Source: a virus. From it: a stretch of 53,385 nt of DNA. Position numbers and translations under genes: made by a program. Below are positions 1-53,385 of this stretch, one piece after another (within the stretch, counting starts at the first letter, position 1; the number at the start of each line of letters is the position of its first letter). Where the stretch lies: positions 1 to 53,385 of the IMG/VR virus record IMGVR_UViG_3300034272_002450. One strand, written 5' to 3'. The notes under the pieces were generated by a model that was not told the DNA's origin, did no database searches, and saw only the letters and a list, made by a program, of their open reading frames with translations.

Positions 1-42
1 TTTCAAGGAAATGACCTATACTTAGAATATAAAATGAATTAA
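1..42 (+). CDS. C-terminal tail of a gene entering from the left edge
   Basis: Frame 1 is open from the first base to TAA at 40-42 and would end in EYKMN. Only 13 codons are visible, so no family can be named. The stop lies 9 bases before the next ATG, which matches the tight packing of this arm. It could also be non-coding. Confidence 0.35.
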   Translation, partial: FQGNDLYLEYKMN

Positions 43-51
43 AATTAAACA

Positions 52-1143
52 ATGAAAAAAATAGTAGTATTAGGCGGAGGAGGGTTCATAGGTGGACACC
101 TTGCCAAAAGATTAAAAGAAGAAGGAAATCACGTAAGAGTATGTGATATTAAAAAACACGAATACTTCTTTCAAGACGAGTTCTGTCATGAATTTATTTT
201 AGGAGATTTAACAGACCCTAAAGTTGTAGAACTTGTAATTGAAGAAGGTGTTGATGAAGTATATCAACTTGCTGCCGATATGGGTGGAGCATTGTATATC
301 TTTACAGGTGAACACGATGCAGATGTTATGTATAATTCAGCAACAATTAATCTTAACGTAGTAAGAGAATGTGTTAAGAAAAAAGTGGGTAAAGTATTCT
401 ATTCATCATCAGCATGTATGTACCCTGAACACAATCAGTTAGACCCTGAAAATCCAAATTGTGAGGAATCATCGGCTTACCCTGCTAACCCTGATTCTGA
501 ATATGGATGGGAGAAACTATTTTCAGAAAGATTATACTTGGCTTTTAATAGAAACTACGGTTTAGATGTTAGAGTTGCAAGATTCCACAATATCTTTGGA
601 CCTCAAGGTACATGGACAGGTGGTAGAGAAAAATCACCAGCGGCAATGTGTAGAAAAGCTGCTGAAGCTAAAGACGGAGACGTTATTGAGGTTTGGGGTA
701 GCGGAATGCAAACTCGTTCTTTCTTATACGTTGATGAATGTGTTGAAGCGGTATTGAGATTAATGGAGAGTGATTTTGTTGGTCCTGTTAATATTGGTAG
801 TGAAGAAATGGTTACAATTAATCAATTAGCAGGAATGGCAATTGCAATTTCAGATAAAGATATAGAAATCAAAAATATTGAAGGACAACAATTTATTGAT
901 AAGTATGGTTTCAAATGTCCATTAGGTGTTCAAGGAAGAAATTCAGATAACAAACTTTATAGAGAAAAAGTTGGTTGGGAAGTTAGTCAACCACTTTCTA
1001 TAGGACTTAAAAAAACATATCAATGGATTAAATCACAAGTTGATAAAAAAGAATTAGAAACTAAATGGATTTATGAAAGTCCAGATGGAGAAACGATTTA
1101 CAAAAGAGAGATTGGAAATGTTGAAAGACATAAAATTAAATAA
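52..1143 (+). CDS. GDP-mannose 3,5-epimerase-like NAD-dependent epimerase
   Basis: Extended short-chain dehydrogenase of 363 aa, close to the usual length. The NAD-binding glycine motif GGGGFIGG is at residues 8-15, the catalytic region SSSACMYP at 118-125 and YxxxK as YGWEK at 151-155. The stretches RFHNIFGPQGTW, GGREKSPAA, GMQTRSF and GRNSDN are those of the plant-type GDP-mannose 3,5-epimerase branch, which converts GDP-mannose to GDP-galactose-type sugars. Two glycosyltransferases lie 2-3 kb downstream on the same strand, so an activated sugar for glycan building or virion/DNA modification is the likely product. The exact substrate is inference; other GDP-sugar epimerases are the alternative. 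Confidence 0.85.
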   Translation: MKKIVVLGGGGFIGGHLAKRLKEEGNHVRVCDIKKHEYFFQDEFCHEFILGDLTDPKVVELVIEEGVDEVYQLAADMGGALYIFTGEHDADVMYNSATINLNVVRECVKKKVGKVFYSSSACMYPEHNQLDPENPNCEESSAYPANPDSEYGWEKLFSERLYLAFNRNYGLDVRVARFHNIFGPQGTWTGGREKSPAAMCRKAAEAKDGDVIEVWGSGMQTRSFLYVDECVEAVLRLMESDFVGPVNIGSEEMVTINQLAGMAIAISDKDIEIKNIEGQQFIDKYGFKCPLGVQGRNSDNKLYREKVGWEVSQPLSIGLKKTYQWIKSQVDKKELETKWIYESPDGETIYKREIGNVERHKIK

Positions 1144-1149
1144 TTAAAA

Positions 1150-1884
1150 ATGGGTAAAGTATTAAAACCTAAACCTACCTCAACTTTGTCAAGTGACGAA
1201 GTTCCAGTTAGAAATAAGAAACAGCAAATCTGTTCAATAATTAAACGAAAAACAAAAGAAAAATTTTTATCAGAAAGTCAAAAAGAATATTATAGTAAAT
1301 TATCTTCAAATCAAATTACAATATGTTCAGGTCCAGCAGGTGTTGGTAAAAGTTATATCGCAATGAAATGTGCGGTAGATTTATTAGCCGACCCAAACAC
1401 ACCATATGAAAAAATAATCATAGTAAGACCAGCGGTTGAAGCTGAAGAAAAATTAGGTAGTTTACCTGGTGGTGTTGAAGAAAAATTAGACCCATATATT
1501 TTCCCATCATATTATTTGTTAAATAAAATAATTGGAAAAGAATCTAGAGAAAAATTAAAAGAGATTGAGGCAATCGAAGTTTTTGCCTTGGCTTACATGA
1601 GAGGGATGAATATTGATAATTCAATATTAATATTTGAGGAAGCTCAAAATTCAACCCCGAGTCAAATGAAACTTTTATTAACAAGAATTGGATTTAATTC
1701 TAAATTTTTTATCTCGGGTGATTTGGAACAATTTGATAGACACAAAGATAAAACTCACACAGGATTGTGGGACGCACTACAAAAATTTCAAAATATGAAT
1801 GATGTTGGCGTATTTGAATTTAAATCTACAGACATTGTTAGAAATCCATTAATTTCAAAAATATTAGAAAGATACGAAGAATGA
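1150..1884 (+). CDS. phoH: PhoH-like P-loop ATPase
   Basis: Protein of 244 aa with Walker A GPAGVGKS at residues 61-68, followed by the PhoH signatures IIIVRPAVEAEEKLG, LPGGVEEKLDPY and the Walker B/sensor block FEEAQNSTPSQMK with SGDLEQFD. PhoH proteins are cytoplasmic ATPases with proposed RNA-related roles and are very common in marine and T4-like phages; their function in infection is not settled. The gene starts 6 nt after the epimerase stop and its TGA overlaps the next ATG (ATGA), so it belongs to a leftmost operon. An N-terminal extension of about 40 basic residues precedes the ATPase core. Confidence 0.93.
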   Translation: MGKVLKPKPTSTLSSDEVPVRNKKQQICSIIKRKTKEKFLSESQKEYYSKLSSNQITICSGPAGVGKSYIAMKCAVDLLADPNTPYEKIIIVRPAVEAEEKLGSLPGGVEEKLDPYIFPSYYLLNKIIGKESREKLKEIEAIEVFALAYMRGMNIDNSILIFEEAQNSTPSQMKLLLTRIGFNSKFFISGDLEQFDRHKDKTHTGLWDALQKFQNMNDVGVFEFKSTDIVRNPLISKILERYEE

Positions 1885-2477
1885 AAATAGGTATTGAATT
1901 AAATGGAGTACTTAGAGACACTTTAAAAAAAATCCAACAAGAGTACGAAAAATGGTACATTGAAAATCCTTTCAAAGAAGAAGAGGAAGATGATTTCAAA
2001 TATGAGGTCATTTCTGAATTAACTTCATTAGATATTTCCAAACATTTAAAATTTAGAGATAGTAATGAGTTATACGATTTTTTGTATAAAGAACACACAA
2101 TGGAAATATTTGGTCACGCGGGTTCGGTTGAACCATCTGGTCTTTTAGATTTTAATGATTTTTATTTGGACATGAGAGAAGAACACGACATTCTTATTGT
2201 TTCAGATGAAATAGGTAAATCAAAACCAGCTTCGTTATTTTTTATTTCTAAGTTTGGATGCTTGGTTGAGTCTGTAAAATTTTATAGTGAAAGCACAATT
2301 AATTCTTTATGGGATTCAGTAGACGTTTTACTTACTGCTAATCCTAACCTATTATTAAACCATCCCAAAGATAAAGTGGTTATTAAGTTTAACACAGTTT
2401 ATAATAAGGATATTGAATTTGAACACAAAATTTCAAGTTTAAAAGAACTTAAATTAAAAATACAAGAAATACTATGA
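1881..2477 (+). CDS. HAD-like protein with a degenerate nucleophile motif
   Basis: 198 aa. The N-terminus MKIGIELNGVLRDT resembles motif I of HAD phosphatases (DxDGVxRDT), but the two catalytic aspartates are replaced by Glu6 and Asn8. A later LIVSDEIGKSKPAS is placed like motif II/III (S/T then K), and VDVLLTANP like the last acidic motif but without a DD pair. It may bind a nucleotide or sugar phosphate without turning it over, or act as a partner of PhoH, with which it overlaps by 4 nt (ATGA). The fold assignment rests on short motifs only. Confidence 0.5.
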   Translation: MKIGIELNGVLRDTLKKIQQEYEKWYIENPFKEEEEDDFKYEVISELTSLDISKHLKFRDSNELYDFLYKEHTMEIFGHAGSVEPSGLLDFNDFYLDMREEHDILIVSDEIGKSKPASLFFISKFGCLVESVKFYSESTINSLWDSVDVLLTANPNLLLNHPKDKVVIKFNTVYNKDIEFEHKISSLKELKLKIQEIL

Positions 2478-2758
2478 TACCAGTGTTAGGCGAAAATTAT
2501 TTTATCGATTTAGATAAAATTGAAGGTTACTTAGATATGGGTCAGGATGATAACACATCTGATTCATTGACAGGGGTTACAGAAACAAGAATTAATATTA
2601 TTAAATTTGAAATGGTTAAAATGTTATTAGAAACCGTTTTAACTGAACAGGAAATTATGGACGAAAAACTTGGAATGAAGTCAAACTCAAACACCAGTAT
2701 TCCTTTCAGAATAGCATTTAATAGCTTACTAAATAAAAAACTAATCAATCATTATTAA
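2474..2758 (+). CDS. Hypothetical phage protein, 94 aa
   Basis: Overlaps the preceding stop by 4 nt (ATGA) and is followed after one base by the next gene, so it is translated as part of the phoH operon. It begins MIPVLGENYFIDLDKI and carries an acidic, Ser/Asp-rich patch near residue 25, then a helical segment with LLETVLTEQEIMDEK. No motif of known function is recognised. Confidence 0.7.
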   Translation: MIPVLGENYFIDLDKIEGYLDMGQDDNTSDSLTGVTETRINIIKFEMVKMLLETVLTEQEIMDEKLGMKSNSNTSIPFRIAFNSLLNKKLINHY

Positions 2759-2759
2759 T

Positions 2760-3812
2760 ATGGAAAACCAATTGCAAGACAAAGTAAAACAATCCATTAA
2801 GGTATTGAGAGACAAACAAGCCAGAATCTATTTTTTAGTGCAAGACACTAAAGGTAATGCTAAGGCTTCTGTTAGACTTATATACCAAATGGCAAAAACA
2901 TTAAAAGATAACGGATTCAACCCAATTATACTACACGAAAAGGCAGACTACGCTGGTGTGATTGCGTGGTTGGATGAAGAATATATGTCATTACCACACA
3001 AAGCCATCGAAGGTCAAAATTTAGAAATCTCACCTGAAGACTTTTTAGTTATTCCTGAAGTTTTTGGATTTGTTATGGACCAAGTTAAACAATTACCATG
3101 TGCAAAAATAGTGTTAACACAACAATATGCACACATGTTAGAAACACTTCAACCAGGACAAACTTGGAATCAATTTGGATTTTTAAAATGCATTACAACA
3201 TCAAACAAACAAAAAGAATATATTGAGAGAGTAATGAGACAAATATCATTTGATATTGTGGAACCTTTAATAGGTGAAGAATTTACCCCAAAGTCAACTC
3301 CATCAATGCCAATTATTGGTATTCATACTAAAGAACAAAGCGATGCCATTAACATTATTAAAACATTTTATTTAAAGTTCCCACAATACAGATGGTTTAC
3401 CTTTAGAGATTTAAGAGGTCTATCTGAAAAAGAATTTGCAAATTCACTTAGAGATTGTTTTTTAAGTGTTTGGATTGATGACCACAGTGGTTTTGGTACA
3501 TTCCCATTAGAGTCTATGAAATCTAATGTTCCTGTAATTGGTAAAGTACCAAATTTATCACCTGATTGGATGACGGAAGACAATGGTATTTGGATTACAG
3601 ACCAAACATTATTCCCTGACCTTATTGCCGATTATGTACAGAATTGGTTAGAAGATAACATTGACCCTAAAATATTTGGGGAAATGAAGACCACAGTTGA
3701 AAGATATTCAGATAAACCAAAATTCGAATCTTCAATAGTTTCACTATTTGAGGGGTACTTGAACACAAGAGCAGACTCATTCGAAAATCAAATTTCTAAA
3801 ACAGAAGAATAA
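2760..3812 (+). CDS. GT-B fold glycosyltransferase-like protein
   Basis: 350 aa. The N-terminal half has the Rossmann-like start YFLVQDTKGNAKASVRLIYQMAK. The C-terminal half has FLSVWIDDHSGFGTFPLESM followed by NVPVIGKVPNLSPDWM and NGIW, the arrangement of the donor-sugar site in GT4-like glycosyltransferases (G-x-G-T-x-P-x-E). It sits between the phoH block and a GT2-type enzyme, 1 nt before that gene, so the two transferases are co-translated. Target (capsid, DNA, host glycan) cannot be told. Confidence 0.7.
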   Translation: MENQLQDKVKQSIKVLRDKQARIYFLVQDTKGNAKASVRLIYQMAKTLKDNGFNPIILHEKADYAGVIAWLDEEYMSLPHKAIEGQNLEISPEDFLVIPEVFGFVMDQVKQLPCAKIVLTQQYAHMLETLQPGQTWNQFGFLKCITTSNKQKEYIERVMRQISFDIVEPLIGEEFTPKSTPSMPIIGIHTKEQSDAINIIKTFYLKFPQYRWFTFRDLRGLSEKEFANSLRDCFLSVWIDDHSGFGTFPLESMKSNVPVIGKVPNLSPDWMTEDNGIWITDQTLFPDLIADYVQNWLEDNIDPKIFGEMKTTVERYSDKPKFESSIVSLFEGYLNTRADSFENQISKTEE

Positions 3813-3813
3813 T

Positions 3814-4620
3814 ATGAACAATACATTATCATTATCAGTTATATTACCAATAAAATCAGCAAAGGCAAAAGATTTTACTGAGTACTTTGAAAAAGCAATC
3901 ACATCTTTAAAGAACCAACAAATTGTATTTGAAGAATTAGTTATTGTTCACACTCAAGAACAATCGTTAGTTGAAATTTTAGACACTTACGATTTTGGAG
4001 AATTAAACGTCACAAAACTTCTATGGGACAAAGAATCTAATTATGCGGACCAAGTTAATCACGGTATTAAAAACGCTAAAGGAACTTGGGTTTCTCTTTT
4101 TGAATTTGATGACGAATATTCTTCTATTTGGTTTAAGAATGTAAAAAACTATATTGACTCATATCCAGAAGTTCAAATGTTTTTACCCGTGGTTGTTGAA
4201 ACGGATGAAAAAGGATTGTTTGCTGGTTTTACAAATGAAGCAACATTCGCAGCAAATTTCTCACAGGAAATGGGAATTTTAACAAACGACACATTACAAG
4301 AATATCAAAATTTTCAAACCGCAGGTTCAGTATTTAAAAAATCGATTATAGAAGATTTTGGAGGATTTAAACCTTCCATCAAGTTAACTTTCATCTACGA
4401 GTTCTTATTAAGATTGACGTACAACTCAATTTCAATTATGACAATCCCTAGACTTGGATACAAACACGTAAACTTGAGAGAGGGTTCTATTTTTTGGAAC
4501 TACAAGTATGGTGAAAACAAAATGGTTGAAGACGAAGTAAAATTTTGGATTCAAACCGCAAAACGAGAATATTTCTTCACTGACGACAGAGTCATAAAAT
4601 ATCAATCTGAAAATGCGTAA
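3814..4620 (+). CDS. Family 2-like (GT-A) glycosyltransferase
   Basis: 268 aa. The N-terminus LSVILPIKSAKAKDFTEYFE with a conserved LVIVHTQ strand and the acidic EFDDEYSS at about residue 103 (a DxD-type metal/nucleotide-sugar site) mark the GT-A fold. The middle contains SYPEVQMFLPVVVETD and a helical C-terminal half. Its ATG follows the previous stop after one base, and its own TAA is immediately followed by the sigma-factor ATG. With the epimerase at 52 and the GT-B protein it forms a sugar cassette. Confidence 0.7.
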   Translation: MNNTLSLSVILPIKSAKAKDFTEYFEKAITSLKNQQIVFEELVIVHTQEQSLVEILDTYDFGELNVTKLLWDKESNYADQVNHGIKNAKGTWVSLFEFDDEYSSIWFKNVKNYIDSYPEVQMFLPVVVETDEKGLFAGFTNEATFAANFSQEMGILTNDTLQEYQNFQTAGSVFKKSIIEDFGGFKPSIKLTFIYEFLLRLTYNSISIMTIPRLGYKHVNLREGSIFWNYKYGENKMVEDEVKFWIQTAKREYFFTDDRVIKYQSENA

Positions 4621-5367
4621 ATGCAAGAAACACTCTCTGCCACAACAGAAGATGTTTTATCTAAAAAAAGAGGAAGAAAAGCGGTTAACTTAAATTATTT
4701 TGATGTAAGAGAAGAGGAGGCGGTAAGAAATTTTCTAATCGCCGAAACATCATACGAAAAGAATAAGATTTATAACGAATTTTTAAGAGGCCCTCTTGAT
4801 AAGATGATTTCATCTATTATTAGGCGATATAAATTATATCGAAAGGATATGGACTTCAATGAAATTCATACGGATACCCATTCCTTTTTAATGACCAAAG
4901 TTGACAAGTTTAAGCCTGACAAAAACAAAAAGGCTTATTCTTATTTTGGGACTATTTGCAAGAACTACTTGATGGGTCAAATCATTAAGGACCAAAAAGA
5001 AACTAATAGAAAAATATCTTACGAAGACATTTCATCTAGCCTTGAGGAAAGGGCTGACATGTCTTATAGAATAGATGATGACGTAATTGAAACTCATGTT
5101 ATTATTAATGAATATCTTAAAGAGTTAAAGGAATTCATTGAATCTGAACAGTTAAATGATAATGAACGAAAATTAGGTTATGCCTTAATTGATTTGTTTG
5201 ATAACTACGAAAGCATATTCTCAGGTGCGGATAATAACAAATTTAATAAAAATGTTATTCTATTATCACTACGAGAAATGACAAATTTAAGTACAAAAGA
5301 GATTCGTAGTTCTATCAAAAGATTCAAAAAATTATATACAATCATTCAGGTTAAAATGAAAAACTAA
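4621..5367 (+). CDS. gp55-like late sigma factor
   Basis: 248 aa. Residues 92-130 (KVDKFKPDKNKKAYSYFGTI then CKNYLMGQIIKDQKETNRK) match the region-2-like core of T4 gp55, where a K/N-rich loop, an aromatic YF pair and a helix with basic residues follow each other. A C-terminal helical part ends in SIKRFKKLYTIIQVK. T4 gp55 directs host RNA polymerase to late promoters with only a -10-like TATAAATA element. Here TATTTAT(A/T) recurs before many genes and is the obvious candidate target. The N-terminus carries KKRGRKAVNLNYF. Longer than T4 gp55 (185 aa). Confidence 0.72.
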   Translation: MQETLSATTEDVLSKKRGRKAVNLNYFDVREEEAVRNFLIAETSYEKNKIYNEFLRGPLDKMISSIIRRYKLYRKDMDFNEIHTDTHSFLMTKVDKFKPDKNKKAYSYFGTICKNYLMGQIIKDQKETNRKISYEDISSSLEERADMSYRIDDDVIETHVIINEYLKELKEFIESEQLNDNERKLGYALIDLFDNYESIFSGADNNKFNKNVILLSLREMTNLSTKEIRSSIKRFKKLYTIIQVKMKN

Positions 5368-5374
5368 TAAAAAA

Positions 5375-5383
5375 GTATTTATA
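5375..5383 (+). promoter_or_regulatory. Phage-type promoter motif GTATTTATA
   Basis: TATTTATA at 5376-5383 ends 3 nt before the ATG at 5387, in the 19-nt gap after the sigma-factor gene. It would start the tail/baseplate block. Confidence 0.55.
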
Positions 5384-5386
5384 GGT

Positions 5387-5755
5387 ATGCCAAGACCACA
5401 GAGAAAAGAAATTAATTTTACTAAAGATTCTATATTATCGCTTATGCAAGAAATCTATAATGAGCTTGTCGAGCAAAGACAGACTGCAATTAGAATTCAA
5501 AATAAAATGTTAGCAATGTTGAAAGACCCTGCTGATATGACAACTATTGGCCCTGTAATTGAAAAACAACAAAAAATTGTTAATGATTGTGTTGAGAAAA
5601 AAATCAGTTTGTCAAAATTACAATCCAGCATTTGGGAAAAATCAAACAATAACAAAGAAGAATCATTTTCAATTGCAGATTTGGATGACGATTTAATACA
5701 GAATCTTATTGAAAAAGATGTTTCCAACGATGAGGAATCATATAAAATGAGATAA
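5387..5755 (+). CDS. Hypothetical phage protein, 122 aa
   Basis: Helical protein beginning MPRPQRKEINFTKDSILSLM with a central stretch QRQTAIRIQNKMLAML and an acidic C-terminal part (SIADLDDDLIQNLIEKD). No known domain seen. It opens the gene block leading to the baseplate protein at 8063 and is preceded by its own TATTTATA motif, so a small assembly or virion role is plausible. Confidence 0.75.
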   Translation: MPRPQRKEINFTKDSILSLMQEIYNELVEQRQTAIRIQNKMLAMLKDPADMTTIGPVIEKQQKIVNDCVEKKISLSKLQSSIWEKSNNNKEESFSIADLDDDLIQNLIEKDVSNDEESYKMR

Positions 5756-5758
5756 GAT

Positions 5759-7858
5759 ATGCCATTAGATTTAAATTCTACTCAACAATCGATATCAAGC
5801 AAACTTGATGCATTTAAAACCTATACAGACGTATCAAGGTCTGAAAAAGGTTTTTTAGGCAAGTTGGCAAATTCTGCATCAGAGGCAAATTCACAAATTA
5901 CAAGTCAGTTAGACAAGGTAAAAGATTTACAAAAAAGATTTCAGAGAGACCCAAAAAACTCAATGGACCAACTTCTTGGGTTTTTAGGTCAAACACAGGG
6001 AAATGGGTCTGGTACTTTAACATATTTAAGAAAAAAAATATTAGAGGCCGCGGCAAAAATTGAGCCCAAGTTATCTGGCATAATGAAAGAAGAAACAATC
6101 AAAGCCCTTGGTTGTTCTGTTGAACAGACGTATAATGGTACTTCTTCCGCTAGTTTATCTATCCAACCTTTACCTTTAAGGCCTCAACAAGAAGGAATAT
6201 ATATTCCCGTAAATTCTATAGATTTTTTTTCAAATTTAAAACAATCGCCAGAAACAAAATTTGGTAAGGTTTATTACGAAAAACCAGAACCATCAGGTAG
6301 TCTTACATTCAAACCATTTGGAGGAAGCGTTCCTTTCCCAATGAACAAACAGTTATATAACTTAATGACCTCAGATAACGAAAATAGGTCTTTTAGTCAA
6401 ATAAATGGTAAAAATTATTTAGGTAAATCAGGTCAAAATCTTTTTGATATTCAGTATTCCAAAACAAATAGTTTTGGAGTTACTGGCGATTATTATAGAA
6501 TTATTTTAGTTGATAGGGAAGATGGTTCGGGAAATTTAACTAATAATGTTGGTGAATTTATATCCGATTATTATAGCACAATTAAATTGATTGATACAGT
6601 TGATATTGGAGCTCAAATTGTGAATTTAATATCAGGTGCAATAAATATACAAGCACAAGTTGGGTACGGAGCATTAGATAACCAAAGTAGATTTAGTTTA
6701 ATTGCTGCAAGAATACTTGGACTTTGTTTTGACGATAGAAGAGAAATTGATGTAAGCGGAGTTGCCAAAGTTGCAGAATTGGACGGCGTTGACGATTCTT
6801 TTTTCGAATTAAATGAAATTGATTTACGAAACATTGAAGTTCAGATTTCAAACATTCAAAAAGGAATAATAGAATTTCAAGATTGTGATAATATAAAGTT
6901 ACCTGTAGATTCTGAAGTTTTAGTTGATGAATTGATTGACTTTAGGGATACCGAAAGCGGTACTACGGTTGAAGAACAAGTTGCAGTTTTAGAAACAATT
7001 ATTGATTCAATATCAAATAATCCTGATTGGTCTTTGAATGGTCCTAACAGTTTAAATGTTAAAGTATCAATAGATACAAACGTAATTAAAAAAATTCCTT
7101 TAGCGGTAGCCGCGGGAGTTTTAACACCTAAAAATCTATTACCACTATACACTTTATTATCTGTTGTACAATCAGGCGCAACATACACATATAATCAAGC
7201 AGTATCAAGCGCAAACACTTTTATAAATTCCGCAAACACAATAAGTACTAATGTCGGTAACGCAGGTGCAAACATTGGTAAACAGGGTAGTAATATTGTT
7301 AACGACGGAGCGGACTTTTTAAAAAAATATAAAACATTTTCAATTCAGGTAATTTCAAAAATAAATGCTGAGTTTTTAAAAGTTTTATATGAAATACTAA
7401 AAAAAGATATTATAAATTTAGTTTCTATTATTATTCAAGATGCGGTAAAATCTAAGATTCTAAAAAAATATGCCATTATTTTAAGATTAGTTCAATTAGC
7501 ACTTATTATATCTCAATTAATTAATGACTATAGAAAGTGTAAAAGTCTTTTAGATAATATTTTACTATTGTTAAATTTGGTTGGTCAATTTGTTAAAAAA
7601 CCAGGAAATGAAATACCTCTTCCTTTATTGGCATTGGCAAGTTTGTTACCTGGTACTTCTCCCGAAAGAACAACAACAAATGCAATTGAAGGTCTTCAAG
7701 GATTAGGAATTCCAACAGGTACCTTACCTGATGGTTCACCAAATTTGATGTTATTATATAATCTTGTTTCAAATAAAGCAATTGATAGGGAAGAAGCTGA
7801 AAATGGTAAAATTGAGGTTGTTACTTTATCAGGACCAGGATTCGGTAAAAAATTATAA
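5759..7858 (+). CDS. Large probable tail/baseplate protein, 699 aa
   Basis: Not recognised by family. Residues 1-110 are Gln/Ser/Lys-rich and helical, about 110-450 look beta-rich with many aromatic residues, and about 480-530 form an Ala/Asn/Gly-rich low-complexity segment (SANTISTNVGNAGANIGK). Three strongly hydrophobic helices follow (for example INLVSIIIQDAV, YAIILRLVQLALIISQLI and LLLLNLVGQFV). That design, a soluble body with a hydrophobic C-terminal bundle, would suit a tail-interior or membrane-contacting protein. It starts 3 nt after the preceding gene and lies two genes before the baseplate hub candidate. Confidence 0.75.
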   Translation: MPLDLNSTQQSISSKLDAFKTYTDVSRSEKGFLGKLANSASEANSQITSQLDKVKDLQKRFQRDPKNSMDQLLGFLGQTQGNGSGTLTYLRKKILEAAAKIEPKLSGIMKEETIKALGCSVEQTYNGTSSASLSIQPLPLRPQQEGIYIPVNSIDFFSNLKQSPETKFGKVYYEKPEPSGSLTFKPFGGSVPFPMNKQLYNLMTSDNENRSFSQINGKNYLGKSGQNLFDIQYSKTNSFGVTGDYYRIILVDREDGSGNLTNNVGEFISDYYSTIKLIDTVDIGAQIVNLISGAINIQAQVGYGALDNQSRFSLIAARILGLCFDDRREIDVSGVAKVAELDGVDDSFFELNEIDLRNIEVQISNIQKGIIEFQDCDNIKLPVDSEVLVDELIDFRDTESGTTVEEQVAVLETIIDSISNNPDWSLNGPNSLNVKVSIDTNVIKKIPLAVAAGVLTPKNLLPLYTLLSVVQSGATYTYNQAVSSANTFINSANTISTNVGNAGANIGKQGSNIVNDGADFLKKYKTFSIQVISKINAEFLKVLYEILKKDIINLVSIIIQDAVKSKILKKYAIILRLVQLALIISQLINDYRKCKSLLDNILLLLNLVGQFVKKPGNEIPLPLLALASLLPGTSPERTTTNAIEGLQGLGIPTGTLPDGSPNLMLLYNLVSNKAIDREEAENGKIEVVTLSGPGFGKKL

Positions 7859-7860
7859 AA

Positions 7861-8073
7861 ATGAAAGACGAAAAATTTGAAGAAATTATAAATGGGATAT
7901 CCAATCTAAAGGATTTACCTAATACTAAATTAGTTGAGTATTTAGACTTATTGTCGTCAGATTTTGAGTCAACAAAAGAATCGATTATAAAAGGTACTCT
8001 TTATTTAGATAAAGTAGAAGAGATGTATAACAGAATATTAAAAACATATCAAGAAAGAAATAATGGAAAATAA
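7861..8073 (+). CDS. Small hypothetical protein, 70 aa
   Basis: Acidic helical protein with EEIINGISNLKDLPNTKLVE followed by a second helix. It starts 2 nt after the 699-aa gene and its 3' end overlaps the next start by 11 nt, so its translation is tied to the baseplate hub gene. A chaperone or adaptor for a neighbouring virion protein is possible but unproven. Confidence 0.7.
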   Translation: MKDEKFEEIINGISNLKDLPNTKLVEYLDLLSSDFESTKESIIKGTLYLDKVEEMYNRILKTYQERNNGK

Positions 8074-9598
8074 CTCAATATTTTTTCAGTGTAGGGTATT
8101 AAATACAGAAGACCCAATGATGCTTGGTAGAATCAGGGGTGTTCGACTTATTGACAATTACGATGACATTCTTAAAGGTATTAGTGACCCTCCATGGAAT
8201 GAGGAGAAAGACATTTGGACATCTAGAGACCCATTTGTTTTTAACACATTACTCCCATATTTTGTATACTCAGTTCCAAAAGTTGACGAGTTAGTACAGG
8301 TTATTTATGTAAACAAAGATTTTCAATACCAAAATCAGTACTACGTACAAAATACTTTTTCTAGTCCCACCGCAACCTTTAAAGAATTTTATTTCGGAGG
8401 AAATAAATTTACAGGTACGGGTATGCAAATTAAAAACCCAAAACCATTAAAAAATCAAGACGGTACTTTAACAGACCAATCTGTACATAAAGGTGTGTTT
8501 CCTCAACCTGGGGATAACGCTCTTATGGGTAGAGGTAGTGCTGATGTTGTGGTTAAACAAGATGAAATTTTAATTAGAGCTGGAAAATTCAAAGGAGCAC
8601 AACTTCAACCAAACGTAATTCCTGTCGCCAATCAACAAAGAGGATTTCTTCAGTTATCAAAATTTCAAAGTGTATTACAAAATTTAGAACCTAAAGTTTA
8701 CTACGAATTGAGGGATGATGTTTTGATGACAAAATATCTTATCGAATGGGTTATTGTTAATCCTGAAAACGCTCAAGATAAATTTACTGGTTCTGTGTAT
8801 TTGTACCAACTAAAACCTGACGTAACAGTAAACTCAAAAAACATTACAGTTGATAGTGTTGTTGCGGATAATTTAAAAAAATTAGTTGCAACCGAAACAT
8901 TTACGTCACTATCAAAACAAGACGTTATAAGATTTATTAATAATTTTATAAAAACGTGTAACTCTAAAAATGTTACCGAAAGTGGAATTAAATTATTTGA
9001 TGACAATAACGCGTCATCTAAATTTCCAATGTATTACAGACCAAGTACGTTGATGTATTCTAAATTAAGTCCATCAACTAATATGGGTTCTTCCGCAACC
9101 GCAATAGAAGTAAAAAACATTAGTGAAATTTATAAAGGAATTAAATTAAACCCAGCACTTAAAGGAGGGTTTGGATTAATTTATTCCAAAGGTAAAGTTG
9201 GTATTCCAAGGACCCCAATTAAAAAAGTTGCCAAACAACAAAAATATGTAAATCAAGAGTCTTCATATGGTGCATTAGGAAGTGACATATTATTTTTAGT
9301 TTCTCATAATTCACAAATTCCAGGTAAAGGAAAAATTAATTTTGACGATACTTTATATGGAATTTCACCTGAAAAATTTACAAATGAATTTTTACCAAAA
9401 ACATCAAGTATGGTTAGAGGTGAAGAATTAATTGAATTGATTTCACTTATTGTTAGGTTCTTAGTTACACACACTCACGCATATCCTGGATTACCACCAG
9501 TACCTGTTACACAAGATGGGACATCCGCACAAGGCATACTTACAGAACTTCAAAACGCAGCAAATAAGATTCTAAACGGAAATATCCGACTTAATTGA
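8063..9598 (+). CDS. gp5/OB-fold type baseplate hub or spike protein
   Basis: 511 aa. Residues 7-60 (FFQCRVLNTEDPMMLGRIRG ... VDELVQVIYVN) have the pattern of the OB-fold that opens T4 gp5 and VgrG-type hubs: CxVLN..DP..LGRIR and a later V..VDE.V.V. Near the C-terminus, H470-T-H472 within FLVTHTHAYPGLPPVPVT resembles the HxH-containing ends of spike proteins that can hold a metal ion. The middle holds KIDD-type beta repeats with no lysozyme motif seen. Its place in a block of virion genes agrees. Start chosen at 8063, inside the preceding gene, because the OB pattern begins right after it. Confidence 0.65.
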   Translation: MENNSIFFQCRVLNTEDPMMLGRIRGVRLIDNYDDILKGISDPPWNEEKDIWTSRDPFVFNTLLPYFVYSVPKVDELVQVIYVNKDFQYQNQYYVQNTFSSPTATFKEFYFGGNKFTGTGMQIKNPKPLKNQDGTLTDQSVHKGVFPQPGDNALMGRGSADVVVKQDEILIRAGKFKGAQLQPNVIPVANQQRGFLQLSKFQSVLQNLEPKVYYELRDDVLMTKYLIEWVIVNPENAQDKFTGSVYLYQLKPDVTVNSKNITVDSVVADNLKKLVATETFTSLSKQDVIRFINNFIKTCNSKNVTESGIKLFDDNNASSKFPMYYRPSTLMYSKLSPSTNMGSSATAIEVKNISEIYKGIKLNPALKGGFGLIYSKGKVGIPRTPIKKVAKQQKYVNQESSYGALGSDILFLVSHNSQIPGKGKINFDDTLYGISPEKFTNEFLPKTSSMVRGEELIELISLIVRFLVTHTHAYPGLPPVPVTQDGTSAQGILTELQNAANKILNGNIRLN

Positions 9599-9606
9599 TA
9601 TTTATT
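9597..9606 (+). promoter_or_regulatory. Phage-type promoter motif GATATTTATT
   Basis: TATTTATT at 9599-9606 lies 13 nt before the ATG at 9620, in the 21-nt gap after the baseplate hub gene. Confidence 0.55.
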
Positions 9607-9619
9607 GAATAAAAGATAA

Positions 9620-11128
9620 ATGTCGATTTTAAGGTCTTACATAAATAAAAATAACACCATCATTTCTAACTCATATGTTAACACGGGAAGAAACCCTGTT
9701 ATTGAGTTAAATTTTGGTGCTTCGGATTTAATAGTTCCGAATTACGGTTACACAAGATTTATCTTTGATTTGGATTTATCTTTACTGCGCCAGAATATTT
9801 CTTCGGGAGTTATTTCTACAGGTTGCACCTCAGCAATGACTCATACATTAAAAATGACTAACACATCTTCGTTTGACAATGAACTATTAAATTCATTTAT
9901 GTCTAACGAAAGAAGAAGAGCAACATCATTTGATTTAATTCTTTTTAGAATTCCACAAATATCAGGAGACACAGGTGGTCCACAATATTGGGACGAAGGA
10001 GTTGGATACGATTATAATGATTTTAACATTGCACAAAACAGTGCAAATGGTGGGGCGTCTCCCTTAACATATGTTGATAGTAGAGCATATTCTACAAGAC
10101 CTTCAAACTGGTATCAAACAACAACAATATCAGGTTGGTCTCAAAACGGTATCTACAACAATAAGAATGAGGGCACTGTAAACTATTCAGGGTTAACAAT
10201 CGTAGCAAGACAACATTTTGAACTTGGTAACGAAGACCTTAATATGGATATGAGCAGTGAAATTAACGGTGTATTGAATGGTTCTATTACAGGTGTAACA
10301 GGATGGGGATTGGCATATCTTCCTCAGATAGAAAACATTACAGGTCTTACCGACAGTTATAGTGTGGCGTTTTTCTCAAGACAAACTCAAACATTCTATC
10401 AACCTTTTTTACTTACAGATTATAATGATTTAATTCAAGATAATAGAAACCAATTTTTAAAGAACCAAGAAAACAAATTGTTTTTATACGTTTATCAGAA
10501 TGGTGATTTAGTTAATTTAGATTCCGACCCATACGTTAGAATTGAAGATAGAAATGGGGATGCTGTTAGTGGTATGTCTTCTTTGAATACTTGTTTAAGG
10601 ACTAAAGGGGTTTACGAAGTTGTTGTTCCTAACGGATTTTCAAATTATCCAACGCCATGTTTATTTTATGATGTTTGGTCAGGTTTAACAATCAATGGAC
10701 AATCTATTCCTAATGTAACAAATCAATTCACATTACAACCATATAGTGCGGGTATTCAAATTGGTTCAATGTCAAAAGAACCTCAAATTTATGGATTTGA
10801 TTTTTACGGTATTTTACAAAACGAAAAAATATTAAACACAGATATTCGTAAAGTTGGTGTAACAATCAAACAGGCATATACAGGTCAACAACTATTATTA
10901 GATGTTTCTGGATTCTATAGAGTGTATGTTATGGAAGGAACAACAGAGGTTCTTGTTCAAGATTGGACTCCAATTAACAGAACACCAAATGAGTATTATT
11001 TTATATTTGACATGAGAGACAAAATTCCAAATCAATATTATGTCGACATTCAAGTGAATACTTCAGGAGAAAAAGATACTTATAAAAGACAATTAACATT
11101 TTCAATTGTAAATACGAAACAATCATGA
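9620..11128 (+). CDS. Probable virion structural protein, 502 aa
   Basis: Beta-rich protein with abundant Asn, Ser, Thr and aromatic residues. It opens with MSILRSYINKNNTIISNSYV, has a region rich in Tyr/Trp/Gly around residues 115-200 (QYWDEGVGYDYNDF), and closes with repeated beta-sandwich-like stretches such as SGFYRVYVMEG and NQYYVDIQVNTSG. Such sequences are typical of phage baseplate wedge or neck proteins, but no specific T4 homologue is recognised. It has its own promoter motif and overlaps the next gene by 4 nt (ATGA). Confidence 0.75.
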   Translation: MSILRSYINKNNTIISNSYVNTGRNPVIELNFGASDLIVPNYGYTRFIFDLDLSLLRQNISSGVISTGCTSAMTHTLKMTNTSSFDNELLNSFMSNERRRATSFDLILFRIPQISGDTGGPQYWDEGVGYDYNDFNIAQNSANGGASPLTYVDSRAYSTRPSNWYQTTTISGWSQNGIYNNKNEGTVNYSGLTIVARQHFELGNEDLNMDMSSEINGVLNGSITGVTGWGLAYLPQIENITGLTDSYSVAFFSRQTQTFYQPFLLTDYNDLIQDNRNQFLKNQENKLFLYVYQNGDLVNLDSDPYVRIEDRNGDAVSGMSSLNTCLRTKGVYEVVVPNGFSNYPTPCLFYDVWSGLTINGQSIPNVTNQFTLQPYSAGIQIGSMSKEPQIYGFDFYGILQNEKILNTDIRKVGVTIKQAYTGQQLLLDVSGFYRVYVMEGTTEVLVQDWTPINRTPNEYYFIFDMRDKIPNQYYVDIQVNTSGEKDTYKRQLTFSIVNTKQS

Positions 11129-11595
11129 GCAGAATAGTAAAGTTAACAGAAAAAGATATAACTAAGTTAGTTAATAAAGTTTTGAAGGAACAAGAACAAG
11201 AAACTGAAAACTATATGTTTTTTAGTAATCTAAAACAAATGGCAAGACAATGTCAAATGTTATTAGATATGGACCCACAAATGCTTGATGAAATCATTAA
11301 GAATGGTCACGATTGGGCGGATGACCACGTAACAGAAGCCAAAACAAATATGGACCAAGTTTTTGACTTTTTTATGAATGAAAAAAATAAAAGAGAACAA
11401 TATGTTGATTACGAAGACATTAGTGAAGGAAGAAAAAAAACTGGTACCAAACTTTGTTCAAGAGGAAAAGCAGCCGCGAAATCAAAATTCAAGGTTTATC
11501 CATCCGCTTATGCTAATGGATACGCAGTCCAAGTTTGTAAAGGTAAAATGCCAGGTTTAGACGGTAAGAAACATTGTTCAGGCACCTATTGTTAA
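11125..11595 (+). CDS. Phage protein with Cys/Lys C-terminal module, 156 aa
   Basis: The N-terminus KLTEKDITKLVNKVLKEQEQ is an amphipathic helix of the kind seen at the start of several proteins here and may be a capsid-targeting propeptide. The middle is acidic (MLLDMDPQMLDEIIK). The last 45 residues (KLCSRGKAAAKSKFKVYPSA, then VCKGKMPGLDG and CSGTYC) form a Lys-rich module that I recall from many uncharacterised phage proteins; it has four cysteines and could bind metal or nucleic acid. Overlaps the preceding stop by 4 nt. Confidence 0.75.
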   Translation: MSRIVKLTEKDITKLVNKVLKEQEQETENYMFFSNLKQMARQCQMLLDMDPQMLDEIIKNGHDWADDHVTEAKTNMDQVFDFFMNEKNKREQYVDYEDISEGRKKTGTKLCSRGKAAAKSKFKVYPSAYANGYAVQVCKGKMPGLDGKKHCSGTYC

Positions 11596-11619
11596 TCCAA
11601 AATTTTTGCCTTAAATTTG
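11589..11619 (+). promoter_or_regulatory. Host-type promoter (TTG-N20-TAAATTTG) before the 139-aa gene
   Basis: TTG at 11589-11591 and TAAATTTG at 11612-11619 are 20 nt apart. The -7 box ends 4 nt before the ATG at 11624, so the transcript may start at the ATG. Confidence 0.5.
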
Positions 11620-11623
11620 CCAT

Positions 11624-12043
11624 ATGGAAAAGAAAGACAAGAGGACATTGGGGTATTTTACAAAAATACTATATAAATTCTATTTAAAACTTAAAGATAA
11701 ATTTGACCCTTCACCAAAAATTACGGACGAAGAAAGATATTGTGTTCAAATTTGTATGAAGTTGTTGGATAATTATCTATCCAAATTGACATTTGCTCCT
11801 GTGTCCGAAAGTAGATATATTGTTAATGAAGACAAACAAATGTTTGTTGTAATTAACAACCACACAATCAACATTACAAATCATGTATATTCATACACCA
11901 TTTATATTCAAGACCATTCATCGTATTCAAGACTAACTAAAAAATTTGATTCAATTCTTGAAGAGGAAAGACAAAATATTCAAGATGAAATAAGACGTAA
12001 CATTAAACATTCGTTACAAACTATTTTGGACGGACTTGATTAA
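11624..12043 (+). CDS. Hypothetical protein, 139 aa
   Basis: Basic at the start (MEKKDKRTLGYFTKILYKFY), then YCVQICMKLLDNYLSKLTF and a beta-hairpin-like block with NEDKQMFVVINNHTINITNH, ending in a helix LQTILDGLD. No known domain. It has its own host-type promoter rather than the late motif, which suggests early or middle expression. Its 3' end overlaps the convergent gene on the minus strand by 23 nt. Confidence 0.7.
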   Translation: MEKKDKRTLGYFTKILYKFYLKLKDKFDPSPKITDEERYCVQICMKLLDNYLSKLTFAPVSESRYIVNEDKQMFVVINNHTINITNHVYSYTIYIQDHSSYSRLTKKFDSILEEERQNIQDEIRRNIKHSLQTILDGLD

Positions 12044-12713
12044 TATGTTCTCTTAATACCTTACGTATCGTATTTGTTATTGATTCATTTTTAGGTTTGT
12101 ACGATACCATTTTTGGTTTGTTGCCAGTACCCACTTTTGAGTGGGTTTTTTCTGCCTTTCTTTTTTGAGCACAAGCCGCTCTTTTCTGACTATCAGACAT
12201 TTTTGATGCAACTCCCGCGGCTCTACATTTAGGATATCCTTTATCTGTTGCATTTGGTCTACCACACGGAGGATGACCACCACCTTCTTTTTTTCTACAA
12301 ATATTTACCCACGGACCTTTTGGTTGTTTTGAACCTTTAGGTTTTTTCTTAGTGCCAAACCAAACCGCCAAGTCTTCTTTTAAAAGAGATTCTTTTAAGG
12401 GCTCCCCACTTATTGTTGGGTTAATCGCAGAACCTTCTTCATCGTTCTGCCCTGTATAGAATTGTTTTAAATAATCGTCAACTTTACTAATCTTTTTGGT
12501 TCTTTTTTCAATTCTTTCTCTTTCTTCAGGAGATTCAAGATAATCTCCGTCGGCTTCTTGATATGCTAACTGAGCGTTTGTGTATTTGTAAACAGGGTTT
12601 ATAAAAGGACCCAATTCTTCCTCAGTCCAATCTTGTGGAGCTAAAATGATTGGAACTTTAAATTTTCCAGAACTACCTGAACTAGTTGCCTCTTTTAGTG
12701 TATTTTTTTTCAT
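12021..12713 (-). CDS. Phage protein with Cys/Lys-rich module, 230 aa
   Basis: The N-terminal half is unremarkable and acidic; the second half contains PKGPWVNICRKKEGG, HPPCGRPNATDKGYPKCRAAG and KMSDSQKRAACAQKRKAEK, a Cys- and Lys-rich module of a type I have seen in uncharacterised phage proteins. Four to five regularly spaced cysteines suggest metal binding; the high positive charge suggests nucleic-acid or capsid-interior association. It ends with a second basic helix NTIRKVLREHINQ. An ATATTTATTATA motif precedes the start by 12 nt. Confidence 0.75.
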   Translation of the reverse strand: MKKNTLKEATSSGSSGKFKVPIILAPQDWTEEELGPFINPVYKYTNAQLAYQEADGDYLESPEERERIEKRTKKISKVDDYLKQFYTGQNDEEGSAINPTISGEPLKESLLKEDLAVWFGTKKKPKGSKQPKGPWVNICRKKEGGGHPPCGRPNATDKGYPKCRAAGVASKMSDSQKRAACAQKRKAEKTHSKVGTGNKPKMVSYKPKNESITNTIRKVLREHINQVRPK

Positions 12714-12725
12714 ATTATTTACTAT

Positions 12726-12733
12726 AATAAATA
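12726..12733 (-). promoter_or_regulatory. Phage-type promoter motif TATTTATT
   Basis: Read on the minus strand, TATTTATT ends 12 nt before the ATG at 12713, in the divergent gap between 12713 and 12752. Confidence 0.5.
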
Positions 12734-12751
12734 TACAAACAGATTAGAATT

Positions 12752-12985
12752 ATGACAGAGAAACAACCAATAGGATTACTTTTTGATAGTGTTGCTTATT
12801 ACACGCCAAATGATGTGAATAGATTATGTGATGATATGAACTTAGAACAGGCTTATTACATGATGATTAAAGCGTTAGAATTTGCACACAACGCAAGAAT
12901 TTTTACACTACAAGAATCAGAATTAGTTTCTAAATCTTTGAGAGTAATGAACACCCATTTTACAGAACAACCAAATGAAGAATAA
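12752..12985 (+). CDS. Hypothetical protein, 77 aa
   Basis: Small helical protein: MTEKQPIGLLFDSVAYYTPN, then MNLEQAYYMMIKALEFAHN and LQESELVSKSLRVMNTHF. The stop is followed directly by a strong terminator, so it is a single-gene unit. No known family recognised. Confidence 0.7.
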   Translation: MTEKQPIGLLFDSVAYYTPNDVNRLCDDMNLEQAYYMMIKALEFAHNARIFTLQESELVSKSLRVMNTHFTEQPNEE

Positions 12986-13013
12986 AAAAGAGGTCTCACG
13001 GGACCTCTTTTAT
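12986..13013. terminator. Bidirectional Rho-independent terminator
   Basis: A-rich flank, stem GAGGTC (12990-12995) / GACCTC (13002-13007) with 6-nt loop, then TTTTATTTT. It lies between two convergent genes ending at 12985 and 13015 and has a T run on both strands. Confidence 0.85.
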
Positions 13014-13014
13014 T

Positions 13015-13785
13015 TTATAATTTGTTTCCACAAGAAGGACAAAACTTAAAATTTCTTTTAATTTTTGTACCACACTCGGTACAATACTGTCTTATTTCTT
13101 CAACATTAATATTCTTAGTACCCAACGGAAGTATTTTAAATTTAACCGTATGAGAGGTGTGGTAGTTAAACTGCTCATAAGAATTAGTAAAGTTTTGGTT
13201 TGACTTTTCTCCCTTTTCAATTCTTCCAGTCTCAATTGATTTTTTTGATTTTAAAGACCTTATGTTTGGTCCTGTAGGTGTTGATGTTGAAGAATAAAAT
13301 GAGGTTGATGTGGAGCCAACAATATTACTATTACTTGTGGTAAATGTCATGTTACCGTAATAAGGTGACCCTGTATTAATAGTTGTCCAACCAGTACCCC
13401 AATTTCCACCTGAAAGGTGAGGGTAAACCCTAACTTCTTGTTCATCATAGAACTCAACCAATACATCCCCATTTAAGTCAATTGCAGACCTATTCTCGGA
13501 CGTATCTTTTACTTTGTAGGTAGAGAACTCAAACTTGTTATTTGTGTCAAGGAAACGTTCTAAAAACACTCTCTGACCAGGTCTTAATACAACACCTGAG
13601 GTTGAGATGTAATTTCCGTTTAACTTAATCTTACAGAGAACAGATTTGTGAGTTGGGTTATGAAGTTCAAATTCAAAATTGTCTTTATCAGTTAGAAAGA
13701 CATTGTGGCCGTTGTAGACCTTAAGACGTGACTTTTTCTTTGTGATGTGCGCAGTCGGTTTGCCCACTTGTGTTGTGTAATACAT
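13015..13785 (-). CDS. Beta-domain protein with C-terminal zinc ribbon, 256 aa
   Basis: Start set at the ATG at 13785 (MYYTTQVGKPTAHI); a TTG six codons upstream also reads through. The N-terminal domain contains LKVYNGHNVFLTDKDNFEFE, CKIKLNGNYI and VVLRPGQRVFLERFLD, a beta-sandwich type I recall from phage and giant-virus proteins. A flexible Ser/Thr/Gly-rich middle follows, and the last 23 residues hold CTECG and CPSCG, a classic four-Cys zinc ribbon. It is flanked by terminators and small single genes. Function unknown; a virion decoration protein or regulator are options. Confidence 0.75.
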   Translation of the reverse strand: MYYTTQVGKPTAHITKKKSRLKVYNGHNVFLTDKDNFEFELHNPTHKSVLCKIKLNGNYISTSGVVLRPGQRVFLERFLDTNNKFEFSTYKVKDTSENRSAIDLNGDVLVEFYDEQEVRVYPHLSGGNWGTGWTTINTGSPYYGNMTFTTSNSNIVGSTSTSFYSSTSTPTGPNIRSLKSKKSIETGRIEKGEKSNQNFTNSYEQFNYHTSHTVKFKILPLGTKNINVEEIRQYCTECGTKIKRNFKFCPSCGNKL

Positions 13786-13826
13786 TTGTTTTAGTTTTAA
13801 CAATAGTTTTATGACTATGTTACCAA

Positions 13827-13834
13827 TACCTTTG
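13827..13834 (+). promoter_or_regulatory. Possible host-type -7 box TACCTTTG in a 158-nt gap
   Basis: TACCTTTG stands alone without a clear TTTG 18-21 nt upstream. A small inverted repeat CAGTC (13852-13856) / GACTG (13869-13873) follows. Apart from the promoter at 13907, nothing else is seen in the stretch 13786-13943. Confidence 0.25.
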
Positions 13835-13906
13835 TATCCGTGAATACTCTACAGTCGTTAAAACTGGGGACTGATAAACTTAAATCTATTTATAATTATA
13901 ATTTAA

Positions 13907-13939
13907 TTTGGAAAATTGAAAATAATTTCCTTATCTTTG
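13907..13939 (+). promoter_or_regulatory. Host-type promoter TTTG-N21-TATCTTTG
   Basis: TTTG at 13907-13910 and TATCTTTG at 13932-13939. The box ends 4 nt before the ATG at 13944, predicting a leaderless mRNA. Confidence 0.7.
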
Positions 13940-13943
13940 TTCT

Positions 13944-14294
13944 ATGAAAAAAATATTATTTGTTTTTTTGTTATTAATTTCATCAGTTTCTTTTGGACAA
14001 AAGAAAACTGAGGGTAGTCCTTTGGTTAAATACCTTTCAGAAAAAATTAATCAAGACATAACTTTTGTTGTGTGGGAAGAAAAAATGGACTCATTTAGAG
14101 TCCATGAAATAACTTATTATGACTTTAAAAAAGAAAATTACATTACTTTAGGCGAATCAGAAATAAAATTAATGTATCCTGAATTATTAAATTGGTTTAC
14201 AATTAAAAAAAATCTTCCACGACGTAGAACCAACAGGGCAAACATTAATAACCTTAATACTATCAAGACCGTCGACTTTGGGAATCGGCCCTAA
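13944..14294 (+). CDS. Small secreted protein with signal peptide, 116 aa
   Basis: MKKILFVFLLLISSVSFGQ is a clear Sec signal peptide of Bacteroidetes style, with cleavage expected near residue 18. The mature part is short and polar (TFVVWEEKMDSFRVHEITYY). A strong host-type promoter lies 4 nt upstream. The last 36 codons overlap the end of the convergent minus-strand gene by 108 nt, and the C-terminus (PRRRTNRANINNLN) looks like read-through, so the gene may have lost its original 3' end when the two were joined. Probably acts in the host periplasm. Confidence 0.6.
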   Translation: MKKILFVFLLLISSVSFGQKKTEGSPLVKYLSEKINQDITFVVWEEKMDSFRVHEITYYDFKKENYITLGESEIKLMYPELLNWFTIKKNLPRRRTNRANINNLNTIKTVDFGNRP

Positions 14295-15413
14295 GTTTTT
14301 AACAATATTACCGCCAATTTCGGATGTCACAATTCCCCAAGGAAAATCTGGTCCCAATTTTTTAAAAAGTTTACCTTTTCGACCGTCATCATCAAACTCA
14401 CTAAACGCTTTCATATAATTTTCATTACCTAAAGGTGGAAATCTAAAAGTATTTTTGAAACTATCCTCTAGTTTCCAATCTTTCATTGCTGGTAATGCTG
14501 CGGACAATCTTGGGTCATCCATACTTATTCTTTCATAAGTTGTGTCCCCGTATTGAGATGGTAATGGTCCTCCTCCATATTTTGCCATTAATGCGGTTCC
14601 TAAAAATATTCTATACTCATCTGAAGAATCTCCTCTAAACATGGCGTCTCCATATGTTTTTCCATTATACTCAAAGTATATTATGTCAGGTTGATAATAA
14701 GTTTCATATGAAATGAAAACATTACCCTCACCAGCACCTAATGTCTTATCATAAATTTTCGTATAATCATTTTTAGGTAGTAGGTATCCCCCTCCAGCAT
14801 TTAACGGAGTCGTATTACAGAGTAATTTTGTTTTTGTACTTGTTGTAGTTTTAGTACCCTGTCCAACTATATCAAAATCTACAAATTGTTCTTTAGAATA
14901 CGCTTCAGCATATTTTTGTTTAAATTCTTCTGATTTGGCTCTATTATATGGCGTTTGACCAATCTTAACTTCTTTTACGTCCTTAGGGGCATTAATAACT
15001 AATGTCCCACTTTTAATCAAATCAGGGAATAACTCCTCAAAATAATTTTTTATACTGTTAGCTCTAGCTAAAGCTAAACTACCTTTTTCTTCAAAACCTT
15101 TTGGGTTTGTTACTAGTGATTCTCCCGCACTAATATTAACTGTAAATTTTGAAGAATCTGAATCTTTAATAAAATTTTCAATTTGAGGCTTTAAGTCGGA
15201 TAATGATTTTTTTACAGCGTCTGATTCATATTTACCAAACCCAAACTTATCACCTAATTTTGTTGTTGGGAAATTTTTATTTTCAGTTTTAGTTTCGGTA
15301 CCAACAACAACAGATGTTTGTTCTGACAAATATAAATTTTTTGTTGCAGACTCGTGTAAATTAAGAATTCTTAATCTTTCACTTTCAACTATATTCCAAT
15401 TTTGTTTAATCAT
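14187..15413 (-). CDS. Probable capsid-packaged protein with OmpA-like domain, 408 aa
   Basis: Start set at ATG 15413 (MIKQNWNIVESERLRILNLH), 3 nt after a TATTTATT motif. Residues 1-30 form an amphipathic helix ending LHE-S, which fits a T4-type prohead protease site (hydrophobic-x-E before Ala/Ser/Gly). Residues about 85-160 (FTVNISAGESLVTNPKGFEE, then LALARANSIKNYFEEL and YNRAKSEEF) resemble the peptidoglycan-binding OmpA C-terminal fold (LARARA..VK.YL). The C-terminal half is beta-rich with many Gly/Tyr. It lies just downstream of the capsid gene beyond a terminator. Confidence 0.65.
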   Translation of the reverse strand: MIKQNWNIVESERLRILNLHESATKNLYLSEQTSVVVGTETKTENKNFPTTKLGDKFGFGKYESDAVKKSLSDLKPQIENFIKDSDSSKFTVNISAGESLVTNPKGFEEKGSLALARANSIKNYFEELFPDLIKSGTLVINAPKDVKEVKIGQTPYNRAKSEEFKQKYAEAYSKEQFVDFDIVGQGTKTTTSTKTKLLCNTTPLNAGGGYLLPKNDYTKIYDKTLGAGEGNVFISYETYYQPDIIYFEYNGKTYGDAMFRGDSSDEYRIFLGTALMAKYGGGPLPSQYGDTTYERISMDDPRLSAALPAMKDWKLEDSFKNTFRFPPLGNENYMKAFSEFDDDGRKGKLFKKLGPDFPWGIVTSEIGGNIVKNLGPIPKVDGLDSIKVINVCPVGSTSWKIFFNCKPI

Positions 15414-15416
15414 ATT

Positions 15417-15424
15417 AATAAATA
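15417..15424 (-). promoter_or_regulatory. Phage-type promoter motif TATTTATT
   Basis: On the minus strand, TATTTATT ends 3 nt before the ATG at 15413, directly downstream of the capsid-gene terminator. Confidence 0.6.
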
Positions 15425-15435
15425 TCATATAATAA

Positions 15436-15464
15436 AAAAAAGGGTCCCATTGGGACCCTTTTTA
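15436..15464 (-). terminator. Terminator of the major capsid gene
   Basis: Stem AAAGGGTCCC / GGGACCCTTT with a very short loop, followed on the minus strand by eight T residues. It lies 20 nt after the capsid stop. Confidence 0.88.
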
Positions 15465-15483
15465 ATATTGGTTAGACCATAGA

Positions 15484-17274
15484 TTATCTCAATTCTCTCA
15501 AGTCAAATGTTCTAACACCATCAACTGTGATTCTTCCGTAGAATCTGTTGTTCACCATTTTCTTAGCGTATCTAGTCATGATACCTTTGATTGGTGTAAA
15601 GTTGAATGGGTTGTACATTGTTGGAGTTAATTGTAGAGGTACGTATGGTGCGTAGATGTAACCTGTGTCAAGTAAAGATGTACCTTTGTGACCCATTAAC
15701 ACTTGGTTAGGTGGGAAGTAAGGGTCTCTATACACTTGGTAACGACCTGCTAATGTACCAACTCTCTCAATACCCATGTTGTATTGGTCTTGCTCAGGAG
15801 CTGCGTTTGATACGTGGAAATATTCCAAGTCATCAAAAATTGCACTGATTTCAGAAGATACAACAATCCAGTTAGCTCCACCTCTCAAGGTAGATTTGTG
15901 GATTTGAGCTGAAATTTGGTTAATCGCTGTGATAAGCGTTTGGTTCCAGTCTTTCTGAGTATAAGGTACTGCAGAAGAACCTAATCTCTTCCAACCGTTG
16001 TAATCCCATCTTAAGTTCCAAGCCGCACCTTTTCTAAGGTCTCTCAAGATTTCTCTATCGATTTCAGCCGCAACTTGCTCAGATAATAAAGCTGTTAATT
16101 CAGCTTCAGCATCGATGTTGTGGAATGCCGCAACGTCTTGTGCCATTTCTGGAGACCATTGTGCTCTTAATTTTCTTTCAGTTACAGAAACTGTTACTGA
16201 CATAAGGTCGAAAGAAACCTCACCGATTCTATCTTCGAATTCTAAGTTCTTATAGATTCTATAAGTTGCTGTGAATGCGTTTGATGTATCAACTGTTGAT
16301 ACGAATGTAGAACCTGTGTAACCGTCTAATGAACCACCACAAGTGATACATACTGGTACCTGTAAATCAACTTCTAAATAGATTTTTCCTTCAGCATCAC
16401 ATAAGTTGTCATATTGACCACCATCAGTTTTACTGTTAGGGAATACTAACGTAGCGTTGTTGTTACCGTACTGTACAATACCTTTACCATATCTTTGAGT
16501 TACAACTCTGAATAAATAAGGGTTAGTTGTGTTAGCAGAAGTTGTTGTGTTTCCAGAAACACCATAGATTGTCAAATCAGATAAGAAAGCTTCGTTATCC
16601 ATTGGTTGACCATCAGGACCGATTAATTTACCTGCTCCATCAGATGCGAAACCTGACATAACTACTAATACTTTTCTGTAATCAGATTGAGTATAAGCAG
16701 AAGGAACTAAATTATCAGCTAACCAAGCAACTGTAGTTACAGGAGCTGTGATTGCAGAAAACTGTCCTTTTGAATAGTCGAATAAACCTGGTGGGTCTAA
16801 CGCTGGTTCGTTACCTTCATAGAATCTATCGTAAAGGTCTTTTGTGTTGTTATAGTCATAACCTGAGTTTGGAGTTTGGTTAGCAGCTGCGTTTGGTGAA
16901 CCGTAAGGTGCCCAGTGCTGATTTTGTGCATTCTCATAAGACTGAATGTTAGGTACGAAGTAGAATAATTTACCGATTGGTAAGTTCATAGCTTGTACTG
17001 AAACGATATCGTTTGCTAATAATTTAGAGAAAACTCTTCTAACGATAGGGAAAACAACTGTTTCAAATGCACCTGTATCAGATGTAGATGATGCTTCGTT
17101 AATTAAGTGTGAAGCTTGGTTTTCGTAAAGTTGAGCTACGTTCTCTCTCATGTGACCTTTAAGACCCTCTAAGAATCCTAATTTGTCCCATTTGTTGATT
17201 GTATCTTCTTTGATAACTTTAAGGTGCTTAAGACCGATGTTACCAACAAGACCTGATTCTAATAATGCTCCCAT
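15484..17274 (-). CDS. Major capsid protein, T4 gp23-like
   Basis: 596 aa (T4 gp23 is 521). Residues 1-60 form the propeptide (GLKHLKVIKEDTINKWDKLG, MRENVAQLYENQASHLINE) and LINE60-A61 is a good prohead protease site, placed like E65-A66 of T4. GAFETVVFPIVRRVF and VQAMNLPIGKLFYFVP then match the conserved start of mature gp23-type HK97-fold capsids; VSVTERKLRAQWSPEMAQDV and IDAEAELTALLSEQVAAEID are also typical. It follows the scaffold gene and ends at a strong terminator. No TATTTAT motif precedes it, so it is probably read from the scaffold promoter. Confidence 0.95.
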   Translation of the reverse strand: MGALLESGLVGNIGLKHLKVIKEDTINKWDKLGFLEGLKGHMRENVAQLYENQASHLINEASSTSDTGAFETVVFPIVRRVFSKLLANDIVSVQAMNLPIGKLFYFVPNIQSYENAQNQHWAPYGSPNAAANQTPNSGYDYNNTKDLYDRFYEGNEPALDPPGLFDYSKGQFSAITAPVTTVAWLADNLVPSAYTQSDYRKVLVVMSGFASDGAGKLIGPDGQPMDNEAFLSDLTIYGVSGNTTTSANTTNPYLFRVVTQRYGKGIVQYGNNNATLVFPNSKTDGGQYDNLCDAEGKIYLEVDLQVPVCITCGGSLDGYTGSTFVSTVDTSNAFTATYRIYKNLEFEDRIGEVSFDLMSVTVSVTERKLRAQWSPEMAQDVAAFHNIDAEAELTALLSEQVAAEIDREILRDLRKGAAWNLRWDYNGWKRLGSSAVPYTQKDWNQTLITAINQISAQIHKSTLRGGANWIVVSSEISAIFDDLEYFHVSNAAPEQDQYNMGIERVGTLAGRYQVYRDPYFPPNQVLMGHKGTSLLDTGYIYAPYVPLQLTPTMYNPFNFTPIKGIMTRYAKKMVNNRFYGRITVDGVRTFDLRELR

Positions 17275-17306
17275 TTTAGTATTTGTTTGTTTTAATTTAT
17301 TTTTTA

Positions 17307-18926
17307 TTACCCAATTTTACTCATTAAATCCTTCATTCTCATGAACTGAGGATTTTCGTAAGTTTTTGATTCAATTAAGGTAGTTGATGAACCTGTTGAA
17401 ACGTTTTTGTTTAATTTTGTTTCAACTGATTCGTTAATTGGTGTTGATTCAGTTTTAGATAATTCATCTTTAATTGACTTGTAAAGATTTTTTGATTCTT
17501 TCAAAGTTTCTACATTATCAAATCTTCTAAGAATATTTATTTTTTCTTTTTTAGTAGTCGAATGTTCTGTGAATAATCTAGTTGCATATGCTAAGTTTGA
17601 GTTGAAGATTGCAACTTCGTTAAGCTTTTCTCTGAAAATATTTAACGCTTTTCTGTATTCTTCATTCTTTTCTCTCAACATATTAACTTCTTCTTGAGTA
17701 GATTCTACTTTAACACCACTTTTACCATAAACATAGTTTCTGTTATTTGTGATGCCTTTTCTTAGACCTCTACCTTCTTTTGAACCCATGCCATAAGTTC
17801 TAGCAGCTTCTTTGGTTTCTCTTTTTTCAAAACCTGCGTCATCTCTACGAGCTTTAGTCGTTTTAAGGTTTTTTGGAGCAATTTTACCGTGCTTCATTGA
17901 TAACCTTTCATCTTCCTTGTCTTTGTATCCTTGACCTTCTTTTGTTTCTGCTTTAACAACTTTTGACTTGCCTTCCATATTTGCGCCTTTCTTGTATTCG
18001 AATTTTGCTTTACCAGTACCTACTGATTTAGGACCTTCTTTTTTGTCCTCTTTAAATCCACCTGCAGCTTTATCTTTGTAAGTGAATTTAGGTCCTGAGC
18101 CAATTCCAACACCTTTAGGTTTTACTGTCGATTTACCTTCTCTAACAGCTCTTCTATGGTTGTAAGATTCGTCCAAATCTTCTTCGTCGTCTTCTTCCAT
18201 CATGTCTTCATCTTCTGATTCCATCATGTCTTCATCATCTGATTCCATCATGTCTTCGTCTTCTGATTCCATCATGTCGTCTTCATCTTCTTCTTCCATC
18301 ATGTCCTCATCATCTGATTCCATCATGTCGTCTTCTGAATCAAACTCGATTTCATACATAACTTCTTCGTCTTGGTCAACGTCGATATCTTCAACGTCTC
18401 CGTCTTTTGAGAAAATTGCGTTGATTACATCTTCAGTATCAACATCCATTTCATCGATTTCATCTATCATAGTTTCATCCATTTCTTCCTCAGACTCACC
18501 AAGCTTAACTAAATATTCTGCATCAGCGTCGTTGTCAGTTAAGTGAATATCTTCACCATCTTTTTTAACGATGATTCCGTCTTCTTCACCCATAGCCTTA
18601 AACACCTTAAGAATTTCTTCGTCAGAAGCGTCAGTCAAATCTATTGGACTTTCTTCAGAATCCATATCCATGTCCATGTCAAATTCCATGTCCATTTCCA
18701 TATCATCCTCATTATCAGTATCCATGTCAACGTCTTCGTCGTCCATGTCTACATCTAATTCAACCTCATCTTCCATATCTTGTTCTGATAGAGATTCTTT
18801 TACTAACTGATTGATTTCTTCCTTCATAGTTGAAGCAAGTATTCCTTTTGCATTCTCGGCGATAGCCTCCTCAACATTTTTCATTTGAATGAGCGCCTCT
18901 TGTACTAAGTTTTTATTTTCTTGCAT
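17307..18926 (-). CDS. Prohead core scaffold-like protein, very acidic (gp22 position)
   Basis: 539 aa between the protease and the capsid gene, where T4 keeps scaffold gp22. The N-terminal helix is followed by a long Asp/Glu/Met tract (VDMDDEDVDMDTD, MEFDMDMDMDSEE) and six tandem copies of a DDMMES(D/E)DED-type unit at about residues 195-245. A Lys/Gly-rich middle and a coiled-coil C-terminus (VNMLREKNEEYRKALNIF) follow. Acidic N-part plus helical C-part suits a core that is cut up and expelled on maturation. Much longer than T4 gp22 (269 aa). TATTTATA lies 22 nt before the start. Confidence 0.75.
   Translation of the reverse strand: MQENKNLVQEALIQMKNVEEAIAENAKGILASTMKEEINQLVKESLSEQDMEDEVELDVDMDDEDVDMDTDNEDDMEMDMEFDMDMDMDSEESPIDLTDASDEEILKVFKAMGEEDGIIVKKDGEDIHLTDNDADAEYLVKLGESEEEMDETMIDEIDEMDVDTEDVINAIFSKDGDVEDIDVDQDEEVMYEIEFDSEDDMMESDDEDMMEEEDEDDMMESEDEDMMESDDEDMMESEDEDMMEEDDEEDLDESYNHRRAVREGKSTVKPKGVGIGSGPKFTYKDKAAGGFKEDKKEGPKSVGTGKAKFEYKKGANMEGKSKVVKAETKEGQGYKDKEDERLSMKHGKIAPKNLKTTKARRDDAGFEKRETKEAARTYGMGSKEGRGLRKGITNNRNYVYGKSGVKVESTQEEVNMLREKNEEYRKALNIFREKLNEVAIFNSNLAYATRLFTEHSTTKKEKINILRRFDNVETLKESKNLYKSIKDELSKTESTPINESVETKLNKNVSTGSSTTLIESKTYENPQFMRMKDLMSKIG
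18190..18345. repeat. In-frame tandem repeats in the scaffold gene
   Basis: About six copies of a 21-27 nt unit containing TCATCATGTC and TCTGATTCCA, with small length changes. It encodes the MMES-acid repeats on the minus strand and is a likely site of copy-number change. Confidence 0.85.
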
Positions 18927-18948
18927 GAAAAAATTATTTAATTTATCA

Positions 18949-18956
18949 TATAAATA
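18949..18956 (-). promoter_or_regulatory. Phage-type promoter motif TATTTATA
   Basis: Minus-strand TATTTATA ends 22 nt before the scaffold ATG at 18926; likely drives scaffold and capsid genes. Confidence 0.55.
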
Positions 18957-18985
18957 GTGTCAAAATGAAAAAAAATTCATTTTGA

Positions 18986-19309
18986 TTATACCACTACGTA
19001 AGATTTATTTGATTGTTGTACTGATTTAACTAATTGATATCCTTGTGAATCCAACCAAGATGTGAGTGAATCAAAATTGGTTTCCCAAACTATGCATATT
19101 ATTGGGGTACCTAATGCATCCAATGCGGTAACCTGATAAGAATTTGTTCCAACAACATTATAGTGAATTGTAGCTTGAGGAATCAATTGTATTGAGTTAA
19201 TACTTAAACCAGTACCTTCACAATACGCCAAACAAGATGACCAAGTATTGGCAGAAATAACATGTTGTTGTTGAGATGGGGTAGTCCCTAATATTGCTAA
19301 GAAATTCAT
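18986..19309 (-). CDS. Hypothetical protein, 107 aa
   Basis: MNFLAILGTTPSQQQHVISA followed by a mixed beta/helix sequence with two to three cysteines (SSCLAYCEG, IICIVWETN). No signal peptide by rule and no known domain. It forms a single-gene unit: a TATTTATA motif lies 12 nt upstream and a terminator for the gene before it lies just beyond that. Possibly a minor head protein, judged only by place. Confidence 0.7.
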   Translation of the reverse strand: MNFLAILGTTPSQQQHVISANTWSSCLAYCEGTGLSINSIQLIPQATIHYNVVGTNSYQVTALDALGTPIICIVWETNFDSLTSWLDSQGYQLVKSVQQSNKSYVVV

Positions 19310-19321
19310 ATATTTTTTTTA

Positions 19322-19329
19322 TATAAATA
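19322..19329 (-). promoter_or_regulatory. Phage-type promoter motif TATTTATA
   Basis: Minus-strand TATTTATA ends 12 nt before the ATG at 19309, directly after a terminator hairpin. Confidence 0.55.
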
Positions 19330-19337
19330 TCCCCCAA

Positions 19338-19368
19338 ACAAAAAAAGTGGTCATTAAGACCACTTTTA
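19338..19368 (-). terminator. Rho-independent terminator after the protease unit
   Basis: Stem AAAAGTGGTC / GACCACTTTT with a 4-5 nt loop; on the minus strand it is followed by TTTTTTTG. It ends the protease + small-protein unit. Confidence 0.85.
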
Positions 19369-19390
19369 AATTAATTAACGTTTAAGTCAA

Positions 19391-19600
19391 TTATTCAATA
19401 ACTTCATCGATTTTACTTTCAGACACCGCAGTGATTCTCCAATCATGTGTGAACCCCTCGTATTTTTTTGTTACTTTCGCTTCAACGTCTGTAACTGAAA
19501 AACCTTTTACAAGTTTTTCTTCTCTGATTTTTTTAATCTTTCCTGAATTTTCATCAGGGAAATCGTACTGAATTTTTGCTACAAAATATTTTTCTTCCAT
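19391..19600 (-). CDS. DUF4494-like small protein, 69 aa
   Basis: The pattern YFVAKIQYDFP....GKIKKIREEKLVKGFSVTDVEAKV, ending in RITAVSESKIDEVI, closely follows the DUF4494 family of short Bacteroidetes proteins (VKVRYEK...GK.KKV.E.YLVDALSFTEAEARI), recalled from memory. Function is unknown. It starts 4 nt after the protease stop and ends at a terminator, so it is co-transcribed with the prohead protease. Confidence 0.65.
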   Translation of the reverse strand: MEEKYFVAKIQYDFPDENSGKIKKIREEKLVKGFSVTDVEAKVTKKYEGFTHDWRITAVSESKIDEVIE

Positions 19601-19604
19601 AATT

Positions 19605-20321
19605 TTATTTTCCTAAAAAATCGTTCAATTTTTTCATTAAGTCAACTGATTTTTCAACATAATCATTTCCTTGTTTTGTTTTTATTTCTTCGTCTAAATT
19701 TTCCTCATACTTATTTCTGTCATCAGGATTTGAAAACAAATAAGCTCCTGGTGTAGATGGTGACGAAACTAAGTCAAAACATATAAGTTCAAAATCATCT
19801 TGAACTTCATTTCTTTCTCCAACTTTTTTAAGTGAACCAACCCCTCTTGATGATACTCCCATAGTAACACCTTGTCTCATTAAATTTGCTGCAATGTCTC
19901 CTTTTGTTGAAACAATTCCTCTTTCATGAAACCCTGGAGAAGTTAATAATTTTAACTTACCCATTAAGATATTTTTGTCCCACCAAATATCTGTGATAAT
20001 GTGAGACACTCTATCTAAGTCAATAAGTGATGATTCAGGGTGATTTAATTCTGAAGTTGATAATCCTTTAGCAATGGATTGTTTATATCTTTCGGCTTCT
20101 CTTTTTAATATTCTTTCAGGATAAGTTCTACCGTTTCTATTTGGTGTATCGTATTTCTGAAGTACCGCGTAAAATTCGAAAGGATTTCTATAATCAAGAT
20201 TTGTTGCTTCTTTTAATACCTCGATGTTACGAACATCGGTTGGGGAAACAAATCCAGCATCCATTTCAATCAATATACCATGACCAATCTCGCTGGCCTC
20301 TAAAATTCTTAAATTTTTCAT
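19605..20321 (-). CDS. Prohead protease, T4 gp21-like (peptidase S80)
   Basis: 238 aa, close to gp21 length. NRNGRTYP (residues 61-68), STSELNHPESSLIDLDRVSH with catalytic His94, GVTMGVSSRGVGSL with the nucleophile Ser at 157/158, and CFDLVSSPSTPGAY match the herpes-type serine protease of T4-like proheads. It matures capsid, scaffold and packaged proteins by cutting after hydrophobic-x-Glu. The gene sits upstream of the scaffold and capsid genes as in T4. TATTTATC lies 12 nt before the ATG. Confidence 0.92.
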   Translation of the reverse strand: MKNLRILEASEIGHGILIEMDAGFVSPTDVRNIEVLKEATNLDYRNPFEFYAVLQKYDTPNRNGRTYPERILKREAERYKQSIAKGLSTSELNHPESSLIDLDRVSHIITDIWWDKNILMGKLKLLTSPGFHERGIVSTKGDIAANLMRQGVTMGVSSRGVGSLKKVGERNEVQDDFELICFDLVSSPSTPGAYLFSNPDDRNKYEENLDEEIKTKQGNDYVEKSVDLMKKLNDFLGK

Positions 20322-20333
20322 CTAATCTTTTAA

Positions 20334-20341
20334 GATAAATA
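20334..20341 (-). promoter_or_regulatory. Phage-type promoter motif TATTTATC
   Basis: Minus-strand TATTTATC ends 12 nt before the protease ATG at 20321. Confidence 0.5.
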
Positions 20342-20357
20342 TACCGTTTTGAATAGT

Positions 20358-20798
20358 TTATTGAGTAACTTCTTTTTTTGAGTTTGAAAATTCAAAGTAT
20401 TTGTTTTGTATTACGTTATTTTTGTATACCGATTTTACTATAGTTTTTACTGAATCTTTAATTTCATTACATTTAAAATCCATTTCACATAAGGTATATA
20501 AGTTAATTTCTAAATTAAAAAAAGATTTTTTTCCTTTTGATATTCCACTTGTCCTTAGGTCTAAATCAACAATACTTTTTTCTTTAAATAGTTTTGGGTT
20601 TATGGATTCGAAAACAGAATGTTTTATTTCTCTTCCTAAGTTTGAAACAACTCTGTTCCAATTATCGTAGTCATCTTTTGGTGTTACCCACGATTGAATG
20701 TTAATGTATACCGATTTTAAATTTTTAGAATCAACAGTTCCATACACAGACTTAATGGGATTGAATAGGTTAAGCTTTACACTTTTTCCTTTTTTCAT
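20358..20798 (-). CDS. Hypothetical head-module protein, 146 aa
   Basis: Basic N-terminus MKKGKSVKLNLFNPIKSVYG, then SVYINIQSWVTPKDDYDNW and a beta-rich centre with VDLDLRTSGISKG. It occupies the place between portal and protease genes where T4 has small prohead-core genes (67, 68), but no similarity to them is evident. No promoter motif of either class was found directly upstream. Confidence 0.7.
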   Translation of the reverse strand: MKKGKSVKLNLFNPIKSVYGTVDSKNLKSVYINIQSWVTPKDDYDNWNRVVSNLGREIKHSVFESINPKLFKEKSIVDLDLRTSGISKGKKSFFNLEINLYTLCEMDFKCNEIKDSVKTIVKSVYKNNVIQNKYFEFSNSKKEVTQ

Positions 20799-20879
20799 TA
20801 ATGTTCATATTATATACGTTTATTTTGTTAATCAAAAAATACGACATATATACCTAATTGTCAAAATTTTTTTTAAATC

Positions 20880-20892
20880 GGAGATATTTCTA
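20880..20892 (+). promoter_or_regulatory. Variant late motif TATTTCTA and GGAG before bS21
   Basis: TATTTCTA at 20885-20892 differs by one base from the TATTTATA motif and ends 4 nt before the ATG. GGAG at 20880-20883 is 13 nt from the ATG, too far for a normal Shine-Dalgarno site. Confidence 0.35.
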
Positions 20893-20896
20893 GAAT

Positions 20897-21088
20897 ATGT
20901 TAATAGTAAAAATCAACCAAGGGGAAAATCTTGAGAGAGCTCTTAAGACCCTAAAATCAAAAGTAATCAAAACAAAACAAACTCAAAAGTTGTTTGAGAA
21001 AAAAGAGTATACAAAAAAATCTGTACTTAGAAGAGCACAGATTTTAAAGGCAAAATACATACAACGCAAAAATTCAGAATTAAATTGA
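20897..21088 (+). CDS. rpsU: Ribosomal protein bS21
   Basis: 63 aa. MLIVKINQGENLERALKTLK, then FEKKEYTKKSVLRRAQILKA follow the small-subunit protein bS21 in its Bacteroidetes form (MLIVPIKDGENIDRALKRYK..KPSV.KRAQI.KA.Y). bS21 binds near the 3' end of 16S rRNA, at the anti-Shine-Dalgarno region. Phage copies are known from large phages and are thought to shift host ribosomes toward viral mRNAs. It is the only plus-strand gene inside the minus-strand head module and overlaps its convergent neighbour by 9 nt. Confidence 0.9.
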   Translation: MLIVKINQGENLERALKTLKSKVIKTKQTQKLFEKKEYTKKSVLRRAQILKAKYIQRKNSELN

Positions 21089-21778
21089 TTCTTCTAAATT
21101 CTTTAATTTTAAAAAGTTAAGTTGGTCAAACTTCTCGAGTTTAACTTTGTCTATAGTTTCAGAAATTCTTGTTTTCATTTCTTCAGCTTCTTCTTTTTCT
21201 AAAATATTATTTAATTTAGAAATTGCACTTTCACGAATAGTTTCAAATTTAGTTTCTAAAACTTTTGTATCTTCAGACACTAATTGAAAAAATTCTTTTT
21301 TAGAGTTTTCATCTAATGTTTCTATATAATTTCTAATGGTTTGGTTTGCAACCGTAACCATAGAACTTATTGGAATATTCACACTTTCCTTAATTGATTC
21401 TTTATTAGATGTTAGAATTTTAATTAGGTTCTTTTTAGCATTAACCCTTTCAACTAAATTAATTCTTTGGCTATAAACTAAAGTATCAATATCCGAATAA
21501 TTATTTTCAGTTTTTTCAGAAACGTTTGACGGAAGTTTTACTGTTGGTAACACTTTGTTTAAAATATTGATTCCCTCTTCAATAAAATATTTAGCGTCCT
21601 GTTCACTTAAACCTTGTGGAGTACTTAACTGGTCGTATATAGTATACGCCTTAGACATAGATTTATTACTCAAAACATTGTGTTTGAATTCTCTCAATGT
21701 CTTCTTGAATTCCTTTTCATTTTTGTAGGACTCCAAAAGATTTTTTTCAATAAGGGATTTTACGGCTCCAAAGGTCAT
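21080..21778 (-). CDS. Helical head-module protein, 232 aa
   Basis: Start set at ATG 21778 (MTFGAVKSLIEKNLLESYKN) rather than the in-frame TTG at 21793, because the TATTTATT motif lies at 21793-21800. Nearly all helical and charged, with SEQDAKYFIEEGINILNKVL and a coiled-coil-like end (KLNNILEKEEAEEMKTRISE). It lies directly after the portal gene, where T4 has prohead core genes, so a core or portal-associated assembly role is plausible. Confidence 0.75.
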   Translation of the reverse strand: MTFGAVKSLIEKNLLESYKNEKEFKKTLREFKHNVLSNKSMSKAYTIYDQLSTPQGLSEQDAKYFIEEGINILNKVLPTVKLPSNVSEKTENNYSDIDTLVYSQRINLVERVNAKKNLIKILTSNKESIKESVNIPISSMVTVANQTIRNYIETLDENSKKEFFQLVSEDTKVLETKFETIRESAISKLNNILEKEEAEEMKTRISETIDKVKLEKFDQLNFLKLKNLEESI

Positions 21779-21792
21779 TTTGTTCTTTTTCA

Positions 21793-21800
21793 AATAAATA
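21793..21800 (-). promoter_or_regulatory. Phage-type promoter motif TATTTATT
   Basis: Minus-strand TATTTATT ends 14 nt before the ATG at 21778; it touches the stop of the portal gene. Confidence 0.5.
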
Positions 21801-23651
21801 TTATGAATTTAATAACTTATCCAATTCTTTTGAAATTTCTCCTAAAGAATCTTGTCCGTGACCTAAATTTATCATTTCCGCCCCCTCAATTAGATTATTT
21901 TCAACCAAAATATTAAGGTCTTTCATTTTTGATTCTGGTGTTACTTCTCCTCCTGCTGGTGGAGCTTCAGCTGGTGGGGCTTCAGGTAATGGAGGTTCTC
22001 CTCCTGATAAATCACCTCCACCAAATGATGGTGGTGGTGCCAATTCTTCACCTCCATCAGGAGTTGTTGCCGCTCCTGCACTTGGTGTTGCACCTGTTGC
22101 ACTTCCATAAAGTTTATCAATATTATCAAATAAACCTGTCTTGGTAATAACAGTAGGTGTTGCCTTAAGTTCTTCCCCAACCGCTCTTTCAATTCTTTGT
22201 TGTTGTAAGTCAAGACGAACTTCTTCATCAGACCAACCAAAGATATGTTTCTTAGCCCATGTAGATGAAGTTGCCTGAATACCGTTTCCTGGGTCAGCAA
22301 CCAAATCTTTGTATAACAATACCTTTTCTTTCCAAACATCAATTTTTAATAAATCCGCTTGAGTTGATGGATTTGTTAATCCTATTGTAAAGTTTGATAA
22401 TTCATCTTCAAATCCTAATAAAAATAAGTGAACGATTGCAATTTTGTTCAACTCTGCTAACATACTCTTTTGGATTCTGTTGATTGTACGAGCGAATCTA
22501 ATGTCTTGTAGTGCCAAGTTTTTACCATCACCAACAACTTCCTCAAATCCTAAGAATGCCTTAGGTACACGAAGAGCAGTTAATAGTTTCTTTTGGATAT
22601 ATTCAATATCTGCAATTTCAGATAGGTTAGTTGCACCAGGTAATGTTGTAATTGGGTCTGGTGCTGCTGGGTCACGTACAGGGATGAAGTAATCTTGGTC
22701 AACCGCCATTTGGTTGAATCTCATATCTACATTACCTGTCTTACTATCTACAATTTGCTCTCTTTTAAATTTGTTGGCAACACGTTGTACATATGCTTCA
22801 ACATCATCGTCATTCATATTTCCAACAAATACCTTGAACATTCTTCTTTCAGGTGCTCTTGATGTACGATAAATCAACATCGCGTCTTCCGATAATAAAA
22901 GTTGTTTCCAAATTCTTCTTGCTTTTTCCAACATAGAAGTACCATAAGGAAGTTTTCTATCATCACCCAATAATCTAAAGTGAGCAATTTCCCATGATTG
23001 GAATTCCATGTTTTTGTTCTTCCAAGTGAAATGTAGAGCCTTTCTATCCTTATCAACTTCTTGTTTTACGTCCGTTGCAATTTTACCACTTGCACCTACC
23101 TCATGTCTTTCAATTTCAATTGTAGGTAATTGTTGTACTCCAACAATTCCTTTTTCAGGGTCTAATTTTAAATAAACAAAGTTATCACCGTACTTACAAG
23201 TGTTTCTAGTCCACATTGGTAAGTTAGTGTTGATGTCTAAGGCGTTGTTAAATAAGTCGGCCAACACACCTTTAATTCTTTTTGATTCTGAATATATCTG
23301 TAAGATGAATCCATCTTCATTAGTGGTTGTTGATTCCTCAGCGTAGATATCTAATGCGGCAGAAATCTCAGGAGTATACTCCATTGATTCATAATCATAC
23401 TGAGCCGATAATCTTGTTGGTTCATAATAAATTGCTTGTGAATAAAGGTTGTTTTCTACCTTTGTCCACTGATTAGTAAGATAATAAGTTTGTTGTGCCT
23501 GAAGTTTTTCTTTCTCGTATTCTTCTCTACTTTTTGTGCGTAGAAGTTCCTTTTTATCAAACTTGAATGTTGGATAATCCTGTTGTAAAAGTGAGTTCGG
23601 TCCAAATGTTTGTGACAGTCGTTGCCAAACCGTCATATTCTGTTCTGCCAT
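21801..23651 (-). CDS. Portal protein, T4 gp20-like
   Basis: 616 aa (T4 gp20 is 524). The core with TPEISAALDIYAEESTTTNE, NTCKYGDNFVYLKLDPEKGI, SWEIAHFRLLGDDRKLPYGT, LSEDAMLIYRTSRAPERRMF and VLRVPKAFLGFEE-type VGDGKNLALQDIRFARTINR is that of T4-like portals, the dodecameric DNA gate at the capsid vertex. The extra length is mainly a Pro/Gly/Ala-rich C-terminal linker (PPPSFGGGDLSGGEPPLPEA) followed by a short helix. It follows the large terminase gene. TATTTATA lies 28 nt before the ATG. Confidence 0.93.
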   Translation of the reverse strand: MAEQNMTVWQRLSQTFGPNSLLQQDYPTFKFDKKELLRTKSREEYEKEKLQAQQTYYLTNQWTKVENNLYSQAIYYEPTRLSAQYDYESMEYTPEISAALDIYAEESTTTNEDGFILQIYSESKRIKGVLADLFNNALDINTNLPMWTRNTCKYGDNFVYLKLDPEKGIVGVQQLPTIEIERHEVGASGKIATDVKQEVDKDRKALHFTWKNKNMEFQSWEIAHFRLLGDDRKLPYGTSMLEKARRIWKQLLLSEDAMLIYRTSRAPERRMFKVFVGNMNDDDVEAYVQRVANKFKREQIVDSKTGNVDMRFNQMAVDQDYFIPVRDPAAPDPITTLPGATNLSEIADIEYIQKKLLTALRVPKAFLGFEEVVGDGKNLALQDIRFARTINRIQKSMLAELNKIAIVHLFLLGFEDELSNFTIGLTNPSTQADLLKIDVWKEKVLLYKDLVADPGNGIQATSSTWAKKHIFGWSDEEVRLDLQQQRIERAVGEELKATPTVITKTGLFDNIDKLYGSATGATPSAGAATTPDGGEELAPPPSFGGGDLSGGEPPLPEAPPAEAPPAGGEVTPESKMKDLNILVENNLIEGAEMINLGHGQDSLGEISKELDKLLNS

Positions 23652-23679
23652 ATTATAAGTTTACTTATTACCTTGATAA

Positions 23680-23687
23680 TATAAATA
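23680..23687 (-). promoter_or_regulatory. Phage-type promoter motif TATTTATA
   Basis: Minus-strand TATTTATA lies 28 nt before the portal ATG at 23651, in the gap after the terminase stop. Confidence 0.45.
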
Positions 23688-23688
23688 G

Positions 23689-25449
23689 TTATTTGGCACC
23701 AAATAACCACCCATATTTTTGGTAATCGGCTTTGGACGCCCCGTTATTCGTAAGGTGGGGGTCTCTTCCCATTTGGGGAACCATCGGATTAAAAAATTCT
23801 GACGTGTTTTTATTTTCACTCATAACAGTAGACCATGAATTCAACATTGCCTTTGTATGATTAACAACTTTACTTAAAGACGCAAATGATTTTTCTGCAA
23901 TGTATATTGCCATAGATAAACCCATTATACAGTCATCGTGTTGTCCTTTTTGGTGGTCAGGTCTTCCGTTTATGTAAACAAAAGTATTCATTTCGTTGTA
24001 AGTCCTATGAGAATATATTTTAAACCCGTGTCTAACCGCTTCCTCAAATGCCGCAATAATTTGAACCCTTTTTGTGTTAAAATTAATACCAGGTATTTTG
24101 TCATTAATTTTTGGGTCCCATTTCCATTTGTTTGTTGTATCAACACCATCAACATATAATCCCCCTTCGTATTGAAGTTCTTGCATTTTTCTTGCGGTTG
24201 AAACTCCCATACCACCTGTAATATCAATTACACAATAAGCATTATACATTGTACCCCACTTGTAGGCAATTTCAGCTAATATATCTGGAGGTATTTTTCC
24301 AACATATTCAAAAACTTGTTCTCTATCGTCAAAATCAATAATTTCTATTGATGAAAAATCTTCTGAATCTCCTCTTGAAACGTCGACACCCATTACGTAC
24401 TTATGTCCATTAACTGGTTCTTTAAAAATCCACAAGGAATTACCCATCAATTTTGCTTGAGGGTCTCTTAATTGATTTTTAGAAATATTCTGCATTAACT
24501 CAGAATCAAATACGTTATCCCCTGAACCCAAGAAATTACATTCCAACTCCTGAGCCACTTTACGTCTATCGTATTTAAGTTTTTTTACCATACTCTCAAA
24601 CCATGAAGAACACGGTTTGTACCCTTGCTCAACATAATTTTTTACAACACTATGGTCTCTCTCATATGGATTATCCATAGATAAGTCTATCAAAACATCA
24701 ACTGGATAATCTTCCCTGTTCAATAGATAATGAACTAAATCATTTGTCTTAACCATGTAAAGGTCTTTTGTATATCGAGGGTCTCTGAACCAAAACATTT
24801 CAGAGATTTTGAAATCGTTCATACCTCGTAAGGCTTGGTCATAAATTTCGTAATAGATTGGGTCGTAACCGTTTGGTGTGGATACAACAATAACTTTACC
24901 TCCCGTTGATAGTGAGGCCATACACGCTGACCAGAAATCTCCGTCAGCCTCGATAAACGCCGCCTCATCAAAAATAAGAATGGTTGGGGTATATCCCCTC
25001 AAAGCATCTTTTGAAGTTGCAACCGCCTTAACTTCACATCCGTTGTTAAGTTTAAAGTGTCTTTGTGAATTTTTTTCCACAGAGAATCCAATACCAACCC
25101 AAGCAGGCCATTGTTCTGTAAAACTTCTAACCTTATTTGCCATCTCCATGGAGGTATCCAACTTGTTGGCAATGATTAGAATTTTTTCAGGTTTTTCTTT
25201 TCTTGCAAATGCAAGTTTTTTTGACGCCCAAGCGGCTGTAACTGTAGATACACCTGCCTGACGATACTTCAAGGCGATGTTTTCGTTGTAGTTTTCGTAA
25301 TCTTCTAATAGGGAAACTTGGTCTGGAAATAAATCCAATGGAACATACTTAGAGACTGTGTTGTCGTATGTTTGTAAATAAGTACGAAGTGCGTAAGGAG
25401 TACTCCTCATACACTTCGTATATTCTATAATTAATTGTTCTTTAGTCAC
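23689..25449 (-). CDS. Terminase large subunit, T4 gp17-like
   Basis: 586 aa, near the length of T4 gp17 (610). ATPase: YRQAGVST (62-69) is the Walker A variant of T4-like terminases, ILIFDEAAF with D161/E162 is Walker B plus catalytic Glu, and STPNG at 190 is the coupling motif. Nuclease: MGVDVSRGDSEDF with D356, VIDITGGMG with D409 and HDDCIMGLSMA near residue 530 give the RNase H-like acidic triad. It packages DNA through the portal encoded next. Translation starts at GTG (25447-25449), 8 nt after the preceding stop. The small subunit was not found. Confidence 0.95.
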   Translation of the reverse strand: MTKEQLIIEYTKCMRSTPYALRTYLQTYDNTVSKYVPLDLFPDQVSLLEDYENYNENIALKYRQAGVSTVTAAWASKKLAFARKEKPEKILIIANKLDTSMEMANKVRSFTEQWPAWVGIGFSVEKNSQRHFKLNNGCEVKAVATSKDALRGYTPTILIFDEAAFIEADGDFWSACMASLSTGGKVIVVSTPNGYDPIYYEIYDQALRGMNDFKISEMFWFRDPRYTKDLYMVKTNDLVHYLLNREDYPVDVLIDLSMDNPYERDHSVVKNYVEQGYKPCSSWFESMVKKLKYDRRKVAQELECNFLGSGDNVFDSELMQNISKNQLRDPQAKLMGNSLWIFKEPVNGHKYVMGVDVSRGDSEDFSSIEIIDFDDREQVFEYVGKIPPDILAEIAYKWGTMYNAYCVIDITGGMGVSTARKMQELQYEGGLYVDGVDTTNKWKWDPKINDKIPGINFNTKRVQIIAAFEEAVRHGFKIYSHRTYNEMNTFVYINGRPDHQKGQHDDCIMGLSMAIYIAEKSFASLSKVVNHTKAMLNSWSTVMSENKNTSEFFNPMVPQMGRDPHLTNNGASKADYQKYGWLFGAK

Positions 25450-25457
25450 ACATTTAG

Positions 25458-26789
25458 TTATTTAGGTCTCGATATACCTAAACCGCTAAAGAAATCATCA
25501 AGTCCATCGTCCTCGTCATCATCGTCTGAATCACCAGGTCCTAAACTACCTAAGAAATCACTCATTTCTTCATCGTCATTACTTTGTTTGTAGTCGTCGT
25601 ACTCGGTTTTAAGTTGTTGAGCTTCTCTCATAATTTCTTTGAATTTTGAAGTTGCTTTTCTAACTTTTGATTCATCCTCTGAAATTGCAAGTCCGATTAA
25701 TTCTAAAAACTCTTCGGCTGGTATCTGGTATAATACAGTGTGAAACCAGTTTATCAGGCCCTTGTTTGATTCTGAATACATTTCATCAGGTAATGCAAAC
25801 CTGATTTTTTCAACAATCTCAGGACCTATTCTAAGTTGCATAGGTTCGTTTGACAGGAGGTCTGTTTGACCCATAACTCTTTGAGCCATTTCAGGGTCTT
25901 GAGGTAATCCATATCTACCTTTTGCTTCTTCAATACCTTTAATAATTTCATGACATAGGATAGGAAAAATCATACCGTCGGCAATAATTTTAGTGTTTGA
26001 AGATTCTCCTCCCTCATCATCGCCACTTTCTTCTTCATCATCATTGTCTTCAAGTTTAACTTTTCCAGCAACACCTTGACCACTTTGACTCATCATTTCA
26101 ATCATTTGTTCCATACTAAAATACATGAAATCGTTGATTGCCATAATACCCAAATAATCTCTGTACAAAGAAGGGTTGATTGCGTCTAATCTTGCTTTGA
26201 CATCAGGTTTTTGAAAAATATAATGTCCTTTCTTTGCAGCTCCTTGAACAATTGCGTTGATGATATTTCTCTTATGTTTTTCTAATTCTAAAATTTCCTC
26301 GTCGGTCAAATCTTCAACATCGAACGATGGAATTTCTGGCATCTCAGGTTTTTCTTTTTTCTCAGGTTTTTCTTCTTGATATCTAAAGTCAGAAGTATCG
26401 ATACCATCTCTATTCAATCTAGCCTCAATTTCAAACCAATCCTCAGGAACCTCAGTTTCTTCTAATGAAGCCTCCTTTGCTAAATCTTCCAACTCTTCTC
26501 TATGTGCCGCCTCAATTCTCATAATTGCAGGAAGTTTTCTCATCATTTCTTGGTAAACCATACCTTGAACTTGTTGAGAACTAATATCTTCTATACCTGT
26601 AACTTGTTTTAATTTGTCCGCAACTTTTCCAAATCTTGAACTAACTAATCTTTGTACATCCTGTGCACCTTTTTTCATGGCAGGATTCTGAGCGTATAAA
26701 CTTTCAGGGCTAGCTAATTTTCTTTCTAACCTTGGGTCCATTCTTTCAGGTCTGTCCCCGTAATTTATTTGTTCTTTAATCTTTGCCAT
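25458..26789 (-). CDS. Conserved-looking late protein, 443 aa
   Basis: Highly charged. N-terminus MAKIKEQINYGDRPERMDPR, a helical region VQGMVYQEMMRKLPAIMRIE, a Pro/Glu/Lys linker (YQEEKPEKKEKPEMPEIPS), a folded-looking centre (MAINDFMYFSMEQMIEMMSQ ... FPILCHEIIKGIEEAKGRYG) and an extremely acidic tail (DSDDDDEDDGLDDFFSG). It lies just before the terminase gene with an 8-nt gap. No family recognised; an acidic tail near packaging genes could mean DNA mimicry or a packaging accessory. Confidence 0.78.
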   Translation of the reverse strand: MAKIKEQINYGDRPERMDPRLERKLASPESLYAQNPAMKKGAQDVQRLVSSRFGKVADKLKQVTGIEDISSQQVQGMVYQEMMRKLPAIMRIEAAHREELEDLAKEASLEETEVPEDWFEIEARLNRDGIDTSDFRYQEEKPEKKEKPEMPEIPSFDVEDLTDEEILELEKHKRNIINAIVQGAAKKGHYIFQKPDVKARLDAINPSLYRDYLGIMAINDFMYFSMEQMIEMMSQSGQGVAGKVKLEDNDDEEESGDDEGGESSNTKIIADGMIFPILCHEIIKGIEEAKGRYGLPQDPEMAQRVMGQTDLLSNEPMQLRIGPEIVEKIRFALPDEMYSESNKGLINWFHTVLYQIPAEEFLELIGLAISEDESKVRKATSKFKEIMREAQQLKTEYDDYKQSNDDEEMSDFLGSLGPGDSDDDDEDDGLDDFFSGLGISRPK

Positions 26790-26790
26790 T

Positions 26791-27609
26791 TTATTTTTTC
26801 AATAGGTTTAAAATTACGTCAATCACTTTATCCTTAGCGTCTTCAGGAGAAATCTTTCCTGCCTTAGGTGCTGGGTTTACTCCAGGGTTTGGATTTTGAC
26901 CAGGATGTTTTGGTCTTGGTCTTGTACCTGGTTTTGTAGTTGGTTTTGTTGCTGGTTTTGTTGGTGCCGTAGCAGGACCTTGTTCAGACAAATGTCTTAT
27001 CAAATCACCCTTGGTGATTCTTGGAGGTAAGTTTTTTTCTACTATTTTCATAATTTGAGATTCAATAAACAAAGATACAGGATTTTTTCCTTCTCCCAAC
27101 TGTTTTTTTACTTCTTTTACACATCTTTCCCATTTTCTAGATTTTTTTGGTCCAACTTGGGAATGACAAATAGCCCATGGGTTTGGTTTGTTTTTCTTTG
27201 CTTCAGACATTCCCATCATATTTCTGTTATCATCCGAATCATCATCCATTCCATCAGGTGCCATATCATTAGCATCATGAGGGGCTTCTTGACCTGTAAG
27301 ATTTTGTAGTGCGTCTGCACCTAAAGCGTTTTTGTCTGTAACATCATCTGTTTCAGTTTCTTTCATTTCACCCTCTTCCGCAGTAACCATAACTTCTTTT
27401 GTGTTAGGGTCTTGTGAAACAACAACATTACCTATTTTACCACCTTTAGGTCCTACTTTATAAGTTTTTTTAGCGGGTATTTCAGTAACTTGTTCTGATA
27501 TGAACAATTTTGTGTGAAGAGTTTCGACTTGTGATTCTGTTAACTTACTAACAGTTTTTGATGACAATCCCTTTTCAATTAACTCAAGGGCTTTTTTATT
27601 AATTTTCAT
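26791..27609 (-). CDS. Probable packaged or late protein, 272 aa
   Basis: N-terminal helix MKINKKALELIEKGLSSKTV...LTESQVETLHTKLFISE resembles the targeting-type N-termini of other proteins here. The middle carries KPNPWAICHSQVGPKKSRKW-ERCVKEVKK, a Cys-containing motif I recall from uncharacterised phage proteins. The C-terminus is a Pro/Thr/Lys linker (KPATKPTTKPGTRPRPKHPG) and a short helix. It overlaps the preceding gene by 11 nt and is 1 nt from the next, so it is part of the 29990-to-23689 run. Confidence 0.72.
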   Translation of the reverse strand: MKINKKALELIEKGLSSKTVSKLTESQVETLHTKLFISEQVTEIPAKKTYKVGPKGGKIGNVVVSQDPNTKEVMVTAEEGEMKETETDDVTDKNALGADALQNLTGQEAPHDANDMAPDGMDDDSDDNRNMMGMSEAKKNKPNPWAICHSQVGPKKSRKWERCVKEVKKQLGEGKNPVSLFIESQIMKIVEKNLPPRITKGDLIRHLSEQGPATAPTKPATKPTTKPGTRPRPKHPGQNPNPGVNPAPKAGKISPEDAKDKVIDVILNLLKK

Positions 27610-27994
27610 ATACTACTTTCTTTTCGAATTCTAATATCAAATCTCTCTCGTAGAGTTTGTCTTTTATTTCTTGTTCTGACATTCCGAATCTAAAAACCAT
27701 TCTTTTTTGATTTTCTAATTCTTCTGTTTCCCAGGCTAATGCAACAACATCATCCATCGCATCTATCATACAAAAAAAATCGGAGTTCTGAATCAATTCC
27801 AATTTTACATCAGTATTCCTCAGAACTCCTACCTTTTTGATATATTGTATTTCAGGAGGACTAGGATAACCGTTTGACGGTTTACTTTCCCAAGAATCTC
27901 CCCACACATCAAGACTATTAGAGAAAATGAACTCGTAAAGATTGTCCCCTTTATAATTGGGTCCTAAACCATTTACGTATATCAATTGACTCAT
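27599..27994 (-). CDS. Hypothetical protein, 131 aa
   Basis: Begins MSQLIYVNGLGPNYKGDNLY, includes FSNSLDVWGDSWESKPSNGY and an acidic helical end (MSEQEIKDKLYERDLILEFE). Overlaps the genes on both sides (11 nt and 4 nt), which supports translation coupling. No known domain; the aromatic-rich first half looks like a compact virion or assembly protein. Confidence 0.72.
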   Translation of the reverse strand: MSQLIYVNGLGPNYKGDNLYEFIFSNSLDVWGDSWESKPSNGYPSPPEIQYIKKVGVLRNTDVKLELIQNSDFFCMIDAMDDVVALAWETEELENQKRMVFRFGMSEQEIKDKLYERDLILEFEKKVVYEN

Positions 27995-29214
27995 ACTAAT
28001 AATCCTTCAGGTGATATTTTTACTTCTTTTCCTTTATTTTCAAACACCAAATTTTTCTTGTTAGTTTTTCCAACAATTTTAGCTGAGATGTTTTCTTCTA
28101 AAAATTTTTGAGCCGCTAATTCTTGTTCAACTGTTTCAGTAAGTTTGATAACGGATTTCATTTGTTTTCTAACTTCAGAAACAACCGCAAGTTTTTTATT
28201 AGCATACTTTTCTTTGTTTTCAAGAATTTCTTTTTTAGTTAATTCAAAATATTTTGAAATTACTTTATCTACTGGTGATTCCGAAAAAATACTGTCAATA
28301 ATTGCCCCGTTTCCGTAATCTTCTTCATCCATTTCACTTTCAACTGGAATATCCATATCCGCTTGGATGTCTTCAACTTCAGTATCATCTGTAAAATCCT
28401 CTCCATCCATATCATCACCACCTAAATCTTCAGCATCTTCTTCAAATTTTGCTAAGATGTCTTCTTTGTCTTCTTCAGATAAAATTTTAAGGTCTAATGC
28501 AGATATCACCATGTTGATAACATACTTCACATCTTCAGATGTCATACCTTCTTGGTTATCTAAAGTTCTGATTTTTTGGGTTAACTTTCCTGTAAGTTTT
28601 TGAATCGTTCTAAAAGTTACTGTTTCTTCTCCGTCCATTTCAGGTGCTTCAATATCCATTTCCGCATCAACTTCAACATCTCCTTCAGGTCCCATGTCTT
28701 CCATACCCATATCTAAATTCATTTCATCTTCTCCCGAAGGCATTTCTGCATTAGGTGATGGTGGTAAAGATGGTGCAGGTACCGCTGGTGGTGCCGCAGG
28801 AACTTCAGCCATTGGAGCTGGTTCCGCCTTAGGTTTAGGAGTTTTTAAGACAAACTTTTTTTGTTCTCCAAATAAAGAAATACCTTCTTCATTTTCATTA
28901 AGTCTGTTTAATTCTCCAGCAACTAAATTTAATCTTTTGAATGCTTGAGAATATGAAGAATAGTATTTTCTATTTTTCATTGGCTCAATGTACTCAGTTT
29001 CAGATTCGGAAATAGTTTTTTTAATAATATATCCTTGTCTTTCTTTAACAATTTCATATTTGTTGCCGTCTGCAAGACCGATAGAATATTCAGTTTTGGC
29101 AGTTTCATTTATATTCGATGGAACTACTTCGTTAAAACGTGCAATTTCCATGATTCTTTTTAATTTATCTTGGCCAGTTAATTTTTCACTACCAATTGGT
29201 TTTAAATCTCCCAT
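27991..29214 (-). CDS. Acidic late protein, 407 aa
   Basis: Start MGDLKPIGSEKLTGQDKLKR. A small folded part (TEYSIGLADGNKYEIVKERQ) is followed by a Pro/Ala linker (APAPMAEVPAAPPAVPAPSL), an Asp/Glu/Met-rich tract (LDMGMEDMGPEGDVEVDAEM) and a helical C-terminus (YFELTKKEILENKEKYANKK) ending in KNLVFENKGKEVKISPEGLL. The plan, acidic tract between helical ends, echoes the scaffold at 17307; it may be a second core or decoration protein. Overlaps the next gene by 4 nt. Confidence 0.72.
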   Translation of the reverse strand: MGDLKPIGSEKLTGQDKLKRIMEIARFNEVVPSNINETAKTEYSIGLADGNKYEIVKERQGYIIKKTISESETEYIEPMKNRKYYSSYSQAFKRLNLVAGELNRLNENEEGISLFGEQKKFVLKTPKPKAEPAPMAEVPAAPPAVPAPSLPPSPNAEMPSGEDEMNLDMGMEDMGPEGDVEVDAEMDIEAPEMDGEETVTFRTIQKLTGKLTQKIRTLDNQEGMTSEDVKYVINMVISALDLKILSEEDKEDILAKFEEDAEDLGGDDMDGEDFTDDTEVEDIQADMDIPVESEMDEEDYGNGAIIDSIFSESPVDKVISKYFELTKKEILENKEKYANKKLAVVSEVRKQMKSVIKLTETVEQELAAQKFLEENISAKIVGKTNKKNLVFENKGKEVKISPEGLLV

Positions 29215-29237
29215 ATTACGATTTATTTATTTTTACT

Positions 29238-29990
29238 TTAGTTGTTTAATCCTTGGAATCCTCCTAAAGATATTGCGTTTAGTTGGACAATAACCTCATC
29301 ACCATCTTCACTTGTCATAACTGAATATGGTACTGTAGAACCAGATGGTGCAGTACCTCCACTAAATGACCCTAACATACCAATAGTGTATTGATATTGT
29401 TGGTTTACTTCAATAACAAATCCAATAGTTACACTTGGAGTTGGTGTAGATGTTGGTGTAGATGCTGGAGTTCCAGTTGGTGTTGGTGTTACTCCCGCAG
29501 TTCCTGTTGGAGACGCGGTAATACTTGGTGTTGGTGTTTTAGTTGCCGTGTTTGTTGGCGTTTGAGTTTGAGTATTTGTTACACTTGGTGTTGGTGTATT
29601 TGTTGTGGTTGCCGTGTTTGTTGGCGTTTGAGTGTTAGTTGCGGTATTTGTTGGCGTTTGAGTATTAGTTGGTGTAGGTGTTGGTGTTTTAGTTGCCGTA
29701 TTAGTTGGTGTTTGTGTTTGAGTTGTAGTAGGTGTTGGTGTTGAAGTGTTAGACGCTGTTGGGGTTGGAGTTACGTCTCCTAAACATTCAATACAAGTAT
29801 TCCATGGTCCATTAAATATTGTTGCCGTAAAGGCCAATGGAGTATCAAATCCAGGTGCAATTGTATAACAACCGTTGGCACCAGGAATTACAAGGTCATA
29901 AATTTTTCCCTCTATTAAGTCTGTTTCTATCTTTATGTAATAGTTCGTAGACGAACTACACGAAGAAGCTATATAATAATTAAGCGCCAT
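29238..29990 (-). CDS. Thr/Pro-repeat virion or adhesin-like protein, 250 aa
   Basis: Residues 1-72 are a Cys-containing beta-rich domain ([20 protein letters not shown] ... IECLGDV). Residues about 73-193 are nearly pure Thr/Pro/Asn/Ser/Gln repeats such as [19 protein letters not shown], and the last 55 form another beta-type domain ([20 protein letters not shown]). Two small domains on a stiff repeat stalk suit a fibre or head-decoration protein, and Thr-rich stalks are candidates for O-glycosylation by the phage's own transferases. TATTTATA lies 13 nt before the start. Confidence 0.75.
29420..29775. repeat. Low-complexity DNA repeats coding the Thr/Pro stalk
   Basis: Imperfect repeats of units such as GTTGGTGT and GTTGCCGTGTTTGTTGGCGT (plus-strand reading) with periods in multiples of 3. 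Prone to length change. Confidence 0.85.
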
Positions 29991-30003
29991 CTAATTTTTT
30001 CTT

Positions 30004-30011
30004 TATAAATA
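30004..30011 (-). promoter_or_regulatory. Phage-type promoter motif TATTTATA
   Basis: Minus-strand TATTTATA ends 13 nt before the ATG at 29990; probable start of the long run toward the terminase gene. Confidence 0.55.
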
Positions 30012-30045
30012 TACGATTATTCACATTTATTTAAAGTAATGAAGG

Positions 30046-30789
30046 TTACTCTTCTATTTTTCTCTCAACAGACAATTCTTTATCCAAGGCTTTATTTGAA
30101 CTATCAAACAATCTTTGAATATGTTCTGACCTTCTTAAGAATTTAAAAACCAAATTTTCATACGAAAGTTCTCCTTCTTTTTCTAATCCAGATTTTCTAT
30201 AATCTTTCAATTTTTCTTTAATGGAATCGATTAGTTTTTGATTATCTTCAGATTCTTCCGAATCTAAAACCTTGTCAATTTTTTCGGTCCAGTTTTTAAT
30301 TTTCTTTTCAAGAACTGATTTATCTATTTCGTTTTTAAACTTTTTTGGGTTTGTAACCCACTCATCATTCATTACTGAATAAACTCCTGTGGCAAAATGA
30401 GGTTCCTCATTGTCTTGAGCATATAACTCAACATCATATCCGTAAATCTTGATGTCGTGTTTATCATTAAAAACTTGTTTTTTTAAATTATATAATTCTT
30501 TATACAATGGAGCCTCATCTTCATATTGTTGTAAGTCAACAATGATGTGTAAATCAAAATCCGAAAACTCGGACCAGTTAAAATTGGCCAAAGAACCTGT
30601 TAAAACAATGTCCTCAACAAATACATCCTCACCTAAATAATTAATAAATTCTTCGGAAATTCGCATAAGAGCTTTCCTAACTTTAGGAACCATTGTTGCC
30701 TTTTCGGGGTCATTAGGATTTTCCCAAACTTTAGGGTTTAATGTTTTTTTTACCAAAAAACTATTAAGAATTTGTTGGAATTTACTCAT
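30046..30789 (-). CDS. Pol-beta-type nucleotidyltransferase-like protein
   Basis: 247 aa. IVLTGSLANFNWSEFSDFDL with GS at 65-66 and DFD at 77-79, followed by HIIVD and YDVELYAQD, gives the G-S...D-x-D...D layout of minimal nucleotidyltransferases. These add a nucleotide to a protein, RNA or small molecule; related uncharacterised forms are common in marine T4-like phages. The C-terminal half is helical and charged. Translation may start on a nearly leaderless mRNA, since TATTTATA ends 3 nt before the ATG. Confidence 0.72.
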   Translation of the reverse strand: MSKFQQILNSFLVKKTLNPKVWENPNDPEKATMVPKVRKALMRISEEFINYLGEDVFVEDIVLTGSLANFNWSEFSDFDLHIIVDLQQYEDEAPLYKELYNLKKQVFNDKHDIKIYGYDVELYAQDNEEPHFATGVYSVMNDEWVTNPKKFKNEIDKSVLEKKIKNWTEKIDKVLDSEESEDNQKLIDSIKEKLKDYRKSGLEKEGELSYENLVFKFLRRSEHIQRLFDSSNKALDKELSVERKIEE

Positions 30790-30792
30790 TTA

Positions 30793-30800
30793 TATAAATA
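30793..30800 (-). promoter_or_regulatory. Phage-type promoter motif TATTTATA
   Basis: Minus-strand TATTTATA ends 3 nt before the ATG at 30789 and fills most of the 11-nt gap to the KTSC gene. Confidence 0.6.
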
Positions 30801-31040
30801 CTATAGTTTTTTGTACTTAAACGCTTTTGAAATATCGGTGGTAAAGAATTTACCTTGAGATTCCGCCATTCTGAATTTGGTATAAATCTGGTGAGGTACT
30901 TCATCATATTCATACTTAAATCCGTTATTGAATTCAACAACAAGTTTTTTTGTCTCGGTGTCGTATTCGCTTTTTTTAATGTTTGAAGATTTTATCTCGT
31001 TAATAATCTTCGTTCCCTGAATCGTCTCTTTTACTATCAT
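30801..31040 (-). CDS. KTSC-domain protein, 79 aa
   Basis: IKSSNIKKSEYDTETKKLVV, EFNNGFKYEYDEVP and AESQGKFFTTDISKAFKYKK match the KTSC domain (SSNI...GYD..T..L.V.F..G..Y.Y..VP...Y..L..A.S.GKFFN..I...Y), named for its occurrence at the end of some lysyl-tRNA synthetases. It is a small beta/alpha module of unknown role, common in phages. Overlaps the end of the upstream gene by 41 nt. Confidence 0.85.
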   Translation of the reverse strand: MIVKETIQGTKIINEIKSSNIKKSEYDTETKKLVVEFNNGFKYEYDEVPHQIYTKFRMAESQGKFFTTDISKAFKYKKL

Positions 31041-31341
31041 ATAATTTCCAATCTTTGAGCGGCGTTAATTCATTTATTTTTTGAAGAAGTGGCATTACAT
31101 AATCCTGTACTTCTTTTTTAGTTGCATCGAATCCGTAATCTTTAACCGATGCAATGACTTTATTTAGTTTGTTTTGGAATCTTTCTTGTAAGTTCATCAT
31201 TTTCATCGTGTAAGTTGGAGGACTTTCTAAATCTGATTCACTAAATCCTAATTCTTGTAAATGTTGTCTAAGCTCCAAATATATGTCTAAAAGCTCTCTT
31301 AGTATAGACGCAGTTGCCAAAAATTTCTCAAACGGTTTCAT
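31000..31341 (-). CDS. Helical hypothetical protein, 113 aa
   Basis: Start set at ATG 31341 (MKPFEKFLATASILRELLDI); a longer open frame exists to 31404 but runs into the divergent gene. Predominantly helical with LRQHLQELGFSESDLESPP and ERFQNKLNKVIASVKDYGFD. Divergently arranged with the oxygenase gene at 31353, only 11 nt apart, across a palindromic A/T sequence that carries promoter-like motifs in both directions. Confidence 0.68.
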   Translation of the reverse strand: MKPFEKFLATASILRELLDIYLELRQHLQELGFSESDLESPPTYTMKMMNLQERFQNKLNKVIASVKDYGFDATKKEVQDYVMPLLQKINELTPLKDWKLYDSKRDDSGNEDY

Positions 31342-31353
31342 ATTTAATAAATA
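31341..31353. promoter_or_regulatory. Palindromic divergent start region CATATTTAATAAATATG
   Basis: The 17-nt palindrome (31339-31355) contains both start codons. TATTTATT reads toward the minus-strand gene (gap 4 nt) and TATTTAAT toward the plus-strand gene (gap 4 nt). Confidence 0.55.
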
Positions 31354-31928
31354 TGGACTACACCGATACTTTTCTATTACACGGTAAAATTGATGTTGAC
31401 CCAATCATAAAAATCATTACTGATAATAATTTGGATTGGGATGAATACACCGAAAGACAAAATAAATGGGGTACAGAACATCTATACACCAAAACAATAC
31501 CAATAATTTTTGACAAGTCTTTTAATTTTAATCATTTAAAAATTATTCCAACCGAAAATTATCCATTGTTTATTGACGAAATTTCAAAAATAGAAGAACA
31601 AATTAAATCAAACACAGGTGAAAGCGGAAAAATTATGAGAGCCCTATTGGTTAAATTAACGGCAGGTAAATTAATTAGACCTCACGTTGATACCGTAGGG
31701 TTTAGTTTAGTTGTTTGTAGAAGAATCCATATTCCAATTCAAACTAATGATGAATGTTTCTTTACTGTCGGTGATGATAAAAGAAATTTAAAGATTGGTG
31801 AAATGTGGGAAATCAACAACGACAAAAAAATGCACTCGGTTGAAAATTTTGGAAGTACTGACAGAATACATTTGATTGTAGATTGGGTTGAGGAATCATT
31901 ATTTGAAAAATATGATAGACAAAACTAA
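31353..31928 (+). CDS. Aspartyl/asparaginyl beta-hydroxylase-like oxygenase
   Basis: 191 aa from ATG 31353. RPHVDTVGFSL (H111, D113), the later IHIPIQTNDECFFTVG and KMHSVENFG (H161), then DRIHLIVDW (R171) give the Fe(II)-binding HxD...H plus the 2-oxoglutarate-binding Arg of the Asp/Asn hydroxylase cupin fold. Such enzymes hydroxylate aspartate or asparagine side chains. The target could be a virion or host protein. Overlaps the following sulfotransferase by 17 nt, so the two are co-translated. Confidence 0.82.
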   Translation: MDYTDTFLLHGKIDVDPIIKIITDNNLDWDEYTERQNKWGTEHLYTKTIPIIFDKSFNFNHLKIIPTENYPLFIDEISKIEEQIKSNTGESGKIMRALLVKLTAGKLIRPHVDTVGFSLVVCRRIHIPIQTNDECFFTVGDDKRNLKIGEMWEINNDKKMHSVENFGSTDRIHLIVDWVEESLFEKYDRQN

Positions 31929-32577
31929 AAAACTTATTGTTTTGATGCCGCCCAAAACCGCATCAAATTCTATACGAGTCTTATTGGAGCAACATGGTTA
32001 CTTTTTTTCTAAAGACTCTAAAAAAACAAATTACCCCCAAATACATTTAAGGTTAAGTGAAATTGTGGATTTCTACAATATCAATAATTTAGACGAATAT
32101 AGAATAATACAAATTACCAGAAACCCATATCATCGGTACGTCTCGTCTTTTTACTTTCAAAAAAAAATTATCCCTCAAAACTTCTCTGTTAAATTTAAAG
32201 ATTATACTTTAGAACAATTTTCAAACCATTTATTGGAATCAAAAAAAACAAATAATTTTATTGATAATTTTTATGGTGATTCGTCATTTGTTAATCACAC
32301 AATTAATAATGGTATTAGTTGGGGTGGGACCAGATTTTATGATAAACAATTTGATTGGAATGATTTGGGGATGGACGTAAAATATTTTAAGTTAGAAAAC
32401 ATAATTGATGATATAAGTGAATTAGAAAATTTTTTAAATCTACCTATTAAAACTTTACCATTAATAAATTCACAAGGATTGAATGTTGATTATCTATCTT
32501 TAATAACACCAAAAATTCAAGATATTATTATTGAATTATTTGGAGAAGATTTTGATAAACTTAACTACTCAAAATAA
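31912..32577 (+). CDS. Sulfotransferase-like protein
   Basis: 221 aa; start at ATG 31912, inside the previous gene. LIVLMPPKTASNSIRVLLEQ near the start is the 5'-phosphosulfate P-loop (P-K-T-A/S) of sulfotransferases, and IIQITRNPYHRYVSSFYF is the 3'-phosphate motif (R-N-P..R..S). PAPS-dependent transfer of sulfate to a sugar or protein is the expected reaction. With the glycosyltransferases and the hydroxylase it suggests surface-modification chemistry. Ends at a terminator. Confidence 0.8.
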   Translation: MIDKTKKLIVLMPPKTASNSIRVLLEQHGYFFSKDSKKTNYPQIHLRLSEIVDFYNINNLDEYRIIQITRNPYHRYVSSFYFQKKIIPQNFSVKFKDYTLEQFSNHLLESKKTNNFIDNFYGDSSFVNHTINNGISWGGTRFYDKQFDWNDLGMDVKYFKLENIIDDISELENFLNLPIKTLPLINSQGLNVDYLSLITPKIQDIIIELFGEDFDKLNYSK

Positions 32578-32604
32578 AAAACCCCCGATATGTCGAGGGT
32601 TTAA
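32578..32604. terminator. Terminator between convergent genes
   Basis: AAACCC-CGA / TCG-GGGTTT hairpin with loop TATG and one C-A mismatch, flanked by A and T runs on both strands; serves the genes ending at 32577 and 32607. Confidence 0.75.
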
Positions 32605-32606
32605 TT

Positions 32607-32987
32607 TTACTTTTTCAAGTTTTTAATTTGGTCTCTAAGCTCAATTGATTTTTCAAACTCTTGGTTTTCAATTGACTTCTTTAATTCCAATTCAAGTTTC
32701 TCAATAGATTTTTGATTTTTTTCAAAGCCTTTGATTTGGTCTCTAAGTTTAACTGCCGATTCAAAATCTTCGTTCTCAATTGCTCTTTCAAGTTGATACT
32801 TTAAAGATTCTAATCCTCCTGTTTCTTTAGATGAGTCTCCTCCTCTATAATAAGTTGTTACTTTTATTGTACCATCATCAGATACTCTACTTTGCGATTT
32901 CCATTCCCCTTGGGTTAAATCAAAATGAGAGAACATTTCATCAAACGCTCTAAAGATGTCATTGTAGTTTTTTCTGTTTCCAAACAT
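32607..32987 (-). CDS. UVR-motif protein, possible ClpC partner
   Basis: 126 aa. The C-terminal 70 residues hold two UVR-type helices: LKYQLERAIENEDFESAVKL-RDQIK and LELELKKSIENQEFEKSIEL-RDQIK. The UVR motif mediates contacts in UvrB/UvrC and in the ClpC-McsA/McsB system. The protein lacks the McsA zinc fingers; its N-terminus (NYNDIFRAFDEMFSHFDL) is not recognised. It is transcribed divergently from the ClpC-like gene, which also has a UVR motif, so an adaptor for that unfoldase is a reasonable inference. Confidence 0.75.
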   Translation of the reverse strand: MFGNRKNYNDIFRAFDEMFSHFDLTQGEWKSQSRVSDDGTIKVTTYYRGGDSSKETGGLESLKYQLERAIENEDFESAVKLRDQIKGFEKNQKSIEKLELELKKSIENQEFEKSIELRDQIKNLKK

Positions 32988-33018
32988 AATTTTATTTTTT
33001 TAATTCAGATTTATTAAT

Positions 33019-33026
33019 TACCTTTG
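33019..33026 (+). promoter_or_regulatory. Host-type -7 box TACCTTTG upstream of the clpC-like gene
   Basis: TACCTTTG lies 131 nt before the clpC-like ATG; no clear TTTG is seen 18-21 nt upstream. A transcript from here would contain the inverted repeat at 33068-33095. Confidence 0.4.
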
Positions 33027-33067
33027 TGGTATTCAAATAATATACCAACTGAATCTTAATGTCAAGA

Positions 33068-33095
33068 TGTCAGGTAAAATAATTATAACCTGACA
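33068..33095. promoter_or_regulatory. Inverted repeat TGTCAGGT-N12-ACCTGACA
   Basis: Perfect 8-bp arms (33068-33075 and 33088-33095) between divergent UVR and clpC-like genes, with two further TGTCA copies at 33060 and 33099. It may be an operator or a leader hairpin. Confidence 0.55.
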
Positions 33096-33108
33096 ATTTG
33101 TCAAAAGA

Positions 33109-33140
33109 TTTGGAGAAGTCCAATATTTGATATTACTTTG
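33109..33140 (+). promoter_or_regulatory. Possible host-type promoter TTTG-N20-TTACTTTG
   Basis: TTTG at 33109-33112 and TTACTTTG at 33133-33140 (one mismatch to TAnnTTTG), 17 nt before the clpC-like ATG. Confidence 0.45.
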
Positions 33141-33157
33141 TAAAAAATTAGAAACAT

Positions 33158-35173
33158 ATGAACGACTTAATGGACGATGACGACAAAATGATGAGTAAGA
33201 AACAGAAATCGACTGGCGACAGTACGACTCCTGTGTTAGACAACTTCAGTCGAGATTTGAATAAACTTGCTGAGGAAGGTAAATTGGACCCTGTCATTGG
33301 ACGTGACAGAGAGATTTTGAGAATAGCTCAAATTTTATCTCGTAGAAAAAAGAACAACCCAATCATCGTTGGTGAACCTGGTTGTGGTAAGACCGCAATT
33401 GTGGAAGGTTTGGCGATGAAGATTGTTAGTGGTGAATGTCCACGTAATCTTTTGGATAAACGTTTAGTCAATCTTGACTTAACTTCTGTTGTTGCTGGTA
33501 CAAAATACCGTGGACAATTTGAAGAGAGAATGAAGGTAATTATCGAAGAACTTCAAGCAAATCCTAACATCATTGTATTCATTGATGAAATCCATACTCT
33601 TGTAGGTTCTGGTAATTCTGCAGGTTCTATGGATGGTTCAAACATTTTTAAACCCGCACTTGCTCGTGGTGAAGTCCAAGTAATTGGTGCCACCACATTG
33701 GATGAGTTCCGTAAGAATATTGAAAAAGACGGAGCGTTAGAACGTAGGTTTCAAAAAGTTGTGGTTGAACCTTCAACTGTTGTTGAGACAATTCAAATCT
33801 TGAAAAACGTTCGCGACAAATATGAGTCTTATCATAAAGTCACGTATTCTGACGAGGTTATTGAAACTTGTGTTAAGTTGGCAGACCGTTATATCACGGA
33901 CCGTGAGTTCCCTGATAAAGCATTTGACATCTTAGATGAAGTTGGAGCTCGTATGCAAACAGAACTTAAAGTTCCTGAAGTTGTTGAAGAGTTAAAACGT
34001 AAAGCGGCTGAAATCAAACAACAAAAAATTGATGTTGTTAAGAAACAAAACTACGAACAAGCTGCTCAGTTAAGAGACAAAGAGAAAAAGGTATTGGATA
34101 AATTGGAGGATGAAAAACGTAAGTTTGAAGAACAGATGTCAAAAGACAAACAAAAAGTTACATTAGAGGATGTGTACGATGTTGTTTCAAACATGACCAA
34201 AATTCCTGTAAACAAAATGTCTGTTGATGATACCAAAGCTTTGTTGAACTTGGATAAACACATTGTTGGTACCGTAATCGGTCAGGACGCCGCTGTTATT
34301 AAAGTGGCTAAATCTATCAAAAGAAATAGATTGGGTATTAAAGACCCGAACCGTCCGATTGGTTCATTTGTGTTCCTTGGTTCAACAGGTGTTGGTAAAA
34401 CTCACTTGGCAAAACAATTGGCTAAGGAAATGTTTGGTAGCGAAGATTCATTAATTCGTGTGGATATGTCCGAGTACCAAGAGAAACACACCGTATCTAA
34501 ATTGGTTGGAGCCCCTCCAGGTTATGTTGGATACGAAGAAGGTGGATTGTTAACTGAAAAAGTTAAAAACAAACCATATTCAGTGATTTTATTTGATGAG
34601 GTTGAAAAAGCTCACAAAGATGTATTCACAGTATTACTACAAATCTTGGACGATGGTCACGTTACAGATAGTTTAGGTAGAAAGATTAACTTCAAAAATA
34701 CCTTAATTATCTTAACCTCAAACCTTGGGGTTAAAAAATTACAGGACTTTGGAACGGGTATTGGATTCGGTACAAACTCTTACAGTAATGAAGAGGCGAA
34801 AAAAGACATTTTGATGAAAGAGATGAAGAACTTCTTCTCTCCTGAGTTTATCAACCGTATTGACGATACTATTGTTTTTAACTCACTTTCTCAAGAAGAT
34901 ATCAAAAAGATTACGGATATCGAACTTAAAAAATTGATGAAACGTCTTGAAGATATGAAGTACAAGATTAATTATGACGATAGTTTAGTTGAGTACATTG
35001 CAAAAATTGGATATGATGAAAGTTATGGGGCAAGACCTATGAAAAGAGCAATCCAAGACAAAGTGGAGGACTTACTATCCGAAGAAGTTCTAACCGACAA
35101 AATTGTGGAAGGTAAATCTTACGTGATTAAGGTTGAGGACGAAACGGTAAAGGTCGTTAAAAAAGGACGATAA
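33158..35173 (+). CDS. ClpC-like AAA+ unfoldase lacking the Clp N-domain
   Basis: 671 aa with two AAA+ modules. D1 begins LDNFSRDLNKLAEEGKLDPV and has Walker A GEPGCGKT (72-79); a UVR motif (KQNYEQAAQLRDKEK) sits in the linker at about 290-325, which marks ClpC; D2 has Walker A GSTGVGKT (408-415) and FSPEFINRIDD. IGF at 535-537 lies where ClpC/ClpA carry the ClpP-docking tripeptide, so the protein could feed host ClpP. The usual N-terminal substrate-adaptor domain is replaced by about 25 acidic/polar residues. Divergent UVR protein next to it and a terminator right after. Confidence 0.92.
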   Translation: MNDLMDDDDKMMSKKQKSTGDSTTPVLDNFSRDLNKLAEEGKLDPVIGRDREILRIAQILSRRKKNNPIIVGEPGCGKTAIVEGLAMKIVSGECPRNLLDKRLVNLDLTSVVAGTKYRGQFEERMKVIIEELQANPNIIVFIDEIHTLVGSGNSAGSMDGSNIFKPALARGEVQVIGATTLDEFRKNIEKDGALERRFQKVVVEPSTVVETIQILKNVRDKYESYHKVTYSDEVIETCVKLADRYITDREFPDKAFDILDEVGARMQTELKVPEVVEELKRKAAEIKQQKIDVVKKQNYEQAAQLRDKEKKVLDKLEDEKRKFEEQMSKDKQKVTLEDVYDVVSNMTKIPVNKMSVDDTKALLNLDKHIVGTVIGQDAAVIKVAKSIKRNRLGIKDPNRPIGSFVFLGSTGVGKTHLAKQLAKEMFGSEDSLIRVDMSEYQEKHTVSKLVGAPPGYVGYEEGGLLTEKVKNKPYSVILFDEVEKAHKDVFTVLLQILDDGHVTDSLGRKINFKNTLIILTSNLGVKKLQDFGTGIGFGTNSYSNEEAKKDILMKEMKNFFSPEFINRIDDTIVFNSLSQEDIKKITDIELKKLMKRLEDMKYKINYDDSLVEYIAKIGYDESYGARPMKRAIQDKVEDLLSEEVLTDKIVEGKSYVIKVEDETVKVVKKGR

Positions 35174-35203
35174 TAAAAAGGGGGATTATTCCCCCTTTTT
35201 TTG
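35174..35203 (+). terminator. Terminator of the clpC-like gene
   Basis: AAAAAGGGGGA / TCCCCCTTTTT stem with loop TTAT and a seven-T run. Confidence 0.9.
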
Positions 35204-35211
35204 TATTTATA
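35204..35211 (+). promoter_or_regulatory. Phage-type promoter motif TATTTATA
   Basis: TATTTATA ends 3 nt before the ATG at 35215 and directly follows the terminator T run. Confidence 0.6.
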
Positions 35212-35214
35212 ATC

Positions 35215-35823
35215 ATGAGTAATTTTTCAAAACTATTAGACCATTTTAGACAAAGTTTCCCAGACGAATTAAAGTCCAAGGTTGACGTTATTGAAAAATT
35301 TGTTGTTAACTATATTAAAAAACACAACATTACAGTTAAGTTTTTAAATTCGTGTGGTACTGGTTTTAGTGGGGTTAGAACAAGAGACCAAGTAATTATT
35401 TGCTCACCAGCAAACATGAGAACTATCGGTGATTTTTTATACACCATATTTCATGAAATTCGGCACGAACAACAAGTTAGGGATATAAAAATGGATAACC
35501 CACTTACTGATTACGATTTAGAAGATTTTGAAAAATTATATCAGCAATATTGGGAAATGGAGTTGGATGCCGACCAGTTTGCAAAAAATATGATTGCTAA
35601 ATTAGTTATTAAATTAAACATACCCATTTGGTTTGCAAAAGGTCAATTCGGACTATCTTATTATATTGAACAATATCCTTCTATGTCAAAATCAGTTGAG
35701 ATGTCTTTGAGGTCAATTGTGTCAACAATTCAACACCTAAAAAAATCGGGGGCCGAGTATGAAGACATACAAGACCACCCGATGGTTAAAAGGTTTATAG
35801 ATAAGTTAGAAAATTTTATCTAA
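35215..35823 (+). CDS. Putative zinc metalloprotease (HExxH), 202 aa
   Basis: TIFHEIRHEQQ places H80-E81-x-x-H84, the zincin motif, and EMELDADQFA at about 114-122 is placed like the third-ligand helix of gluzincins (E..AD.FA). The N-terminal half (KKHNITVKFLNSCGTGFSGV) resembles small M48/M78-like or ImmA-like proteins in layout only. Its promoter motif is of the late class. It ends one base before the stop of the convergent M20 peptidase gene. Confidence 0.7.
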   Translation: MSNFSKLLDHFRQSFPDELKSKVDVIEKFVVNYIKKHNITVKFLNSCGTGFSGVRTRDQVIICSPANMRTIGDFLYTIFHEIRHEQQVRDIKMDNPLTDYDLEDFEKLYQQYWEMELDADQFAKNMIAKLVIKLNIPIWFAKGQFGLSYYIEQYPSMSKSVEMSLRSIVSTIQHLKKSGAEYEDIQDHPMVKRFIDKLENFI

Positions 35824-36669
35824 TTAGAATAACAAATCTCTATTGTTATAACTGTATTGTTTTGCTTCTTTAAAGTGTAGGGTGTGTCCCAAATCCTGAA
35901 TCATTTTTCTACCCATTTCAATCCCATTGAACACGTCATCAATAACGACATATTCATTTGGAGTGTGATAATCATAATACCCAATCGAGAAGTTAATACA
36001 AGAGAAGTCAAATTTACCTCTTAAGGCATAAACGTCAGTATATGGGTGAACCATGTATCTCATATCTTCATTAACCATTCCTTCGGTTAGGACTTTATCA
36101 ATTTTTTGGAAGAAGTCTGAATCTCTATCAAACAAAACTTGACCAAAACATTTTTCAGTAATCATCCAGTTTTCAGGGGCATCAAATTGGATTCCGTATC
36201 CAACATTTTCAAAAAACTTTGGGTCGGCAACTCTTGAGCCATGACATCCTGTTTCTTCAGATACAAAAAATGCTGCTTTTAGATATGGTAATTCTTTTAA
36301 TAATGTTAAACAAGCAAATACACCACATTTGTCATCACCACCAATACCAGTTGGTTTCCCCTCATTGTTATAGGCTTTGAGGGATGGTTTTAACACGTCT
36401 TGTGCGTTTGGTAACATCATTTCTTTGATGTTAATTGTATCAATATTGTGAACGGTGTCTGTGTGAGAAATTACACACGGGAAATAAAAATCTTCAGGTA
36501 GTTCTGAATTTTCTTGTTTTGTTGCATAGACATTCATTTTGTCATCAACATAATGGTCTATATTGTTTTCAGTCAACCAATTAACCAAGAATTCCACCAT
36601 TTGGTGTTCTTGATAGGTTTTTGTGGGTACACTTAAAACTTCTTTTAGAAGTGCTATTTTTTCTGTCAT
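35824..36669 (-). CDS. M20-family peptidase (PepT-like)
   Basis: 281 aa. CVISHTDTVH (H69, D71), GIGGDDKCG (D112/D113 region), VSEETGCHGS (E138/E139), QFDAPEN (D163) and YDYHTPNEYVV provide all di-zinc and catalytic positions of M20 exopeptidases such as peptidase T. Shorter than PepT (about 410 aa), so the lid domain is reduced. An aminopeptidase is odd cargo for a phage; it may recycle peptides made by Clp-type breakdown. Host-type promoter with the -7 box 4 nt before the ATG. Confidence 0.82.
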   Translation of the reverse strand: MTEKIALLKEVLSVPTKTYQEHQMVEFLVNWLTENNIDHYVDDKMNVYATKQENSELPEDFYFPCVISHTDTVHNIDTINIKEMMLPNAQDVLKPSLKAYNNEGKPTGIGGDDKCGVFACLTLLKELPYLKAAFFVSEETGCHGSRVADPKFFENVGYGIQFDAPENWMITEKCFGQVLFDRDSDFFQKIDKVLTEGMVNEDMRYMVHPYTDVYALRGKFDFSCINFSIGYYDYHTPNEYVVIDDVFNGIEMGRKMIQDLGHTLHFKEAKQYSYNNRDLLF

Positions 36670-36673
36670 AGCA

Positions 36674-36705
36674 CAAAGATAAGAATAATTTATATTTCAT
36701 CCAAA
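36674..36705 (-). promoter_or_regulatory. Host-type promoter TTTG-N20-TATCTTTG
   Basis: Minus strand: TTTG (36702-36705) and TATCTTTG (36674-36681), ending 4 nt before the M20 peptidase ATG at 36669. Confidence 0.7.
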
Positions 36706-37736
36706 TTAAATAATGTTGGTTGATATAATAAATTATAAAAATTATCCTCAGACAATTTAACTTTTTTCTGTTGGAATCCTTTTTGTAGTATTACCACTAC
36801 TTTCATACCAGGGTATTCAAATCCTTCGATTTTGAATCTGGTTTCTTTTTTTGGGTCTTTAGGTAGATTATAAAATTTGTCTTGTTCAAATTTTTTAGTA
36901 ATTCTATCAGTCATTTCAGTGAAGTCGTGAACAGTAACTCCGTCTTCTCCTGGACCGTCTTCCAATTTTTCTAAAATATCATCTAATTTTCTCGAAGTAT
37001 AATTATTGAAACTTTCTGTGTCAAAATTATCGTCGTTCATATATTGATACGTGTCATCGGCCCAACCTCCTGGAGATGTTACGTTTCGTATTATATCATC
37101 AATCAAATCTTCAAGAGATAAGTGTATTTTATTTTCTTTTAAATACAACATTATCAGGTTAGCAACCGTGGTTCTGAATCCGTCACCATAAGATTCAAAC
37201 CCAAGTTGGTCCAAGAATTCATCAAATTCTTTATTAACCGAGTCTCTAGCACTTGTCCGAGCCTCACTGTTTCTTTCTGATTGATAATCTGAAATTATAT
37301 CTTCCGTTTCACGTCTAAAGTTAGTTAATAGTTTTTCTGAAAGTTGGTTTCTAAATTGTTCACTGTCAAAATCTACTTTAATTGGTAGAATTATCTTTGA
37401 AATTTGTGCGAGTTTTTCTTTATTATCATCATTCAAATTATAATATAGTCCCCAACCATTCTCAAAATCTTCTTTAGCCGAATGCCAATCCATAAATTCG
37501 TAATCACTATATGGAGAATTGATTACACGATAGAACCAACTGTCATCATCACTAAGACCCATCGCCTCTAAAAACTTTTCCTCGTTTTTAAACTCAACGT
37601 TAATCTTACTTTGACCTCTGTTCTGTCTATCTTCCCTTACTTCAGTGAATAACTCGTCCGCGTTTTCAAGTTCGTAAGCATTTATCTTACCTCTAACGTA
37701 GTTCCTTAAAGCAATGAATGTGTCTAATACCGCCAT
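36690..37736 (-). CDS. Hypothetical acidic protein, 348 aa
   Basis: Starts MAVLDTFIALRNYVRGKINA and is rich in Asp, Glu and Asn throughout (SDDDSWFYRVINSPYSDYEF, YYNLNDDNKEKL). A C-terminal beta-like part contains FKIEGFEYPGMKVVVILQKG. No family recognised. It is followed after a short gap by the M20 peptidase gene, which has its own promoter inside this gene's 3' end. TATTTATA ends 5 nt before the ATG. Confidence 0.72.
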   Translation of the reverse strand: MAVLDTFIALRNYVRGKINAYELENADELFTEVREDRQNRGQSKINVEFKNEEKFLEAMGLSDDDSWFYRVINSPYSDYEFMDWHSAKEDFENGWGLYYNLNDDNKEKLAQISKIILPIKVDFDSEQFRNQLSEKLLTNFRRETEDIISDYQSERNSEARTSARDSVNKEFDEFLDQLGFESYGDGFRTTVANLIMLYLKENKIHLSLEDLIDDIIRNVTSPGGWADDTYQYMNDDNFDTESFNNYTSRKLDDILEKLEDGPGEDGVTVHDFTEMTDRITKKFEQDKFYNLPKDPKKETRFKIEGFEYPGMKVVVILQKGFQQKKVKLSEDNFYNLLYQPTLFNLDEI

Positions 37737-37741
37737 ATGAA

Positions 37742-37749
37742 TATAAATA
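37742..37749 (-). promoter_or_regulatory. Phage-type promoter motif TATTTATA
   Basis: Minus-strand TATTTATA ends 5 nt before the ATG at 37736. Confidence 0.6.
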
Positions 37750-37759
37750 CAACTTCCAC

Positions 37760-37790
37760 TTGGATTTAAACATATTTATACTTACCTTTG
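37760..37790 (+). promoter_or_regulatory. Host-type promoter of tmRNA, TTG-N20-TACCTTTG
   Basis: TTG at 37760-37762 and TACCTTTG at 37783-37790 put the start about 14 nt before the mature tmRNA 5' end. Confidence 0.7.
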
Positions 37791-37809
37791 TAATGTTCTT
37801 TGAAAATAT

Positions 37810-38232
37810 GGGGATGAAATGGTATCGATTGGCATTGTTGGGGATAAGTGGCACGTAGTCAGAATTCATCTATGACTTTAATCTATGGTGAAGACAATTA
37901 GCTGGCAATACTTTTGCTAAGATGGCGACTTTAGGTTTAACTAGAGAAGCTTCTGTTGTAGCTGCCTAAGAGGTAGTCACAACCGTTACTCCAACCAAGT
38001 TGGTGTAACCTCGGGTCGATTAGGACGTTAACCTAGGAACAGAAGTCCAATATACGGGTCACAGGTCAGAGCTCGTTTAAAATAATTCTGAGACCAGGTT
38101 GTTTGTAAGTTTGGTTCCCACATACATCAAACTTAATATTTCGGAACGTTGAGAAACAACGTTGTACTAAACGTGTAGTCATTTATTGTCAAAGTGAGCA
38201 AGACGCGGGTTCGACTCCCGCCATCTCCACCA
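37810..38232 (+). ncRNA. ssrA: tmRNA (transfer-messenger RNA)
   Basis: 423 nt. The 5' GGGGATG pairs with CATCTCC at the 3' end, including the G3-U70 wobble that alanyl-tRNA synthetase needs; GCGGGTTCGACTCCCGC is the T arm and ACCA is encoded. The mRNA-like part appears to resume at GGC (37904) and stops at TAA (37967-37969); it would encode 21 residues starting GNTFAKMATL and ending EASVVAA. That is longer than the usual Bacteroidetes tag (about GE-N-NYALAA) and has a different end. GGC as resume codon is as in Bacteroidetes. tmRNA frees stalled ribosomes and marks their products for proteolysis. Confidence 0.93.
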
Positions 38233-38243
38233 ATTTAAATTTT

Positions 38244-38636
38244 ATGGGAGTAGATTGTAATATATGTAGCAACAAGTGTTTCGGGGTACCAGGGTACCAC
38301 GGAAGTTGTTGCACCATAGAGGACCGTGATTATATCATAGGTTCTCATCACGACACCCAAGAATTTATTGACTCTCTATCTAATAAATTTGGTAGAGAAG
38401 TTTCCTATAATGAAGTGTTTGTTGATTACGAAGAGGGAAAAACTTTATTCCCAAACAAATCAACTTGGCAAAATCCAAATAGCTATCCCGCACTTCGAGT
38501 TGATTTTTACAACCCAAGATTCCCATGTATTTTTTATAACACAAAAATTAAGGCGTGTTCTGTATACGACATACGTCCTAAAACCTGTAGAGAATACGAG
38601 TGTGATTATTTAAAGGAGCACACAACCAACATTTAA
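38244..38636 (+). CDS. YkgJ-like zinc/iron-chelating Cys cluster protein
   Basis: 130 aa. CNICSNKCFGVPGYHGSCC near the start and RFPCIFYNTKIKACSVYDIR-PKTCREYECD near the end follow the CxxC...PC.F....C.IY..RP..CR...C pattern of the YkgJ family, which binds metal through these cysteines. It begins 11 nt after the tmRNA and may share its transcript. Role in phages unknown. Confidence 0.78.
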   Translation: MGVDCNICSNKCFGVPGYHGSCCTIEDRDYIIGSHHDTQEFIDSLSNKFGREVSYNEVFVDYEEGKTLFPNKSTWQNPNSYPALRVDFYNPRFPCIFYNTKIKACSVYDIRPKTCREYECDYLKEHTTNI

Positions 38637-38711
38637 TAATTTCATAATACATTATTAATACACTTACAGACATACTTTCATAGTTATTGGGGAACTAATT
38701 TAAATAATTTT

Positions 38712-41189
38712 ATGAAGTATTTTCTTTTATTTTTATTGCTACTTCCAACATTAGCAATTGGACAAATAACCGTAAACGGTTTAACAAAATCAAAATCCGA
38801 AAACATATATTTTTCACATATAAGTTTTAAACACTCAGACGGTGCCACATATTCAACAATTTCAAATGAAAACGCGGAATATAAATTAAACCTTAAATCT
38901 GGTTTATATACAATAAAAGCGTCATACATTGGATATAAAGAATTCACAAAAGAATTAAATGTAACGTCCGACTTAACCTTTGATATAATATTTGAAGAAA
39001 CTGAAACTCAGTTGTCAGAAGTTGTTGTAAGGGCGGCTCCACAAAAAGTAACCGAAGCATCAATTGTTAGGTCAATACGAAATAATAATGTCGTATCCGA
39101 TGGACTATCAATTGAATTTATTAAGAAAACTCCTGACAGAAACGTTGGTGACGCACTTAAAAGAGTTGGTGGGGTAACCATCCAAAACGATAAATTTGTA
39201 TTGGTAAGAGGTTTGGCAGACCGTTATAATTCTGCATTATTAAATAAAACCCCACTACCGTCAACTGAACCAGATAAAAGAGCGTTTTCTTTTGACATAA
39301 TCCCAACTTCTTTAATTGACAACATTATTGTTGCTAAATCATCGTCAGCAAATTTGCCTGGTGATTGGAGTGGGGGATTAGTTCAAATAACAACAAAAGA
39401 AGTTTCTGATAAATTTTTTAATCTGTCATTGGGAAGTGGTTGGGGTTCGGTTTCAACCTTTAGAGATTTTAAGTTAGTTCAAGCTACCGATTTCCCTTCC
39501 ACATTCCCTTCAACTTATAGATACCGTATATCATCAAACGGAGATAAAAGGGCGTATACTAAATTAATTGGTAATCCATCAGTTGAACAGACTAAATCAA
39601 CCCCTAATTTAAATGGAGGATTATCATTTGGTCACGCAAATGGAAAATGGAATTCATTATTTAGTTCTACAATTAGAAATTCATATACACTAAACAATAT
39701 TGAAAGAAAAGATTATCAATCATCAACAGAGTTAGCTTATGACTATAAAGATGTTTTATTTACAAAAAGATTTTCAACAAACAGTTTGTTTAATTTAACT
39801 TACTTGGGTGAAAATAGATACAGTTGGAAAACTTTAGTAAACTACCAAATTGAAGATTCATATCTAAACCGTAATGGCGATAATTTTGATAACGTTCAGA
39901 ATGTTTTAACAACGTCTTCGAATCATGTTAACAACGTTGTAATTAGTTCTCAATTTGACGGTAAAATTAAAACATTAAATTTTAATTTAGGATACAATTA
40001 TACGTTTAGAGAACAACCAGATTATAGGATTAATCCAATCACAAAATCATTAGGTGTTAACGAACCTTATGCAACTGCGTGGAGAGACACATATCGTTTT
40101 TGGAGTGTAATGGATGAAAACTCATTTAACGGTAACATAAATAAAGAACTCAATAATATTAAAATTGGTGGTGGGTACATTAAAAGGTTTAGAGGTTTTA
40201 ACGCTAGAATATTTCGTTATCTATCAACAGACATGATGGATGAAATAACAAACAACACCGACAGATATACTGCCGATTTTGATTTGGGGTCTCTTTACTC
40301 GATGTATGAAAACGAATTTGGTAAATGGAAAATAAATGGTGGAATAAGAGGTGAATATAATTTATTTAATGTTCAAACCGCAGATTTTAGTGGTACGGAA
40401 GTGAATGTTAACAGAAAATATTTAGACCTTTTACCTTCGTTAAATCTCTCATACAACGAAGAAAAAACAAAGTATAGATTCTCAGTAAGTAAAACATTGG
40501 CAAGACCTGAATTCAGAGAAGTTGCTAATTTTGCTTATTATGATTTTGTAAGAAATGCTCAAATATTGGGAAATTCAAAGTTAGAAAAATCTGACATATA
40601 TAATTTAGACCTTAAATACGAATGGTACCCAAAGACAGGTGAAAACATTTCGGTTTCTTTATTTGGTAAAAATTTCATTAAACCAATTGAACAAATTGTT
40701 GCAGACGGCTCAGTTCCTTCAAATCTTCTTTTAACTTACACAAACCCTAATTCAGCAATCTTATACGGTATTGAATTTGAAGTTCGTAAAAAGATAAGTG
40801 ATTGGTTTGATGTTTATACAAATGCTTCGGTAATGAATTCAGAAGTAGAAGTTAATGGTATCAAAAGACAATTACAGGGTCAATCAAACTATGTTTTAAA
40901 CGGAGGAGTAAACATACATAAAAAGAAAAACACCCTTAATTTAACTTATAATAGAGTTGGTGATAGAATATCATCTGTAGGGTTTCAGGGGTATCCTGAT
41001 ATATTCGAAAATAGTAGAGATGTATTAGACATTACATTCTTACATAAACTTTCAAAAGGAGAAATAAAATTGGCAATAGGTGATGTATTTGCTCAACCAT
41101 CAATTTATTACCAAAAGGTACAAAACCGAAATCTAATAAAAATAAACAATGAGCAAACAATTTCATTAACATTAAATCTAACATTATGA
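38712..41189 (+). CDS. TonB-dependent outer-membrane receptor
   Basis: 825 aa. Signal peptide MKYFLLFLLLLPTLAIG; residues about 20-95 are a carboxypeptidase-regulatory-like beta domain (YIGYKEFTKELNV), typical of Bacteroidetes receptors; the plug spans about 100-235 (EVVVRAAPQKVTEASIVRSI, VGDALKRVGGVTIQNDKFVL-VRGLADRY, SANLPGDWSGGLVQITTKE); the rest is a 22-strand-type barrel with alternating aromatic residues, ending SLTLNLTL. Such receptors import a bulky or scarce nutrient using the TonB motor. It overlaps the downstream lipoprotein by 4 nt. This is host-type cargo, very unusual next to T4-like genes. Confidence 0.95.
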   Translation: MKYFLLFLLLLPTLAIGQITVNGLTKSKSENIYFSHISFKHSDGATYSTISNENAEYKLNLKSGLYTIKASYIGYKEFTKELNVTSDLTFDIIFEETETQLSEVVVRAAPQKVTEASIVRSIRNNNVVSDGLSIEFIKKTPDRNVGDALKRVGGVTIQNDKFVLVRGLADRYNSALLNKTPLPSTEPDKRAFSFDIIPTSLIDNIIVAKSSSANLPGDWSGGLVQITTKEVSDKFFNLSLGSGWGSVSTFRDFKLVQATDFPSTFPSTYRYRISSNGDKRAYTKLIGNPSVEQTKSTPNLNGGLSFGHANGKWNSLFSSTIRNSYTLNNIERKDYQSSTELAYDYKDVLFTKRFSTNSLFNLTYLGENRYSWKTLVNYQIEDSYLNRNGDNFDNVQNVLTTSSNHVNNVVISSQFDGKIKTLNFNLGYNYTFREQPDYRINPITKSLGVNEPYATAWRDTYRFWSVMDENSFNGNINKELNNIKIGGGYIKRFRGFNARIFRYLSTDMMDEITNNTDRYTADFDLGSLYSMYENEFGKWKINGGIRGEYNLFNVQTADFSGTEVNVNRKYLDLLPSLNLSYNEEKTKYRFSVSKTLARPEFREVANFAYYDFVRNAQILGNSKLEKSDIYNLDLKYEWYPKTGENISVSLFGKNFIKPIEQIVADGSVPSNLLLTYTNPNSAILYGIEFEVRKKISDWFDVYTNASVMNSEVEVNGIKRQLQGQSNYVLNGGVNIHKKKNTLNLTYNRVGDRISSVGFQGYPDIFENSRDVLDITFLHKLSKGEIKLAIGDVFAQPSIYYQKVQNRNLIKINNEQTISLTLNLTL

Positions 41190-42391
41190 AAAAATTATTA
41201 ATTGCTATTTTAGCATTAGGATTATTGAGTTGCGAAAAAGATTTAGGTGGTGGAGAAGATGGACCAATTAACATTCCAACTTCAACAACACTTTCAGGTA
41301 ACATCAATACAACAACAACTTTAACTGCAGATAAAGTTTGGACACTAAAAGGTTATGTATACGTAACCGACGGAGCAAAACTTATTATTCAACCAGGTAC
41401 GACAATCGTTTCTGACATTGCAGAAAAAGGAGCATTATGTATTGAAAGAGGTGCTCAAATTATTGCAGAAGGAACCGTAACAAAACCAATTATTTTTACA
41501 TCTGGTAGAGCGGTTGGAGAAAAATCACCTGGTGATTGGGGTGGTATTGTAATATTGGGTAGAGCAAAAACCAATAGAACATCAGAACCAACAATCGAAG
41601 GTGGTATTGGCAGACCGTTTGGTGGAACAAACGATTTAGATAATAGCGGTATTCTTCGTTATGTAAGAATTGAATACGCTGGTATCGCGGCAATGCCGAA
41701 TTCTGAAATAAATGCATTGACATTAGGTGGTGTTGGTAGTGGAACAATAATTGAATATGTTCAAACAATTTACGCTAACGATGATGCATTTGAATTCTTT
41801 GGAGGAACTGTATCACCAAGAAACTTATACGCGTTTGCGACCGCAGATGATGATTACGATTTTGACTTTGGATATAACGGAACCGTAACAAACAGTGTTT
41901 CAAAAAGAGACCCTCAATTTGTAGACAACGGAGATGCAGGAAATGGTGTAGAATGTGATAACGATGGAACAGGTTCATCATCACAACCTTTTACACATCC
42001 TAAATTAAGTGGTATGATTTTAATTGGACCGTTTGATGTGTCATCACTATCAAACCATAATTTAGGGTTAAGATGGAGACGTGCAACACAGTTTACAATA
42101 ACAAACTCAAAGATATTAGGTTATCAAAAAGGTTCGTTTTCTATTGAAAGTAATGAAACCGCACAATCATATAGAGATGGGGTATCTAAATTTCAAAATA
42201 ATGAGGTTCAATCGTTTGACCCATTATTAAATTTTAAATCAACCTCAACAGTGTTTACCGCATTACAAATGAAAGAAAAATCGTTAAGTGAAGGTAACCT
42301 TGAGAAAAATTATACGAGAGCAGAATTAGAAATACTTTCTAAACCAACATGGACTAATGGTTGGACAAGATTTCCATCAAGAGGAAATTAA
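41186..42391 (+). CDS. Outer-membrane lipoprotein partner of the TonB receptor
   Basis: 401 aa. MKKLLIAILALGLLSC is a lipobox signal with Cys16. The body, with GYVYVTDGAKLIIQPGTTIV, GDWGGIVILGRAKTN, DNSGILRYVRIEYAG, INALTLGGVGSGTIIEYVQ and ANDDAFEFFGGTV, is a right-handed beta-helix type known from Bacteroidetes lipoproteins that are encoded beside TonB receptors (often carrying a misleading 'multidrug transporter' label). The ATGA overlap with the receptor gene points to a surface complex. I recall such pairs being linked to phosphate limitation, but this is not shown here. Ends at a strong terminator. Confidence 0.88.
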   Translation: MKKLLIAILALGLLSCEKDLGGGEDGPINIPTSTTLSGNINTTTTLTADKVWTLKGYVYVTDGAKLIIQPGTTIVSDIAEKGALCIERGAQIIAEGTVTKPIIFTSGRAVGEKSPGDWGGIVILGRAKTNRTSEPTIEGGIGRPFGGTNDLDNSGILRYVRIEYAGIAAMPNSEINALTLGGVGSGTIIEYVQTIYANDDAFEFFGGTVSPRNLYAFATADDDYDFDFGYNGTVTNSVSKRDPQFVDNGDAGNGVECDNDGTGSSSQPFTHPKLSGMILIGPFDVSSLSNHNLGLRWRRATQFTITNSKILGYQKGSFSIESNETAQSYRDGVSKFQNNEVQSFDPLLNFKSTSTVFTALQMKEKSLSEGNLEKNYTRAELEILSKPTWTNGWTRFPSRGN

Positions 42392-42412
42392 TATTCTTTT
42401 AATTAAAATTTT

Positions 42413-42442
42413 AAGCCCTCACCTATGGTGGGGGTTTTTTAT
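42413..42442 (+). terminator. Terminator of the TonB receptor operon
   Basis: CCCTCACC / GGTGGGGG stem with loop TAT and a T run (TTTTTTATTTT). Confidence 0.88.
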
Positions 42443-42468
42443 TTTAAATAATTTACTATTATTACGTT

Positions 42469-42816
42469 ATGAGTTTAACAAAAGTATTAATTGCAACTAT
42501 CATTATGATTTTTGGTCAGATAGGTTCATTTCTGCAATTACAAGGGGCCATCAAATATGGATGGTACGAAAAATATATGTGGGTGGTTTTACTTTCAAGT
42601 ATCCCAATAAGTTATTTGTACATTGTAGCCGTTAGAATGTATGTGGAAGGTTTTGGTGGTCAAATTTGGCCGAGTAGATTGATTGGATTCGCGCTTGGTA
42701 TCATGGTTTTTACATCTATGTCTTCAATGTTGTTTGGGGAACATATGTCATTAAAAACTGTTGTGTGTATATTACTGGCGTTAACAATTGTTGGAATCCA
42801 ATTGTTTTGGAAGTAA
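42469..42816 (+). CDS. Small four-helix membrane protein, 115 aa
   Basis: Four hydrophobic segments: VLIATIIMIFGQIGSFLQL, WVVLLSSIPISYLYIVAV, IGFALGIMVFTSMSSMLF and TVVCILLALTIVGIQLFW. Layout and length fit the small multidrug-resistance/EamA-type fold, with a Glu only in a loop, so transport is not assured. It starts after the receptor-operon terminator, with no clear promoter motif seen. Confidence 0.75.
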   Translation: MSLTKVLIATIIMIFGQIGSFLQLQGAIKYGWYEKYMWVVLLSSIPISYLYIVAVRMYVEGFGGQIWPSRLIGFALGIMVFTSMSSMLFGEHMSLKTVVCILLALTIVGIQLFWK

Positions 42817-42820
42817 TTGG

Positions 42821-42828
42821 TATTTATT
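42821..42828 (+). promoter_or_regulatory. Phage-type promoter motif TATTTATT
   Basis: TATTTATT ends 3 nt before the ATG at 42832 and follows the membrane-protein stop by 4 nt. Confidence 0.6.
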
Positions 42829-42831
42829 GGT

Positions 42832-44316
42832 ATGAAATTCATGTCAATTCTTATATTAGAAGGTAGAAAAGAAGACCTAAAGAAAAAATACTCAAACAAG
42901 TTTGATGAAGAAACATTAAACTGGATTTTGAATATTTCCGACCTTGTAGATTTCAATCACAAATACACTGACTTTATTTTAAAGGCTTTAGACCCAAATT
43001 CAGATATTGATATGAATGTTGATATTGCCGTTGGGTTAATACAAGATTTTGACAAATATCAATCTCAATTAAATAAGAAAGATATTAATCAATATAATAC
43101 TTTTTCTGAATTAGAAGGAGCTTTATTACCATTCCATGAAAAAGAGAAAGAAAAAGAATTAGAAGGTCAATCTAAAAAAATCTATGAAAAAGGAGATTTT
43201 GTGGTGATTCAACCAAAAACTGAAGAAGCTTCTTGTAAGTATGGCTCAAACACTAAGTGGTGTGTTACATCAAAAGGTTCAGGTCATTTTGGTAGATATA
43301 CCTCAGGTCGTCAATCGTTATATTTTATTATCAACAAAGCCAAATCCACAAACAAAAATTATTCAAAAGTTGCAATCCATTTTGATGATGAAGGGTTTAT
43401 GAGATATTGGGATGCTCAAGATTCACCAATGAGTCAAAGAGAAATTGATGTATTTGAATATGCATTTCCTGAAATGATTGAGTCAATTAAAAATGACTAT
43501 AAGGTTTACAAGGGGTCAATGACAGACAGATTTTTGATAGAAACTTTTGATAAAGTGGGTGAGAATTCTGTTGAAGCTAAAAATTACTTAAATTCTAATT
43601 ATAATTTAACAACTTATATAAGAGGGTTCCAAAACATCCTCGATTTAGGTTTTGGACATTCCGAAGCCCGCTTATCAGTTTCTTTAAAATCGGACACAGA
43701 AAATAAATTAATTGACGAATATCAAGTTTTTATTACGTACAAAAGTAAAGATGATAGAACGTTCTCTGCCAGCATAGGGTTTATGGGGAATGATGAGGTT
43801 GCGGGTGATGATTTTGAGGACCTTGGTCTTGAAGGGTGGGGAATTGATTCAACATACTATCTTGGTAAAACCCCCGCAGAAACCGCTGAAGGTGTTAGAA
43901 GACACATTGTAACAAGAGTATTAGACCACATTAAAAACAATCCAAAATTACTTCAAAAAGTTGCAGGTTCTTCAAGAGTTTTTAGGTCTACCTATGGTTA
44001 CAAATTTGGTAAAAATAAAGGTTGGGTTAAAAAACTTGTTGATTATTTGGATAAAGGAAAGATAGGAACAAAACTAGATTTCCTCACAGATATTGGTTAT
44101 TTAGAAAAAATAACTCAAGACGGTAAAACACAATTTAGAAAAAGTAAACTTGGTTTTCTATATAATCCTCGAGACTTAAGAGGTCAACATTCTTCATTCT
44201 TTGCCGCAGCAAAAAATGCTGGAATTTTAAATTATAGAAAAATAGGAAAAGATTATTTCCTCATCAAAGGTCCAAATTTTGAGGCCTTCAAAGAAGGTAA
44301 GCTCAAGGCTCTTTAG
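42832..44316 (+). CDS. Phage protein with NTKWC motif, 494 aa
   Basis: ATG 42832 is preferred over upstream TTG 42817 because the TATTTATT motif ends 3 nt before it. The first residues (MKFMSILILEGRKEDLKKKY) include ILE-G, a possible prohead protease site. Residues about 125-150 contain CKYGSNTKWCVTSKGSGHFG, a signature I recall from many uncharacterised tailed-phage proteins; the second half is mixed, with a basic winged-helix-like end (FLTDIGYLEKITQDGKTQFR). Function unknown; possibly packaged. It overlaps the convergent small membrane gene by 14 nt. Confidence 0.78.
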   Translation: MKFMSILILEGRKEDLKKKYSNKFDEETLNWILNISDLVDFNHKYTDFILKALDPNSDIDMNVDIAVGLIQDFDKYQSQLNKKDINQYNTFSELEGALLPFHEKEKEKELEGQSKKIYEKGDFVVIQPKTEEASCKYGSNTKWCVTSKGSGHFGRYTSGRQSLYFIINKAKSTNKNYSKVAIHFDDEGFMRYWDAQDSPMSQREIDVFEYAFPEMIESIKNDYKVYKGSMTDRFLIETFDKVGENSVEAKNYLNSNYNLTTYIRGFQNILDLGFGHSEARLSVSLKSDTENKLIDEYQVFITYKSKDDRTFSASIGFMGNDEVAGDDFEDLGLEGWGIDSTYYLGKTPAETAEGVRRHIVTRVLDHIKNNPKLLQKVAGSSRVFRSTYGYKFGKNKGWVKKLVDYLDKGKIGTKLDFLTDIGYLEKITQDGKTQFRKSKLGFLYNPRDLRGQHSSFFAAAKNAGILNYRKIGKDYFLIKGPNFEAFKEGKLKAL

Positions 44317-44527
44317 ATAACCTTCGAAAGTAGATATATAATCCAAAAAACAACCCCGCAACACAATACAAAACGAAGTTCGCGCTCCATAAACTTCCTG
44401 TCAGTAATATTAGGGAGTATTGAACGGCATCGAATCCAAAAGGATTGAAAAATAACGCGAGCATTAAAAATACCTGTGATAGGTTGTCTTGGAGGCTCCT
44501 TCTCCACGTTTTCATTCTTTTCACCAT
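44303..44527 (-). CDS. Two-helix membrane protein, 74 aa
   Basis: MVKRMKTWRRSLQDNLSQVF is followed by two hydrophobic stretches (LMLALFFNPFGFDAVQYSLI and LYCVAGLFFGLYIYF) and ends RRLSKEP. The amphipathic start plus two membrane spans fits a small inner-membrane protein. A second minus-strand frame overlaps it (from 44534) but looks less protein-like. No promoter motif was identified. Confidence 0.6.
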   Translation of the reverse strand: MVKRMKTWRRSLQDNLSQVFLMLALFFNPFGFDAVQYSLILLTGSLWSANFVLYCVAGLFFGLYIYFRRLSKEP

Positions 44528-44567
44528 CTTCCATATGTAGGTATTTAAAATTTATGCGAATTCCGCG

Positions 44568-44596
44568 TTGTTTTTTATATAAATACATTATCTTTG
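44568..44596 (+). promoter_or_regulatory. Host-type promoter TTG-N18-TATCTTTG
   Basis: TTG at 44568-44570 and TATCTTTG at 44589-44596; the box ends 4 nt before the ATG at 44601 and opens the small-enzyme operon. Confidence 0.7.
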
Positions 44597-44600
44597 TGAT

Positions 44601-45053
44601 ATGGAAAAATTTAATGACAAAGAGGCATTCAAAACTTGGGTCAAACAGAAAACTGAGACCAAAGAAGAGAGATATGCTCGTGTCAAAGAATATTGGAAAA
44701 CTCGAGGTCCGTTTAAGGATAAAAACGATATTCCACAATTACCAATAGTAGATAAAGAAGAATGGGAACAGTTTTATATCCCAAAATTAATTGAGTTGGG
44801 TGCAATTCCAAAAAAAGACTTGGTTGTTGGCGAGTATTACATTGGTGACCACAGGTGTACAGGAATTGCGAGATGGAATGGTGATGTGTTTGAATATTGG
44901 AAATGGGAGTTTTTTCCTATGGAAGACGAATGTAACCATTTTGAAGATGATAATGGATTTGCCCTTTTTGTCCCAATAGGAATTGGGACTAAAGAAGAAT
45001 TTGATAAATATGGTTATGACGCATGGCTAAAAGAAAAAGAAAAAAAGAATTGA
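44601..45053 (+). CDS. Hypothetical protein, 150 aa
   Basis: Charged N-terminal helix MEKFNDKEAFKTWVKQKTET, then a beta-rich part with GEYYIGDHRCTGIARWNGDV and FEYWKWEFFPMEDECNHFED. No family recognised. It opens a seven-gene plus-strand operon with 1-nt to 31-nt overlaps or gaps and has the host-type promoter just upstream. Confidence 0.75.
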   Translation: MEKFNDKEAFKTWVKQKTETKEERYARVKEYWKTRGPFKDKNDIPQLPIVDKEEWEQFYIPKLIELGAIPKKDLVVGEYYIGDHRCTGIARWNGDVFEYWKWEFFPMEDECNHFEDDNGFALFVPIGIGTKEEFDKYGYDAWLKEKEKKN

Positions 45054-45054
45054 T

Positions 45055-45678
45055 ATGAAAGTTATATTTTTAGACCATGACGGAGTAATATGCTTATCTA
45101 CTGAGTGGGGTGGTCGCCATAAAAAACAAAAGGAATGGGGCGGACGAAAATTGTCTATGACAAATAGTGAAGTCCCTTTAGATTGTAGATTTGATAACTT
45201 CAATAAAAAGGCAATCAAAATCTTAAATGAAATCTTAGAAGAAACAGGAGCGGAAATCGTTGTGTCGTCTGATTGGAAAAGATGGGCAAACGTTGAGGAG
45301 ATGGGTGAATATTATGAGTCTCAGGGAATCAAAAAGAAACCTATTGCATTTACCCCTAATTTGGGTCAATGTACTTGGTACATTGATGCATATCCTGCTG
45401 GTTTTATGTGGTCTCGAGCATGGGATTTGGAACAAACTAGAGTTATTGAAATTAAACAATACCTACATGACCATCCCGAGATTACTCATTGGGTTTCTAT
45501 TGATGATTTGAGAATGGGTAAAGAAGGTCTTGACTATAGTATACCTTACGAGCATGAGTGGGGATTAGATAATTTTGTTGAGACTCCGAAAAGTACTGAG
45601 GGTATCAAACAAACAGGTATTAAAGAAAAAATTATAAAATTTTTAAATAGTGAAATACAGGACAAGAAGATTAATTAA
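45055..45678 (+). CDS. HAD-like phosphatase, RNA-repair HAD type
   Basis: 207 aa. FLDHDGVIC with D7 and D9 (motif I), VVSSDWKRW (motif II plus Lys) and HWVSIDDLRM (motif III with DD) give a complete HAD active site. The sequence layout, with CRFDNFNKKAIKILNEILEE after motif I, is that of the HAD domain associated with RNA repair proteins. It may remove a phosphate from a nucleotide or RNA end. One base after the preceding stop; the next gene starts inside its 3' end. Confidence 0.82.
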   Translation: MKVIFLDHDGVICLSTEWGGRHKKQKEWGGRKLSMTNSEVPLDCRFDNFNKKAIKILNEILEETGAEIVVSSDWKRWANVEEMGEYYESQGIKKKPIAFTPNLGQCTWYIDAYPAGFMWSRAWDLEQTRVIEIKQYLHDHPEITHWVSIDDLRMGKEGLDYSIPYEHEWGLDNFVETPKSTEGIKQTGIKEKIIKFLNSEIQDKKIN

Positions 45679-46024
45679 ACCAGAAGATTTAAATCCAAGA
45701 GGAACCCTATTTGGTGGCAGGGTTCTTCAATGGATTGATGAAGAGTCTGCAATTTATGCAATATGCCAATTGAACAGTTCGAACATTGTAACCAAAGCAA
45801 TGTCTGAAATAAATTTTGTGTCTACAGCAAAAGTTGGTGATGTTATTGAATTTGGATTAGATTTAGTTAAAATTGGTACTACATCCATTACAATAGCTTG
45901 TGATGTTAGAAATAAAAAAACAAAAGATTCTATTATTAAAATTGATGAGATTGTATTTGTGTTATTAGACGGAAACGGAAAACCTTACCCTCATGGAAAA
46001 ACAAGAAAAACTGACGACAATTGA
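45650..46024 (+). CDS. Hotdog-fold acyl-CoA thioesterase-like protein
   Basis: 124 aa from GTG at 45650, 29 nt inside the HAD gene. NPRGTLFGGRVLQWIDEESA is the N..G.LFGG..L.W.DE motif of YciA/ACOT-type thioesterases with the catalytic Asp; MSEINFVSTAKVGDVIEFGL and ACDVRNKK complete the fold. Expected to cleave acyl-CoA in the cytoplasm. An unusual phage cargo that could shift fatty-acid pools during membrane change. Single hotdog domain of normal length. Confidence 0.85.
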   Translation: MKYRTRRLIKPEDLNPRGTLFGGRVLQWIDEESAIYAICQLNSSNIVTKAMSEINFVSTAKVGDVIEFGLDLVKIGTTSITIACDVRNKKTKDSIIKIDEIVFVLLDGNGKPYPHGKTRKTDDN

Positions 46025-46208
46025 CATTAAGAAATTAATCAAAGAAGAAGGTCATATCAGAAAATTTCATGGAATCGCCCCTGAAGGGTTTGTTTTAGTT
46101 CACGAAAATACATTAGAACAACTAAAGGACATGGATGTATGGTTAGAGTGGAAAATGGAAAAATTATCTATAGAAGAAATGAATAAAATCAATTTTGATA
46201 ATAATTAA
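45993..46208 (+). CDS. Hypothetical protein, 71 aa
   Basis: MEKQEKLTTIDIKKLIKEEG, then HGIAPEGFVLVHENTLEQLK and MDVWLEWKMEKLSIEEMNKI. It starts 31 nt inside the thioesterase gene, so it is translationally coupled. No known domain. A host-type promoter for the following small transcript lies inside its last codons. Confidence 0.65.
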   Translation: MEKQEKLTTIDIKKLIKEEGHIRKFHGIAPEGFVLVHENTLEQLKDMDVWLEWKMEKLSIEEMNKINFDNN

Positions 46209-46224
46209 AAATATACTATATTTG
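46194..46224 (+). promoter_or_regulatory. Host-type promoter TTTG-N19-TATATTTG
   Basis: TTTG at 46194-46197 and TATATTTG at 46217-46224; it would start a transcript near 46229 covering a 31-codon frame and the hairpin RNA at 46353. Confidence 0.65.
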
Positions 46225-46251
46225 TATTAAAGAAGTTAAATCGTTGAATGT

Positions 46252-46347
46252 ATGTCTTATTTGGATTTTGAGGTAGAACTCGACCCAAATTGCTCTCAAG
46301 ATTCTCAGGATGATTGGGACCAACACGGTGACAATTGCACATTTTAA
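46252..46347 (+). CDS. Possible acidic microprotein, 31 aa
   Basis: ATG 46252 to TAA 46345-46347 encodes MSYLDFEVELDPNCSQDSQD followed by DWDQHGDNCTF. It has two cysteines 15 residues apart and strong negative charge. It sits in a unit with its own promoter (46194) and a large hairpin with a T run behind it. Too short to assign; it might be chance coding in an RNA gene. Confidence 0.4.
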   Translation: MSYLDFEVELDPNCSQDSQDDWDQHGDNCTF

Positions 46348-46352
46348 CGTAT

Positions 46353-46441
46353 GATGGTCAAGTTGGTGTAACTGTCTGCAGCAGTGAACGGGTGCTAGCT
46401 CCAAGGGTTAATATTCCCACCAACCTCTGACCATCTTTTTT
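46353..46441 (+). ncRNA. Structured RNA element ending in a T run
   Basis: Nested stems: GATGGTCA (46353-46360) with TGACCATC (46428-46435), and GTTGGTG (46362-46368) with CACCAAC (46418-46424), enclosing about 49 nt, followed by six T residues. The 5' part looks like a tRNA acceptor and D arm, but no anticodon or T arm can be formed. It may be a terminator with a large head or a stable small RNA. Confidence 0.5.
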
Positions 46442-46459
46442 ATTAAAAACAATTTTTTT

Positions 46460-46648
46460 ATGAAAAGACTATTAAGACGCGAACACGGAGAGATTGGAGG
46501 AGTTTGCGGAGGAATTGGAGATTATTTTAACATTGACGAAACTGTAGTACGAGTTTTGTTTTTAATTGGAATTTTCACTCCGTTTCCTACGATTTTCACT
46601 TATTTTTTACTTTGGATATTCATTCCAAAAGATAGATTAATACCATGA
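46460..46648 (+). CDS. PspC-domain membrane protein, 62 aa
   Basis: MKRLLRREHGEIGGVCGGIG, DYFNIDETVVRVLFLIGIF and FTYFLLWIFIPKD make up one complete PspC domain (GVCGGIA.YF.ID...VR..F). PspC proteins sit in the inner membrane and take part in envelope-stress responses. The stop overlaps the next ATG (ATGA). A phage copy may steady or sense membrane damage. Confidence 0.9.
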   Translation: MKRLLRREHGEIGGVCGGIGDYFNIDETVVRVLFLIGIFTPFPTIFTYFLLWIFIPKDRLIP

Positions 46649-47037
46649 GTAAAGTAATTAAAAACCCAACATTATTTGTTGACATAGACGGTACACTAGT
46701 TGAGTATCGTAAGTTTAGTGAGTTATCTGAATCAATACTTACCCCAATTCAGGATGTGATTGATTTTGTTAATAACCACTATGATAATGGTTCAGTTGTT
46801 ATGATAACAACAGCCAGACCTTCAACCTACGAATTATTTACCAAACAAGAATTAGAAAAGATTGGTGTAAAATACCATCAATTAATTATGGATTGTGGTA
46901 GAGGTACAAGAGTCATTTTGAATGACAAAGACCCTGAAAATCCGATAGACAGAGCGGTTGGGATAAACTTAGATAGAAACGGTGGGTTAAAAAATATAAC
47001 CATACCTGAGAGTGTAAAATCTTATGAGTCAAATTAA
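46645..47037 (+). CDS. HAD-like phosphatase, 130 aa
   Basis: LFVDIDGTLVE with D13 and D15 (motif I), VMITTARPSTYELF (motif II, Thr) and TRVILNDKDPEN (motif III) form a compact cap-less HAD enzyme of the type found in polynucleotide-kinase 3'-phosphatases and phage nucleotidases. ATGA overlap with the PspC gene and a 14-nt overlap with the DUF2061 gene fix its place in the operon. Confidence 0.82.
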   Translation: MSKVIKNPTLFVDIDGTLVEYRKFSELSESILTPIQDVIDFVNNHYDNGSVVMITTARPSTYELFTKQELEKIGVKYHQLIMDCGRGTRVILNDKDPENPIDRAVGINLDRNGGLKNITIPESVKSYESN

Positions 47038-47323
47038 AGTATCTGCTAAGAGACACTTAGCAAAAACAATTAGTTATCGTATAATCAGCACATTAATAGG
47101 ATTTTTAATAATGTGGGCAGTTAGTGGAAGTATAACAGTTGGAGCAGCATTTGGAGTTGCGGAATTAGTATATAAACCAATTCAGTATTATATTCATGAA
47201 AGAATTTGGTATAGATATATAAAATATGGTTTGATTAAGATTAAAGACGAAAAACCAAAAAAAGAAGAACAAAAAGAAGAACAAAAAACTAAGAGATTAG
47301 TTTATACTAAAAAGGCCAATTAA
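47024..47323 (+). CDS. DUF2061 membrane protein, 99 aa
   Basis: HLAKTISYRIISTLIGFLIM, WAVSGSITVGAAFGVAELVY and KPIQYYIHERIWYRYIKYG follow the DUF2061 pattern (K.ISWR..GT..T....L.TG....A..IG..E...K...YY.HER.W). Two membrane helices and a Lys/Glu-rich tail (KPKKEEQKEEQKTKR). In cellular genomes DUF2061 proteins often sit near sulfate or cysteine genes; here the phage sulfotransferase is 15 kb away. The stop lies in a terminator loop. Confidence 0.82.
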   Translation: MSQIKVSAKRHLAKTISYRIISTLIGFLIMWAVSGSITVGAAFGVAELVYKPIQYYIHERIWYRYIKYGLIKIKDEKPKKEEQKEEQKTKRLVYTKKAN

Positions 47324-47338
47324 TATTGGTCTTTTTTA
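47309..47338 (+). terminator. Terminator overlapping the DUF2061 stop codon
   Basis: AAAGGCCAAT / ATTGGTCTTT stem with loop TAAT and six T residues; the TAA stop lies in the loop. Confidence 0.8.
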
Positions 47339-47351
47339 TTTATGTCTATGA

Positions 47352-47359
47352 TATTTATT
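47352..47359 (+). promoter_or_regulatory. Phage-type promoter motif TATTTATT
   Basis: TATTTATT ends 5 nt before the ATG at 47365, right after a terminator. Confidence 0.6.
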
Positions 47360-47364
47360 TCAAT

Positions 47365-49242
47365 ATGAGCATAGATAAAAAAATCTTAGAAATCTACAAT
47401 CAGATTACCGAATCACAAAAGTCAATTATAAAAACGATTGGTTTAAATGAAGCCGCTTTGGAAGCTCCATTAGATACTGTAAGAGTAAATTCTGGTTTTG
47501 GACCAAGATGGGGTAGATTACATAATGGTGTTGATTTAGCTGCGGACGCAGCAAATGTTAAATCTCCTGCGGATGGTGTTGTTGACATTGCCGCAATCAA
47601 AAATGATGATTGTGGAGGTACTATCATGATTAATCATGCTGACGGTTATAAATCAGGGTATTGCCACATGCAAAAAATTAATGTAAGAGCAGGTCAAAAA
47701 GTTCAAAAAGGTGAAGTAATCGGAATTAGTGGTGGTGGTCCTAATGACCCTGGTAAAGGTAGAAGTGATGGTAGACATTTACATTTTACTTTAAGAAAAG
47801 ATGGTCAAGTTGTTGACCCTATGAATTTTATTGGCAAAGAAGGTATTGTCATGACAGGAAGTACCCCTGAATCCTCGTCTAAAGCATCAGAAGATGCGTA
47901 TGATTATGCAACGTCTAAAAATAAATCCACAACAAGTTCATCACCAAAATATGCTGAGGTTGTTGGTACAGTAACAAGTGCAGAAGGAATGAACGAAGAA
48001 ATACAAGAAATTTTAAAACTTTACGATATAATTCTTAAAGAAGCCTCTTCCGCAAGTAGTGAATTATTTGGTGGTAATAACGTAAAAATACCTGTAGACG
48101 GGGCTCACGCAGGTCAATCAGGATGGCAAAGTAATAATGCTTGGGATATTGCGGCACCCGTAGGTACACCTGTTTATGCATTAGCCGATGGAGTTGCCCA
48201 AACATTTTCAGACTATGGAAGAGAGGTTAGAGCAACCCAAGGAAAAAAACTTTACGGTCAAAGTTTTACAGTGAAAAGTGACGGAGGTCTTCCAAGTATT
48301 TATTACACACATTTGGAAGGCTCACCTGTAACAAAAGGAGCAACAATCAAGTGCGGTCAATTTTTAGGTTATATTATGGATTTTCCTAATAGTAGTTACG
48401 ACCACGTTCACATTGGAGTTGAGACTGGAAACATACGACAGTTTTTGAATGATGATGGTACAATGAAATGTGCAAAAGGTCAACAAATTACTGGAGGAGA
48501 AATTAGTAATTCTCCTTCTACTGATGACGCATCATCAAAAGCGTATGATTATGCCGTTAGTAAACAATCTTCACAAACATCATCAAGTATTCCAAAATAT
48601 GCAGAAGTTGTTGGGACTGTGACAAGTGCCGAAGGGTTGAATGAGCAGAGAAATTTTGGTAAAAATATATCAAACAGATATGGTAGGGTTATAATTCCAA
48701 AAGATGATAATCCAAAAATTAAATCTCCAATATCTGGTGTTATTAACAATAAAAAGTATTTTTCGGGTTGCGCAAATCAATTAACTATTGAAAATAATGA
48801 CAACGGAACTGTTTATTTACAATATTGTGGTATATCAAATGTAAAAGTTAGTAATGGTAGGAGAGTAAATGTTGGTGATGTATTAGGTACTACTGATTCG
48901 GATGTAGAAGCTATTATGTATGATAGTAGGTGGAATAGAATTAATATTCCTTCTAAGGATTTAAAAATAGATAAAAAAGAAAAGGATAAAGAAGAAGAGG
49001 TAGATAAAACAAGAAAAAGTTCTGACCCTGAGTATTTTGACCCTCTTATGGCATCTATTATGGGTATTCCAGGTAAATTGTTTCAAGATAAATATGATAA
49101 GTCAGGTAACAGAACAGAAAAAAGATATGGTGGTGTTGCCGACAAACAACAAGTAGACCCATGGGTTTTAAATTTCTTAAAAGACCCATTCAATAGAAAA
49201 AAGGTTAATGAAAATATAGAAAAAATTAAAAAGATGTTATAA
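47365..49242 (+). CDS. Three-domain M23 endopeptidase, probably packaged
   Basis: 625 aa from ATG 47365. Domain 1 (about 40-160) is a complete LytM/M23 zinc peptidase: LHNGVDLA (H53, D57) and GRHLHF (H138, H140). Domain 2 (about 230-375) keeps HVHIG but has NNAWDIA at the first ligand. Domain 3 (about 440-530) lacks the HxH pair. Two linkers repeat PKYAEVVGTVTSAEG(M/L)NE. The N-terminus ends IGLNE29-A30, a good prohead protease site, so the enzyme may be packed in the capsid or tail and cut. It would open the peptidoglycan at entry or lysis. Confidence 0.88.
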   Translation: MSIDKKILEIYNQITESQKSIIKTIGLNEAALEAPLDTVRVNSGFGPRWGRLHNGVDLAADAANVKSPADGVVDIAAIKNDDCGGTIMINHADGYKSGYCHMQKINVRAGQKVQKGEVIGISGGGPNDPGKGRSDGRHLHFTLRKDGQVVDPMNFIGKEGIVMTGSTPESSSKASEDAYDYATSKNKSTTSSSPKYAEVVGTVTSAEGMNEEIQEILKLYDIILKEASSASSELFGGNNVKIPVDGAHAGQSGWQSNNAWDIAAPVGTPVYALADGVAQTFSDYGREVRATQGKKLYGQSFTVKSDGGLPSIYYTHLEGSPVTKGATIKCGQFLGYIMDFPNSSYDHVHIGVETGNIRQFLNDDGTMKCAKGQQITGGEISNSPSTDDASSKAYDYAVSKQSSQTSSSIPKYAEVVGTVTSAEGLNEQRNFGKNISNRYGRVIIPKDDNPKIKSPISGVINNKKYFSGCANQLTIENNDNGTVYLQYCGISNVKVSNGRRVNVGDVLGTTDSDVEAIMYDSRWNRINIPSKDLKIDKKEKDKEEEVDKTRKSSDPEYFDPLMASIMGIPGKLFQDKYDKSGNRTEKRYGGVADKQQVDPWVLNFLKDPFNRKKVNENIEKIKKML

Positions 49243-49271
49243 TAAAAAACCCACCATTAGGTGGGTTTTGT
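49243..49271 (+). terminator. Terminator after the M23 gene
   Basis: AAAACCCACC / GGTGGGTTTT stem, loop ATTA, then TGTTTTT. Confidence 0.88.
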
Positions 49272-49291
49272 TTTTAAGGGAAAGTTATAAA

Positions 49292-49483
49292 TTATTTTAC
49301 TTCTTCTACTTTCTCAACATCAGCTTTAACTGAATCAACTGCCACTGCAGATGAATCAACTTTAACTGAATCAACAGCTACTGCAGTTGAATCAACCGCT
49401 TCTGTAGATTTACCAGTCCCGTTTCCGCAAGATGCTAACATTGTTGTTGCTGCAATTGCAAATAGTGCTACGATTTTTTTCAT
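49292..49483 (-). CDS. Small lipoprotein with repeats, 63 aa
   Basis: ATG 49483 is chosen over an in-frame ATG at 49561 because MKKIVALFAIAATTMLASCG is a perfect lipoprotein signal with Cys at 19. The mature part repeats DSxAVAVDSVK units (VDSTAVAVDSVKVDSSAVAV) and ends EKVEEVK. Similar short lipoproteins are common in flavobacteria. It probably sits at the host membrane, for example blocking other phages or altering the envelope. TATTTATG lies 45 nt upstream. Confidence 0.72.
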   Translation of the reverse strand: MKKIVALFAIAATTMLASCGNGTGKSTEAVDSTAVAVDSVKVDSSAVAVDSVKADVEKVEEVK

Positions 49484-49528
49484 GTTTTTTTGTTTTTTGT
49501 TTGTTATGTATTTTATTAACTTATGAAC

Positions 49529-49536
49529 CATAAATA
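49529..49536 (-). promoter_or_regulatory. Possible phage-type motif TATTTATG
   Basis: Minus-strand TATTTATG, 45 nt before the lipoprotein ATG at 49483; spacing differs from the other cases. Confidence 0.3.
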
Positions 49537-49600
49537 TATGAAGAATTATCTTATGTGTCAATTATTTTAAAAGTTTTTTTTTGTTAAAATTTTGTTATGC

Positions 49601-49685
49601 GGAGAGTGTTGGGCTCGAACCAACGCGGCTGTTACACCCTACCTGTTTAGCAAACAGGCCCCTTCACCAACTTGGGTAACCCTCC
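49601..49685 (-). tRNA. tRNA-Ser (GCT)
   Basis: 85 nt with the long variable arm expected for Ser. Anticodon arm CCTGT-TTGCTAA-ACAGG, T arm with GTTCGAGC, acceptor GGAGGGT/ACTCTCC. No CCA is encoded. Confidence 0.92.
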
Positions 49686-50024
49686 TTATTGTAATAATTG
49701 TATTAAATAATAAGATAATTTATATCCTGTAAACGCACCAAGAGCTGATGGTAATGGGAAAACAATCATTTTACCTAAATCTGTAACGTATTTTGGTCTG
49801 TTAACAATCTTACCCATATAAAAGTAATATGTTAAGTACCCTAATAACACCGCTAAATCCGTTCTTGTTGCAATGAATACAACAATAGTCGCACCAATAA
49901 AACCAAAAGTAAAATTATCTCTAACTCCTTCCCAAATTTCAAATGTGGTAGCCTCTTTGTACTCTTTAACAATTTTTTTAAACTTTGTTCTGTTTGTCTG
50001 TTTTTTTTTAATTTGTGATTCCAT
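49686..50024 (-). CDS. Membrane protein, 112 aa
   Basis: Basic N-terminus MESQIKKKQTNRTKFKKIVK, then a region with FGFIGATIVVFIATRTDLAV and LLGYLTYYFYMGKIV and a C-terminal ALGAFTGYKLSYYLIQLL, so two to three membrane helices. It fills the gap between two tRNA genes exactly, its stop touching tRNA-Ser. No family recognised. Confidence 0.72.
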   Translation of the reverse strand: MESQIKKKQTNRTKFKKIVKEYKEATTFEIWEGVRDNFTFGFIGATIVVFIATRTDLAVLLGYLTYYFYMGKIVNRPKYVTDLGKMIVFPLPSALGAFTGYKLSYYLIQLLQ

Positions 50025-50025
50025 G

Positions 50026-50099
50026 TTGGAATAGATGGATTCGAACCATCGACATCTACCGTATCAGGATAGCGCTCTAACCAACTGAGCTATATTCCA
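50026..50099 (-). tRNA. tRNA-Ile (GAT)
   Basis: 74 nt. Anticodon arm CTATC-CTGATAC-GGTAG, D arm GCTCAGTTGGTTAGAGC, T arm GGTTCGAATCC, acceptor TGGAATA/TATTCCA. It lies 1 nt before the start codon of the 112-aa gene. Confidence 0.93.
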
Positions 50100-50104
50100 A
50101 TGTG

Positions 50105-50274
50105 CTGTAAGGGAAGGAGTCGAACCTTCAAGAGGAGATTCAATTGATAACACAACGCTTGCAAGCTGGTGGTCTACCCCATATTATCAATCTATTTCTT
50201 TGTCCCCGCCCCCGAGACAGGAGGGTGCGTATGCCAAGGTCATAACTGAGACAACCTAATTTCGCCACCTTACA
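50105..50274 (-). ncRNA. tRNA-like element with a large internal insertion
   Basis: Both ends are tRNA-like: 5' TGTAAGG (50268-50274) pairs perfectly with 3' CCTTACA (50106-50112), and a perfect T arm GAAGG-TTCGACT-CCTTC precedes the latter. The start TGTAAGGTGGCGAAATT is like tRNA-Leu. But 170 nt separate the ends, and the middle contains a 5-bp stem with loop CTGTCTC and an ATTGATAA/TTATCAAT inverted repeat. No standard anticodon arm could be placed. It may be an intron-bearing tRNA, an interrupted tRNA pseudogene or a new stable RNA. Confidence 0.45.
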
Positions 50275-50279
50275 ATTTG

Positions 50280-50366
50280 CGGAGGAACAGGGATTCGAAC
50301 CCCAGATACCCTTTCGAGTATGCCAGTTTTCAAGACTGGTGCAATCAACCGCTCTGCCATTCCTCC
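50280..50366 (-). tRNA. tRNA-Ser (TGA)
   Basis: 87 nt with long variable arm. Anticodon arm CCAGT-CTTGAAA-ACTGG, acceptor GGAGGAA/TTCCTCC, discriminator G. Confidence 0.93.
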
Positions 50367-50370
50367 AAAT

Positions 50371-50470
50371 AAAAGTGTTTTGGTCAACCACTCGCTACCC
50401 ACCGCAGTATGACGATTCCCCCTGTGGTCATCGTACTTACGCCTAAGCCTTGTCCGTTGTAAACACTTTT
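50371..50470 (-). ncRNA. Candidate stable RNA bounded by a 10-bp stem
   Basis: AAAAGTGTTT (50371-50380) and AAACACTTTT (50461-50470) are perfect complements and enclose 80 nt with inner pairings (ATGAC/GTCAT). It lies between tRNA-Ser and tRNA-His, with no reading frame. T4 carries two stable non-tRNA species in its tRNA cluster; this could be an analogue. Confidence 0.45.
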
Positions 50471-50471
50471 G

Positions 50472-50545
50472 GGTGACTAACGGGAATCGAACCCGTGACA
50501 ACTTGAACCACAATCAAGCGCTCTACCTACTGAGCTATAGACACC
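50472..50545 (-). tRNA. tRNA-His (GTG)
   Basis: 74 nt. Anticodon arm CTTGA-TTGTGGT-TCAAG. The extra G(-1) and C73 that HisRS needs are both encoded. One T-T mismatch in the acceptor stem. Confidence 0.92.
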
Positions 50546-50550
50546 ATATG

Positions 50551-50620
50551 TTGCGTGTATGAGGTTCGAACTCACTTGACCTTCCTTATGAGAGAAAGTT
50601 CTTTCCCACTAAGCCACGCA
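50551..50620 (-). tRNA. tRNA-Met-type (CAT), shortened
   Basis: Only 70 nt. Acceptor TGCGTG/CACGCA and a good T arm (GTGAG-TTCGAAC-CTCAT) are present; the CAT anticodon lies in CTCATAA. About three bases are missing between acceptor and D arm. CAT could be elongator Met, fMet or Ile (with modified C34). Confidence 0.75.
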
Positions 50621-50626
50621 GTTTAG

Positions 50627-50698
50627 TGGTTTTATTAGGACTCGAACCCAAACTCCGAAATCCGTAGTTTCGTGTGCTATCCATTACACCATAAAACC
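50627..50698 (-). tRNA. tRNA-Arg (ACG)
   Basis: 72 nt. Anticodon arm CGAAA-CTACGGA-TTTCG, acceptor GGTTTTA/TAAAACC, T loop TTCGAGT. Confidence 0.92.
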
Positions 50699-50702
50699 GT
50701 TG

Positions 50703-50773
50703 TTGTCCCTCAGGGATTCGAACCCCAACTGGATGGACCAAAACCACCTGTACTACCGTTATACTAAAGGACA
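50703..50773 (-). tRNA. tRNA-Gln (TTG)
   Basis: 71 nt. Anticodon arm GGTGG-TTTTGGT-CCATC, acceptor TGTCCTT/AGGGACA, T arm GGGGTTCGAATCC. Confidence 0.92.
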
Positions 50774-50781
50774 CTTTAGTG

Positions 50782-50861
50782 TGGGAGTGGAGGGATTCGA
50801 ACCCCCAATGTCGACGACCACAGATTTACAGTCTGCTAAGCAACCGTTGCTCAACACTCCC
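50782..50861 (-). tRNA. tRNA-Tyr (GTA)
   Basis: 80 nt with an extended variable arm as expected for bacterial Tyr. Anticodon arm GCAGA-CTGTAAA-TCTGT, acceptor GGGAGTG/CACTCCC. Confidence 0.93.
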
Positions 50862-50863
50862 AA

Positions 50864-51046
50864 GTTAGGAAAGGAGAAGATGGTCGAGTGGACATCTCCT
50901 TTTACGATTGGCATTACTCAGGTGTATTTCTCCCAACTCCGATGATACCGACCAAAATACACTCTCATGTCATAGGTACCACCATTCCCCAATCAACCTA
51001 TAAAACGATAATAGAATGTCCCAGCCGTCTCCTTCTCTTATCTAAC
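50864..51046 (-). ncRNA. Candidate structured RNA in a 233-nt gap of the tRNA array
   Basis: The ends pair (GTTAG 50864-50868 with CTAAC 51042-51046; AAGGAGA 50871-50877 with TCTCCTT 51028-51034) and GTGTATTT (50922-50929) pairs with AAATACAC (50955-50962). AAGGAGA can also pair locally with TCTCCTT at 50895-50901, so two folds compete. No convincing reading frame is present in 50862-51094. Confidence 0.45.
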
Positions 51047-51094
51047 ATACACTAACAGCTAAATACGGCTTGACTGATTATACTGTATGTTTTG

Positions 51095-51168
51095 CACGGG
51101 TGGAGAGGTTCGAACTCCCGACAACTGGTTTTGGAGACCAGTACTCTACCAAACTGAGCTACACCCGC
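51095..51168 (-). tRNA. tRNA-Trp (CCA)
   Basis: 74 nt. Anticodon arm CTGGT-CTCCAAA-ACCAG, acceptor GCGGGTG/CACCCGT, discriminator G. Confidence 0.93.
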
Positions 51169-51173
51169 TTATA

Positions 51174-51416
51174 TTACCTATACTTCCTGATAATCTTCAT
51201 TATCTCTCCGATATCTGTAAGTTCCATCTTTTGTCCGACACGGATTGGATAGAATGCCACGGTAAATCCGTGGTTTCCACAAAAACGTTCGGTTACTCTT
51301 TTTCCATTAACTTTTTCAAGATAAATCCATGGAATGTTACCTGCGAATTCACATTTGATTCCCAGTTTGTCCATTCTTCTTCTGAAATCGTTTAATACTC
51401 TTGTGTCTGTTTCCAT
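51174..51416 (-). CDS. Hypothetical protein, 80 aa
   Basis: METDTRVLNDFRRRMDKLGI, KCEFAGNIPWIYLEKVNGKR and YPIRVGQKMELTDIGEIMKI: a compact alpha/beta protein filling the gap between tRNA-Trp and tRNA-Cys. The GNIPWIYLEKVNGK stretch looks conserved from memory of other T4-like phages, but no function is attached. Confidence 0.75.
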   Translation of the reverse strand: METDTRVLNDFRRRMDKLGIKCEFAGNIPWIYLEKVNGKRVTERFCGNHGFTVAFYPIRVGQKMELTDIGEIMKIIRKYR

Positions 51417-51430
51417 AAGTTTATTTTTTG

Positions 51431-51502
51431 AGGTCGAACCCAGAATCGAACTGGGGTAATTAGTTTTGCAGACTAACGCCTAAGCCGCTCGGCCACCCGA
51501 CC
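51431..51502 (-). tRNA. tRNA-Cys (GCA)
   Basis: 72 nt. Anticodon arm TTAGT-CTGCAAA-ACTAA, acceptor GGTCGGG/TTCGACC with two G-T pairs, discriminator T. Confidence 0.92.
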
Positions 51503-51508
51503 ATTGTT

Positions 51509-51742
51509 TTATTTAACCATATCAAAGTTAATCATATTCTCTGACATTAATTCACGAAGTTCATTTCTTATTTCCTGATATGCGTCATACTTGTCCTGTG
51601 GTAAATCATCGGAAGCATATTTAGTTTTCGCTCTCAATGATTGGTCCAAATCCCAAAGTATTGACCACATCTTCATTCCTTTAGTTGCCAAGTCGAAATC
51701 TTGTTGGTCCTCAGGTAAATTAAATTCTAAAACAGCTTTCAT
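51509..51742 (-). CDS. Hypothetical phage protein, 77 aa
   Basis: ATG 51742 (MKAVLEFNLPEDQQDFDLAT) is preferred over a longer upstream frame that runs through the next gene. Helical, with KMWSILWDLDQSLRAKTKYA and YDAYQEIRNELRELMSENMI. I recall very similar small proteins (EFNLPED..DF..A..G....ILWDLDQ.LR...K) from several T4-like phages, without known function. Confidence 0.8.
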   Translation of the reverse strand: MKAVLEFNLPEDQQDFDLATKGMKMWSILWDLDQSLRAKTKYASDDLPQDKYDAYQEIRNELRELMSENMINFDMVK

Positions 51743-51920
51743 TTTTTTTCTCTTTATATTTTTTACATCTCTTTTTTGGTACTTCAACGTAATATGAACC
51801 CATAAACGATGAGAATACACCAACGTAGTTGGACCCAACCTCTTTTACATCATGGAGCACTGAACCCTCAAAAAGGTTGAAGAAGATGTCAGTACAGTCT
51901 TTTTTTGTTACAACTTTCAT
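51720..51920 (-). CDS. Hypothetical protein, 66 aa
   Basis: ATG 51920 (MKVVTKKDCTDIFFNLFEGS) follows a TATATTTG box by 4 nt. The protein has a beta-type centre (VGSNYVGVFSSFMGSYYVEV) and a Lys-rich end (PKKRCKKYKEKKNES). It overlaps the following gene start by 23 nt, so the two form a pair between tRNA-Lys and tRNA-Cys. Confidence 0.62.
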   Translation of the reverse strand: MKVVTKKDCTDIFFNLFEGSVLHDVKEVGSNYVGVFSSFMGSYYVEVPKKRCKKYKEKKNESCFRI

Positions 51921-51924
51921 ATTA

Positions 51925-51932
51925 CAAATATA
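51925..51932 (-). promoter_or_regulatory. Host-type -7 box TATATTTG
   Basis: Minus-strand TATATTTG ends 4 nt before the ATG at 51920; no clear -33 TTTG is seen at the usual distance. Confidence 0.4.
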
Positions 51933-51958
51933 CACAATTTTATTTAATTTTTCTAATG

Positions 51959-52032
51959 TGACCCCGCCGAGATTCGAACTCGGGACTCCTTCATTAAAAG
52001 TGAAGTGCTCTAGCCAACTGAGCTACGAAGTC
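51959..52032 (-). tRNA. tRNA-Lys (TTT)
   Basis: 74 nt. Anticodon arm CTTCA-CTTTTAA-TGAAG, acceptor GACTTCG/CGGGGTC. Confidence 0.93.
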
Positions 52033-52038
52033 TTATTG

Positions 52039-52111
52039 TGGTAACGGTCAGAATCGAACTGACGACACCTTGGTCTTCAGCCAAGTGCTCTACCAACTGA
52101 GCTACATCACC
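52039..52111 (-). tRNA. tRNA-Phe (GAA)
   Basis: 73 nt. Anticodon arm CTTGG-CTGAAGA-CCAAG, acceptor GGTGATG/CGTTACC. Confidence 0.93.
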
Positions 52112-52116
52112 ATTTG

Positions 52117-52189
52117 TAGTCCCTGTAGGAATCGAACCTACGACATCTTGCATGTAAAACAAGCGCTCTCCCAACTGAGCTAAAGGACT
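52117..52189 (-). tRNA. tRNA-Val (TAC)
   Basis: 73 nt. Anticodon arm CTTGT-TTTACAT-GCAAG, acceptor AGTCCTT/AGGGACT. Confidence 0.93.
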
Positions 52190-52194
52190 GTTTG

Positions 52195-52268
52195 TACTCC
52201 GTACGGGGCTCGAACCCGTAATCTTCACCGTGAAAGGGTGACGACTTAACCAATTTGTCCAACGGAGC
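52195..52268 (-). tRNA. tRNA-Glu (TTC)
   Basis: 74 nt, first gene of the array. Anticodon arm TCACC-CTTTCAC-GGTGA, acceptor GCTCCGT/ACGGAGT with a first G-T pair. Confidence 0.92.
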
Positions 52269-52278
52269 AATTATTCAA

Positions 52279-52310
52279 CAAAAATACGACCAATAAATCA
52301 AAGAACCAAA
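52279..52310 (-). promoter_or_regulatory. Host-type promoter of the tRNA array, TTTG-N20-TATTTTTG
   Basis: Minus strand: TTTG (52307-52310) and TATTTTTG (52279-52286), predicting a start about 5 nt before tRNA-Glu. Confidence 0.65.
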
Positions 52311-52321
52311 AAACATCAAAA

Positions 52322-52355
52322 TAAAAAACCCCGAACCTTTTTACGAGTTCGGGGT
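52322..52355 (-). terminator. Terminator of the microprotein unit
   Basis: ACCCCGAAC / GTTCGGGGT stem with a 10-nt loop; on the minus strand six T residues follow. It separates the unit at 52389-52536 from the tRNA promoter. Confidence 0.85.
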
Positions 52356-52388
52356 ATATAAAAAATTTAGTTTATTAATCTAAAAAAA

Positions 52389-52487
52389 TTATCCTATTTT
52401 GACATCCGAACTACATAATAGCATACGCTCATACCAACAAATCGATTGTTGTGTACTAAAGACCATATGTTTAAATGTAGTTTTCAT
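52389..52487 (-). CDS. Probable microprotein, 32 aa
   Basis: ATG 52485-52487 to TAA 52389-52391 encodes MKTTFKHMVFSTQQSICWYE followed by RMLLCSSDVKIG. It is the only reading frame in a 180-nt unit with a strong host-type promoter upstream and a terminator downstream, which argues that something here is expressed. Two cysteines and aromatic residues are present; no family can be assigned. The unit could instead be a small RNA. Confidence 0.5.
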   Translation of the reverse strand: MKTTFKHMVFSTQQSICWYERMLLCSSDVKIG

Positions 52488-52505
52488 TGTTTCTTATATA
52501 TAGTA

Positions 52506-52536
52506 CAAAGATACAAAAAAATCTTTGGGTGTCAAA
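52506..52536 (-). promoter_or_regulatory. Host-type promoter TTTG-N19-TATCTTTG
   Basis: Minus strand: TTTG (52533-52536) and TATCTTTG (52506-52513), 18 nt before the microprotein ATG. Confidence 0.72.
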
Positions 52537-52549
52537 TATTTTTTTTAAC

Positions 52550-52557
52550 TATTTATA
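52550..52557 (+). promoter_or_regulatory. Phage-type promoter motif TATTTATA
   Basis: TATTTATA ends 4 nt before the ATG at 52562. Confidence 0.6.
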
Positions 52558-52561
52558 AAAG

Positions 52562-52981
52562 ATGAAAACATTGAGACAAATCATTAAGGAAGAATTATTA
52601 CTTGAAAAAAGAATCACTCAAGTTAATTCGTCTTTAGAAGTAGTATTCCTATTTGACGTAAACAGGACCACTCACGCCTTTGATAGAGACACAAGAGATG
52701 ATATTGAAGGGTATAATGTAAGACCGATTGTTAACGCTGAAATTAGAGAGATTATCAGTACAGTAAAAAAAGATATTGCCGAAAAAATAGTTTCAAGGGA
52801 AATTAACCCTGAAGTAGATTTTGTTGTAAAGTCCTTAAAATGGGAATTAGCCATGGCAATAACTCCTGTTCATATTGGAGGAACTTATTGGCAATTAATT
52901 ATCAAAACAGTATTCAGAGAATCCAAATACAACCCTTTTAGAGTGGGTGAAAACCAATTGGTGATTTACTCAGACATTTAA
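52562..52981 (+). CDS. Probable late phage protein, 139 aa
   Basis: MKTLRQIIKEELLLEKRITQ resembles the capsid-targeting leaders of T4 internal proteins (MKTYQEFIxE). The rest is alpha/beta with VFLFDVNRTTHAFDRDTRDD and LAMAITPVHIGGTYWQLIIK. No domain recognised. It has the late-type motif and is the only plus-strand gene in the last 3 kb. Its stop abuts the T run of the minus-strand small RNA. Confidence 0.72.
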   Translation: MKTLRQIIKEELLLEKRITQVNSSLEVVFLFDVNRTTHAFDRDTRDDIEGYNVRPIVNAEIREIISTVKKDIAEKIVSREINPEVDFVVKSLKWELAMAITPVHIGGTYWQLIIKTVFRESKYNPFRVGENQLVIYSDI

Positions 52982-53072
52982 AAAAAAAAAGGGTAACACT
53001 AGTATCTGAATCGTTCCCGTGTTACCCAGTTTGTAATTGAGCTTGTGTATCTAAATCGTGCTCCTCAATCAC
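52981..53072 (-). ncRNA. Candidate small RNA with own promoter and terminator
   Basis: Between a host-type promoter (53077-53106) and a terminator (GGGTAACAC 52991-52999 / GTGTTACCC 53019-53027, 19-nt loop, then ten T on the minus strand) lies about 90 nt without a reading frame of note. Its 5' part contains GTGATTGAGGAGCACGATTT. A trans-acting regulatory RNA is the simplest reading. Confidence 0.6.
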
Positions 53073-53076
53073 AATA

Positions 53077-53106
53077 CAAAGATACAAAAATATTTCGTAC
53101 CACAAA
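53077..53106 (-). promoter_or_regulatory. Host-type promoter TTTG-N18-TATCTTTG
   Basis: Minus strand: TTTG (53103-53106) and TATCTTTG (53077-53084); nothing but the small RNA candidate lies downstream before the terminator. Confidence 0.68.
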
Positions 53107-53111
53107 AAATA

Positions 53112-53384
53112 TTATCCCTGAATATTAAAATTAATCACACATCTGTGAGTTTTTCCGTAAAAAGGTTTAACCGAATGAACAATATCGTAAGGCCAAATTA
53201 TTAACATCCCTTTCTTTGGTCTAATAAAGTAAGACATTCCCCTAACGTGAAATGTAAATACCCCACTATATGGATGGTCATCAACTGGGTCTCCGTCAGA
53301 TAGATAATAACCACCAGAAAAGTTTAAAGTTGTTTCTTCATTTGGTTGCCATCTACAATGATTATGAGCGTTATGTCCACGACC
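53112..53384 (-). CDS. 2-oxoglutarate/Fe(II) oxygenase, C-terminal part (cut by window edge)
   Basis: The last 90 residues of a gene that starts beyond the right edge: HNHCRWQPNEETTLNFSGGY, YLSDGDPVDDHPYSGVFTFH, IRPKKGMLIIWPYDIVHSVK and KTHRCVINFNIQG to TAA at 53112-53114. The W...H-S-V...R.VINFN end (His ligand and 2OG-binding Arg) is that of phage prolyl-hydroxylase-like oxygenases. With the gene at 31353 it would be the second 2OG enzyme of this phage. Substrate unknown. Confidence 0.72.
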   Translation of the reverse strand, partial: GRGHNAHNHCRWQPNEETTLNFSGGYYLSDGDPVDDHPYSGVFTFHVRGMSYFIRPKKGMLIIWPYDIVHSVKPFYGKTHRCVINFNIQG

Positions 53385-53385
53385 T

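Follow-up and report, generated by a model that had tools for sequence, protein, structure and literature searches.

What use would a phage have for a TonB-dependent outer-membrane receptor and a surface lipoprotein? The question is raised by the IMG/VR virus record IMGVR_UViG_3300034272_002450, all 53,385 nucleotides of which were analyzed and are referred to here as the window. The window contains major head, portal, terminase, and PhoH genes and is a contig of a T4-type phage. The two genes and their surroundings are as follows:

37810-38232: tmRNA, upstream of the pair
38244-38636: small ORF, the only one between the tmRNA and the receptor gene
38632-38664, + strand: Pho-box-like array of three 11-bp units with TAAY at positions 3-6 in each
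38681-38689, + strand: TAGTTATTG, a -7-like element 16 nt past the array, in phase 3 (mod 11) to the repeats
38712-41189, + strand: TonB-dependent receptor gene, 825 aa, with Pfam matches
41186-42391, + strand: lipoprotein gene, 401 aa, starting within the receptor end (ATGA overlap)
42413-42437, + strand: stem-loop and T-run resembling an intrinsic terminator, from the sequence

An earlier note on this DNA had described a complete receptor and an overlapping lipoprotein in a T4-type phage, followed by a terminator and situated between the tmRNA and phage genes. The open reading frames, protein domains, and stem-loop bear this description out. The receptor matched CarbopepD_reg_2, Plug (PF07715), and OMP_b-brl_3 (PF14905), all above the Pfam cut-offs, and this search thus found both the plug and the C-terminal barrel by which a TonB-dependent receptor is recognized. 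In an alignment of 20 receptors, the N-terminus appeared by eye to be hydrophobic and signal-peptide-like; a stretch LSEVVV, also spotted by eye in alignment, is what we take to be a TonB-box-like motif. Mean column identity across the phage receptor alignment (A1) was 74%. No NCBIfam receptor family reached its cut-off for the phage receptor, and a PDB sequence search returned no match at E ≤ 0.01. The AlphaFold2 model of the receptor (mean pLDDT 58.1, plug not resolved) was left out of our reading.

The lipoprotein carries the lipobox LLSC (by eye). Searches of Pfam and PHROG up to E 0.1 returned nothing for it; on this basis a SusD-family partner (PF07980/PF14322) is absent and a SusCD glycan importer was rejected; its one NCBIfam match and its two matches in a PDB sequence search at E ≤ 10 were at chance level. 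Its AlphaFold2 model (mean pLDDT 86.7) predicts a right-handed beta-helix. The best PDB structure matches were mostly beta-helix enzymes and tailspikes and identify a fold class only, none being found at E ≤ 0.001. Residues 31-283 are 75-100% identical among the phage versions. Beyond residue 283, at least two strongly different versions occur, each in both phage lineages A and B; the C-terminal parts of the 40 aligned lipoproteins formed four single-linkage clusters at 72%, with a lowest pair identity of 0.50.

Such a pair could be a passenger or an artefact: a functionless host operon of recent capture, or the product of a chimeric contig. Three records from other assembly accessions (L002, L003, L004) have the phage genes that flank the pair on either side, and two relatives with receptors 83-84% identical (L008, L009) keep its neighbours on both sides, although the first of these had no match to the small ORF between tmRNA and receptor. 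With both junctions recurring in other assemblies and in relatives, chimeric assembly, a check that the earlier note had called for, is ruled out for practical purposes. The GC content of the receptor gene (0.309) and lipoprotein gene (0.353) compares with 0.333 for the whole window. The pair itself recurs: 99 receptor relatives and 134 lipoprotein relatives were located among viral contigs, and at least 80 such contigs, some of them near-duplicates, carry both genes, with deep divergence. Head or terminase genes shared the contig with the pair in 20 of the 50 viral records (out of 80) examined for them, largest contigs first and near-duplicates mostly dropped. Two distantly related phage lineages, with terminases only 27-37% identical, have versions of the pair that are up to 84% identical. 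Over 12 pairs of sequences, dN/dS was 0.041-0.096 for the receptor and 0.031-0.221 for the lipoprotein, values that indicate purifying selection on both genes, and no stop interrupted any of the 147 stretches matched to the two genes in 81 loci. What favours the passenger reading is the receptor phylogeny. A midpoint-rooted tree was built from 17 bacterial receptors, out of 21 loci, and 51 phage receptors after removal of truncated and identical sequences. In it, the Aquirufa receptors branch inside a phage-plus-Aquirufa clade, where their sister group is made up of eight phage receptors (support 94); gene exchange with hosts thus does happen. However, a recent single capture, one of the options in the earlier note, is contradicted by the spread, divergence, and dN/dS of the pair. 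We regard the passenger or artefact reading as very improbable and, for practical purposes, already refuted.

If the pair is maintained for a function, its promoter offers a clue. In the window, TAAYN7TAAYN7TAAY has a single match, at 38634-38659, where 0.43 is expected; since 36 of 100 shuffles contain such a triple, it is not significant alone. The small ORF runs into the first unit of the array. The 9-mer type represented by TAGTTATTG is likewise not rare alone (8 matches in the window, 6.3 expected). Across viruses, direct TAAY repeats at 11-bp spacing were found in 37 of 46 non-redundant phage promoters (at least 140 bases before the start required, that of the window left out) as compared to 3.0 ± 1.7 in shuffles (maximum 8), which overstate independence because the phage promoters share descent; at other phage gene starts, repeats occurred in 25 of 824 cases. 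The nine promoters without repeats (L017, L023, L027, L039, L042, L043, L046, L050, L074) include three in context group C and three in lineage A, and three further promoters lack the -7-like element. Where both elements are present, they keep a single phase in 33 of 34 phage promoters. The phage element, TAnTTATTG, differs from the bacterial TAnnTTTG and was sought with a loose pattern; repeat and -7 patterns were both picked after the sequences had been inspected.

The bacterial copies place this architecture in a host setting. The best bacterial match found was in Aquirufa antheringensis (L082), with a receptor 62% and a lipoprotein 70% identical; a near-identical copy of its pair occurs in a second Aquirufa genome (G063, locus L124), and a further close copy in a MAG (L083). 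In all three, a gene of the metalloenzyme/phosphodiesterase superfamily follows the pair, and in the first two a PHO4 (PiT) permease gene comes next (E 9e-88 in L082); no carbohydrate enzyme was seen in the Aquirufa operon. Of this operon, the phage has just the two genes for outer-membrane proteins, and a PiT permease was found in 0 of 51 virus records. The promoter phase and the distance between last repeat unit and -7 element (16 nt, by eye) are alike in phage and in the L082 and L124 operons, but the -7 elements differ, as does the gene junction (a 4-bp overlap in the phage, a 1-nt gap in Aquirufa). A phosphate gene neighbourhood is not a general rule: many distant bacterial homologues lie beside non-phosphate genes, such as those for thiamine, prolyl-tRNA synthetase, RecG, and ferrochelatase.

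All 19 bacterial receptor promoters carried the 11-bp repeats (shuffles 1.4 ± 1.1), a set drawn from 21 loci after L135 and L136, which start at a contig end or close to one, were left out; it is not a random sample, since the 20 bacterial regions were chosen from homologue matches and were mostly top-ranked. Other genes of the same loci had repeats in 28 of 213 cases, including PiT and PhoB-like genes. Over the 21 loci, 36 partly overlapping matches to repeat plus -7 element fell at phase 3 and between 0 and 2 at any other phase, and the phase relative to TAnnTTTG was the same as in phages in 13 of 14 bacterial promoters. Two whole Aquirufa genomes, scanned with phases counted by hand, had phase 3 in 4 of 8 (G051) and 5 of 10 (G063) matches. 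These phase-3 sites precede the receptor operon, its divergent gene, PiT with Porin_O_P, and PlcP-like with glycosyltransferase genes; in G063 one also precedes a TIGR03364 oxidoreductase. The best PhoB-like gene is preceded by a phase-4 site in both genomes; the PhoB-like regulators score best to PhoB, yet below its cut-offs. Triple-repeat sites numbered 4 and 4, against 4 and 3 for a reversed control pattern, and one lies within a ribosomal operon; their count alone is thus unexceptional, whereas their position and phase are exceptional. Because the phased element also stands before PiT plus porin and PlcP-like/glycosyltransferase genes in both genomes, it is probably a Pho box.

A comparable pair is on record in Flavobacterium johnsoniae, where Fjoh_0545 (a TBDT) and Fjoh_0546 (IPR011050), beside phoBR, are strongly induced by Pi depletion with listed fold changes of 8.02 and 9.91 (PMC8115612). 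The same source lists PlcP and a pf04101 glycosyltransferase as likewise induced under Pi depletion, and OprP (pf07396), also beside phoBR, as not induced (PMC8115612). Fjoh_0545 has the Pfam set of the phage receptor (pf07715, pf13715, pf14905; Table 1 of PMC8115612), and Fjoh_0546 (lipoprotein FII) resembles the phage lipoprotein in its place directly after the receptor, its beta-helix or pectin-lyase-type fold, and its phosphate context (PMC8115612). The F. johnsoniae pair (PUSIV) is chromosomal, whereas the phage carries its pair without the rest of the cluster (PMC8115612); the likeness drawn here is one of Pfam set, gene order, and fold. Large viruses of Bacteroidota-type bacteria repeatedly encode a surface importer and its lipoprotein behind a copy of a bacterial switch that resembles the one for phosphate shortage.

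Of the options raised in the earlier note, nutrient uptake with phosphate as the likely nutrient is now favoured, given the Aquirufa PiT operon, the 11-bp promoter architecture, and the Pi-induced F. johnsoniae pair (PMC8115612), while recent capture has lost its support. The phage PhoH gene, which the note had counted towards phosphate, was set aside; PhoH genes are common in phages and are weak evidence. Another of its options, receptor replacement or superinfection exclusion, would give the host surface a receptor and lipoprotein that rivals cannot use, or mask the receptor. TonB receptors are common phage receptors, and the divergent lipoprotein versions after residue 283, found across both lineages, would suit such a role. 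One would expect a decoy to diverge, yet the phage receptors are conserved among themselves and with Aquirufa and are under purifying selection, and the phosphate-type promoter would be left unexplained; we consider this reading improbable. Slightly less credible still is uptake of carbohydrate (SusC-like) or other organic carbon, as proposed for the megaphage Mar_Mega_1 (PMC9723777). The predicted beta-helix does resemble pectate-lyase and alginate-lyase folds, without significance, but the SusD-type partner is absent, the promoter is of phosphate type, and the Aquirufa operon offers PiT and a phosphodiesterase-superfamily gene. Uptake of iron or siderophores, the classical role of TonB receptors in general, draws on the small ORF just upstream, which has a CxxCxxCC (iron- or zinc-chelating) Pfam match one bit below the cut-off. 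Just 8 of 81 loci had a match to that ORF, the host context is phosphate, and no NCBIfam family assigns the receptor, making iron a highly doubtful substrate.

On the sequence comparisons, we therefore consider it probable that large T4-type phages have retained the pair as an outer-membrane importer for phosphorus starvation, acquired along with a promoter readable by the host. The order of events would be as follows: originally, the pair would have been captured, promoter included, from Aquirufa-like or related Bacteroidota hosts. In an infected cell short of phosphate, host PhoB would bind the 11-bp repeat array (38632-38664), and the two genes would be expressed as a single operon. The lipoprotein, presumably a surface-anchored beta-helix, may bind or present a phosphorus-containing substrate, which the receptor, powered by host TonB, would carry into the periplasm. 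Finally, host phosphatases and PiT would complete uptake, the likely gain being phosphate for phage DNA. The evidence suggests, in short, a virus that makes the infected cell collect phosphorus. A bolder version, which we think rather unlikely, has two or more distant T4-type lineages exchanging promoter, importer, and lipoprotein as a mobile cassette that would remodel the infected cell's surface in answer to the host phosphate-starvation signal and so supply phage DNA synthesis, with swapped lipoprotein C-termini altering the binding of rival phages.

The phage phosphorus genes named in PMC10987575 and PMC10976474 encode phosphatases and binding proteins, transporters of the inner membrane, and regulators; the pair, if read correctly, would work in the outer membrane, through which Bacteroidota import large molecules. 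A close parallel is cyanophage pstS, which with other phage genes is under host PhoB control, PhoB binding having been gel-shifted (PMC10976474). The gene pstS serves phosphorus uptake and has a host-type Pho box, as is proposed for the present pair; it concerns cyanobacteria (PMC10976474), whereas the pair would serve outer-membrane import in Bacteroidota. The same source cautions against relying on predictions of Pho boxes in phage genomes (PMC10976474). A receptor-lipoprotein pair with such a promoter was not found in the open-licence PMC literature, and in the consulted parts of PMC10013915 TonB receptors appear only in the bacterial gene table. The phosphorus reading would give low-phosphate TBDT and lipoprotein pairs a testable function, and would define a candidate Bacteroidota Pho box, TAAY repeated every 11 bp at a fixed phase to TAnnTTTG.

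Phage phosphorus genes as such are already published, as is a megaphage TonB receptor. To call a phage-encoded receptor exceptional, as the earlier note did, is thus too strong: megaphages Mar_Mega_1 and LR745206 were reported in 2021 to encode a TonB-dependent receptor named SusC, which its authors read as serving carbohydrate uptake (PMC9723777). The phosphorus hypothesis now stands beside that guess. No 11-bp repeat pair was found just before the lipoprotein gene of LR745206. This megaphage resembles the window phage in having a receptor with an adjoining lipoprotein of the same type; the two proteins are 27% and 38% identical, respectively, to those of the phage pair, and their gene order is reversed.

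The earlier note had described a receptor gene overlapping a lipoprotein gene, downstream of a tmRNA and ended by a terminator, and the open reading frames, Pfam domains and stem bore this arrangement out:

37810-38232, tmRNA
38712-41189, TonB-dependent receptor, open reading frame of 825 aa
41186-42391, lipoprotein, open reading frame of 401 aa
42413-42437, terminator-like stem

The two frames share an ATGA overlap. Three receptor domains (CarbopepD_reg_2, Plug, and OMP_b-brl_3) each exceeded the Pfam cut-off; the lipoprotein had no Pfam matches, and a PHROG search with both proteins returned no families up to E 0.1. The window, an IMG/VR virus record of 53,385 bases, also encodes a major head protein, portal, large terminase, PhoH, and an ATP-dependent-protease (Clp-like) ATPase. 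Against GenBank, the terminase gave low-identity matches to T4-type phages (top isolate Flavobacterium phage vB_FspM_immuto, 25%), and these matches, together with the head and terminase families, are the basis of the label 'T4-type'. Elsewhere in the window were a PHROG match to galactose-3-O-sulfotransferase (31888-32577; E 1.5e-13), an M20-type peptidase gene (35824-36669), a gene of the 4HBT thioesterase family (45650-46024; E 1e-13), and, in addition to the tmRNA, 13 tRNA genes (49599-52268).

The pair is a real phage cassette. The earlier note had suggested looking for it in related phages, and there it recurred: the receptor query yielded 99 IMG/VR relatives, of which 80 were kept, and the lipoprotein-alignment query 134, of which 80 were kept. 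In three related viral contigs (L002, L003, and L004), genes on both flanks were as in the window and almost all 97-100% identical, two of those in L004 being 85-88% identical; in two others (L008 and L009), the receptors were 83-84% identical to that of the window and the neighbours were retained. The 4-base overlap between lipoprotein start and receptor end was present in all 66 rows having both genes (the window's own locus counted), and none of the 147 stretches matching either gene at 81 loci was interrupted by a stop. At five loci the receptor lacks an initial ATG, and TTG is its probable start codon. Two receptor forms were observed, one of ~825 aa and one of ~750 aa (L025, L029, L043, L055, and others) without the N-terminal CarbopepD_reg_2 region. 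Over 12 pairwise comparisons, with several dS values near or over saturation, receptor dN/dS was 0.041-0.096 and lipoprotein dN/dS was 0.031-0.221.

Head and terminase tests covered 50 of the 80 records. The major head family phrog_138 was found in 16 and a terminase related to that of the window in 19, giving 20 records with either or both; the remainder of those tested may be fragments or have other versions. The 19 terminases formed two sets, lineage A (n = 9, 81-100% identity) and lineage B (n = 10, 27-37%, partial matches), and lineage B receptors were nevertheless as much as 84% identical to the receptor of the window. When loci were grouped by at least three flanking gene families in common, the 81 loci fell into groups of 43, 17, 8, 4, and 3, and the other six each stood alone. 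Lineages A and B were interleaved in a tree of 68 receptors, built by a quick method with SH-aLRT as its only support, and the starred branches force at least three changes for each label. The pair was also inverted relative to its neighbours in four lineage A loci (L020, L021, L026, and L027). The cassette therefore moves between phages.

A scan of genome_contigs, which depends on exact short peptides and can miss relatives, located four bacterial loci: Aquirufa antheringensis (receptor 62%, full length), a Cytophagaceae MAG (70% across the part present on the contig), and two distant ones. Within the Aquirufa family, lipoprotein matches (E ≤ 1e-40) occurred in 200 of 222 genomes, with three at 70-72% identity and the others at 39-53% among the matches listed; in a sample of 395 genomes from the class, 8 had receptor matches (E ≤ 1e-80), at 62% in Aquirufa and 34-37% in the rest. 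Downstream of the pair, both Aquirufa genomes have a gene of the metalloenzyme/phosphodiesterase superfamily and then a PHO4-family (PiT) phosphate permease; on the MAG contig, too, a gene of that superfamily follows the pair. A phylogeny of phage with host receptors, as the earlier note had proposed, recovered the Aquirufa copies and one cluster of eight phage receptors as sister groups (support 94, midpoint root), and thus either phages captured the pair several times or hosts regained it.

The cyanobacterial Pho box has a period of 11 bp. Immediately upstream of the phage receptors are TAAY direct repeats every 11 bp, an array that, as a sequence pattern, resembles Pho box architecture. TAnnTTTG is the consensus of the Bacteroidetes -7 element. 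For cyanobacteria, PMC10976474 gives the Pho box consensus PyTTAAPyPyT/A. The sole triple-repeat match in the window (38634-38659; 0.43 expected) is by itself not significant. Among non-redundant phage upstream regions (46, from 74 in all), 37 carried an 11-bp TAAY pair, as compared with 3.0 ± 1.7 (maximum 8) after shuffling; each other spacing from 6 to 19 was found in 3-21 regions (21 at spacing 8), and the 11-bp pair preceded 25 of 824 other phage gene starts. All 19 bacterial receptor promoters examined had the 11-bp pair (0-6 for each remaining spacing between 6 and 19), as compared with 28 of 213 other gene starts at these bacterial loci, PiT and PhoB-like genes included.

The distance from repeats to TAnnTTTG was 3 modulo 11 (phase 3) in 13 of the 14 bacterial promoters having such an element, and 21 bacterial loci held 36 partly overlapping matches at phase 3, with 0-2 at every other phase. 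For phage promoters, a TAnTTATT-like element was sought with a loose pattern in the last 50 bases; of the 34 having both repeats and element, 33 were at phase 3, but these are not 34 independent tests because they are kin by descent and the patterns were picked after inspection. Three of the phase-3 promoters had an additional repeat pair at phase 0, and the promoter of viral contig L059 was at phase 2. Of the 46 phage promoters, 9 lacked repeats and 3 more lacked the element. Three loci of one flanking-gene group (L039, L042, and L074 of context group C) have, in place of 11-bp repeats, a common ATACGTATAAGTGAA-like stretch, possibly a different promoter.

Genome-wide, the pattern had 8 and 10 sites in the two Aquirufa genomes (reversed control 4 and 3), with 4 and 5 at phase 3 as hand-counted from the printed matches. 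Phase-3 sites precede the receptor operon and its divergent gene; a second PiT, with a phosphate-selective porin (PF07396) downstream of it; and a PlcP-like metallophosphoesterase (PF00149/PF12850) with a glycosyltransferase (PF13528/PF04101) downstream. The two genomes agree in the genes of this last pair, and one of them has a further phase-3 site before a TIGR03364 oxidoreductase. Upstream of the best PhoB-like regulator gene, which scores under the family cut-off, both genomes have a phase-4 site; for regulators adjoining the receptor in two distant genomes, PhoB was the top-scoring family, also under cut-off. The gene divergent from the Aquirufa receptor (L082 5301-5639; L124 11863-12201) encodes a 112-aa protein, has its own phase-3 repeat promoter, and is a candidate new phosphate-response gene. 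In Flavobacterium johnsoniae, according to PMC8115612, Fjoh_0545 and the lipoprotein gene Fjoh_0546 adjoin phoBR and are both induced by phosphate depletion; Fjoh_0545 (pf07715, pf13715, and pf14905) is likened to the phage receptor by these listed families. The same table has PlcP and a pf04101 glycosyltransferase as induced and the OprP porin as not induced.

We consider it quite probable that the pair is a phosphorus-starvation outer-membrane importer of the host that phages have retained, with its control of the Pho type and exerted by the host. The genes themselves, their setting in phages, their conservation, the operon in the host, and the architecture of the promoter were observed directly; that PhoB binds, and how the phage pair is expressed, what it imports, and how it benefits the phage, we infer. 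PiT was found in none of 51 virus records, which fits, without proving, a phage that gives the outer-membrane step and leaves the rest to the host. The main rival is control of superinfection, because the last ~120 lipoprotein residues have exchangeable versions: at least two strongly different forms of residues about 284-401 are spread over phage lineages, with residues 31-283 conserved across them, and L008 is window-like in this part whereas L009 differs, although its receptor is closest to that of L008. As a main role, however, superinfection control is opposed by the conserved receptor and by the promoter. The lipoprotein model predicted a beta-helix-type fold (pLDDT 86.7), with handedness and class taken from structural matches, mostly to beta-helix enzymes and tailspikes and none significant; the receptor model was poor.

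The receptor-lipoprotein pair with this promoter did not turn up among the papers listed by searches of open-licence PMC, and 'TonB' is absent from the main text of PMC10987575, which surveyed phosphorus genes of phages in 2024. For megaphages Mar_Mega_1 and LR745206, a TonB receptor was published in 2021 and interpreted as serving carbohydrate uptake (PMC9723777). Two short human faecal 'Bacteriophage sp.' records (MT838075.1 and MT837092.1), possibly phage, contain a distant receptor-lipoprotein pair. The 634-kb phage LR745206.1 has a distant pair of its own (3575-7415 of its locus, L235); relative to the pair in the window, its gene order is reversed and no 11-bp repeat pair directly precedes the lipoprotein, but the same type of lipoprotein adjoins the receptor in both.
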